This document shows, in pieces, positions 1 through 38,504 of a stretch of DNA of 38,504 nucleotides. The notes under the pieces are model-generated. The model had not been told where the DNA came from, searched no databases, and saw nothing but the letters and a program-made list of their open reading frames with translations. Each line of letters begins with the position of its first letter. Position 1 is the first letter of the stretch. This DNA is from a virus. The position numbers and the translations under genes were made by a program. The stretch spans positions 1 through 38,504 of IMG/VR virus record IMGVR_UViG_3300035670_000600. One strand, written 5' to 3'.

Positions 1-127
1 ATTGGCAAATTAAAAAGATTAGCGCCAACCAATTGGACATTCTCGTATGTGGAAACCAAAAATGGCCCTTTTAAGACAATCAACACAACAGACGCTTACG
101 TAACACCAACAGACGTAACTGGCAACA
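1..127. repeat. Terminal direct repeat, left copy (circular-assembly overlap)
   Basis: These 127 bases are identical to the last 127 of the window (38378-38504). They lie inside the tail tubular protein B gene, whose frame continues across the join. The length is an odd k-mer size used by short-read assemblers. The simplest reading is an assembly overlap of a circular or circularly permuted molecule, not a biological terminal repeat. Confidence 0.95.
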
Positions 128-2121
128 TCACCATCACAGCATCTTCTAGTATCTTTGAAGCGTCGCATGTTGGGTCTTTATTTTACATTGGAGAATCTAA
201 AAATAATCCTCCGCATCGTTGGGAAATTGATAAAACCATCGTTGTCGGTGATAAAATCCAGAATGACGGAAAAAACTATGTTTGTATTGTAGGCGGAAAA
301 ACTGGAACTAGGCAGCCCACTCATTTTGAAGGAACGGAGAGAGATGGTGATCCCGGCGTATCTTGGGAATATATTAATTCTCGCTATGGGATAGTCAAGA
401 TCATAGGATACACGAGCCCTACGCAAGTTAATGCGACAGTGATTTCTCGGTTGCCCGATAACACTATTTTGTCTGGAGGCACAACTAGATGGGCTCATGC
501 GGCGTGGTCCAATAAGGAGGGTTGGCCAAGCAAGTTATGTTTAGACAAAGAGAGGTTAGTCGCTGCTGGTGGATTAGGGATTTGGATATCTGTCGCTGGA
601 GATTATGCGGGGGACTTTATGAATTTCGCCGCGCGCAATGAGTCTGGGCAAGTGACGCAAGACATGGCGATATCTCTTACCCTTCCATCCGATCGTTCTA
701 CAGAGATTAATTGGTTGAGTAGCCATCATTCAGCTATATTAATCGGGACAAGCGATGGGGAATATTCTATAGAGGCGTTGAGTAACAATCAGCCATTTGG
801 ACCAGAGAATGTAGCGATTAAGATGATTGGCTCTTATGGTTCTAAGAATGTGCATCCTGAGTCAGCGGATAGATCTTTATTGTTTGTTAGTCGGTGTGGA
901 ATTTCTCTGAGAGACTTCTCTTATATGCCGGGTAGTTTCCCAGAATCTGCTGACCAGAATATGTTTTCCGATCGTATCTGCCAGTCTGGGATGCTGCAGA
1001 TTGCATATCAAAAAGAACCCGATCGTGTGATTTGGTGCGCCATGAAAGATGGTCGTTTGGTTGGTCTCACTTATTCAAAAGAGCAATATGATTCGCCGCC
1101 TTATGGCGGTTGGCATGCGCATTACATAGGAGGTGATGGATTCGTAGAGTCTGTGGCATCTATTTCTGCTCCGAATATAGAGAGTGATGAATTATGGATG
1201 GTCGTGCGGCGTACAATTAATGGATCTACAAGGCGATATATTGAATATATGTCTCCTAGAAGGAAATATTCTGAAGACATAATTGATGCTTTTTATGTTG
1301 ACAGTGGTTTGACTTATATATATAGGCCACAATATTCGATTTCTCTTCCGACGCAAGCAACTCAGCAATATTCTACGAATGTTCAAATAGTTGCGTCAGG
1401 CCCGAGTTTCGCGTCGACAGATATTGGTAGAGAGATTCATTTTTCATACTATAAGCTATCAGAATACGATAGGTCTACAAAATTATATTATATTGCTAAG
1501 GCTGAGATAACGTCATATGTAGACAGCACGCATGTTTTATGTACGATCAATTATCCCTTCCCATATGCCGGAACGATCGCATCAACTGAGTGGCGGATGA
1601 CTGTTACTCAGATCTCTGGGTTGGATCATTTAGAAGGCAGCTATGTGTCTGTTTTAGCAGATGGTCAGAATATATTTGCGAATGGAACGACCAAAGAAAA
1701 GCTACGTGTCGTTGATGGGAAAATAACATTGCCGTCCTTGCCTGATCGACCAGCGAAATTTGCTAAAATCCATATCGGATTTGAATATATTGCGCGGCTG
1801 CAGACGATGCGCGCACATGTGGCCATGTCAGATGGATCGTCAATGGGTCAAACAGCGAAAGTGACGCAAGTTATTGTTCGTTTAAATGATACAATTGGAT
1901 TGTATGCTGGGCATAGTTTTGATAAAATGGAAGAGTTAGTGTCTTTTAGAAATGTATATCACAATATGGATAGGGCGGTAGAGCCGTTCACTGGTGATAT
2001 TAAGATCAATTGGAAGGGTGATTTTAATTCTGAGCCATGGCTTTGTTTCCAAAGCTCAGATCCATTGCCATGCACAATTGTTTCTATCGCTATGACATTG
2101 GGTATTTCTGCGGGCGGATAG
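1..2121 (+). CDS. Tail tubular protein B-like protein, 3' part
   Basis: This is the C-terminal part of the tail nozzle protein that begins at 37949 on the other side of the join. Codon 1 starts at base 1. The methionine at base 49 is internal, and the whole protein is 849 residues when the 127-base overlap is merged, close to the roughly 800 residues of T7 gp12. I identify it by its N-terminal segment (see 37949), by its place directly after a tail tubular A homologue, and by beta-rich sequence with many G/S/T/Y and W residues typical of nozzle proteins. In podoviruses this protein forms the hexameric distal tail tube to which fibres attach. The next gene starts directly after its stop. Confidence 0.82.
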   Translation: MGKLKRLAPTNWTFSYVETKNGPFKTINTTDAYVTPTDVTGNITITASSSIFEASHVGSLFYIGESKNNPPHRWEIDKTIVVGDKIQNDGKNYVCIVGGKTGTRQPTHFEGTERDGDPGVSWEYINSRYGIVKIIGYTSPTQVNATVISRLPDNTILSGGTTRWAHAAWSNKEGWPSKLCLDKERLVAAGGLGIWISVAGDYAGDFMNFAARNESGQVTQDMAISLTLPSDRSTEINWLSSHHSAILIGTSDGEYSIEALSNNQPFGPENVAIKMIGSYGSKNVHPESADRSLLFVSRCGISLRDFSYMPGSFPESADQNMFSDRICQSGMLQIAYQKEPDRVIWCAMKDGRLVGLTYSKEQYDSPPYGGWHAHYIGGDGFVESVASISAPNIESDELWMVVRRTINGSTRRYIEYMSPRRKYSEDIIDAFYVDSGLTYIYRPQYSISLPTQATQQYSTNVQIVASGPSFASTDIGREIHFSYYKLSEYDRSTKLYYIAKAEITSYVDSTHVLCTINYPFPYAGTIASTEWRMTVTQISGLDHLEGSYVSVLADGQNIFANGTTKEKLRVVDGKITLPSLPDRPAKFAKIHIGFEYIARLQTMRAHVAMSDGSSMGQTAKVTQVIVRLNDTIGLYAGHSFDKMEELVSFRNVYHNMDRAVEPFTGDIKINWKGDFNSEPWLCFQSSDPLPCTIVSIAMTLGISAGG

Positions 2122-2562
2122 ATGAAGATACATCAATTCAGGTTCCATCATCTAGATAAAATAGATGTGCAAGACGAGCAGTTGGAAGATTTCTATTTGT
2201 TTAGATTGGAGACGGACAAAATGTGCACACTGGTCACAGAATATCCTTGTGTAAGCATTATGGATGGAGATATATGTTATGCTATTATGGGACAACATAC
2301 AGCTCCATCCGATACTCCAGAAAAAAAGGTAGGTTTTGTATGGTGCTTTTTATCCAAAAATCTTAAGCATAAGATGGTACATTTTGTGAGATTTGCTCGC
2401 GAATGTATAATGGATAATTATTATGACGAGTTAATCACATATATCAATATGAGGCATAATGCTGCGATAAGGATGGCTAAGATGTTTGGATTTGTGGATA
2501 CAGAATCTGACTCTTACGCGATAGAGCATTTATTTAAGCGGAGGCGTGAATGGGCGGTGTAG
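2122..2562 (+). CDS. T7 gp13-like / GNAT-fold phage protein (DUF2833-like)
   Basis: This 146-residue protein starts directly after the TAG of the tail tubular B gene. The middle carries a GNAT-like pattern: VGFVWCFLSK near 67-76, then a basic helix with RFARECIMD near 90-98, then INMRHNAAIRMAKMFGFV near 108-125. That last stretch matches the usual acetyltransferase ending of an asparagine followed by a helix and 'GF'. T7 gp13 and relatives (DUF2833) have this fold and sit in the same place, between the tail tubular protein and the internal virion proteins. There they are needed for correct internal virion assembly rather than known acetyl transfer. Whether this one binds acetyl-CoA cannot be told from the sequence. 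The last 13 bases overlap the next gene. Confidence 0.6.
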   Translation: MKIHQFRFHHLDKIDVQDEQLEDFYLFRLETDKMCTLVTEYPCVSIMDGDICYAIMGQHTAPSDTPEKKVGFVWCFLSKNLKHKMVHFVRFARECIMDNYYDELITYINMRHNAAIRMAKMFGFVDTESDSYAIEHLFKRRREWAV

Positions 2563-3221
2563 GTTCCTTCGTTAGTGGCGCATTAGGCATTGGAAGTTCT
2601 ATCTTTGGCGCGGCGAATGCGGGCTCTGCACAAAAAGCTGCGGCTGCTGCGGCACGCACCGAGGCTGCTATTGCTCGTCAGAACGCTGTTGATTCCTTTC
2701 GCAAGGGCAGCGCTCAAGAATTAATGCAGAGGCGTCAAGCTCGTAGTGAAATGGGGAACCTAACCACTGGTATTCTAGAGAATGGTCTAGATTTATCGAG
2801 CGGAACAGGTGCGGATCTTGTGTATGATTCGGCGCGCAATCAAGAGTTAGACGCTCTTAATATTAGGCATAGCGCCATAACGACAATGAATGCGTATAAA
2901 CAGCAAGCGCTATTAAAAGATTACGAAGCTGCGACAGCGCAAGCAGCCGCCAAGCAAGCTCAAATTGGTGCCTGGATGGGCGCTGCCGGAAATATTATTG
3001 GAAGTGCGGGATCTATGTTTGATTCTGCTAAATCGTTATTTGGTGGGGGGGGGGCAGGAGGTTCGGACGCTGATGGCGGAATGTCATCCGCTTGGGGAGA
3101 CAGCTCCGGCTCTACGCCTAAATCGAATTATGCGAATAACTATCAATCCTCTTCCTGGTCTTCTTCTGGAAAGGGTTTAGGGCCAAAAATGCATGAAGTT
3201 AAATTCAAAGTGAGAGAGTAG
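2550..3221 (+). CDS. Internal virion protein, T7 gp14-like
   Basis: This is a 223-residue protein with an N-terminal glycine-rich hydrophobic stretch (GSFVSGALGIGSSIFGAANA), an alanine/glutamine-rich helical middle, a second hydrophobic glycine-rich segment near 139-160 and a Gly/Ser-rich tail. This arrangement and the position between gp13-like and large internal proteins match T7 gp14 (internal virion protein B), which is ejected and inserts into the host outer membrane. The start is set by GGAGG at 2540-2544. A run of ten G at 3045-3054 encodes the glycine tract at about residue 166, and slippage there would fuse the chain to a different downstream frame. Confidence 0.65.
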   Translation: MGGVGSFVSGALGIGSSIFGAANAGSAQKAAAAAARTEAAIARQNAVDSFRKGSAQELMQRRQARSEMGNLTTGILENGLDLSSGTGADLVYDSARNQELDALNIRHSAITTMNAYKQQALLKDYEAATAQAAAKQAQIGAWMGAAGNIIGSAGSMFDSAKSLFGGGGAGGSDADGGMSSAWGDSSGSTPKSNYANNYQSSSWSSSGKGLGPKMHEVKFKVRE

Positions 3222-3223
3222 TT

Positions 3224-5941
3224 ATGCCTCAACAAAATATCATACAACAGAAAGTTCAAGCAGAAGGTACAGCGCTCCCTGGTCAAGTTCGTTCTGTTCC
3301 AATACAATCTGGTATTGCTTCTGGCTTAGCAGCTTTATCGCAGGGCGTCGCGCAAGCAACCGAATATTATGATACCCAAAAATACAATGAAGATACATTA
3401 TGGGCCGGAAATAAAATGGCCGATGGGAATATGTATTGGGATAAAAAATTAACAGAGATGCAGAACGCCGCGCAGCCTGGTGCCGACGGTTTCGTGCAAT
3501 CTGTCGGGAACGAATTCAGGGCTTATCGTGAACAAACATTGCAGGAGGCAAAAGACAAGGGTCTAAATCCGAAAGCTATGGATAATCTCGTGATGTCTCT
3601 CAAAAAGCAAGAGGCGTCGCTCTTCGCACAATCTCTTAATTTTACAGATAGAGCCAAGAAGGAATATAACGTTTATCAAGCAGGACAAATGCTAGATAAA
3701 TCAATGAAGATCGCTCAAGATAATCCTGCTGGATCTGGACAGACTTATCTTGAAACTATGAAATATATAGATTCCTTAGCAGTTGATCCTATAGTGAAAA
3801 CTGGTTTGTTAGAGAAAGCTCAGAAAGATATAGCTTATGCTTCTGGATTGGGATTGGTTCAGCAGGCACCAGAAGCATCCGCAAAATTACTGAGAGAGTC
3901 AATTGTTCCATTAACTGGTAAAACGCAATTCGATCAGACCATGGAATTTATCTTTAAACGTGAAGGAGGATTGAACCCGAACGATGGAGGTGGCATATCT
4001 AATTATGGTATTAACTCTGTTGCTAATCCTGATGTTGATGTTAAAAATATAACCAAGCAGGGGGCAAAAGAGATCTATAAAGATAGATATTGGGATGCGA
4101 TCGGAGCGAGTCATCTTCCGCCAGGTGTAGCGTTGATGGCTATGGACGCTGCTGTGAATCAGGGTGTTCCGTATGCAAAAAAACTCTTAAAAGAATCTAA
4201 TGGTGATATTAATAAGATGGCTGAAATGAGAGCAGAGAAGTATGCCTCTCTTGTTTCTTCTAATCCTCAAAAATATGGAAAATATCAATCTGAGTGGAAC
4301 GATCGATTGCAAGAGGCTACACAACTTGCGACACAACTCGGAGGTTCTGGCACTGGCTTCTTAGACCCTCAGGCGATAGAGGTACAGCATGTTATTCAAA
4401 CCAACCGTCCGGTTATAGATGCTTTGTCGTTCGGAGATAGAATAAAATTATTAAATTATGCGGATAGGCAAATAGAACAACAGAAAGCTGAACAGAACGC
4501 TATGATTAAGCGTAAGTTCAACAATTTTGAATTAATGGCAAAGCAGGGCGCTGAGATTCCAGCGCAATCTGTTCCAACTGCGAATGAAATGATGTCGTAT
4601 TATGGCCCTATCGAGGGTCTTACCAAATACCAACAAGATGTACAGGGACTTGTGCAATTGAATGGGGATATGAGGGCTATGGCCTCTATGTCCATACAAG
4701 AAAGAGATGCTCTAATTAAGCAAAGGCAGCCAGTACCCGGTGATAATTTTATAGGACAATACGATCGTTACCAGACGTTGGTGTCCGCCAATGAGAAATT
4801 ATTGCAGGACATGAAGAAGGATTCTGCGGGATATGCTTTAGAGCATTCCGATCAAGTTAGGTCTTCTTATCAGCAAATGATTGGTGCCGTAGGAGCAGGT
4901 ATTAGTTCTACGCAAGAGGCTCGTATAGCCGCCCAAAATTATGCAGCCATATCAGAGCAGGAACAATTAAGATTAGGAATCACTACTCCTAAAATTTTAC
5001 CCGAGAATGTTAAGGCATATATGCTAACTCAAATGAATAGTGTTGCTCCAAATGGAGGAGAAACTGCTGCGAAGATGATGGCTGCTCAAGCAGACATTTG
5101 GGGTAGTTATTGGCCGAATGTTTATGCGGAGCTAGCTCCTAAGTTGCCGCCTGCTGCGCTTGTAGTTGGATCTGGGCTAAGGCCAGATGTTGCGGAGATC
5201 CTTGCGAGGACAGCGAATCTAAAGACTGAGGAACTGACAGATGGGCTTGAGAAGGGGGCAGTTGAGTCTATACGAACTGAAGTCAATAGCCTATCTTCAT
5301 CTGATTTTATGAAATCTATGATGTATTCCGTTGGTGGAGAGAAAACATATTCCGTCTTTCAAAATCAAATTGAGCGTCTCGCATATATCTATCATAAACG
5401 CGGGATGTCAGAATCGGAAGCCGCCGATACTGCATATAATGATATAATCGGATCTAAATATGAATTTGTTTATAATGATCGCCAGACGACGATACCATAT
5501 CGCGTTCCTCTTGATAGAGATGTTTCTAAGATTTCTAGCACGGCATCTGACTATCTAGCGAAGGGAGATCTATCGTCACTTGATATTGGTCGTGTGTTTG
5601 GCAAGACAGGTGAATTCGCGGACAAAAAAGCGTTTTACGAAAACATTAGAAATAATGGATATTGGGTTACATCTAATATGGAGGATGGCCTAAGCCTTTA
5701 TATCAATGGTCGTGTCGCTATGAACAAAGATGGGAGCGAGTTTAAGTTAACATGGGATCAATTAACGCCTGTTGTGCCAGAACCTCCGCAAATTATATAT
5801 AATCCAGATCGTGTTGATATGCTAAAGAAATCCATTGACGCATTCGAAGAGATGGAAGATAGTCCATATAGAAAGATGAAAAATTATAAAAAACAATTGA
5901 AAGACGCGTCAAAAGATCTAGAACTGATGGGTGGAGATTAA
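3224..5941 (+). CDS. Internal virion protein with GH108-type lysozyme domain
   Basis: This 905-residue virion protein is probably ejected with the DNA. Residues about 236-385 carry a glycoside hydrolase 108-like (ZliS-type) muramidase domain: FDQTMEFIFKREGG with the likely catalytic Glu at about 247, then GGGISNYGIN, then AKEIYKDRYWDAIGA and ALMAMDAAVNQG. The same pattern occurs in the phage's own endolysin at 12700. The rest is Q/A/E/K-rich and helical, as in T7 gp15/gp16 core proteins, which cut peptidoglycan locally during genome entry. T7 gp16 has an unrelated transglycosylase domain at its N-terminus, while here the domain lies inside the chain. The gene starts 3 bases after the gp14-like gene. 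Confidence 0.75.
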   Translation: MPQQNIIQQKVQAEGTALPGQVRSVPIQSGIASGLAALSQGVAQATEYYDTQKYNEDTLWAGNKMADGNMYWDKKLTEMQNAAQPGADGFVQSVGNEFRAYREQTLQEAKDKGLNPKAMDNLVMSLKKQEASLFAQSLNFTDRAKKEYNVYQAGQMLDKSMKIAQDNPAGSGQTYLETMKYIDSLAVDPIVKTGLLEKAQKDIAYASGLGLVQQAPEASAKLLRESIVPLTGKTQFDQTMEFIFKREGGLNPNDGGGISNYGINSVANPDVDVKNITKQGAKEIYKDRYWDAIGASHLPPGVALMAMDAAVNQGVPYAKKLLKESNGDINKMAEMRAEKYASLVSSNPQKYGKYQSEWNDRLQEATQLATQLGGSGTGFLDPQAIEVQHVIQTNRPVIDALSFGDRIKLLNYADRQIEQQKAEQNAMIKRKFNNFELMAKQGAEIPAQSVPTANEMMSYYGPIEGLTKYQQDVQGLVQLNGDMRAMASMSIQERDALIKQRQPVPGDNFIGQYDRYQTLVSANEKLLQDMKKDSAGYALEHSDQVRSSYQQMIGAVGAGISSTQEARIAAQNYAAISEQEQLRLGITTPKILPENVKAYMLTQMNSVAPNGGETAAKMMAAQADIWGSYWPNVYAELAPKLPPAALVVGSGLRPDVAEILARTANLKTEELTDGLEKGAVESIRTEVNSLSSSDFMKSMMYSVGGEKTYSVFQNQIERLAYIYHKRGMSESEAADTAYNDIIGSKYEFVYNDRQTTIPYRVPLDRDVSKISSTASDYLAKGDLSSLDIGRVFGKTGEFADKKAFYENIRNNGYWVTSNMEDGLSLYINGRVAMNKDGSEFKLTWDQLTPVVPEPPQIIYNPDRVDMLKKSIDAFEEMEDSPYRKMKNYKKQLKDASKDLELMGGD

Positions 5942-5942
5942 T

Positions 5943-7970
5943 ATGCCGATCGTTACACAAGGGCAAATTAGAAGGCAACCGTCCGATCTTTTTGAGGATA
6001 TCCCTAATCTTGGTACATGGGATTATATGACGACGCGATTTAAACAGCAGCAGGAAGACAATCCCTTATCTTTGTTTTATGATACTTACAAAACTTCCTC
6101 TATGTTTGTAGAGGGAGAAAAGCTTAGCAAGCAAAAAGCCGATGAATTGTCGAAGTCTTATGGTTTTAATATCCCTGTGCCAGATGATGGTATTTATAAA
6201 TCTTCTTATGATGCTTTAGTGGAGCGTAAGCAGACATATGAAAAGCTGCGTTATCTTGAGCAGAAAGGGACTAATGCGGCTTGGGGTTCTGGAGCACTTG
6301 CTAGTCTTGCGGGTGGATTTTTAGATCCTATTAATATCGGATTGGCCGCCATACCTATATTTGGTGAAGCCGCGATTGCAGCACGGACAACCGCTGCTAT
6401 TGGAAGCGGATTAGTGGCTAGAGCCACTGGGAGATTTGTCGCCGGAACATATGCGAATGCTGTTGGTACAGCTGCCTTAGAGCCGATAACATATGGATTG
6501 CATAAGAGTTTTGGGGATGACTATTCGGGATATGACAGCCTTCAAAATATTGCTTTTGGTGGTTTAGTGGGAGGCGGACTCCATGTTGTCGGCGGACTTG
6601 CGAAAGACATGGTTGGAAAATATAGGGGATATACAGCCTCTTCTCCCGAGCAGACAGCTGACGTGAAATGGTGGAATCCTAATCATGTTTCTCCTAGCCC
6701 AGACTATGAGACAGCATTTGGATCAGCAGCTATTGGGAATGATAGCGTTGGTAGGTTTTCTGACATTATTTCCGGTCGTTCGGAAGAGGGGCGTTGGGCT
6801 GCCATTGAATCTTCTCATATTTTAGATCCGCGGCACAAACCATCTATAGACAGTAAGATGGAAGGGGGATTAGACATCAATCGTTTATTAACATCGGATA
6901 CGCCAACTATGACAGCAGATGGTGGTGTATATGATGGATATAAACGGATTAAAGCGCTCAGAGAATTAGAAGGGCCTGATGGCTACGCGAAATATAAAGA
7001 AGAACTTGTTCGTATGGCCAAGGATTATGGCTTAGATCCTGAAGATATTTTGAAGATGGATTCTCCTGTGCTAGTAAGAGTATTAGATCGCTATGGAGAT
7101 GAGATCGATAATCCAAATATTATTAGATCAGGCGAGGCCAAGACATCAGAAGAGCCAGATTTTTATCATGGTGATATACAAACAATCAGAAGCGCCGAAA
7201 GAGAATATATAGACAGTCTCTTGAGTCGGATGCAAGCGTCTAAATGGAGAGATTCTGGTTTATATAAAATCGCACAAGCGATTTCTGAAGGGAAAGATTT
7301 ATCTGAGATATCCAATATATACAAATCCTTAGATCTTCCAGATGAAGTCGATAGATCTTTATCGGGGTTTGTATCCAATACGCTTGAGATGTTCCAGCGC
7401 ACAGATCTTAATGCGCGGCCTAGTGTGAGAAACATTTTTGAGGCGATTGATGATATGGTATTGAGGCCCGGGACAAATATTGTTTCAGATAATTTGCCAG
7501 AGGTTCTGCGCAACTTAGAGTCATTGCCATTACGCTATTCTCAGAGAAGCGCGCAATTTAGAGTGGATTCAGCAGCGCCTCACCAGAGATCTGCAGCTTT
7601 GCAGGTTGGAGTGGCACAATTTGCAAATGGGAACAAAATTGACGTTGATGATATGTTTAATAATCCTAACGATTTATCTGCAATGGCACAAAGGCAAACA
7701 AAGCCTGAAGCGCATTTGGCGTACGACGAGAGTATTCTTAAAACAGCAGATGATTTTTTGTCCGCTCAATCGAAAGGACCAGATACGTTATTGGGTCAAG
7801 CGGAGAACCTATTAGAAGAGACGCAAAAAATCTACGATGAAACCGTGGGACAATATCCGCAAACGGATGAGATGAAGGCAATATTTGCGCAATTAGATGA
7901 TGGCATAGACAGATCAAATCGTATCGCGAATGCACTGAAAGCGGCTGCGAATTGTTTAATGGGGGCTTAA
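5943..7970 (+). CDS. Internal virion protein (large, unknown subfamily)
   Basis: This is a 675-residue protein. I place the start at the ATG at 5943, because GGTGGAG ends 6 bases upstream. An in-frame GTG at 5931 would overlap the previous gene by 11 bases and has no ribosome site. Residues about 108-170 form a glycine/alanine-rich hydrophobic segment (ALASLAGGFLDPINIGLAAI) like those of ejected internal proteins, and GGLVGGGLHVVGGLA near 204-218 is a second. The remainder is acidic and helical. Position and size match the T7 gp15 slot. I do not recognise a catalytic domain. Confidence 0.6.
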   Translation: MPIVTQGQIRRQPSDLFEDIPNLGTWDYMTTRFKQQQEDNPLSLFYDTYKTSSMFVEGEKLSKQKADELSKSYGFNIPVPDDGIYKSSYDALVERKQTYEKLRYLEQKGTNAAWGSGALASLAGGFLDPINIGLAAIPIFGEAAIAARTTAAIGSGLVARATGRFVAGTYANAVGTAALEPITYGLHKSFGDDYSGYDSLQNIAFGGLVGGGLHVVGGLAKDMVGKYRGYTASSPEQTADVKWWNPNHVSPSPDYETAFGSAAIGNDSVGRFSDIISGRSEEGRWAAIESSHILDPRHKPSIDSKMEGGLDINRLLTSDTPTMTADGGVYDGYKRIKALRELEGPDGYAKYKEELVRMAKDYGLDPEDILKMDSPVLVRVLDRYGDEIDNPNIIRSGEAKTSEEPDFYHGDIQTIRSAEREYIDSLLSRMQASKWRDSGLYKIAQAISEGKDLSEISNIYKSLDLPDEVDRSLSGFVSNTLEMFQRTDLNARPSVRNIFEAIDDMVLRPGTNIVSDNLPEVLRNLESLPLRYSQRSAQFRVDSAAPHQRSAALQVGVAQFANGNKIDVDDMFNNPNDLSAMAQRQTKPEAHLAYDESILKTADDFLSAQSKGPDTLLGQAENLLEETQKIYDETVGQYPQTDEMKAIFAQLDDGIDRSNRIANALKAAANCLMGA

Positions 7971-7971
7971 C

Positions 7972-10614
7972 ATGACACAATGCGACGCTGAGATCAGAAA
8001 AGCATTTGGAAAGGATCTATCAAAAGAAGAGCTTAGCGCTCTTATAAAAGAGCTGCAAGAGCGTCAAAAGTTTCTATCAGCGTCTGAGAATATTATAGAC
8101 CAGAATGCAGCTGCTATGAAAGCAGCGGAACAGATTGGAGAAACATTAAAAGCTGAAGCGATCATTAAAAAGCGTAATACGATGCTAGGCTTCATTAAAC
8201 TATATCGATCTGCGAATTTTATTGATCAGAACTATCATTTGAATGTGCAGGAAGGATTAGAGACGCTTCTCGTTGGATCTAATCGTATGGTACAAGGAGC
8301 AAGAGCCAGTGTCGATCAAGAGCAGCGTCAGTTAGTCGCTCATTATTTTTCTGGTGTTGTCACCGATTTGTTGAGATCAGATGTGTTAGATGTCGTGACT
8401 TCTGGGAAATTTGATCGAGAACTGGCCGCTGCGATGTTTGATGTTGGAGATTTAGATGCGCATACATTGGCTAGCAAACACCAAAAAGAGGTATTGGCGG
8501 CTGCTCAGATTTTAAAGAAATGGGGTGACTACTCACGGATTGAAGCTAATCGTGAGGGTGCGTGGATTGGGAATCTCAAGAATTATATCGTGAAACAATC
8601 TCATGATATGCTCAAAATTCGCAGTTCCGGATCGAAAGAATGGGTTCAATATATTAAGGAACGTTTAGATATTTTGAAGACCTTTCAAAAAACAGATATA
8701 ACGGATGCGGAGATTGATGAATATCTATATAATTTATATGAGAGGCTGAGCACTGGCGTACATATAAAAAACAAAGTTGGCATCGAGGATGTTATGGGCG
8801 TCGGGTTAGAGCATGGGATTGATTCCTCTCAATTTAAACAATCAGTTGCGACGGCTAAAGATCTTGGAGAAGCGTTCCCTGGGGTTAGCAATGTCGGCAA
8901 AAGATTGTCTCAAAGCAGACAATTGCATTTCAAAAACTCTGATGCCTGGTTCGAATATAATGAACGATTTGGCGTGGCGAATGTTCGGCAGGCTTATTTT
9001 TCTTCTTTGGAGAATTTAGCGCGCAAAACTGGACTTATGCGAGTCTTGAGTACAACGCCAGAGGCCTTTGTGGACACATTGAAAAAGCGTGAGATTCTGA
9101 GACTGCAAGAAATGCGCACTGATAGAGCACGGGCAGAAGTGATTAAGATAACAGAGCGCTCTCATATCTTAGAAAATTATATGGCTGCTGTGGATGGGAG
9201 TATGAATATACCAGGTGTGGAAATGGCAGCTAGGATATCGGCTGGATTAAGAGGAATAGCTACTCTATCTAAGCTAGGCGGTATGGTGATGTCTCAGTTA
9301 TCTGATATGGCTGTTTTTGCTACTAGCATGCGGCATCATGGGAATAGTTTTCTGGGGGGCCTCTCTAAAGCAATGGTTGGCTTTGGCAATAACTTAAAAC
9401 AGAAAGAGAAGAGAGATCTTTTAGGGTCATTGGGAGTTATCTCGGAAGGCTTGAGAAACAGCATCGCAATGGACGTTAATGGGTTGGGGGTTGAATATTC
9501 ATCCTCGAACAAATGGTATAGTATGGCTAATTTGACCCGTCATTTTATGAGACTCAATTTGTCTAATTGGTGGACGGACAAGATGCGTGCGTCTGCGGCA
9601 TTAGGACTATCTAATAATTTGGGAGTAAAACGTTCTAAGCCATTTGGTGGCTTAGAGAAAGATCTTCAAAGAACATTAGGGATTTATGGAATAGATAGCT
9701 TCTTATGGGATAAAATCAGAAAGACAGACACAAAGATGATGGATGGTAATGACTATATTGTTCCTGAGAATGTCCTAAAATTATCTGACAAAGATAGTGC
9801 GGATATATCCAATTATTTGAAGTCTAGGAATGGAGTTGCTCCCCTAAAAGATGGCCGAGAGCATTTAGCGGATATGCTCAGGAATTATTACGTTGATAAT
9901 GTAGGATTCGCTGTCTTAGATCCTGATGCAAAAACAAGAGCCATCACCTTCCAAGGCACTAGACCTGGTACATTCGCTGGTGAGCTTTTAAGGTTTATGT
10001 GGCAATTCAAATCATTCTCTGTCGCATATCTACAGAAAGCTGTTGGGAGAGAATTATTCTCACGTGGATATATGGGAGATAGCGCTTTGAAGGCTATGAT
10101 GAACGGTCGTGGCGAGATGCAGGGATTAGCCACATTAATCGTTGCGAGTACAGCGCTTGGATATATGTCTATGATATTGAAAGACTTATCTAAGGGCAAA
10201 ACTCCCAGAAACATTTTGGACCCTGAGCAGTCTTATAAAGTTTTCCTTGCGGCGATGGTCCAGGGAGGTGGAGCCGGAATCTATGGAGATTTTTTATTCG
10301 GCGAGAAGAATAGAGTGGGTGGAGGCACTGGCGAAACCATTCTGGGTCCTGTGATATCTCAGGCGGCTGCTGGTGTGGATTTGTATCAAGCGTGGCGTAG
10401 CGGAGAGGATCCTAAGGCCAGAACCTTTCAATACGCGCTCAACAATACGCCATTCCTGAATTTATTTTATACCCGGATGGCTCTAAATTATCTTATACTA
10501 TATCGCATACAAGAATCTCTGAATCCTGGCTCTCTTGCTCGCATGGAGCGTAGAGTTAAGAAGGAGAACAATCAGACATATATCTTACGTCCGTCTAATT
10601 ATTTTGGGAAATAG
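7972..10614 (+). CDS. Internal virion protein, T7 gp16-like in position
   Basis: This 880-residue protein is the last of the internal virion gene set, with GGGGG at 7961-7965 as its ribosome site. The N-terminal 300 residues are highly charged and helical. The C-terminal third has hydrophobic stretches (LATLIVASTALGYMSMILKDL near 712-732) and the segment MVQGGGAGIYGDFLFG near 759-774, which I associate with the C-termini of very large podovirus core proteins. It ends 2 bases before the tail fibre gene. No enzyme motif is seen. The lysozyme activity in this cluster sits two genes upstream instead. Confidence 0.6.
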   Translation: MTQCDAEIRKAFGKDLSKEELSALIKELQERQKFLSASENIIDQNAAAMKAAEQIGETLKAEAIIKKRNTMLGFIKLYRSANFIDQNYHLNVQEGLETLLVGSNRMVQGARASVDQEQRQLVAHYFSGVVTDLLRSDVLDVVTSGKFDRELAAAMFDVGDLDAHTLASKHQKEVLAAAQILKKWGDYSRIEANREGAWIGNLKNYIVKQSHDMLKIRSSGSKEWVQYIKERLDILKTFQKTDITDAEIDEYLYNLYERLSTGVHIKNKVGIEDVMGVGLEHGIDSSQFKQSVATAKDLGEAFPGVSNVGKRLSQSRQLHFKNSDAWFEYNERFGVANVRQAYFSSLENLARKTGLMRVLSTTPEAFVDTLKKREILRLQEMRTDRARAEVIKITERSHILENYMAAVDGSMNIPGVEMAARISAGLRGIATLSKLGGMVMSQLSDMAVFATSMRHHGNSFLGGLSKAMVGFGNNLKQKEKRDLLGSLGVISEGLRNSIAMDVNGLGVEYSSSNKWYSMANLTRHFMRLNLSNWWTDKMRASAALGLSNNLGVKRSKPFGGLEKDLQRTLGIYGIDSFLWDKIRKTDTKMMDGNDYIVPENVLKLSDKDSADISNYLKSRNGVAPLKDGREHLADMLRNYYVDNVGFAVLDPDAKTRAITFQGTRPGTFAGELLRFMWQFKSFSVAYLQKAVGRELFSRGYMGDSALKAMMNGRGEMQGLATLIVASTALGYMSMILKDLSKGKTPRNILDPEQSYKVFLAAMVQGGGAGIYGDFLFGEKNRVGGGTGETILGPVISQAAAGVDLYQAWRSGEDPKARTFQYALNNTPFLNLFYTRMALNYLILYRIQESLNPGSLARMERRVKKENNQTYILRPSNYFGK

Positions 10615-10616
10615 AT

Positions 10617-12407
10617 ATGACAGTCACGACAGAACAAAATCGAATTGAATATGCTGGAGACGGAACAACCACTGCTTTCCCATATCCATTTAAGTTTTTA
10701 GATAAAACGGACATAGATGTATGGGTCAATAACGTCCAGAAAGTATATGGGCCTGGTGGAGATTATACAGTCGGAACGCCATCGGATACGGGAGCTAATG
10801 TCACTTTCGCGGTTGCTCCGGCAAGTGGGTCTTTCATAGTGATTTATAGGGATCCAGATCTTCTGCAAAAAACAGCGCTTCCGAGTAATGGGCCATTCCC
10901 ATCAGATGATGTTGAGGGCATGTCAGATAAGAGTACTCTACAGATCCAGCGTATTAACGAGAGGATTAATCGATCGGTTCGATTAAACGAGGGAGCCCCG
11001 CAATCTATCAATACAGTGTTGCCAGATGCTTCAGCAAATAAAGCTATTGGTTGGAACGAGATGGCGGATGGCTTGAGGAATTATTCTGCCTCTGATTTTG
11101 CGACCATTGTTGGCGCTGGGAATCCTCAGTTCCAGTATTTCTCCGGTGATGGGGTCACTAAGACATTCACTCTTCAGTCAGACCCGGTTGCGTTAGCTAA
11201 TCTAGATATTTCAATCAGCGGGATTACGAAAGGAGCTGAGGTTAATTATGAGCTCGCCAATCAGCAGGTAACATTTGATGTTGCGCCTCCAGTTGGCGTG
11301 AGTAACATCTTTATGCGGTGGACAACAGGTGTACCAGTGCCGGTCGGTGGGGTTCCGGACTTCTCTATAACAACCAACAAACTCGCAGACCTATCCGTTA
11401 CAACACCTAAGATTGCAGACCTATCCGTTACAACACCTAAGCTCGCCGACGCTTCCGTAACAAATGACAAGATCCTGAATGGAACGATTTCTGTCGACAA
11501 ATTATCTCCTATAGCAATTTCATTGATTGGCGCTGACAATACAATTCAAGGCTTTCGGATGACATTAGATCCAAATAATCCTGCCCCCCCATTGGGATTA
11601 ACATCCAATTATGTATACTTTAAGCCATATATATCTAACATTATATCTCTTTGGAATGGGCAATATTGGGAGTATTATAGGCATCCAGATATATCTCCTA
11701 TTCTTCAGTTTGACGTCGGACCTTCTGCCGGAAACACGAATTATGACATCTTTATATATTTAACGGGACCAACGGTCGCTTTCCAGAAGGTAGCGTGGAT
11801 AAGCGATAACACGCGTGTTGCGTTAGTGAGAAGAGACGGTGTTTTGTGCAAAGCTGATGATAAGACTAAAAGATATATAGGGACGATTAGAACGGATCCC
11901 TCCGGATCAACTATATCTGATAGTTTAGTTAAAAACTTCTTGTGGAATCTAGATAATAGATTAGTAGGCTCTATGAGTTATCTTGAGCCTGCGATCAGAG
12001 AAAGGTCGACAACTTCTGGTCTACCTGCATTGGATCGAAAATGGAATGGGAACAACAATGCATATATCCAAGTAATACATGGAATGGTGGACTCCATGCA
12101 GCTGACGGTTCAATCTACAATAAGGCTTGTAACTGGGACAAATAATGTTGGGGGGTCTGTTTATATGAAATTCAACGGGAACGGAGGATCTTTTAATGTC
12201 GGCACTTCATCGCGCAATTATAGATATTCCGCTGGAGGATCGGCAATATCGACAACAAATAATCTGTCGTTTCAGCCAATCGTTCATGCTGTTGAGGGGT
12301 TAAATACATTTGAGTTTTGGGAATATTTTTCTGCTATTCCCTCTAATCCTGGAGGAGATTTAGTTTCGCACGATGACAGTGCTGCGTATTTGAATCATAG
12401 GTATTAA
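10617..12407 (+). CDS. Tail fibre, T7 gp17-like N-terminus
   Basis: This is a 596-residue fibre. The first 130 residues match the T7-type tail-attachment domain (RIEYAGDGTTTAFPYPFKF near 9-27, later FIVIYRDPDLLQKTALPSNG and STLQIQRINERINRSVRL). Residues about 250-290 are a short repeat of the type 'KLADLSVTTP', which forms a trimeric beta-helix or coiled shaft in many fibres. The C-terminal 300 residues are beta-rich and unlike anything I recognise, and probably bind the receptor. The gene lies between internal virion proteins and lysis genes, as in T7-like phages. Confidence 0.85.
   Translation: MTVTTEQNRIEYAGDGTTTAFPYPFKFLDKTDIDVWVNNVQKVYGPGGDYTVGTPSDTGANVTFAVAPASGSFIVIYRDPDLLQKTALPSNGPFPSDDVEGMSDKSTLQIQRINERINRSVRLNEGAPQSINTVLPDASANKAIGWNEMADGLRNYSASDFATIVGAGNPQFQYFSGDGVTKTFTLQSDPVALANLDISISGITKGAEVNYELANQQVTFDVAPPVGVSNIFMRWTTGVPVPVGGVPDFSITTNKLADLSVTTPKIADLSVTTPKLADASVTNDKILNGTISVDKLSPIAISLIGADNTIQGFRMTLDPNNPAPPLGLTSNYVYFKPYISNIISLWNGQYWEYYRHPDISPILQFDVGPSAGNTNYDIFIYLTGPTVAFQKVAWISDNTRVALVRRDGVLCKADDKTKRYIGTIRTDPSGSTISDSLVKNFLWNLDNRLVGSMSYLEPAIRERSTTSGLPALDRKWNGNNNAYIQVIHGMVDSMQLTVQSTIRLVTGTNNVGGSVYMKFNGNGGSFNVGTSSRNYRYSAGGSAISTTNNLSFQPIVHAVEGLNTFEFWEYFSAIPSNPGGDLVSHDDSAAYLNHRY
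11385..11444 (+). repeat. Two tandem 30-bp units in the tail fibre gene
   Basis: Two 30-bp units lie head to tail. The stretch from GCAGACC to CACCTAAG (27 bases) is identical in both. A diverged unit precedes them (from about 11355) and another follows (11445-11474). Each encodes a decapeptide of the form ADLSVTTPKI/L. Identity at the DNA level suggests recent slippage duplication that can change shaft length. Confidence 0.85.
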
Positions 12408-12409
12408 AC

Positions 12410-12703
12410 ATGTCCAATGGCGATAGCGAACGTATGATACAATTTAGCAACAAGATTGATACGGGTCAGATTATTATGATTGTTGGCCTTGTCGTTTCTG
12501 CTTTTACCGCTTTCCAAACTTTTGACAAGCGTTTGGTAATCTTAGAAGAGAACATTAAATATCAATCTCAACGTGACAGGGATCAAGATCAAAAGATTTC
12601 TGAAACCGACAAGAACATAAAAGAAAGCTCTACCGATTTGAGAAGTAGGCTTGACATTATTAAAGAGCAGATTATTAAGGTTGAGAGGGATAGATTAAAA
12701 TGA
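12410..12703 (+). CDS. Small membrane-anchored coiled-coil protein, possible spanin or holin accessory
   Basis: This is a 97-residue protein with one hydrophobic segment near residues 19-37 (IIMIVGLVVSAFTAF), then a long charged coiled coil (KRLVILEENIKYQSQRDRD and onward) to the end. It overlaps the endolysin gene by the ATGA at 12700-12703, so it belongs to the lysis cassette. A single N-terminal anchor followed by a periplasm-length coiled coil is the plan of an inner-membrane spanin subunit, though XhlA-like lysis accessories are also similar. I see no separate lipoprotein partner in the cassette. Confidence 0.5.
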   Translation: MSNGDSERMIQFSNKIDTGQIIMIVGLVVSAFTAFQTFDKRLVILEENIKYQSQRDRDQDQKISETDKNIKESSTDLRSRLDIIKEQIIKVERDRLK

Positions 12704-13212
12704 TCATCACGCCGGAGATCCTGATTCAACGCTTGTTAGAGAATGAGGGTGGATATGTGAACAACCCTAAAGATCCTGGAGGAGAAACAAAATATGGGAT
12801 TTCCAAGAGATCTTATCCAGATTTAGATATTAAAAATCTAACCGTCGAGCATGCTATTGGTATATATTTTAATGAGTATTTAGATCATATACCGTATGCC
12901 CAAATGCATCCAGCGGTAGCGTGGCAATTGTTAGATTTTGGTGTCAATTCTGGGATGAGAACAGCGGTTAAAGCGCTTCAAAGATTCTTAGGCGTCAAGG
13001 CGGATGGCTTGATTGGTCCGAGGACATTATCAGCGATGAGTGAGCTAGATGTCTCTCTCGTAGTGATTGGTGTGTTGTCTGAGCGGATTAAATTATTGAT
13101 GTCTCTCAGCACATGGGATACATTTAAGAATGGCTGGTCTAATAGGATTACAAAATGTTGGATCGAGTCCGTGAGTGACCTTGAGTGCGAATGGGAGAGT
13201 ATTGGTGCGTGA
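12700..13212 (+). CDS. Endolysin: GH108 muramidase with PG-binding domain
   Basis: This is a 170-residue soluble muramidase. Residues 6-20 hold ILIQRLLENEGGYVN with the family's catalytic Glu in 'ENEGG', then DPGGETKYGISK near 25-36, the classic GH108 N-terminal pattern. AVAWQLLDFGVNSGMRTA near 68-85 and ALQRFLGVKADGLIGPRTL near 89-107 form the C-terminal PG_binding_3-type region. No signal peptide is present, so release through a holin is expected. It overlaps both neighbours (ATGA upstream, GTGA downstream), which shows translational coupling in the lysis cassette. Confidence 0.9.
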   Translation: MIITPEILIQRLLENEGGYVNNPKDPGGETKYGISKRSYPDLDIKNLTVEHAIGIYFNEYLDHIPYAQMHPAVAWQLLDFGVNSGMRTAVKALQRFLGVKADGLIGPRTLSAMSELDVSLVVIGVLSERIKLLMSLSTWDTFKNGWSNRITKCWIESVSDLECEWESIGA

Positions 13213-13469
13213 ATCATCATAAATACATAATGTCGGTTGGCATACTGGTTTTGATGGGTTTTTTCTTCATAGTCAGTTTGGTATTATCTGGATATGCTAA
13301 AGGAGACCCAACGCTTATAGGTGCTGTTGTTGGATATGTGAGCGCTAAAGCGGAGCAGGTGGTCGGTTATTATTTCGGATCAAGCAGCGGAAGCGCCAGA
13401 AAGACAGAGATGCTTTTGGCGGACAGGAATATCGATGTAAATCAACAAAAAAATAACTTGACCCAATGA
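13209..13469 (+). CDS. Putative holin-like membrane protein
   Basis: This is an 86-residue protein. I chose the GTG at 13209, which overlaps the endolysin stop as GTGA and has GGGAG upstream at 13193-13197. An ATG at 13230 is the alternative. It has a strong transmembrane segment (SVGILVLMGFFFIVSLVL) and a second weaker one ending in EQVVGYYFGSSSGSARKTE, followed by a polar tail. The glycine/serine motif 'YYFGSSSGSARKTE' recurs in phage membrane proteins near endolysins. Holin function is inferred from topology and position. The promoter of the following cassette lies over its 3' end. Confidence 0.6.
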   Translation: MNHHKYIMSVGILVLMGFFFIVSLVLSGYAKGDPTLIGAVVGYVSAKAEQVVGYYFGSSSGSARKTEMLLADRNIDVNQQKNNLTQ

Positions 13470-13485
13470 GTTGGCATGCTATAAT
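13458..13485 (+). promoter_or_regulatory. Strong sigma70-type promoter for the 13.5-15.0 kb cassette
   Basis: TTGACC (13458-13463) and TATAAT (13480-13485) are separated by 16 bases, with transcription expected to start near 13492. It overlaps the last codons of the holin-like gene and faces rightward into the small gene, the degenerate ATPase gene and thymidylate kinase. It is among the best consensus matches I found in the window and would uncouple these three genes from the late operon. Confidence 0.75.
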
Positions 13486-13495
13486 ATATGCACCA

Positions 13496-13509
13496 GCACA
13501 ATGTTGTGC
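13496..13509. promoter_or_regulatory. Palindromic operator-like site
   Basis: GCACAATGTTGTGC is an inverted repeat with 6-base arms around a 2-base centre. It begins 10 bases after the -10 box, over or just after the transcription start. The arms are too close for an RNA hairpin, so a dimeric repressor site is the more natural reading. No bound protein can be named; the phage's MucR-like regulator or a host factor are candidates. Confidence 0.5.
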
Positions 13510-13528
13510 CGCTTGTTAGAGGTGTTGT

Positions 13529-13738
13529 ATGTTAACAGACGAAATATTTGAGCATCGTGTTCATGAAGTATCGCTCATTAAGAATATCAGCTTCTATGGG
13601 ATGACGATAGAAAATACAGATGAGTCAATAGATAATTTGTGCTCATTTAATGGAATGTTTCCAAAAGATATATTCAAAGATCCATCCGACAAATTTGATA
13701 GGTACGTTCATTTCGTTCGAAAGCTGCGCGGGATATAA
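13529..13738 (+). CDS. Small acidic protein of unknown function
   Basis: This is a 69-residue protein led by an AGAGGTG ribosome site at 13518-13524. It is the first gene after the strong promoter at 13458. It has no membrane segment or cysteine motif I recognise. It is acidic in the N-terminal half (MLTDEIFEHRVHEVSLI) and has a short basic end (YVHFVRKLRGI). It sits 5 bases before the degenerate ATPase gene, so the two are probably co-translated and may act together. Confidence 0.6.
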   Translation: MLTDEIFEHRVHEVSLIKNISFYGMTIENTDESIDNLCSFNGMFPKDIFKDPSDKFDRYVHFVRKLRGI

Positions 13739-13743
13739 TCCAT

Positions 13744-14412
13744 ATGGATAGAAGCTATACAATCAAAATGTTACTACAGCCAGATGTAGAGAGCACTGAG
13801 ATTAGTTTTGTTCCAGCTGGGAAACCCAAGCGTAAAGCTATACAGCAATCTAATCAGACATTTGTTGTGAAAGATAAGGAATTTGGCAGACTGCGTCTTC
13901 TTAGATTTGTCGTTGTGTATGCTGGAGGAACATGCGAAAACCTTATCAGGCAATGGCATGAACACCAGAAAACCAAAGACCATATTCGCATATTGAACAC
14001 GAATGAAGATCTCCATCGCATCAGGCTGAGCGGAAACATATTAGAGGATGGAAAAACATTTTATGTATTAGATACAACACAATTCTGTGTTCATCCTATT
14101 AAAATGCGTGAAGTCTTCCGTCGTTTTTTAATTGCAGAGGGCAACCCGCAACTTCTCTTGTTTACCAACGACACAGCTTATATGTCTAAATATTTCGATT
14201 ATATGCTTAGTCCGGATCAAATATATATGCTGGATCCAAACGGCCGCGGGGATGGGCAGTTTACAGCGGTGGGTCTTGCAGAGTTTAAGGGTTTTGATAG
14301 GAAGCGCTCAAAACGAGACCTTATCTTTGAGTATCTGATTGGTAGATATGGCGGAATGCCGTTTGATACAGAGCCCTTAGATTCTTCCTCAGCGAATTAC
14401 GACTGGAGATAA
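13744..14412 (+). CDS. pATP-A: compact degenerate COG1106/AAA_15-like ATPase
   Basis: This is a 222-residue protein that reads as a shortened ABC-type defence ATPase. Residues 19-32 (EISFVPAGKPKRKA) fit the family's first strands. RFVVVYAGGTCENLIRQW (54-71) fits the Walker A strand and helix, but GxxxxGKS is absent. KTFYVLDTTQFCVHP (104-118) fits Walker B plus the D-loop 'HP', keeping Asp110 but not the following Glu. QLLLFTNDTAYMS (136-148) fits the H-loop strand, with Asn142 where the switch His is expected. FEYLIGRYGGMPF (195-207) fits the C-terminal 'YLQGRYGAIPF' motif. The middle domain with the ABC signature is missing. Full-length relatives (AbiL- and AriA-type defence ATPases) have 350-450 residues. 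I infer a protein that folds and binds partners but does not hydrolyse ATP. Confidence 0.65.
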   Translation: MDRSYTIKMLLQPDVESTEISFVPAGKPKRKAIQQSNQTFVVKDKEFGRLRLLRFVVVYAGGTCENLIRQWHEHQKTKDHIRILNTNEDLHRIRLSGNILEDGKTFYVLDTTQFCVHPIKMREVFRRFLIAEGNPQLLLFTNDTAYMSKYFDYMLSPDQIYMLDPNGRGDGQFTAVGLAEFKGFDRKRSKRDLIFEYLIGRYGGMPFDTEPLDSSSANYDWR

Positions 14413-14414
14413 TG

Positions 14415-15026
14415 ATGCCGCTTATTACATTCGAAGGGATCGATGGATCCGGTAAATCTACTCAGGCGGCCCTCTTAGTCAAAGCATTGCGAGAAATCGG
14501 GAAGTTTGCGTATCTAACCAGAGAGCCTGGGGGGACTGAACTCGCTGAGTCGATTAGAACTCTTTTAATGGACAATCCTGATATGCCTGCTGAGGTCCAG
14601 TCTCTTTTGTTCACGGCGGCGAGAAGAGACCATCTAGAAAATCTGATTGTTCCCATGCTTGAGTCAGGTTCTTATGTTGTGTGTGATAGATATATCGATT
14701 CAGGCGAGGCGTATCAAACAGAAACCACAGAGAAACATAAGTACCATATTATGGAGATCTTGGCTGAGAATATGCCGTATAACGCTATTCGCCCAGATCT
14801 CACCATCTATTTAGACATTCCTATTAATGAGGCCCAGAAGCGTCTTATGGACCGTCGTAATGATACGCTGTATGCCAGAACTTTATGCGAAAAGATGCAT
14901 GACATACAAGAGGCGTACAGTAGAATCGTGGACAAAGACATGAAAAGATTCCGAAAAATCAATGCAATGGCTGATGAAACAACGGTGCATCAACAGGTCT
15001 TTGCTTGCGTCTGTCAGATTCTTTAA
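14415..15026 (+). CDS. tmk: Thymidylate kinase
   Basis: This 203-residue enzyme transfers phosphate from ATP to dTMP. The P-loop is FEGIDGSGKSTQ (6-17), followed by LTREPGGTELAESIR and RYIDSGEAYQ, matching the substrate-binding DRY and 'EPGGT' motifs. LTIYLDIP is the buried strand and RRNDTLYAR forms the lid. I prefer the ATG at 14415, since GGAG at 14405-14408 lies 6 bases ahead; the ATG at 14412 overlaps the previous stop. The typical 'DRYxxSSxAYQG' is DRYIDSGEAYQT here. The 3' end overlaps the convergent gene by 68 bases. With the dCTP deaminase at 15328 it supports dTTP supply. Confidence 0.9.
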   Translation: MPLITFEGIDGSGKSTQAALLVKALREIGKFAYLTREPGGTELAESIRTLLMDNPDMPAEVQSLLFTAARRDHLENLIVPMLESGSYVVCDRYIDSGEAYQTETTEKHKYHIMEILAENMPYNAIRPDLTIYLDIPINEAQKRLMDRRNDTLYARTLCEKMHDIQEAYSRIVDKDMKRFRKINAMADETTVHQQVFACVCQIL

Positions 15027-15315
15027 TATCTGGATCTTGATCCGATAGAAGAGCGCGAGCTGAGGCCGCCTTGAATCTTGCTAATTTGTCTAATCTTGGC
15101 CGAGCTGAGACACTGAAGCACGACAAGAAATCGCTTGTAAGAAGATAGCTATAGAATTCCTCAAGCTGTTTGGGCGTCATTTTTTTGGTCATCGTCTTGC
15201 TCATGATCAGATCGTATACGGCATCAATATGATGGTATATCTCGTGGAATACCAAACGTCCAAGCGCCATCTTTAATCTCTCTTCATTCTTCATTGTGAT
15301 GTCTTCCATTTTCAT
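14959..15315 (-). CDS. Unknown protein at the end of the recombination operon
   Basis: This is a 118-residue, mainly helical and charged protein. Three ATG codons are clustered at 15321, 15315 and 15309. GGAG abuts the first directly, so the second (6 bases away) is the likely start. It contains the segment FHEIYHHIDAVYDLI near 23-37 and a basic C-terminus. It is the last gene of the leftward exonuclease-RecT-deaminase operon and its end runs 68 bases into the thymidylate kinase gene on the other strand. I do not recognise the family. Confidence 0.65.
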   Translation of the reverse strand: MKMEDITMKNEERLKMALGRLVFHEIYHHIDAVYDLIMSKTMTKKMTPKQLEEFYSYLLTSDFLSCFSVSARPRLDKLARFKAASARALLSDQDPDIKESDRRKQRPVDAPLFHQPLH

Positions 15316-15327
15316 AGCCATCTCCTT

Positions 15328-16386
15328 TCACGCAAAATATTTAGAAAGCCGCAACCCTTGCCACTGGTAATGTGAGCATAAAAAAGGCCCATATTGTTTG
15401 TCTGGTATAGAAAACATAGGCATATAATGCAGATAAGCGATCAATTGGTTGTCTCTTACAGAAAATGGGAGATCTCTGCATCGTACTTCCAAAACAGCTT
15501 TTGCATCATATTCATTGGATTCTGAATAACCAAATCCAGGATCAAAGAATCCAGCATAATGTACCCTAAATTCTCCGATAGATGGATCTGATGATATAAG
15601 TTCAGCGCACCAATCTGGTGGTATGGAAATACTATTACTAGATCTAAACAGATAAAATTCGTTTGGATCCATCTTGAAGTACTTATGCCCAACATCTATA
15701 TACGTATGCCAATATGGATCGATATCATGTTTTGTATTTGGCGTGACATCTACCGATTGTTTGGTTTTTTTAGATTGATACGCGATCGCCCTATCTGAAC
15801 GATGCGCATCACTTTTCAGGCTAATATATATAGGGAACATTATGTCGTGAGGCAGCCTAATGTTTACATAATTCTCTTGCTGCTGTGTTGTCTCAAATCG
15901 TATCTGCGTGAGTATCGATCCCTTCCTTACAACGATTGGGAAAGATCCAACAGATATTTCGACATACAATTTTCCTTTATACCCCTCTGGGATCTTGTCA
16001 AATGTCATCCCATAGTCTGTGACTATGCGCGTTAATACATCTAGCCTCCCAATAGAGCTTTTTGTATTGCACGTGGCACTGATATAATTAGGCAAAGATA
16101 GGCTTTCGTTAATCTCTGCCAGATAGACCTGGTTGGGATGTAGCGTTGCCCCTTGAGCGAGAGCGATCTCATATGGAGCGAATTCTCTGACTTCACTCAG
16201 GATGTCAGCGTTTTTACCCGGCAAAAAACTAGATGAAATCGCCCATACCCTATCTCCCAAACTTAGGTCGAGAGAGGCTGGTTGTATTTGATGCTCTTTG
16301 ATAGAGCTGTTCGTTGTGATATGACCGTCACATATCATTCTTGAGATATGTTGAGATGGCAATATATATTTCTGATTACTCTTCAT
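15328..16386 (-). CDS. dcd: Two-domain dCTP deaminase (2'-deoxycytidine 5'-triphosphate deaminase)
   Basis: This is a 352-residue enzyme, about twice the size of the E. coli trimeric Dcd, built as two dUTPase-fold halves. It deaminates dCTP to dUTP. The N-terminal half has HQIQPASLDLSLGDRVWAI (31-49), then CNTKSSIGRLDV with the family's 'SSxGRLDV' active-site motif, then GKLYVEIS with the expected Glu. The second half repeats the fold: GEFRVHYAGFFDPGFGYSE and AVLEVRCRDLPFSVRDNQ. This long form is known from Alphaproteobacteria and their phages. GGAGG precedes the start, and the gene overlaps the recT 3' end by 11 bases. Confidence 0.85.
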   Translation of the reverse strand: MKSNQKYILPSQHISRMICDGHITTNSSIKEHQIQPASLDLSLGDRVWAISSSFLPGKNADILSEVREFAPYEIALAQGATLHPNQVYLAEINESLSLPNYISATCNTKSSIGRLDVLTRIVTDYGMTFDKIPEGYKGKLYVEISVGSFPIVVRKGSILTQIRFETTQQQENYVNIRLPHDIMFPIYISLKSDAHRSDRAIAYQSKKTKQSVDVTPNTKHDIDPYWHTYIDVGHKYFKMDPNEFYLFRSSNSISIPPDWCAELISSDPSIGEFRVHYAGFFDPGFGYSESNEYDAKAVLEVRCRDLPFSVRDNQLIAYLHYMPMFSIPDKQYGPFLCSHYQWQGLRLSKYFA

Positions 16387-17176
16387 TGTCTACCTCCACA
16401 TTAGTTTTGTCTTCTTCTTCGTTGTTAGCTCTTTGGACTTCTTCTGACGATTTTATTAGTCTTAATAGTTTTGCAGGTCCTGCATGACGCTCGATGCCGT
16501 TATCTTTTCTTTCCTCTAATCCTGTGATTGGATTTCCATTGTCGTAATCATCCATATATTCTCTATCTCTATAAACTTGCGGTAGCATCTTACACATTCT
16601 TTTGACAGTTGCTTTTTTCCTCATTTCATCAGCAAAAGCGCCAGACCAAGGAGATCTCTCTGACGCAGACATTTTTCTTATATTCTGCATCTCTTCTTCT
16701 GTCATTATTTCTATATACATTCCTCCGTCAAACAAAAGACCTTGACAAAATGTTAATATTGGAGCTCCCTTATCCCCAATCAGTATAGGTTCATATAAGA
16801 TATGCTCACCTTCATCGTCTAGCCAGTAGGAGAATTTGTCATTCTCGTAAACAACGGACGCTTTAATGGATTTAAGATTGCCAGACTGATAGGCTAATTT
16901 CATTAGACCTTGATACATAGGCTCATAACATACTTTCCCCTTTCTAACAATCAATGCCGCTTCGAACCCATCTGGGATTAATCCATCTTCTGCGGCATCC
17001 ATACAAGCGCTCAATAAGCTTTCTCTGCTGAATGACAGAAGGTTCGGATTTTTCCTAACGGCGCTAAAAACGATACGTATAAATCTGTCGACATCAATAT
17101 GCCTTGGAAGAACTTTTTTAAATTCGCTAGATTGTTTTTCCAATATATGCTTAAACTCTATAATATTATTAGACAT
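16376..17176 (-). CDS. recT: RecT-family single-strand annealing protein
   Basis: This is a 266-residue protein. I start it at the ATG at 17176, 6 bases after AGGAA; the longer frame extends 24 codons into the exonuclease gene. RecT signatures are visible: RIVFSAVRKNPNLLSFSRESLL (near 37-58), ACMDAAEDGLIPDG, then YEPMYQGLMKLAYQSGNLKS and WSGAFADEMRKKATVKRMCK. It anneals complementary single strands made by the paired exonuclease. The tail is acidic and low in complexity (NNEEEDKTNVEVDNEE), a feature of the RecT C-terminus or SSB contact. It sits between exonuclease and deaminase in one operon. Confidence 0.9.
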   Translation of the reverse strand: MSNNIIEFKHILEKQSSEFKKVLPRHIDVDRFIRIVFSAVRKNPNLLSFSRESLLSACMDAAEDGLIPDGFEAALIVRKGKVCYEPMYQGLMKLAYQSGNLKSIKASVVYENDKFSYWLDDEGEHILYEPILIGDKGAPILTFCQGLLFDGGMYIEIMTEEEMQNIRKMSASERSPWSGAFADEMRKKATVKRMCKMLPQVYRDREYMDDYDNGNPITGLEERKDNGIERHAGPAKLLRLIKSSEEVQRANNEEEDKTNVEVDNEE

Positions 17177-17189
17177 ATGATATTCCTTT

Positions 17190-18140
17190 CTAGATAGAAG
17201 TCTTCTTCTCAACAACCCGAATCCCACGATGTGGTTTCCTAGCGCCATAACGCTGTCCGATCATTTCAGGTGTGATCAGTGTTCCTTCGTTCCCGCTTAC
17301 ATCAGAGATTGTAACTATTATATCTCCGCAATCAATTTTCTTAAAACTGTTTGACTCCAATAATATCTTGCATTTCAGAGCATTGCACTCTTCTTCTAGA
17401 ACGCCTATCTTATTTTTATTCTCTCTGTATTTGACAATGTTTTGATACAGCTTGTCTTCTCTCGATGGGAATAGGGTATCATTTTTGAGGTCTGTTTTTA
17501 TGTTATCTAATATAAGAGCGCTGTCTCTTTCATAGTTAGGATCTGGCTGTATGTTTCTCTCTACGCTATCCCAAAATTCTTTTACCTTCTGTATGATCGC
17601 TTGATGCACCGATTCAATTGCGTTCCTCTCTATAACATAATGCTTGTTCCCTCCGACGAGAACGCCAATATACGCTTTCTTAAGTCCGGATACCATTAAT
17701 TGATGTTGCACTTGTAGCTCGATATGTGTCGGCGCTTCATACTCATTGTCTCCTATCGCGGTCCATCCTTTTTTAAATGACATCTCTGATACATTCTTGA
17801 TCTCTAATATAGCTTCTTCTTTTCCCGTAATAAAATAATCATAAGAAGATCCAATCCTTAATGTGCTGTCTCTATCATACCACAGCGCGGAGACAATAGT
17901 CCAGCCGCGTTCTCTTGCTATCTCCTTAGCGATGGCTTCCTCTAGAGCTGTTCCCCATTGCATATAATTCGACGGAACTCGATCGTCCTGTTTATAGCCA
18001 GCTTTCTCTAGCCATAATTGATAGATTGTTTTATATGGATTCTGCCCGAACAAACAGGATACATCTGTGCTCGTTATATCGTTCTTTCTCAACTCCAAGC
18101 GCTTCTCTAATGATAACGCCTGTATTCTTTCTGCTATCAT
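17190..18140 (-). CDS. YqaJ/lambda-exonuclease-type recombination nuclease
   Basis: This is a 316-residue protein. The start is the ATG at 18140, preceded by GGAAGGAG; the open frame continues 43 codons upstream through the promoter and those codons are not coding. YqaJ-type motifs: NDITSTDVSCLFGQNPYKT near 18-36, WGTALEEAIAKEIA (conserved Glu), SSYDYFITGKEEAILEIKNV (Asp and ExK of the PD-(D/E)xK core), and HIELQVQHQLMVSG (the QxxHQ helix). It chews one strand of double-stranded DNA to make the substrate for RecT directly downstream. This pair is a standard phage recombination module. Confidence 0.88.
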   Translation of the reverse strand: MIAERIQALSLEKRLELRKNDITSTDVSCLFGQNPYKTIYQLWLEKAGYKQDDRVPSNYMQWGTALEEAIAKEIARERGWTIVSALWYDRDSTLRIGSSYDYFITGKEEAILEIKNVSEMSFKKGWTAIGDNEYEAPTHIELQVQHQLMVSGLKKAYIGVLVGGNKHYVIERNAIESVHQAIIQKVKEFWDSVERNIQPDPNYERDSALILDNIKTDLKNDTLFPSREDKLYQNIVKYRENKNKIGVLEEECNALKCKILLESNSFKKIDCGDIIVTISDVSGNEGTLITPEMIGQRYGARKPHRGIRVVEKKTSI

Positions 18141-18415
18141 ATATATCTCCTTCCGATGAACATGGGACATAATGAATCTTAGCACGAACAATTTGCATGT
18201 GCAAGAAAAAAGTTTGATTGACAGAATCGTTTTTGCATGATATGTTTGCATTGCGCGTGAAACGAGCACGTATTATTGTGCGGCGCAACATCATGGAGAT
18301 ATGTTATGATATATAAGTTTGCATACCGTGCGTTAGAGTTGTTTAGCGCGTTCTCGCTCTTTTTCGTTTTTTATATACTTTGGTGTATCACTCCTGCATA
18401 AAGGGAGATTATATT
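18141..18415. promoter_or_regulatory. Divergent control region between recombination and replication operons
   Basis: This stretch of 275 bases separates the leftward exonuclease operon from the rightward primase operon. It holds the leftward promoter at 18176-18204 and several AGCACG words (18181-18186 and inside GAAACGAGCACG near 18258-18269). The rightward start has GGGAG at 18403-18407. A TATACT near 18373 is a possible rightward -10 box, but no convincing -35 box goes with it. No gene is seen inside. Confidence 0.6.
18176..18204 (-). promoter_or_regulatory. Promoter of the exonuclease-recT-dcd operon
   Basis: On the minus strand, TTGCAC (18204-18199) and TAAGAT (18181-18176) are separated by 17 bases. 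Transcription would start near 18169 and give a short leader before the exonuclease ribosome site. Confidence 0.55.
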
Positions 18416-20578
18416 ATGAACGCTACACATATTAATATACCACAGATAGCTGAAAGCATATTGGCGAGGTCTCATCACTTTGTGTTGTCGTGGCTGCCAA
18501 ATGGCAAAATCTATGGGGATGAATATAAAGTCGGTAGTCTAGAGGGTGATCCTGGTCGATCTTTATCTATTAATTTAAAATCAGGACTCTGGAAAGACTT
18601 TGGAGACGACCAGAGAGGCGGGAGAGATCTAGTCTCTTTATATGCGGCTATCAATCGCGTTGGTCAATATGAGGCCGCCAAAGCTCTCATGGATCAGATC
18701 GGGTTAGAGATTCCAAGGAATCGTGCTCCAGAAAACCTCACATATCAACGAGAGAAGGCGTTGGAGACTCTCATAGCTCATAGCCCATATGCCTGTATAC
18801 ACTCAGTCTCAGGCCGCCCTAAACGCATTTGGGACTATTATGATATCCATGGCAATCTTATAGGACATGTTGCGAGATATGAACAAGCCGACGATAAGGG
18901 TGCGATTCGCAAAACCTATAGGCCTTGGAGATTCACACAATTTGGATGGGTATCAAGCCAATGGCCAGACCCACGACCTATGTATGGATTGGAGCTGCTC
19001 AATAGCAATCCCGATTCGGCCATTATGATCGTGGAGGGCGAGAAAGCAGCAGATGCGGCTCGTGTGTTCGCCGGGAATAAGTTTGTCGTAATATCTTGGC
19101 CAGGCGGATCTGGAGCCGTCCATAAAGTAGATTGGTCGCCCATCTATTCACGCAAGCGAATCGTCCTTTGGCCAGACGCAGATACAGCAGGCCACAAAGC
19201 TATGGTCAAGCTGAGGCAAATCTTATTAGAGCATGTCTCACACGTGCAAATTTTAGACACATCCGGACTTCAAGAAAAATCTGATGCAGCGGATATGCGA
19301 TTCACGTCAGAGAAAGAGTTTTTGGATTTCATACAAAGTCGTATAGATCCGAATGATGCGCCCAAAGAAACCACTGCCATTGATCCTCGCACTATTCCAT
19401 GGATGGCGCATCTGGAATTAGATCGTGGGAAACCGCTATGCGTCTACAAAAACGTTGAAATCATTCTCAACAATATGCTTTATGGAAAGATCGCATACAA
19501 TGAAATGTCTCGGCGAATCGAATGTATGGAATCTGACGATCATATCGGCATTAAAAAAGGAGAATGGACGGAGAGTTCGGATGCTGTGTTATATAAGCAC
19601 ATAGACCCAATCCTAAAAAAAACACCTCCTCCATTTTGGATCCATAAGATCATTTGTCAAATGGCAGAGGAGAATCGAGTGAATCCTCTCCAGGAGCATT
19701 TAAAATCTCTCGTCTGGGATGGAGTCCATAGATTGGATACATGGTTATCAGATTATGCTGGCGCTGAAGATAACGCCTATACGCGTATGATTGGCAAGAA
19801 ATGGTTAGTTAGCGCTATCGCTCGCGCTATGAAACCTGGATGCAAAGTCGATCATATGTTGGTGCTCTACGGAAGAGAAGGCTTAGGTAAATCTACCTTG
19901 TTTGAAATCATTGGCGGAGAATGGTATCTACCCAATCTGCCTAATGTTGAATGTAAGGATGCAAGACAAACAATCATAGGTCATTGGATCGTTGTTTCTG
20001 ATGAGCTCGATTCGTTGATGAACTCTAGGAGTACGTCTGTTAAGTCTTTTCTCACAACGCAGAAAGATGTTTTCAGGCCAGCCTATGGGAGAAGTACGAT
20101 TTCTGTGGATCGGACCTCGGTAATCGCAGGGACAACAGACAATAAGACGTTCATGAACAACGAGGAGAATCGTCGCTTTTGGCCTGTTGAAGTTCATGAT
20201 ATCAATATTCGCAAACTGAGGTATGATAGAGCATTATTGTTGGCGGAAGCTTTGCATTGTTATGAGCTGGGAGAATCGTGGCATATCGAAAACAATTCTC
20301 AGAGGGATTTATGTAGAGAGCATGTCGATTCTTATCGCGATCAAGATCCATTTGAGGAGTTGCTTGACACGTACCTCGAACAATCTCAGGAACCTATCAA
20401 GGTTTCAGAGTTCTTGTCCGTGAAGGTAGGCATACCATTAGCTAAGATAACCAGGAAAGATCAATTGCGCGTTAGCCAGCTTTTAAAAAAGAGAGGCTTC
20501 GAGCATAGGCAAATCTCGGTTAAAGGTCGGAAAGTGTGGGTGTATATGAATGGAGAAACAGCATGTCAGGATGTTTAG
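18416..20578 (+). CDS. Primase-helicase: TOPRIM plus VirE/D5-type ATPase
   Basis: This is a 720-residue replication initiator. The start is the ATG at 18416 with GGGAG 8 bases upstream. The N-terminal 120 residues have a primase-like region (SGLWKDFGDDQRGGRDLVSLY). A TOPRIM domain follows, with SAIMIVEGEKAADAARVF near 201-218 and RIVLWPDADTAGHKAM near 247-262 (the E and DxD metal-binding residues). The C-terminal half is a virulence-associated E-type helicase: LVLYGREGLGKSTLFEIIGG near 482-501 is Walker A, IVVSDELDSLM is Walker B, and AGTTDNKTFMNNEENRRFWP is sensor/arginine finger. It would open DNA and prime. No phage DNA polymerase is present, so host polymerase is presumably recruited. Confidence 0.88.
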   Translation: MNATHINIPQIAESILARSHHFVLSWLPNGKIYGDEYKVGSLEGDPGRSLSINLKSGLWKDFGDDQRGGRDLVSLYAAINRVGQYEAAKALMDQIGLEIPRNRAPENLTYQREKALETLIAHSPYACIHSVSGRPKRIWDYYDIHGNLIGHVARYEQADDKGAIRKTYRPWRFTQFGWVSSQWPDPRPMYGLELLNSNPDSAIMIVEGEKAADAARVFAGNKFVVISWPGGSGAVHKVDWSPIYSRKRIVLWPDADTAGHKAMVKLRQILLEHVSHVQILDTSGLQEKSDAADMRFTSEKEFLDFIQSRIDPNDAPKETTAIDPRTIPWMAHLELDRGKPLCVYKNVEIILNNMLYGKIAYNEMSRRIECMESDDHIGIKKGEWTESSDAVLYKHIDPILKKTPPPFWIHKIICQMAEENRVNPLQEHLKSLVWDGVHRLDTWLSDYAGAEDNAYTRMIGKKWLVSAIARAMKPGCKVDHMLVLYGREGLGKSTLFEIIGGEWYLPNLPNVECKDARQTIIGHWIVVSDELDSLMNSRSTSVKSFLTTQKDVFRPAYGRSTISVDRTSVIAGTTDNKTFMNNEENRRFWPVEVHDINIRKLRYDRALLLAEALHCYELGESWHIENNSQRDLCREHVDSYRDQDPFEELLDTYLEQSQEPIKVSEFLSVKVGIPLAKITRKDQLRVSQLLKKRGFEHRQISVKGRKVWVYMNGETACQDV

Positions 20579-21033
20579 GGATAGATTTTGGCACAACGCT
20601 TGGATGGGCGCTTCTGGACGGGAATGGGAACCTCTCCAGCGGATATATTAGTTTTAAGCCTAGTCGCTTCGAAGGTGGTGGAATGCGCTTCTTGAGATTC
20701 AGAAGATGGCTAGAAGATATGTGGGAGCTTGGCGATGTGAGACAGGTGTATTTTGAGGAAGTTCGTAGACATCTTGGTGTCGATGCAGCTCACATATATG
20801 GAGGATTCCTAGCACATCTTACAGGATGGTGTGAGGAGCGTGGCATTCCATATCAAGGCATTCCTGTCCAGTCAATTAAACTAGCTGTCTGCGGGAAAGG
20901 TAACGCAAAAAAAGAGGATATCGTTCAAAAAATATCCTCTTATATTCCATATATCACCGATCACAATGAAGCTGATGCGATTGGTGTTTTAATCTCAGTG
21001 TTTGGGATGTCTATATTGCGTAAAAACCAATAG
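20563..21033 (+). CDS. RuvC-like Holliday junction nuclease
   Basis: This is a 156-residue RNase H-fold nuclease. The ATG at 20563 follows GGAG and overlaps the helicase gene by 16 bases. Acidic catalytic positions are GIDFGTTLGWALLD (first Asp, near residue 6), VYFEEVRRHLGVDAAHIYGG (Glu) and HNEADAIGVLI (C-terminal Asp/Glu), the pattern of RuvC and its phage versions. It likely cleaves four-way or branched junctions during replication and packaging. It ends the rightward replication operon. Confidence 0.82.
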   Translation: MSGCLGIDFGTTLGWALLDGNGNLSSGYISFKPSRFEGGGMRFLRFRRWLEDMWELGDVRQVYFEEVRRHLGVDAAHIYGGFLAHLTGWCEERGIPYQGIPVQSIKLAVCGKGNAKKEDIVQKISSYIPYITDHNEADAIGVLISVFGMSILRKNQ

Positions 21034-21086
21034 CCACATGCTTTAAAAAAATCATTATATAACAAACTTATGCGCACATACCACCT

Positions 21087-21194
21087 CTACAATTGGCAAA
21101 ATCCCATAGCGGTATAAACGGCCGTCTTCATTAAATAGTAAAACAAACCCACTGACGTCCATATCTTCAACCATTGCTTAAAGCTTTTATACAT
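21087..21194 (-). CDS. 35-residue membrane peptide
   Basis: This is a 35-codon frame starting ATG at 21194, 6 bases after GGGGAG. It has a basic N-terminus (MYKSFKQWLKIW) and a hydrophobic stretch rich in aromatic residues (TSVGLFYYLMKTAVYTAMGF). It lies just after another tiny membrane frame (21213-21326) in the same direction. The evidence is the good ribosome site and the company of similar frames; translation is not proven. Confidence 0.4.
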   Translation of the reverse strand: MYKSFKQWLKIWTSVGLFYYLMKTAVYTAMGFCQL

Positions 21195-21212
21195 ACACAT
21201 CTCCCCTAGTGG

Positions 21213-21326
21213 TTATCTGCAAATCAGAATAGCCGCTCCCAGCAAAAGAATATTGCACACAGCAGATGAGTATATCAAGCCAAATACAGTATATAGTATT
21301 GTTTTTGTAAGATCATTTATACGCAT
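21213..21326 (-). CDS. 37-residue membrane peptide
   Basis: This is a 37-codon frame, ATG at 21326, with AGAGGTG just upstream. The product MRINDLTKTILYTVFGLIYS then SAVCNILLLGAAILICR is almost wholly hydrophobic after the first eight residues, so it should be a one- or two-pass membrane peptide. It follows the small terminase gene by 23 bases on the same strand. The AGAGGTG site also precedes other leftward early genes (SSB, the 451-residue gene, the 25-residue peptide). Confidence 0.45.
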   Translation of the reverse strand: MRINDLTKTILYTVFGLIYSSAVCNILLLGAAILICR

Positions 21327-21349
21327 ACATCACCTCTAAAAAAAATAAA

Positions 21350-21820
21350 TTAATCCGACTTTGTGATATTGATGTTACATTCAAACCCACCTGATGAAAC
21401 AGAAGCAGCCTCATTGTCTTCTTTCCACGCGGAAGTTTTAGTAATAACATTTAGATACACATTAGCTGCCTTTACATTGCAGTTTGGTCCTGTCGCCTCT
21501 TTGTGTAGAGACAACATTACTTCTGCCAGAGCATGTGCTGCCCCTGCTTTCACATCGGCAGCATAATGCTCTTTAAACAAAGGCAACGAAAGGTTGAATA
21601 CTTCTGCTATCCGTTTCTCCGACATCCCTGCGAGAGAATATTGATATGCGAGTTTCTTGCTTTCGTCAGTCGGCAAATGTTCGCTCCCGTCCTGAGATGT
21701 GAATCCATAACGTTCATGAACGCTAGGAATGAGAGTTCCTCCATCTCCTATATATTTAGGAATCTTTGGTGGCTCTCTCTTCGCCCCTCTTTCTGTCGGC
21801 TTGTTATTAATATCATCCAT
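21350..21820 (-). CDS. Small terminase subunit-like protein
   Basis: This is a 156-residue protein with the plan of TerS: a helix-turn-helix region (KLAYQYSLAGMSEKRIAEVF near 55-74, then LSLPLFKEHYAADVKAG) followed by LAEVMLSLHKEATGPNC, AANVYLNVITKTSAWKEDN. The 'loop-KxHY/xxEV...LxxxAxxG...A..FxLKxxxGW' series is typical of phage DNA-packaging HTH proteins that recognise the packaging site. It is unusual in being on the opposite strand and 7.4 kb from the large subunit. The start has no clear ribosome site, so it may depend on coupling to the mucR gene upstream or on a leaderless message. Confidence 0.6.
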   Translation of the reverse strand: MDDINNKPTERGAKREPPKIPKYIGDGGTLIPSVHERYGFTSQDGSEHLPTDESKKLAYQYSLAGMSEKRIAEVFNLSLPLFKEHYAADVKAGAAHALAEVMLSLHKEATGPNCNVKAANVYLNVITKTSAWKEDNEAASVSSGGFECNINITKSD

Positions 21821-21864
21821 TATATGGCCATGTCAACAAAAAACATCATACAGAACGATCATTT

Positions 21865-22281
21865 TCATAGACCGTCATTATTCGTGGTTAACACTTCTTG
21901 CTTAGATGGACGCTTATGTTTCCCGATTTCAAACTTCAAAGCCATGTCTGATCGCACCTTTGAGTATGATTTGCATACCATAGGATAATCATAAGGAAGA
22001 CCCCACTTTAAGCGATAAGCCGCAGGGGTCAAGCCATGCTTCCTTAGATGACGCTTTAGAACTTTGTAGTGCTTTCCATCCTCTAGAGATACAATATAAT
22101 CATCATGTACTGTTTCCTCGATTGGGATCGGAGGGTCTTGAGGTACAAATTCCACAACCTCATCTTCCGCCTCAAAATGAGATTCCAACTCCCTTATATA
22201 ATCGTGCAGCTCTTTGGGTGAGAAATTTCTGCTTCGTACATATTCCTTGATCAGTTCATTCCTAAAATTAAAATCTGTCAT
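21865..22281 (-). CDS. MucR/Ros-family transcription regulator
   Basis: This is a 138-residue protein. The C-terminal two thirds match MucR: ETVHDDYIVSLEDGKHYKVL (near 56-75), KRHLRKHGLTPAAYRLKWGL and YPMVCKSYSKVRSDMALKF. Family members bind AT-rich DNA as silencers or regulators in Alphaproteobacteria. The cysteines of the Ros-type zinc finger are missing here (SLEDG where a Cys would be), as in some MucR relatives, while the two histidines of KRHLRKH remain. It has its own near-consensus promoter at 22314-22342. It could control the phage early region or remodel host expression. Confidence 0.8.
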   Translation of the reverse strand: MTDFNFRNELIKEYVRSRNFSPKELHDYIRELESHFEAEDEVVEFVPQDPPIPIEETVHDDYIVSLEDGKHYKVLKRHLRKHGLTPAAYRLKWGLPYDYPMVCKSYSKVRSDMALKFEIGKHKRPSKQEVLTTNNDGL

Positions 22282-22313
22282 ATAACCTCCATAAAAAGAT
22301 ACAACCTTTCCAT

Positions 22314-22342
22314 ATTGTATGTTTAGAAGATATGTCTGTCAA
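22314..22342 (-). promoter_or_regulatory. Near-consensus promoter of the mucR-like gene
   Basis: On the minus strand TTGACA (22342-22337) and TACAAT (22319-22314) are 17 bases apart. It lies between the end of the 110-residue gene and the mucR start, and would give a leader of about 25 bases with GGAGG before the ATG at 22281. Confidence 0.75.
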
Positions 22343-22348
22343 TAGGTC

Positions 22349-22681
22349 CTATATGGCGGCTACAATTAGATTGCTTTCGTCACCATCAGCCTCTACATAG
22401 ACATCATCTTTTAGAAAATGCGTCGTAGATTCATTCCAAATTCTTAGCTTGTGATCTTTATTCAGTTGAATGGAAAGAAACTTTTCCACCTCATTGTCTG
22501 ATAGGTATCCCCTATAAAAATAATGCTTGACCATATCTTTTTTACTTTCATATGGTCCTGCTAACCGAGATACCTTAATCGGCCATGCCGACGAATCTAT
22601 TATAACGCAACAATACCATTTGTCCGTTTCTATGTGTGCATTATGCTTTTTAAACCATCCCCACCATCTTAACATACTCAT
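22349..22681 (-). CDS. Unknown 110-residue protein
   Basis: I start it at the ATG at 22681, 6 bases after AAGGAG; the open frame extends 10 more codons into the SSB gene. It begins MSMLRWWGWFKKHNAHIETD, is rich in Trp and Tyr, and has a two-strand-like KWYCCVIIDSSAWPIKVSRL followed by GPYESKKDMVKHYFYRGYLS. It might be a small nucleic-acid-associated or host-takeover protein, since it sits directly downstream of SSB. I do not recognise a family. Confidence 0.65.
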   Translation of the reverse strand: MSMLRWWGWFKKHNAHIETDKWYCCVIIDSSAWPIKVSRLAGPYESKKDMVKHYFYRGYLSDNEVEKFLSIQLNKDHKLRIWNESTTHFLKDDVYVEADGDESNLIVAAI

Positions 22682-22691
22682 CCTATTCTCC

Positions 22692-23168
22692 TTAAAAGGG
22701 AACGCTGTCATCGATAGGATGGCGCTGTCGGTTCATAGAAAATTTATCTAAGGCACGTTGATGCGCATATTCTTTCGCCTGATCGTTCTGGACAGACGTC
22801 TGTGTGTCGGGCGAGGATTTATGATGCTCAACAATTAAGAGCTTAGAATGAGGCTGTCCAACGACGATCTCATGGGATCTCCTGGCCTGACCGTCTTGAC
22901 CGACATATTCCCTGTGTTGTATCTGTCCCTCAATATATATTTTTGTCCCTTTCTTCACGTTGTGAGACACATATTCTGCGTATTTGGGGTTATATATGGC
23001 CACATAATGCCATTCTGTTTTCTCTTGCCACTCTCCCTGCTTATTCCTCCAAGACTCAGTGGTTGCTAATGAGAATTTTGCTATTTTGTCACCATTCTCT
23101 CGTACTTTGATTTCCGGATCCTTTCCAACAAAACCTAACAACTGAGCCCTATTGATACTGCCAGACAT
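22692..23168 (-). CDS. ssb: Single-stranded DNA-binding protein
   Basis: This is a 158-residue OB-fold SSB. The start is the ATG at 23168, 5 bases after AGAGG; a GTG at 23174 is in frame. It has the standard N-terminus INRAQLLGFVGKDPEIKV, then AKFSLATTESWRNKQGEW, EWHYVAIYNPKYAEYV, KKGTKIYIEGQIQHREY. It ends in the acidic DDSVPF tail that contacts replication and recombination partners in bacterial SSBs. It would serve the primase-helicase and the RecT system, although it is in a different transcript. Confidence 0.93.
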   Translation of the reverse strand: MSGSINRAQLLGFVGKDPEIKVRENGDKIAKFSLATTESWRNKQGEWQEKTEWHYVAIYNPKYAEYVSHNVKKGTKIYIEGQIQHREYVGQDGQARRSHEIVVGQPHSKLLIVEHHKSSPDTQTSVQNDQAKEYAHQRALDKFSMNRQRHPIDDSVPF

Positions 23169-23180
23169 ATACACCTCTTG

Positions 23181-23303
23181 CTACTGCGAAATAATTGCGT
23201 GATGATTAATCTCAAACACAATAGATTGGATCACATACAGCTCGTAGACAATACAAGCTAGCAGGATTATAACACAGATCATAGCAATAAGAAAGTACTT
23301 CAT
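23181..23303 (-). CDS. 40-residue membrane peptide or small lipoprotein
   Basis: This is a 40-codon frame, ATG at 23303, 1 base after the stop of the degenerate ATPase gene at 23305 and 12 bases before the SSB start, so it is tightly packed in the operon. The N-terminus MKYFLIAMICVIILLACIVY is a perfect hydrophobic signal, and 'LLAC' fits a lipobox with Cys at residue 17. The rest (YELYVIQSIVFEINHHAIIS) is amphipathic. It could be an inner-membrane peptide or a lipoprotein. Placement argues that it is real. Confidence 0.5.
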   Translation of the reverse strand: MKYFLIAMICVIILLACIVYELYVIQSIVFEINHHAIISQ

Positions 23304-23304
23304 T

Positions 23305-24219
23305 TTAAAATCTTCCACCTTGATAGAGCCTCCTAAGATTTGCAATACCTTTAGCATCTTTGAATGAAGACACTGGGATTAGGTCTGCGCCTCTGTCTCT
23401 AACATTTTTATATCCACAAATATACATTTCATCAGTCCTTAAAAGCAACCTGTCTAAGAACTGATCATTTTGCGTAAAGCCAACAACCTGTCTGTGTGTA
23501 TCTTTATAGAAAGAATACAGGTAATTGTTTATACCATTATGCGCCGGTTCCATATCGCAATGATCATACATCTCTGAAACGAAGGCGAGCGTAGTATTGC
23601 GCATGTCAGGAATCTCGTGCCTCACGAATCTCCATCCATAGAACCAATCTCTAATATGACCAAGAACGCCAATAGAGAATAAAAGATTGATTGCCGGGAT
23701 ATCCTGATTATCTCCAAGTGATAAGATAGCTTGTTTTATTTTGAACGAATATGGCTCTTGAATCAGTTGATCAGATACTCGCAAGCTAGCAATGTTTCTC
23801 CCTTCCCTAGAAAATACCGCATCTCTATACGCGCCGTATTCCATCATAAGCCCTTCCGAGATGATTCCCGAATGGTTAAATATGACATTATATTCATACC
23901 ATATTCCTCTTGTACAAAAAACAAGAGTAACCTCTACAGGAACAATCATATCATTATCTATTTTGCCTTTTGAGATAATGTTGTGCAACGTAACAAATAA
24001 ACTATATAAGCTGTACTGAGAAACAGAGTCCAATGCTCTTTTTCTATAAATATCTCCATAATGAGATGGTAGTACTATCTTTAATGGAGATACTTTGGCG
24101 GAAAACTTTGGGAATCTATATAACCGCTCGTTATGGCCGTGAGAAGATCCGCAAAGCATATTAAAAGTTTGCTTCTCTTGGAAGCAGGGCCAGTTTTGAA
24201 ATGTCACACTAATTAACAT
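23305..24219 (-). CDS. pATP-B: degenerate COG1106/AAA_15-like ATPase lacking Walker A
   Basis: This is a 304-residue protein started at the ATG at 24219, 6 bases after GAGGTG. MLISVTFQNWPCFQEKQTFN (1-20) is the typical opening of COG1106 ATPases. SPLKIVLPSHYGDIYRKRAL (44-63) stands where the Walker A strand and loop should be, but has no GxxxxGKS. VTLVFCTRGIWYEYNVIF and GIISEGLMMEYG (98-129) match the family's arm strands. AINLLFSIGVLGHIRDWFYG (176-195) matches the 'FLSVAAQ...DWF' segment. LAFVSEMYDHCDMEP (211-225) is a broken Walker B. VVGFTQNDQFLDRLL (245-259) is the H-loop strand with Asn for His. GADLIPVSSFKDAKGIANLR and LYQGGRF close the family's C-terminus. The signature-bearing middle is deleted. 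ATP hydrolysis is very unlikely. Confidence 0.7.
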   Translation of the reverse strand: MLISVTFQNWPCFQEKQTFNMLCGSSHGHNERLYRFPKFSAKVSPLKIVLPSHYGDIYRKRALDSVSQYSLYSLFVTLHNIISKGKIDNDMIVPVEVTLVFCTRGIWYEYNVIFNHSGIISEGLMMEYGAYRDAVFSREGRNIASLRVSDQLIQEPYSFKIKQAILSLGDNQDIPAINLLFSIGVLGHIRDWFYGWRFVRHEIPDMRNTTLAFVSEMYDHCDMEPAHNGINNYLYSFYKDTHRQVVGFTQNDQFLDRLLLRTDEMYICGYKNVRDRGADLIPVSSFKDAKGIANLRRLYQGGRF

Positions 24220-24430
24220 AATCATCACCTCGCAATAGAACACCGACATTCTCTTGGGCGCCGTGTAGACACTCTAGCGCTTTCGAGACATTCACACAGA
24301 TCTGTTTCCTCTGGCTCCAATCACCAACAGATTGGTCAGATAAACAAACCATACCAACGGATTCTAGAGAATCGCGTAGATATTTCACACGAACATATAC
24401 ATCTCTCAAAACATCATCTATGTTATTCAT
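24209..24430 (-). CDS. Unknown 73-residue helical protein
   Basis: This is a 73-residue helical protein with a strong ribosome site (AAGGAGG before the ATG at 24430). It contains DVLRDVYVRVKYLRDSLESV and an acidic middle. Its end overlaps the start of the degenerate ATPase gene by 11 bases, so the two are translationally coupled. No family is recognised. It could be a partner of that protein. Confidence 0.65.
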   Translation of the reverse strand: MNNIDDVLRDVYVRVKYLRDSLESVGMVCLSDQSVGDWSQRKQICVNVSKALECLHGAQENVGVLLRGDDYVN

Positions 24431-24532
24431 AATTCCTCCTTACCGCATCAAGAGACGCGATAAGGATATAATATCACCAAAAATATAACACAACGTAAAA
24501 GCGTAAACTGTTTTTTATCTATGATTTAAATA

Positions 24533-24832
24533 TCATTCTACAGCGAGTGGAATCTCTCCCTGTATTTTGCTGGGCGTTTTTTTCTCTCCGATGTCTGTAT
24601 CTTTCATAATTTTTGGGAATGGAATATCAATCTTTTTCTTATTAGACAGAACCTTAATCCTCAACTCAACCATCTGACAAACAACATCTTTTAGCGCACA
24701 CTCTATCTGATGGATCGTGTCAGTAACGTTATAATGACAATCGGATTGTCTTAAAGCTTGCACATCATCTCTCAGCTTCTCTAAATCCTCTTTCCGTTCA
24801 ATCAGATCGTATATATCTCCAGGGTTACACAT
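24533..24832 (-). CDS. Unknown 99-residue coiled-coil protein
   Basis: This is a 99-residue, strongly helical protein with heptad-like spacing (YDLIERKEDLEKLRDDVQAL near 8-27, then CALKDVVCQMVELRIKVL) and a basic/acidic tail. AAAGGAG lies 6 bases before the ATG at 24832. It is followed by a 102-base gap with no gene. The function is unknown; the plan resembles small structural or adaptor helices. Confidence 0.65.
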   Translation of the reverse strand: MCNPGDIYDLIERKEDLEKLRDDVQALRQSDCHYNVTDTIHQIECALKDVVCQMVELRIKVLSNKKKIDIPFPKIMKDTDIGEKKTPSKIQGEIPLAVE

Positions 24833-24936
24833 AAAGTTCTCCTTTCGTAGTAAATGCTCGAAGTGAGCCGCTCTATCATATCATATCAGCAGACAAATCA
24901 GCGCTGCCAAAGACACCTAGCATTGTTTGTAATGCT

Positions 24937-25029
24937 CTAAGAGCTTTCTGGATCTTTCCCTAACAATCTTAAACAAATATTTACCATCTCCCATTGCATC
25001 CAATATTTTACAGAAAAACTCATTAACAT
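24937..25029 (-). CDS. 30-residue peptide
   Basis: This is a short frame with AAGGAG 6 bases before the ATG at 25029, encoding MLMSFSVKYWMQWEMVNICL and then RLLGKDPESS. It lies between the 451-residue gene and the 99-residue gene on the same strand. The hydrophobic middle, with a polar end, could associate with membranes. Apart from this frame, 24833-25078 holds nothing I can identify. Confidence 0.35.
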   Translation of the reverse strand: MLMSFSVKYWMQWEMVNICLRLLGKDPESS

Positions 25030-25078
25030 AATTTACTCCTTACCAACAAAACAAAAAATACATTACATAGCTACAGCT

Positions 25079-26434
25079 CTACCAATCATAAGGACAGAAA
25101 CCCTCCTGAACAAACATTATTTTTTTTAAACTATAAAATACGCCATACTGACTACACATTACACTATTAGAGCTATTCTCTATCCCAATAGACACCTCTT
25201 CACTAACACCGCAATCATACGTTATAATAGGATTCCTTTGAAATGATACTCCGGTTATATCATTTGGTTTTCTTGGGTTTTCATTGCTATAACGCAGGTC
25301 ACAAAAAATCTCTATCGAAAAGCGCTTTCCTCTAAAGCTTACCATATATTCCATAGAATTTTTTTGATCTGTTATTTCTCCTTTATTATTTGTATACGAT
25401 GATTTTTTTGCGACGTGCATTCTATCTTTCCTCAACATGTCAACCTTCAGCACATATGACAAAAACAGCGGTACAATCTCTTTCTCTGTATACGCATTAA
25501 CGCTAGCGAGCTGCCGCAACCCGTATATAGAATACGCCCCTAACTTCTCATCTTCGAATGTTCCGTTTTTTAAATCAGCGACAAAATCATCAAACGACCC
25601 TAAATAGACAGGGTTATACTCGAAGGAATTTTCTGTAAATCTTTCTTTGATTTTCTCTATAAACTTTAACGACGATTGACGATACTTATCCATCATATCA
25701 TCCGAACATCTTACTCTTGGGATTTCAGGCGTTCCATAATAAACAATACCATTATTAACATATTCTGACTTTACGTCTAATATATTAACACCGGAACCTA
25801 TGTTCTCCATAAACATACGTAAAACGAATATACTTATAAGTACAGGCTGATCATCGTAAAATGATTCCGATACTATTTCGCATATAGTATGAAGAATTTT
25901 ATCTACTCTTACCAAATCAATACATCTGCTTACCGATAAACTACTGCTATTTCTATCGTATTGATTTCTAATAATTCTATAGATATCTCGATGAATGTTC
26001 GAGTGCGCCTCAATCCTAATGTTAAATAACATATCACTCACATCGCGATAAGAATCGCTCATATAGGAAGACGACAAATTATACAATGATAAGCACTTAC
26101 AAACAAAACTATATAACGCCCCCGAAAACATGTGTTCAAGCATATACATATCTTTAATAATTAATTTAGCACCATGCTCATCAAATTCAATTTGATCCTT
26201 TAGCAAATATCTCCCACAGTTTCGTTTGGCATCATACTCAAAAACTGATATAACATAATCAACAACATCATTTAAATTCGTTCCACTTGTGTCGCGAAAT
26301 CTTTCTAAGAATCCTCCATTACTTATCTCATGGGCTATAAGGTTTGGAATGTCCATAACCTTCAATACGCCCACACCATATTGTTTTGCATATGCATACC
26401 AAATACAACTGTTAAAATCGTTTATAATGCTCAT
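25079..26434 (-). CDS. Large unknown early protein (451 residues)
   Basis: This is the largest protein of the leftward accessory region and I recognise no family. AGAGGTG lies 4 bases before the ATG at 26434. It looks soluble, with no signal peptide or transmembrane segment. The first 230 residues are helical and rich in Asp, Ser, Tyr and Ile. The last 150 look beta-rich (MEYMVSFRGKRFSIEIFCDL, ITYDCGVSEEVSIGIENSS) with several cysteines. It reads as more A/T-rich than the late genes, in keeping with a foreign origin. It sits between the fragment genes at 26.6-28.3 kb and pATP-B at 24.2 kb, so it may belong to the same functional unit. Confidence 0.7.
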   Translation of the reverse strand: MSIINDFNSCIWYAYAKQYGVGVLKVMDIPNLIAHEISNGGFLERFRDTSGTNLNDVVDYVISVFEYDAKRNCGRYLLKDQIEFDEHGAKLIIKDMYMLEHMFSGALYSFVCKCLSLYNLSSSYMSDSYRDVSDMLFNIRIEAHSNIHRDIYRIIRNQYDRNSSSLSVSRCIDLVRVDKILHTICEIVSESFYDDQPVLISIFVLRMFMENIGSGVNILDVKSEYVNNGIVYYGTPEIPRVRCSDDMMDKYRQSSLKFIEKIKERFTENSFEYNPVYLGSFDDFVADLKNGTFEDEKLGAYSIYGLRQLASVNAYTEKEIVPLFLSYVLKVDMLRKDRMHVAKKSSYTNNKGEITDQKNSMEYMVSFRGKRFSIEIFCDLRYSNENPRKPNDITGVSFQRNPIITYDCGVSEEVSIGIENSSNSVMCSQYGVFYSLKKIMFVQEGFCPYDW

Positions 26435-26443
26435 ACATCACCT

Positions 26444-26521
26444 CTATCTCACTTTTAAAAAAACAGACACAACCACGATCGCAAACCCTATACACGCCAA
26501 AACAATTTGCATCCACTCCAT
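26444..26521 (-). CDS. 25-residue membrane peptide
   Basis: This is a 25-codon frame with AGAGGTG upstream of the ATG at 26521, encoding MEWMQIVLACIGFAIVVVSV then FLKVR. It is a single transmembrane segment with a basic cytoplasmic tail, the shape of many phage micro-peptides. Its stop lies 9 bases before the 451-residue gene start, so it may also act as a leader for it. Confidence 0.45.
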   Translation of the reverse strand: MEWMQIVLACIGFAIVVVSVFLKVR

Positions 26522-26576
26522 AATACACCTCTCACATCAAAAAAAACAAGAATATATGGTCAACAAACATAACACT

Positions 26577-27128
26577 TCAATCATTCTTTTTTTTTAGTTT
26601 CTCCCAAAAAGCTTGAATCAAATTAAACATCATCTTACCATCACCAACCACACCCCTAACAATAAACTCTATTGGCCAGTGCTGCTTATCGTATTCTCTC
26701 TCCATAAAAATAGACATAGATGTTTCATTGGTTTCTTGATATGGGATATCGGTTTCCCAATGATAGAAAATATACGCTATCAACCACATCAAATCTTTGG
26801 GCTCGTCATGGGCCTGATTAAAATATTTTAAAATTTCCAAAAACCGCCACGAACGATATGCTGAATCTATAAAACCGTGCGCAGTATCATAATTAGAGAA
26901 GTTAGCTATACACAACTGCTCATCCATTGTATCTCCATACATTATGTCAAATATTTTAGGATCCATCTCTTTTAGCTTACTAAACAATGAAGGTATGCCA
27001 ATTTTCTCACAGAGCATCTGTAGTTGGAGCATTAATTCCTCGCTCCATTGAAAGGTACATGGATCTTCGAACTTTACAACCAAAAGAGCTCCATTTAAAT
27101 GCATCTTTGCAGTTAGATCATCTTTCAT
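26577..27128 (-). CDS. Paralogue 2: possible middle segment of a COG1106-like ATPase
   Basis: This is a 183-residue protein that starts at ATG 27128 and overlaps the upstream stop as TGATG. It is a diverged tandem copy of its neighbour: FQWSEELMLQLQMLCE here against LQWSEALVNEIATLCR there. Both have Asp followed by F..I (DPKIFDI), an 'HDEPKDL / PDELKDL' step and a YRxxxxxxxLxYxN helix (YRSWRFLEILKYFNQ, 91-105). The order helix-DxGI-like turn, then a helix at the place of the ABC signature 'SDGTRRLLAL', then a D-E pair, resembles the centre of COG1106 ATPases. The signature residues themselves are absent. It extends 50 residues further than its neighbour, with no match I can name. Confidence 0.55.
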   Translation of the reverse strand: MKDDLTAKMHLNGALLVVKFEDPCTFQWSEELMLQLQMLCEKIGIPSLFSKLKEMDPKIFDIMYGDTMDEQLCIANFSNYDTAHGFIDSAYRSWRFLEILKYFNQAHDEPKDLMWLIAYIFYHWETDIPYQETNETSMSIFMEREYDKQHWPIEFIVRGVVGDGKMMFNLIQAFWEKLKKKND

Positions 27129-27556
27129 CACTGTATCCCCTTCTTCTTCGGAAGTCCCGCGCAGAACACCTCATGGAGATCCTTAAGTTCATCAGGAACC
27201 ACGTCGCAGCCTGCGTTCACATACGTTAGAACTTTATACAACTGGTGTGCTCGATAGTTTAAATCTGTCAGCCCACCCTCATGACCATAAAAAGACAAAT
27301 AAACAACAAAAGTAATGTCATTTATGATAGAAAACATTTCATCATCCAACGCTCGTAGAGCGTGCATAGTTTCTTTCCATCCAGACGTACGACATAAAGT
27401 CGCAATCTCATTGACTAAAGCCTCAGACCATTGGAGAGAATATCCATTTTCAGAAACAATCATAAACAGATATGGCACCTCACCAACGCCATGGAAATCT
27501 CCAATAATCTCTATATTGCGCAACTTCTGCGGTGGTCTAGAAAATTTATCACTCAT
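27128..27556 (-). CDS. Paralogue 1: possible middle segment of a COG1106-like ATPase
   Basis: This is a 142-residue protein. SEALVNEIATLCRTSGWKET (44-63) and MHALRALDDEMFSIINDI (64-81) look like the 'flkaLDlGI.di' region of the family. LSFYGHEGGLTDLNYRAHQL (87-106) stands where H.. and the signature helix lie, and YVNAGCDVVPDELKDLHEVF (112-131) resembles the Walker B strand with 'DEL..LH'. Neither the signature Ser-Gly nor a full Walker B is present. It lies directly downstream of the gene at 27641, whose product looks like the N-terminal half. The pair could be a split pseudo-ATPase. The similarity is weak and judged by eye. Confidence 0.55.
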   Translation of the reverse strand: MSDKFSRPPQKLRNIEIIGDFHGVGEVPYLFMIVSENGYSLQWSEALVNEIATLCRTSGWKETMHALRALDDEMFSIINDITFVVYLSFYGHEGGLTDLNYRAHQLYKVLTYVNAGCDVVPDELKDLHEVFCAGLPKKKGIQ

Positions 27557-27640
27557 ATCATTGTGTCCTCAAAACAACGCACCGGCATCTCTGCCCAACT
27601 AGCTTTTTCGTACGCCAGAACGACATACAGCGCCTTCGAT

Positions 27641-28327
27641 TTATTGCCCCATAAACCTTTCTCTGATCGTCGGCAATAATATTCTAAACCTTTCCACCAT
27701 ACGCCTCTCTCCATCCTCTAATTCCCTTTGATCATAAACAAACAAAGCAGATATCTGATCTATTGATCTTGATAGAAAGTCTGGATGCGGCGAAGGAACA
27801 GATGCTCCATAAATATACCCTTCGGCAACATTCTCTCCCGCTCGAATATTTCTTATATCAACGAACGGCGGAGCATCATGCCTATAAAACTGCATGTGAC
27901 CAGTGAAGTATACTGCCTCATAAAAACTAAACCCATCAGCAAGAAAATTAGATCTCTCAAAGATATATCCAATCGGAGCAACGCATTTATGAGCTTCGAA
28001 GATACCACTTTCTAATAATTCATCTGAAATCCTTTCGCACAGCAATCTTCCATTTATCAAACGTATCACTGCGCGCAAAGAACACACTTTGTCCCTTTTT
28101 AATCCCATAGCCACACAGCGAAGAGGGAACAAAACTTTAACTGTTTCCACAGCACTTCGTCCTGTAGCCTTATAAGAAGATACCCATTGCGCGGCTTTCT
28201 TCAGGTCGTCATTACTTAATCTTGCTGTATCAATATGGACATATCTTCCCATATCTAACATTGGCACATAAGCGGAATGTTCGTCTCCCGTTGTGCGCGA
28301 TAGCCTGCGAGATATAGATCCGAGCAT
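27641..28327 (-). CDS. Possible N-terminal half of a COG1106-like ATPase, Walker A lost
   Basis: This is a 228-residue first gene of a leftward operon, with AAGGAGG before the ATG at 28327. ETVKVLFPLRCVAMGLKRDK (61-80) followed by VCSLRAVIRL fits the 'VLPVAAIYGANASGKSNLLKAL' strand-loop-helix in length and hydrophobic pattern, but the GKS is gone. ERSNFLADGFSFYEAVYFTG (124-143) fits the arm strands 'FEVEFLLDGVRYRYGFEV'. QISALFVYDQRELEDGERRM and VERFRILLP (191-219) fit 'NALFLSVAAQLN...VYDWFRRLR'. The protein ends just there, so it would be an N-terminal half only. An independent explanation is an unrelated fold. I give the identity less weight than for pATP-A and pATP-B. Confidence 0.6.
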   Translation of the reverse strand: MLGSISRRLSRTTGDEHSAYVPMLDMGRYVHIDTARLSNDDLKKAAQWVSSYKATGRSAVETVKVLFPLRCVAMGLKRDKVCSLRAVIRLINGRLLCERISDELLESGIFEAHKCVAPIGYIFERSNFLADGFSFYEAVYFTGHMQFYRHDAPPFVDIRNIRAGENVAEGYIYGASVPSPHPDFLSRSIDQISALFVYDQRELEDGERRMVERFRILLPTIRERFMGQ

Positions 28328-28372
28328 TACATTCCTCCTTTTAAAAAGACATGCTTCGTTAGCTATAGCTCA

Positions 28373-28401
28373 ATAATGCCATATAAAAACTGTGCAGTCA
28401 A
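28373..28401 (-). promoter_or_regulatory. Candidate promoter of the leftward accessory operon
   Basis: On the minus strand TTGACT (28401-28396) and CATTAT (28378-28373) are 17 bases apart, with TGG just before the -10 box. It would give a leader of about 35-40 bases before the ATG at 28327 and could drive the fragment genes and the 451-residue gene. Confidence 0.45.
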
Positions 28402-28474
28402 TACAAAAGTGAGATTGTTTTGAATGTTTTTTTTGCAAACATCTATGTCGATTGGTCACGCGCGCTGCTCTTTC

Positions 28475-28493
28475 AACTAGCACGCTACAGTAA
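28475..28493 (+). repeat. Repeat R1 copy a (AACTAGCACGCTACAGTAA)
   Basis: This 19-bp word recurs at 28958-28976 with two mismatches, in the same orientation. The core ACTAGCACG is also the reverse complement of the CGTGCTAGT that follows R2 copy b at 29034-29042. It lies upstream of the leftward operon's promoter. Confidence 0.65.
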
Positions 28494-28518
28494 ATAAATT
28501 TACCCTTAGCTTTCTTTC

Positions 28519-28803
28519 TTATTTAATGTTAATTACCTTTTTTTTGATCCTTTCAAAACATCTAAGCAGACTTGTGTTACCGCAGATTTGATGTTTTATC
28601 AATGATTTAGAGCTTTTTAGGATATCTCTCCTAAAACATCTAAGGAGACTTGTGTTACCGCAAATTCCTTGGTTTATCAAGGACTTAAGCTCTTTCGGCT
28701 TAGATGTCTTACTTCTTTTCACGAAAAAGTCCATATAGAGAATAGCACTATATCCATAGCATACATCACTTTCGGATAGGTGCTGTAAATTATTCTGCGA
28801 CAT
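28519..28803 (-). CDS. Repeat-containing small protein, possibly a decaying gene
   Basis: This is a 94-residue frame from ATG 28803, with AGGG 7 bases upstream. The open frame extends to 28950, but that part runs through a poly-T tract and repeat R2. The product has two copies of a 26-residue unit whose core is ICGNTSLLRCF, encoded by 63-bp DNA units at 28555-28617 and 28633-28695 that share a long identical core. It is basic and ends in KKKVINIK. I do not recognise it. It may be a real small gene or a remnant of a repeated element next to the packaging gene. Confidence 0.35.
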   Translation of the reverse strand: MSQNNLQHLSESDVCYGYSAILYMDFFVKRSKTSKPKELKSLINQGICGNTSLLRCFRRDILKSSKSLIKHQICGNTSLLRCFERIKKKVINIK

Positions 28804-28885
28804 GGAAAAACCCTGAAAAAGACACGTCTCTATAAAGAAACAACCCTCGGAAAACATATCATATTTTTTTTTTTTTGACAAGATC

Positions 28886-28906
28886 CAATCTGAAACGGAA
28901 CGTGCT
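28886..28906 (+). repeat. Repeat R2 copy a
   Basis: This is a 21-bp word ending in AATCTGAAACGGAACGTGCT. It recurs at 29020-29040 with one mismatch (AAATGG for AAACGG). Both copies lie upstream of the large terminase gene. Confidence 0.7.
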
Positions 28907-28957
28907 GTTTTAAAACGACCAAGACAATGTCGTATCGTTCTGTGTGACACTTTTTTT

Positions 28958-28976
28958 AACTAGCACACTAAAGTAA
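28958..28976 (+). repeat. Repeat R1 copy b (AACTAGCACACTAAAGTAA)
   Basis: This is the second copy of R1, 483 bases after the first and two mismatches away from it. It lies between the two R2 copies in the non-coding stretch before the large terminase. Confidence 0.65.
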
Positions 28977-29019
28977 GATAGGTTGATAGATCGAGACCTT
29001 CCGACGAAGAATCTTCTTG

Positions 29020-29040
29020 CAATCTGAAATGGAACGTGCT
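29020..29040 (+). repeat. Repeat R2 copy b
   Basis: This is the second copy of R2, 134 bases after the first with one mismatch. Its end plus the next bases (CGTGCTAGT) is the inverse of the R1 core, so R1 and R2 together look like oriented copies of one protein-binding site. Confidence 0.7.
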
Positions 29041-29049
29041 AGTATGTCT

Positions 29050-29138
29050 TATAGGCGAAGAGCATCTTTGGTTTCTAACTGTATTCTGTTTCGGCGTTAT
29101 CAGTCAGCATCAGAGATTGAGAATGTTCTTCGCTTATA
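29050..29138. repeat. Inverted repeat upstream of the large terminase
   Basis: TATAGGCGAAGAGCAT (29050-29065) and ATGTTCTTCGCTTATA (29123-29138) are inverse copies with two mismatches over 16 bases, 57 bases apart. The whole stretch 28951-29203 has no gene I can support. Together with R1 and R2 it is a candidate packaging, origin or control site. Confidence 0.6.
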
Positions 29139-29203
29139 TTCTCCCTGAGGCAACTTATTGAATGTTGTAATACTCCGCCAACATTCCATCGGTGATTTTT
29201 TAC

Positions 29204-30703
29204 ATGCATGTTGTAAATTACGACGCTCCGGGGAGAATCATTAGCCAATACTTATTGTCTGATGCTTTTATTGTCGGGATAAAAGGACCGATAGGATCCG
29301 GAAAGTCAGTAGCGTCAGTAATTAAGTTAATCTGTAACTTTAAAAATCAAGAACGTTCCCCAGATGGATGGCGCAGAAGAAGATCTTTAATCGTACGAAA
29401 TACATATCCAGAATTGAAAACAACCACAATGAATACATTTTACGCTTGGATCCCAAAAGAACTAAAGGGAGATGCGGGTTATACAAGAGATACAGGCCCT
29501 CCAACACACAGATACGTAAGCCATAACACAAAGGAAGATTGGGAAATTATTTTCTTAGCGATTGATAGGCCAGATGATATCAAAAAAGTTCTCTCACTCG
29601 AGATTTCAGACTGCTGGGTGAATGAGGCACGAGAGCTGCCAAAGGCTGTCATAGACGCCATTACAGGCCGCTTAGGGCGCTATCCAAGGCGTGAGGGTAG
29701 CACAACATGCACAAACCCACAAATGTTACTCGACACAAACCCTCCAGATTCAGATCACTGGTGGTATGCGCTCGCAGAAAGAGACTTATCCACAGAAAAA
29801 AACAGGAACCTCATACGACAAATGGACGATCTTCAGGAATCGTTGAGGCATCCGAACGCACAGGGAGAGCGTGTGTTGGGACCCAGTCAGAAATTATTTG
29901 AGTTTTTTTCTCAACCTAGCGGAATGTCCCGTGAGGCAGAGAATGTCCCTAATTTGCCTCCAGGCTATTATCAAAAATGCATGGCCGGTAAAGACGAGCA
30001 ATGGATCAATGTATACGTCCATGGGCTCTATGGCTTTGTTATGGATGGAAGGCCGGTCTACCCAGAATATAGGGATGATTTACACTCAAGAGATTTGTCT
30101 CCATTAGATCATCTTCCAATTTATATTGGATGTGATTGGGGACTCACACCAGCTGCCACATGTGGGCAAATCATGCCTAACGGGCAATGGAGAATCTTGT
30201 CTGAGGTGGCCACTGAGGATATGGGAATCGTGCGCTTCGCAGAAGAATTAAAGCGTCATATCAATCTTTTATACTCAAATTTAAAGATCGCACGCATCGT
30301 TGGAGATCCGTCTGGAGGCATTAGAGGATCAGACGAAAGAACTGTTTTTGATATCATGAAGAGTGCTGGTTTTAACGTTGAGCCAGCTCCAGGTCACAAC
30401 GATTCTTTGCTGCGTAGAGAATCTATGGTTAGACCGATGACGAGAATCATTGATGGAGAGCCAGGCTTTCTGGTGAATAAAAGATGCAATCATTTGCGAA
30501 AGGGCTTGTCAGGAGGTTTTAAATATAGTAGAGTTAAGATTGTGGGGGATGAGCGTTACCGAGATGCTCCAGACAAAAATATATATTCACACGTGTGTGA
30601 AGCTGCTGAATATATGCTTTTAGGTGGTGGTGGAGGCGCTGACGTTCTTGGACAGAAGCGCAATGCCCGAAACCCTCAGCTTTGCCTTGGAAAGATATGG
30701 TGA
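29204..30703 (+). CDS. terL: Terminase large subunit
   Basis: This is a 499-residue packaging motor and nuclease. I start at the ATG at 29204, since GGTGA lies 8 bases upstream; a GTG at 29192 is also in frame but has no ribosome site. IKGPIGSGKSVASV near 26-39 is the P-loop. YPELKTTTMNTFYAWIPKEL is the adenine/coupling region. EISDCWVNEARELP is Walker B with the catalytic Glu. The nuclease domain has YIGCDWGLTPAA near 308-319 (Asp) and RIVGDPSGGIRGSDERTVFD. It opens the late operon; its small-subunit partner lies far away at 21350. Confidence 0.92.
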   Translation: MHVVNYDAPGRIISQYLLSDAFIVGIKGPIGSGKSVASVIKLICNFKNQERSPDGWRRRRSLIVRNTYPELKTTTMNTFYAWIPKELKGDAGYTRDTGPPTHRYVSHNTKEDWEIIFLAIDRPDDIKKVLSLEISDCWVNEARELPKAVIDAITGRLGRYPRREGSTTCTNPQMLLDTNPPDSDHWWYALAERDLSTEKNRNLIRQMDDLQESLRHPNAQGERVLGPSQKLFEFFSQPSGMSREAENVPNLPPGYYQKCMAGKDEQWINVYVHGLYGFVMDGRPVYPEYRDDLHSRDLSPLDHLPIYIGCDWGLTPAATCGQIMPNGQWRILSEVATEDMGIVRFAEELKRHINLLYSNLKIARIVGDPSGGIRGSDERTVFDIMKSAGFNVEPAPGHNDSLLRRESMVRPMTRIIDGEPGFLVNKRCNHLRKGLSGGFKYSRVKIVGDERYRDAPDKNIYSHVCEAAEYMLLGGGGGADVLGQKRNARNPQLCLGKIW

Positions 30704-30707
30704 TGGT

Positions 30708-30770
30708 ATGGGATTTAATTTGAACTCTTTCGGCAACTCAGCGCCAGGCGCTGGCGGAAAAAACTATTAG
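30708..30770 (+). CDS. 20-residue peptide between terminase and head genes
   Basis: This is a 20-codon frame starting 5 bases after the terminase stop and encoding MGFNLNSFGNSAPGAGGKNY. It has no strong ribosome site, but would be translated by coupling to terL. A glycine/serine-rich tail suggests a linker-like or structural peptide. It is weakly supported. Confidence 0.25.
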   Translation: MGFNLNSFGNSAPGAGGKNY

Positions 30771-30798
30771 GTTAAGTGGTTAGGGGAATATAATTACT

Positions 30799-31002
30799 AT
30801 GGGATTTTTACGACCAAAAACACCAGCTCAACCTCCTGTCATTATTAACCCTCCTCCACCATCTCTGGAGGATACGGATATGACTGCTGACGCAAAGATG
30901 AGACTCAATGCGAAGAAATCTGGTCGTGCTGGAACTAGATTGGTCAATGCTCCTGTATCTAGTGTGGTGGCATCAGCTTCTAATAAACTTTTAGGACAAT
31001 AG
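30799..31002 (+). CDS. Small proline-rich head-region protein
   Basis: This is a 67-residue protein with AGGGGAA before the ATG at 30799. The N-terminus is proline-rich (KTPAQPPVIINPPPPSLED), followed by a basic segment (DAKMRLNAKKSGRAGTRLVN). It sits between terminase and portal, where podoviruses often have a small virion or assembly protein. No function can be assigned. Confidence 0.65.
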   Translation: MGFLRPKTPAQPPVIINPPPPSLEDTDMTADAKMRLNAKKSGRAGTRLVNAPVSSVVASASNKLLGQ

Positions 31003-31005
31003 CTT

Positions 31006-31314
31006 ATGGAATTTACAGAATCTATTTATAAAAATTTGATGACCAATGGAACTGGTGCCGGGACGCCTGTGTCTTATCCGGGTGGTGAGGGGCTTTTATG
31101 TATTAAGGCATCCGCTGGAACAGGAACAATGACGTTAGAGTTTAGCAATGATGGTGTCTGGGCTCCAATCTGCCAATGGCCAGGAACAATTCCCTTATCA
31201 ATCACGACTGCAGGCCCTGGTTTTTTTAGATTCTGGGCGGGGGCAGGTCTTTGCCGAATCAACACAGGAACATTTACGGGCGTTACAGCCTCCTTCCAAT
31301 GTGTAAGAGGATAG
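31006..31314 (+). CDS. Small beta-rich protein before the portal gene
   Basis: This is a 102-residue protein rich in Gly, Thr and aromatic residues (GTMTLEFSNDGVWAPICQWP, FFRFWAGAGLCRINTGTFTG), the look of a short beta-sandwich. It starts 3 bases after the previous gene and ends 4 bases before the portal. It could be a minor capsid or decoration protein. The family is not recognised. Confidence 0.65.
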   Translation: MEFTESIYKNLMTNGTGAGTPVSYPGGEGLLCIKASAGTGTMTLEFSNDGVWAPICQWPGTIPLSITTAGPGFFRFWAGAGLCRINTGTFTGVTASFQCVRG

Positions 31315-31318
31315 TGCT

Positions 31319-33073
31319 TTGAGAGAATATGGAGAGCACAAACAAAGAAACACATCTCAAGATACCATAAGGTATTACCTTGATCTTCAATCCACACTAG
31401 AGACTGAGAGATCAACATGGTCTTCTTATTGGGAGGATGTGTCCCGTTATTTATTGCCGAATGCGGGAGGGTTCTCATCCACAACACCTCCAACAAAAAC
31501 AGACGGGTCTCGTAATGATGAATATATTGTAGATGACACGGCTACATTAGCCCTTAACAAGTTTGCTTCTTCAGTGATATCTATGACGATGCCGGCAGGT
31601 CAGAAATATCACCGTCTTAGCATACCGGATCACAAAGTATCTGACTCTAAAGAGATTGTAGAATATTTAGACAAATTCAACGATTCTTTGTTTTTCCATA
31701 GATATAGACCTTCTGCTGGTTTTATGCATACGGTAAGCAAAATTTTCTTAGAGCTAGGTGCTTTTGGAAATGCAGTGCTATTCACACAAGCAAACAAAGA
31801 TGCTAACGCTTTATGCTACAAAGCTATTCCGATTGCGCAATGTTATTTCACAGAAGACAATTACTCTAAGATAAACATACTTCACAGGAAATATCAAATG
31901 ACGGTCTTCCAGATCGTTGAGATGTTTGGGGAGGAAAACATATCCGGAAAAGTAAAGGCTCTATACGACGCTAAGAAGCTTCTGGAAAAAATATCGATCT
32001 TGCATTGTGTTCACCCTACAAGCTTAGAATATAACCCAGAATCTTTAGGGATTGATAGATTCAAATATTCATCTGTGTATATAGAATATGACACAAGAAA
32101 TATTCTATATGAATCAGGGTTTAATTCTTTCCCATTCTCTATTATTAGAGATACAACATTTGCGCAGGAAACATATGGGCGTGGTCGCGGAATGGATCTT
32201 CTAAGAACCATCAAAAGTGCCAATCGCATGAAACTCACGCTAATGCGAGCAGGAGAGTTGTCTGCGGCTCCTATGTTGATCGCATCTGATTCTGCTCCAG
32301 ACAAAGCATATTCATATATGCCAGGTGCGGTTAACTTTGGCTATATGAACGACCGTGGAGAAGAGTTGATTCGACCAATCGTACTCCCAACGCAGCCAGC
32401 CCTCACGGAGAATCTGCTTAATACAGAGAGAGAGATTATCAACGATGGATTTTTCGTTAATCTTTTTCGTGTGCTTGTTGATGCTCCTGTTGCTACAGCA
32501 ACGGAAGTGATGCAAAGGGCTCAAGAAAAAGGACAATTATTAGAACCGATCTTGGGGCGCGTTCAGTCTGACTTATTGGGGCCAATGATTCGCAGAGAGA
32601 TTGAACTATTACAAGAGATGGATAGGGGAACATATACACTAATACCAGAGCCAACACCTGCTGTCGTTGATTATTTTGTCGAGCAAACTCGCAAAGGGCA
32701 TGATGCTGCTGAATTTGTGATTGAATATTCCTCTCCCCTCAATCTCGCCAGAGATGCTGGTGTGGCCTCTTCTATGTTGCAAACATTCCAAGCTATCACG
32801 CCACTCATGCAGGTACAGCCTGATATTGCTAAGAAATTTGATTTTGTTAAAGCTGCAGAGTTTATCGCAAGATCAAGCGGGATGCCAGAAGATGTTCTGT
32901 TGTCCGAAGAGGAGGTGCAGGCGAAAGAGCAAGAGCAAGTGTCTCAACAGCAGGCGCAACAATTGTTACAAGCAGTGCCCGCCCTCGCCGGATCTGCTAA
33001 AGATTTTGCGCAGGCTCAAGCACTTACAGGTTCTGGAGCATCTGTTGCCCCTAATTTGTTCCCGGAGATGTAA
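31319..33073 (+). CDS. Portal (head-tail connector) protein
   Basis: This is a 584-residue portal of the T7 gp8 type. The start is TTG at 31319, supported by AAGAGG 8 bases upstream and by the lack of any nearby ATG. Family features are the N-terminal helix RYYLDLQSTLETERSTWSSY, then WEDVSRYLLPN, the TFAQETYGRGRGMDLLRTIKS region, and APVATATEVMQRAQEKGQLL near 388-407. The C-terminal 60 residues are Q/E/A-rich. Twelve copies form the ring through which DNA enters the head. Confidence 0.9.
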   Translation: MREYGEHKQRNTSQDTIRYYLDLQSTLETERSTWSSYWEDVSRYLLPNAGGFSSTTPPTKTDGSRNDEYIVDDTATLALNKFASSVISMTMPAGQKYHRLSIPDHKVSDSKEIVEYLDKFNDSLFFHRYRPSAGFMHTVSKIFLELGAFGNAVLFTQANKDANALCYKAIPIAQCYFTEDNYSKINILHRKYQMTVFQIVEMFGEENISGKVKALYDAKKLLEKISILHCVHPTSLEYNPESLGIDRFKYSSVYIEYDTRNILYESGFNSFPFSIIRDTTFAQETYGRGRGMDLLRTIKSANRMKLTLMRAGELSAAPMLIASDSAPDKAYSYMPGAVNFGYMNDRGEELIRPIVLPTQPALTENLLNTEREIINDGFFVNLFRVLVDAPVATATEVMQRAQEKGQLLEPILGRVQSDLLGPMIRREIELLQEMDRGTYTLIPEPTPAVVDYFVEQTRKGHDAAEFVIEYSSPLNLARDAGVASSMLQTFQAITPLMQVQPDIAKKFDFVKAAEFIARSSGMPEDVLLSEEEVQAKEQEQVSQQQAQQLLQAVPALAGSAKDFAQAQALTGSGASVAPNLFPEM

Positions 33074-33079
33074 CACGCT

Positions 33080-33400
33080 ATGAGTGAGTATCATTTTGAT
33101 GGAAAGCGGCCGCCAACAGAAAAGATCAATCTCAATGATATTACCCAAGAAGAGATATCGATGCATTACAATGAGATGTTTTGCGCAAGAGAGTTTTCTG
33201 CTCAAGTGATTGTAGAGGATCTCAAACGGTATTGTAAGATAGGGCAAAGCCCTCTTTCGATCTCGAAGCCTGCGGGTGTGGCGGATATGCATGTTACAGC
33301 TGCAAATATTGGCAGACAAGAGGTTTTCTATTATATAATATCTAGAATCTCACGCGTGAACAAGAATCAGGCGGATGAGATTGTAAGTTCCTCTTCTTAG
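33080..33400 (+). CDS. Bbp19-like small protein
   Basis: This is a 106-residue protein. The central HYNEMFCAREFSAQVIVEDL and KRYCKIGQSP, followed by ANIGRQEVFYYIISRI, fit the Bbp19-type pattern 'FatpdGqrVLaDL..fc...EGrR.vv..I'. It lies between portal and scaffold, the usual slot. Its role in the virion is not known to me. Confidence 0.55.
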   Translation: MSEYHFDGKRPPTEKINLNDITQEEISMHYNEMFCAREFSAQVIVEDLKRYCKIGQSPLSISKPAGVADMHVTAANIGRQEVFYYIISRISRVNKNQADEIVSSSS

Positions 33401-33408
33401 GAGTTATT

Positions 33409-34275
33409 ATGTCAGTCACAAATTCACAACCAGTCCCACCTACAGCAGCGACTTCACAACCAAGCGTCGCTGAGAATTCAATAGAGTCTTTCGCGGCTCT
33501 CCCAGATGGTGATCTCAACACACCAGAAGGTGCAAAACTATGGTATTCGGACATAACAGATGAGTCTGCGTTAGAGTGGATAAAAAACAAGAAGCTTGGG
33601 AACGCGAATGATCTGGCAAAAACTGCATTAGGTCTTGCTAAAAAACTTGGAGGAGAGAGGGCTGGGAAGCTTGTCGCAATCCCTGACGAGAACTCTCCAG
33701 AAGAAGAGGTTTCGGCCTTTAGAGAGCGGTTGGGGGTTCCAAAAGTCGCGGATGAATATAATTTTGGCGTAGCGGAAGATGCGTCTCCAATGGATATTGA
33801 GTTCTCTTCAGCTATGAGATCTGTTTTCCATGAAGCCGGAGTTCCGAAGTCAGCGGCAGAGAAGATCGCTCAGACGTTCAATGAATACAACAATAAGCTG
33901 CAAGAGCAATTTTTAGAGCAAGCGAAAGAGAACAGACAGACGGTTATAGACCAGTGGAGAAAATCACAGGGCATCAATCGTGAAGTGTCTGAAAAAACAG
34001 TTGAGTATGGATTACAGGACCTTATGCCGAATATGACGCAATTAGAGCGTGAATCAGTAAGAGACACGTTGATTGACCAATTTGGTGCGCGCGCATTGGA
34101 CATATTCCAAAAGGTCGGCTCTATGTCAGAGGATAGAAAGTTGGTCGTGACGCACGGAACAGCAACAACCAAGCAAGCTCTTTTAGCTAGGAAGCAACAG
34201 CTTATGGCAGATGGGTTTGACAAACACGTGCAAGAGATTGTTGAGCTAAACAAAAAGATCTTAAGCGCACGATAA
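33409..34275 (+). CDS. Capsid scaffold/assembly protein
   Basis: This is a 288-residue acidic, helical protein directly before the capsid gene. It is rich in Pro, Ala, Glu and Ser at the N-terminus and has a helical middle (KLQEQFLEQAKENRQTVIDQ) and a helical end (KHVQEIVELNKKILSAR). This is the composition of T7 gp9-like scaffolds that guide capsid assembly and then leave. An AGGAG site precedes the start. Confidence 0.8.
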   Translation: MSVTNSQPVPPTAATSQPSVAENSIESFAALPDGDLNTPEGAKLWYSDITDESALEWIKNKKLGNANDLAKTALGLAKKLGGERAGKLVAIPDENSPEEEVSAFRERLGVPKVADEYNFGVAEDASPMDIEFSSAMRSVFHEAGVPKSAAEKIAQTFNEYNNKLQEQFLEQAKENRQTVIDQWRKSQGINREVSEKTVEYGLQDLMPNMTQLERESVRDTLIDQFGARALDIFQKVGSMSEDRKLVVTHGTATTKQALLARKQQLMADGFDKHVQEIVELNKKILSAR

Positions 34276-34288
34276 GAATATGTAGACA

Positions 34289-34321
34289 GGCATGGTTTGG
34301 GCTATAGGCTCAGACCGTGCT
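34289..34321 (+). terminator. Hairpin after the scaffold gene, possible weak terminator
   Basis: CATGGTTTGGGC (34291-34302) pairs with GGCTCAGACCGTG (34307-34319) through 12 base pairs with some G-T wobbles around a 5-base loop, and one or two more pairs extend it outward. It follows the scaffold stop by 13 bases. No uninterrupted U run follows (AATAATTTTCTT), so it may be an RNase site or attenuator rather than a full stop. Confidence 0.5.
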
Positions 34322-34384
34322 GAAATAATTTTCTTAAAAAATCCCACAAACCTAAAAAATGGTATATACTAAAGATGTGCAGCC

Positions 34385-34400
34385 ATCCTCACGCGAGGAT
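34385..34400 (+). other. Short hairpin in the capsid leader
   Basis: ATCCTC and GAGGAT pair around the 4-base loop ACGC. It lies 158 bases before the capsid start codon. Confidence 0.5.
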
Positions 34401-34557
34401 ATCAGGCCCATTACATTGTTCTCAAGTCTCTGGACGCACCCTTCTAGACAAGGCACCCAAGAAGACACAGGCAATCAATGAACTACCCTATTGGAACGCA
34501 CAACATCTCGTACAATTATATTGTATACTTTTGTTGGTTGTTATAGGAGAATAAAGA

Positions 34558-35496
34558 ATGTCCGGAGGCGACTCAAACTACGATCCAGAACTCTTTAAAA
34601 TTAATTATACAGACGCGTTAACCTCAGATCCGCAGAGAGTACAATCAGTTTTTATGCCGGCCTGTACAATGCACCCAGCCCCTCCTGGCGGTGCGGCTCA
34701 ATATGTTTTTATCAAAAGGTTCCTTAAGTCCGATACGGTGAAAGAGGTCGTGTCTCAGTCTCAGCCTATCGAGAGAAGCCCGATGAACAATCTGGTGCGC
34801 TCTATGAAGCCCAGCTGGGGTTACGATGAGGTGGAGATCAACCTCACTATTACCAGGAATTATGGTCCAGGCAACATCGACATGGATGTTGTGAACGATC
34901 TAAAAGCTAAGATCCAGCGTTATAAGGACGTTAAGTTTTTAGAGGCGTTTTATGGGAACATCGAAGAAGGTAACCTATATTTCTCGACAACAAATCAAAT
35001 CCCATTTAGCACAAGCAACACAGTTGCGGTAAATTATGGATCTAGTGATCCGATCGGCATGAGCGCCATGAAGCTATATCGCTCTAAAGAACTCTTAGGG
35101 CGTAATGAGGTTGGGGCCCATGAAGAAATCTTCGTAGCCGTTACGACGCAGCAATTGAATCAGATCTTAATGTCTCCAGATTTTAAAAACATGAACTATT
35201 ACCGCGACCAATCTAAACTCTCTGGATTTGGAACGCCTATTAGTTATATGGGCTGGACATTCTTGCCATATGAAGATCTCCCAACCTATATGGATGGAGC
35301 CACAAAAATCGTAAAATGTCCATATTGGGTTAAACGTGGTATGGCGGCATGTGAGTGGGTTCCTTTAGATGTCCAAATCAAAGACCTCACAGAAGTTGCT
35401 GGTCGCGCCAAGGGGCTCTATGTGGAGAGCTTGCTTGGGTTCGGCAGAACAAACGAAGTGTTTTGTGGAGAAATACTCTGCAAGGTTGAGGGTTAG
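34558..35496 (+). CDS. Major capsid protein
   Basis: This is a 312-residue capsid protein of the T7/podovirus plan, placed right after the scaffold and preceded by a long leader and AGGAG. It has GGAAQYVFIKRFLKSDTVKE near 42-61, RSMKPSWGYDEVEINLTITR near 81-100 and EEIFVAVTTQQLNQILMSPD near 190-209, matching capsid 'E-loop' and peripheral domain segments. It ends with a coiled LLGFGRTNEVFCGEILCKVE. It is assigned by position, length and this pattern. Confidence 0.82.
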   Translation: MSGGDSNYDPELFKINYTDALTSDPQRVQSVFMPACTMHPAPPGGAAQYVFIKRFLKSDTVKEVVSQSQPIERSPMNNLVRSMKPSWGYDEVEINLTITRNYGPGNIDMDVVNDLKAKIQRYKDVKFLEAFYGNIEEGNLYFSTTNQIPFSTSNTVAVNYGSSDPIGMSAMKLYRSKELLGRNEVGAHEEIFVAVTTQQLNQILMSPDFKNMNYYRDQSKLSGFGTPISYMGWTFLPYEDLPTYMDGATKIVKCPYWVKRGMAACEWVPLDVQIKDLTEVAGRAKGLYVESLLGFGRTNEVFCGEILCKVEG

Positions 35497-35525
35497 CATC
35501 TTATATCATCTTAGGAGCGTTTTAT

Positions 35526-36047
35526 ATGCCTGTAGTTATTCGAAATAGCGACACAATCCAACAGTTTGTGGACAAAAAAGCAGACTCTCGCATTGTCGGT
35601 CGCCCTGTCCTTGGCGTTCCATCTGGCGAGGCTAAGTTTGAGGCGACTGACGCGGTGGGTAGTGTGGTATTGTTGGTCCCATTGCCAGTCAGTTGTATCG
35701 TCAAGGAGTTAATGGTAACAACTATGACCGGATTTACTGGGACTGGTACAGTTGATTTTGGATTAGCTGAGTTTAAGCTCAACCAAACTAGTCCCTTGGG
35801 TACCGTATTAGATGCGGGTTTTTTTAACACTGGCTTCAATATTGTCACTAGCCTTTCTCGCTCTAATGTGTTGTCCCAGTCTGTCTATACGGCGGCCAAA
35901 GATGGTAAACCGTTATGGAAGTTGCTGTACCCAACGCTTCATTACGCAGCAGAAGTCCCTGTGACTCACGTCGCCGTGATCGCTACCCTCACAACAACCG
36001 CGTCCGCTTCTGTTTCTTTTAATATGATAGCAGACTTTTTCAACTAG
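35526..36047 (+). CDS. Tandem paralogue 1, possible head decoration protein
   Basis: This is a 173-residue beta-rich protein, the first of three diverged copies downstream of the capsid gene. The N-terminus MPVVIRNSDTIQQFVDKKAD is shared in style with the other two (MPVVVRMSKTFESITKAS and MPVSIIKSDLIENIEKG). The hallmark is KDGKPLWKLLYPTLHYAAE near 122-140. The middle is a beta-sandwich-like run of V, T, G and F. The function is inferred from position between capsid and tail genes. Confidence 0.65.
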   Translation: MPVVIRNSDTIQQFVDKKADSRIVGRPVLGVPSGEAKFEATDAVGSVVLLVPLPVSCIVKELMVTTMTGFTGTGTVDFGLAEFKLNQTSPLGTVLDAGFFNTGFNIVTSLSRSNVLSQSVYTAAKDGKPLWKLLYPTLHYAAEVPVTHVAVIATLTTTASASVSFNMIADFFN

Positions 36048-36059
36048 CAGGAGGTTACC

Positions 36060-36290
36060 ATGTCTATACGTCGCTATTCTATGAAGTCTGGATACAAATA
36101 TAACGAGATTGTTGACAGTGATGGGACGGCGACGTTTCCGGCCGGAGATCCTATTCAGTTGTTTGTCGACTACGGCTCTCTTTCGACGGTGAGCGCCGCA
36201 GGAAGAAGTTATTATCTCAATATGGTGATAGATGCCCTAAGTGAGATAGAGAGTTATTTAGAGACTTTTGAGGCTCAGAAGAAGATATAA
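36060..36290 (+). CDS. Small unknown head-region protein
   Basis: This is a 76-residue protein with AGGAGG before the ATG at 36060. It begins MSIRRYSMKSGYKYNEIVDS and ends with an acidic helix (ALSEIESYLETFEAQKKI). It is inserted between paralogues 1 and 2, with a gap of 12 bases before it and 11 after. It could be a short adaptor. Confidence 0.6.
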   Translation: MSIRRYSMKSGYKYNEIVDSDGTATFPAGDPIQLFVDYGSLSTVSAAGRSYYLNMVIDALSEIESYLETFEAQKKI

Positions 36291-36301
36291 GGATCTCCAA
36301 T

Positions 36302-36814
36302 ATGCCAGTTGTCGTTCGTATGAGTAAAACGTTTGAGAGTATCACAAAAGCGAGCGTAACGAACAGTGACGCTCAGATGTTTTATGAGGTATGGGGTGGT
36401 CCCACTGGCCTTTCGTATTTCATTCCAACGGATTCTCCTGGGTCTTTGTGCCCTATGTTTTATGTGCCGGTGACTTGCATTTTGAAGAGATTCAGAGTGA
36501 CGGTTTTCTCTGGCGGCATAAGCCCATGCTCTGTGCAAATGTTGATTTATCACATGCCCAAAGACGGTGGAGAATATATAGGAGATATATTTTTAAATGG
36601 AACATATTCTTTCGCGCAAGATCGTGTAAACATTATTTTTAATTCTATATGGGGAGTAGCCAAAGACAATCTACCCCTATGGAAAGCGTTGTGGCCCACC
36701 CATCAACATCCCAACGAATGCGGTGTTTCGCATGTTCAGCTCACATACAAACTAACCAACAATAACAATGTTGGGCAAGGCTCTGTTATAGCATATCCAG
36801 AGTATTATGTTTAA
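36302..36814 (+). CDS. Tandem paralogue 2, possible head decoration protein
   Basis: This is a 170-residue protein, second of the three copies. It keeps the MPVVVRMS start and KDNLPLWKALWPTHQHPNEC near 121-140, aligned to 'KDGKPLWKLLYP' in copy 1. AAGGAT is its ribosome site. Sequence outside these anchors has drifted far, so the copies probably have different roles or positions. Confidence 0.65.
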   Translation: MPVVVRMSKTFESITKASVTNSDAQMFYEVWGGPTGLSYFIPTDSPGSLCPMFYVPVTCILKRFRVTVFSGGISPCSVQMLIYHMPKDGGEYIGDIFLNGTYSFAQDRVNIIFNSIWGVAKDNLPLWKALWPTHQHPNECGVSHVQLTYKLTNNNNVGQGSVIAYPEYYV

Positions 36815-36831
36815 TCGGGGGGGTATAAACA

Positions 36832-37341
36832 GTGCCTGTTTCTATAATTAAATCAGATCTTATTGAAAATATTGAGAAGGGAGTCTTGGACAACAAACAT
36901 CCATATGGGCATAGCCCAGCAGGATACACGTGCTCCACAATAACATTAGAGAGCACACATTCGGCCGGATCTCCAATATATATGTTTCAGGTTCCATTAA
37001 CAATATCTTTATTTAATCTTTATGTGAGCAATTCACCAATGGGACCCGGGTCCATTAAGATTGGACTTTGCGCGCCTTATAGAGATGGGTATGCCCCCAT
37101 TCATGATAGTTTTTTCACTGCGAGCTTCTCTCTTTCGACGCTCAACGTGCGCGTTAGTGCAATTAGTTTTATTGGCTACCCAATGCAAAAAGATGGTCAA
37201 GCATTGTGGAGAATCTTATATCCATCAGCTAAATCCATTTCAGAATGTCCCTACCAAAAGGCTGTTGTGTATGCAACTATTATAAACTCTCCCAATGGGC
37301 AGGGTGGCTTAGGTATGCATTTGCTAGGGTTCCATTCGTAA
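36832..37341 (+). CDS. Tandem paralogue 3, possible head decoration protein
   Basis: This is a 169-residue protein with a GTG start at 36832, following a G-rich ribosome site. It keeps MPVSIIKSDLIENIE at the start and KDGQALWRILYPSAKSISEC near 123-142. It is the most diverged in its middle, with more Pro, Ser and Gly. Confidence 0.65.
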   Translation: MPVSIIKSDLIENIEKGVLDNKHPYGHSPAGYTCSTITLESTHSAGSPIYMFQVPLTISLFNLYVSNSPMGPGSIKIGLCAPYRDGYAPIHDSFFTASFSLSTLNVRVSAISFIGYPMQKDGQALWRILYPSAKSISECPYQKAVVYATIINSPNGQGGLGMHLLGFHS

Positions 37342-37364
37342 CGTCTATTTAATGGGGACATCCC

Positions 37365-37949
37365 ATGTTTTCACAGGTCGACATATGCAATTTAGCACTC
37401 ACATGGTTGGGTGCTAATCGCATCTCTTCTTTTTCTGATCCGCAGGCTTCTGATTGTGCTTTTCTTTTTGATAAGGTGCGCGTTGCGGAACTTTCCAAGC
37501 AATTCTGGGCATTTGCATCCACTAGAGCAACATTGCCAGCTCTAGCTGCGAAGCCATCCTGGGGGTATGCCAATCAATTTGAATTGCCGGTAGATTGTTT
37601 AACGATCATACAAATCAATGACTATTCTAATAGATATGGCGCGCCATTATATCAAGAGAAAAACGATGCAGCTTATATGATAGAAGGTCGTCAAATTCTA
37701 ACTAATTTTGCTGCTCCTCTAAAAATACGATATGTTGTTGATGTTAAAGATCCTGGATTATTCCATCCTTTATTTGCTCGTGTTATGGCAGCAGCTATCG
37801 CTAGAGACTTATGTTATCGTTTAAAGCAAGATCGTGCTGGAGTGGATGATTGGTATAATTCGGAATTAAGCGATGCGCGCAAACAAAACGCTATTATTCG
37901 TGCTCCTGTTAATATGTTGGAGAGTAGCTATGTTATGGCGAGGCTCTGA
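37365..37949 (+). CDS. Tail tubular protein A-like
   Basis: This is a 194-residue adaptor that joins portal and nozzle. The N-terminal SQVDICNLALTWLGANRISS near 3-22, and the helical repeats rich in Ala and Arg near the C-terminus (FARVMAAAIARDLCYRLKQD), match T7 gp11-type proteins. It overlaps the next start as TGATG, so tail tubular A and B are coupled. Confidence 0.85.
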   Translation: MFSQVDICNLALTWLGANRISSFSDPQASDCAFLFDKVRVAELSKQFWAFASTRATLPALAAKPSWGYANQFELPVDCLTIIQINDYSNRYGAPLYQEKNDAAYMIEGRQILTNFAAPLKIRYVVDVKDPGLFHPLFARVMAAAIARDLCYRLKQDRAGVDDWYNSELSDARKQNAIIRAPVNMLESSYVMARL

Positions 37950-38504
37950 TGCTCAAGACCATACAATCGTTAACATCCTTTAATGCGGGAGAATTATCTC
38001 CCCTTTTAGAAGGTCGTCCTGATCTCGCCAAATATGCGAATGGTTTGCGCCATACGGAAAATTTTAAATTTGCTGTGCAGGGTGCAGCTATCAAGAGGAC
38101 AGGAACAGAATTTGTCTCAGAGGTCAAAAACTCGAATGATCGCGTGTGGCTTGTTCCGTTTGTTGCGTCCGCATCACAAGCATATGTCTTAGAATTTGGA
38201 CATCTCTATATTAGGTTTTATACAAATCGTGGACAATTGCTATCTGGAGGATCTCCCTATGAGGTAATCACCCCATATACATCCTCTATGCTTACTAATG
38301 CCGACGGCACATTTGGATTGAGCGTGAAGCAGATTAACGATATCATGTTTATCGCCTGCGGATCTAGGACAATGCCGATTGGCAAATTAAAAAGATTAGC
38401 GCCAACCAATTGGACATTCTCGTATGTGGAAACCAAAAATGGCCCTTTTAAGACAATCAACACAACAGACGCTTACGTAACACCAACAGACGTAACTGGC
38501 AACA
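37949..38504 (+). CDS. Tail tubular protein B-like protein, 5' part
   Basis: This is the N-terminal part of the tail nozzle protein; the frame continues at base 1. It opens MLKTIQSLTSFNAGELSPLL, the 'f.aGelSprl.gr.D' start of this family, followed by EGRPDLAKYANGLRHTENFK and AVQGAAIKRTGTEFVSEV (the 'p.G...RrpGt.fv' pattern). These signatures are the main evidence for the identity of the whole protein. It starts on the stop codon of tail tubular A. Confidence 0.88.
   Translation, partial: MLKTIQSLTSFNAGELSPLLEGRPDLAKYANGLRHTENFKFAVQGAAIKRTGTEFVSEVKNSNDRVWLVPFVASASQAYVLEFGHLYIRFYTNRGQLLSGGSPYEVITPYTSSMLTNADGTFGLSVKQINDIMFIACGSRTMPIGKLKRLAPTNWTFSYVETKNGPFKTINTTDAYVTPTDVTGN
38378..38504. repeat. 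Terminal direct repeat, right copy
   Basis: This is identical to bases 1-127; see the left copy. Confidence 0.95.

Follow-up and report, generated by a model that had tools for sequence, protein, structure and literature searches.

What do three related genes of a short-tailed phage encode between its capsid and tail genes, and why would all three be kept? The question is raised by an uncultured podovirus whose record, analysed here over its full 38,504 bases, is called the window. Positions 1-127 of the window are identical to positions 38378-38504. Such overlapping ends are what circular assemblies typically show, so the record is probably a whole genome, assembled as a circle, with a unit of ~38,377 bases (about 38.4 kb).

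The gene block and the kinship of its three copies

The head and tail module of the window is of the BPP-1/HTVC010P kind. A terminase gene at 29192 is followed by a portal gene at 31319 (PF12236, E 3e-87), by a likely scaffold or protease gene at 33409, and by the gene for a major capsid protein of the Phage_capsid_2 type (34558..35496, + strand; Pfam PF19821, E 2.5e-18; phrog_3437 major head protein, E 1.4e-14), which is the surface that cement proteins would bind. The first of the three related genes, copy 1 (35526..36047, + strand, 173 aa), starts 29 bases past the end of the capsid gene. A gene for 76 aa with its own AGGAGG site comes next (36060..36290, + strand), and downstream of it lie copy 2 (36302..36814, + strand, 170 aa) and copy 3 (36832..37341, + strand, 169 aa, with a GTG start). 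The block is bounded downstream by the gene for the tail adaptor (37365..37949, + strand; phrog_394 tail protein, E 3.4e-38), beyond which a second tail protein gene is split over the ends of the record. All three copies are intact reading frames with plausible ribosome-binding sites.

An earlier note on this DNA had described three tandem paralogues of 173, 170, and 169 residues between capsid and tail genes. The reading frames and both flanking genes are as it described them; the arrangement is not strictly tandem, because the 76-aa gene splits copy 1 from copy 2. A six-frame search of the window finds the motif that it had picked out, K-D-[GN]-x-x-L-W-[KR]-x-L-[YW]-P, exactly three times, and none of the other reading frames checked (16,510 in all) contains it. 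That the products share little else was too strong a statement, since the three align over their full length with 27-32% identity. In local alignments, copies 1 and 2 score 170 (z 28.4; identity 48/149), copies 1 and 3 score 140 (z 22.9; 43/161), and copies 2 and 3 score 117 (z 17.8; 46/154), against means of 29-30 in 500 shuffles, with a standard deviation of about 4.9 and highest scores of 49-55. When copy 1 was used as a query against its own record, it found copy 2 (E 8e-17) and copy 3 (E 5e-12) and nothing beyond these two. The three genes are full-length paralogues.

Elsewhere in the window, two separate matches to the phrog_315 endolysin family were seen, one (3224-5941) within a virion-module protein of 905 aa, the other (12700-13212) free-standing. 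The region 14412-18269 carries a thymidylate kinase gene on the + strand and then a reverse-strand block for a two-domain dCTP deaminase, RecT, and a YqaJ-type exonuclease.

Relation to capsid cement proteins

No PHROGs family matches any of the three copies with E <=10, and the only Pfam match, DUF5736 for copy 3, lies below the cut-off (E 0.074). The alignment of the three window proteins alone (A1) has no match among the PDB sequences either. With a 50-member profile of the family, a relation to solved capsid cement proteins becomes detectable: the top three PDB matches are the cements of cyanophage Pam1 (7eel_H, E 2.4e-7), Ralstonia phage GP4 (8h89_J, E 1.2e-4), and Helicobacter phage KHP30 (7dn2, E 0.0041), and the fourth, at E 0.1, is unrelated. 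A narrower profile of 31 members, restricted to closer relatives, gives E 0.0057 for the Pam1 cement and 0.48 for that of GP4; since this narrow profile is weak and the window proteins alone reach nothing, the sequence link to the solved cements depends on the distant members of the family. The window copies differ in how readily they are recognised. A family profile built without the window finds copy 1 with 60.6 bits, the best of the three, and copy 3 with 31.8 bits (E 5.7e-8), and copy 2 is not among its reported matches.

The predicted structures point in the same direction. The AlphaFold model of copy 1 (pLDDT 87.1, pTM 0.84) is mostly beta, as is the weaker model of copy 2 (pLDDT 78.4, pTM 0.70). 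For copy 1, the best Foldseek match, and the sole one under 0.001, is the GP4 cement (8h89_J, E 3.6e-6), and the VIA comparison gives Z scores of 11.4 for GP4 (141 residues), 10.7 for Pam1 (112 residues), 8.7 for KHP30, and 8.4 for KHP40, with a tail protein (8gtc_T) next at 8.0 and the others at 6.8 or less. For copy 2, the best Foldseek match is the Pam1 cement (7eel_H, E 3.5e-4), and VIA ranks Pam1 (Z 11.4), GP4 (10.4), and KHP40 (9.4) ahead of unrelated virus jelly rolls that follow close behind (Aichi virus capsid proteins, Z 8.8). Thus, copies 1 and 2 are predicted to adopt the Ig-like or jelly-roll beta-sandwich of the solved cements, and copy 3 joins them by sequence. The cement-type fold is also seen in viral proteins whose names refer to collagen repeats, and, because these and the tail protein have the same fold, the fold alone is no proof that copies 2 and 3 sit on the head.

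The solved proteins resemble the window copies to different degrees. The GP4 cement, gp1 (8h89), is like them in fold, in size, and in its match to the family profile, with an identity of only 10-14%. The Pam1 cement (7eel), which is the best profile match, shares the fold but has 140 residues and is missing residues in the segment that bears the LW motif of the window family. The cements of Helicobacter phages KHP30 and KHP40 (7dn2 and 7dou) share the fold as well (Z 8.4-9.4), but are shorter (124-126 aa) and match weakly in sequence.

Two other origins were considered. An origin from fibres or spikes, which the earlier note had offered, was set aside because PHROGs and Pfam gave no fibre or collagen-like family match, and the models are compact beta-sandwiches like those of known cement proteins. 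Membership in the Bbp16 family was rejected as well: the gene for Bbp16 of Bordetella phage BPP-1 likewise comes after that for the major head protein, but the three window proteins have no PF21190 match at E up to 10, whereas the proteins of BPP-1, BcepC6B, and BUCT708 at the corresponding place do match PF21190. Bbp16 was not among the rows shown in the structure comparisons of either model, which says nothing about the Bbp16 fold.

Gene position bears on the identification too. In the window and in its relatives, copy 1 or its counterpart adjoins the major capsid gene; copies 2 and 3 of the window come one gene later. The position directly after the capsid gene is the family's place in HTVC010P-like podoviruses, where HTVC010P (two records), HTVC034P, HTVC035P, Lederberg, MW202898, and MW202485 each have one such gene, annotated only as a hypothetical protein. 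The HTVC010P protein gp10 (6763-7260 of locus L009) and the MW202898 protein at 24452-24949 belong to the same sequence family as the window proteins and have the same post-capsid place, with one copy per record as opposed to three; pelagiphage "hypothetical" proteins like gp10 are, by this comparison, members of the cement family. The assignment of copy 1 is based on its model, its fold match, and its position as in relatives; that of copy 2 on its model, its fold match, and its paralogy with copy 1; and that of copy 3 on paralogy and the family profile. Since solved cements are matched both by the family profile and by the two models, the three proteins are most likely capsid cement, not fibres.

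Copy number and duplication history

The relatives were collected through their portal protein. Direct queries of viral contigs with copy 1, the A1 alignment, or the capsid protein gave no confirmed relative. Phage records searched by tblastn with the capsid protein and copy 1 gave none either, nor did genome contigs searched with A1, and nothing was confirmed by scanning with the tail adaptor. By portal protein, the nearest relative (L090, 61%) is a contig of 6,835 bases that stops before the capsid region, and it has no match to the family profile A6. Among 9,576 reading frames of the relatives' loci, a profile of the three copies alone finds 31 at E <=0.01, the three copies included, and the iterated family profile finds 65.

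In 48 of 55 loci with both capsid and tail genes, one copy lies between the two; five have none by this count, one (L133) has two, and the window has three. In L026, which is counted among the five, a cement copy overlaps the end of the capsid reading frame. An enlarged set of 73 loci gives one copy in 64, none in seven, two in one, and three in one. A further set of 148 loci, to which loci were added for having a cement gene, so that absence is not informative, gives one copy in 138, none in seven, two in two, and three in one; some of these loci overlap, and the two with two copies (L133 and L172) are the same contig. When each distinct set of cement sequences is counted once, 117/120 have one copy, 2/120 have two, and 1/120, the window only, has three. 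Searches of 26 chosen whole records with A6, a narrower profile, gave a single copy in 19, two in the record of L133, and three in that of the window. The other five had no match, and four of them (L025, L028, L053, and L083) proved to have a copy when a wider profile was used. A single cement copy is therefore the rule, and three retained paralogues are unusual in this sample.

The earlier note's suggestion of a gene triplication with strong drift is borne out by the trees, which took only strong family members. The three window copies form one clade both in a tree of 38 members out of 61 distinct ones (support 100/99) and in a tree of 48 representatives of 134 (100/98), in which the bootstrap had not settled. 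Of the three, copy 1 has the shortest branch; those of copies 2 and 3 are longer. Long-branch attraction was checked as a cause of this clade by dropping each copy in turn from a tree with 28 other rows chosen by hand; each time, the two copies left still group (SH-aLRT 94, 97, and 99). The copies are thus likely to stem from an old duplication within this lineage. Its age and the order of its steps are uncertain, because, with copy 2 left out, copies 1 and 3 each have their highest identity to an outside row (L142 at 26% and L148 at 24%, respectively), and because the branches are long and are flagged by the tree program.

Other loci with more than one cement gene appear to have different histories. 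The two adjacent copies of L133 are sisters (100/99). In L146 (13175-15360), which is on a contig titled as a Deltaproteobacteria MAG, a capsid gene, a cement gene, a small gene, and a second cement gene follow one another in the order of the start of the window's block, and the two cement copies fall in different clades, as if the second had been acquired. On the evidence of the window clade, the L133 sisters, and the split clades of L146, multiple cement genes probably arose three times, by two routes.

The small gene has a history of its own. The 76-aa gene of the window is a diverged member of a small-gene family whose members come after the cement gene in relatives (phmmer match to L011, 8913-9137, E 1.6e-4). 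The L011 protein is one of 44 reading frames, mostly small genes at the same place, that an iterated profile finds; this profile does not reach the 76-aa gene itself. In L022, the small family forms the N-terminal part of a 298-aa protein (13419-14315; phrog_10356, virion structural), beside which a free copy of 63 aa is found (14334-14525). The fusion to a virion structural protein suggests that the small domain may be an anchor on the head or neck. The slot between the cement gene and the tail adaptor holds matches to tail-fibre or collagen-like proteins in L033 (5125-5640), L065 (9162-9698), and L022 (12440-13417); such proteins in some relatives make it look like a hotspot for added genes.

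A possible division of labour on the head

What could three such proteins do on one head? We consider it probable that they are jelly-roll (Ig-like) capsid cement paralogues of the Pam1/GP4/KHP30 type, forming trimers at three-fold positions of the head surface, with divided labour as the likeliest arrangement. To the paralogy, the single clade, the fold of copies 1 and 2, and the gene position, all computed here, the solved relatives would add the trimers, the outside location, and the stabilising role. Each protein would join trimers on the head exterior at three-fold sites between capsomers, and these trimers would lock neighbouring capsid subunits together. Copy 1, beside the capsid gene, would keep the ancestral place and role, and copies 2 and 3, derived from old duplications, would have diverged to serve other capsid sites. 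The three would be kept for a division of labour on non-equivalent three-fold sites, whether as three homotrimers that each prefer certain sites or as trimers of mixed composition. The distinct positions on one capsid that the earlier note had proposed would be compatible with a cement identity.

From its genome size only, the head is taken to be T=7, and the classes of three-fold site to be shared out would be icosahedral, hexon-hexon, and hexon-penton. T=7 heads have three such classes, and the decoration protein Dec of phage L, a trimeric clamp at three-fold sites, is reported to discriminate among them (PMC6449081); Dec has an OB-fold, however, and is a different kind of protein from the jelly rolls of the window. 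The agreement between three copies and three T=7 site classes would make an attractive match, but two-copy cases exist. That one symmetric clamp has been split into three, each for one class of T=7 three-fold site (or into one heterotrimer), is offered as a tentative and somewhat doubtful suggestion. In the T=9 head of GP4, 540 cement monomers form 180 trimers on quasi-three-fold sites, and one cement gene product, a homotrimer, is described (PMC9698820); a single cement protein serves all the quasi-equivalent sites there.

Another possibility, which we regard as unlikely, is that copy 1 alone is the shell cement and that copies 2 and 3 took another job, as an anchor of head fibres, as a decoration of the vertex or neck, or in the binding of host or environmental glycans. 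It would account for their branches being longer than that of copy 1 and for their presence in the slot where L022, L033, and L065 have collagen- or fibre-like proteins, and folds similar to theirs are found in a tail protein and in proteins named for collagen repeats. However, both copies retain the domain at full length, with the P and W positions of the family, the model of copy 2 is still best matched by cement proteins, and the alignment contains no added binding or fibre region.

Divided labour could also take the form of an obligate heterotrimer with one of each copy per clamp, a form that overlaps the preferred reading and for which the herpesvirus triplex is a loose parallel. Three genes for the three subunits of a clamp, all kept as full-length diverged frames, would suit it; the homotrimeric cement of the solved relative GP4, the two rather than three copies of the other multi-copy loci, and the small gene that parts copy 1 from copies 2 and 3 make it improbable. 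A redundant or decaying state of copies 2 and 3, in which only copy 1 matters, is very improbable in spite of their strong divergence and of a leucine in copy 2 at a glycine column conserved in at least 90% of the family alignment, since three intact frames with plausible ribosome-binding sites are kept in a small genome and the divergence is so deep that dead copies should have been lost.

In the reading preferred here, of cement paralogues that divide their labour, the unusual part is the copy number; fold, gene place, and likely role are already known. Searches of open-access literature listed no paralogous, duplicated, or heterotrimeric cement proteins that could be recognised from titles or the starts of abstracts. 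A likely function can now be put on a family whose only listing in pelagiphages and related phages is "hypothetical protein". A lineage with three diverged copies is also a natural test of whether separate proteins can serve capsid sites that differ only by symmetry, and, if each copy does prove to have its own class of site, a tailed phage would have solved quasi-equivalence by genetic means.
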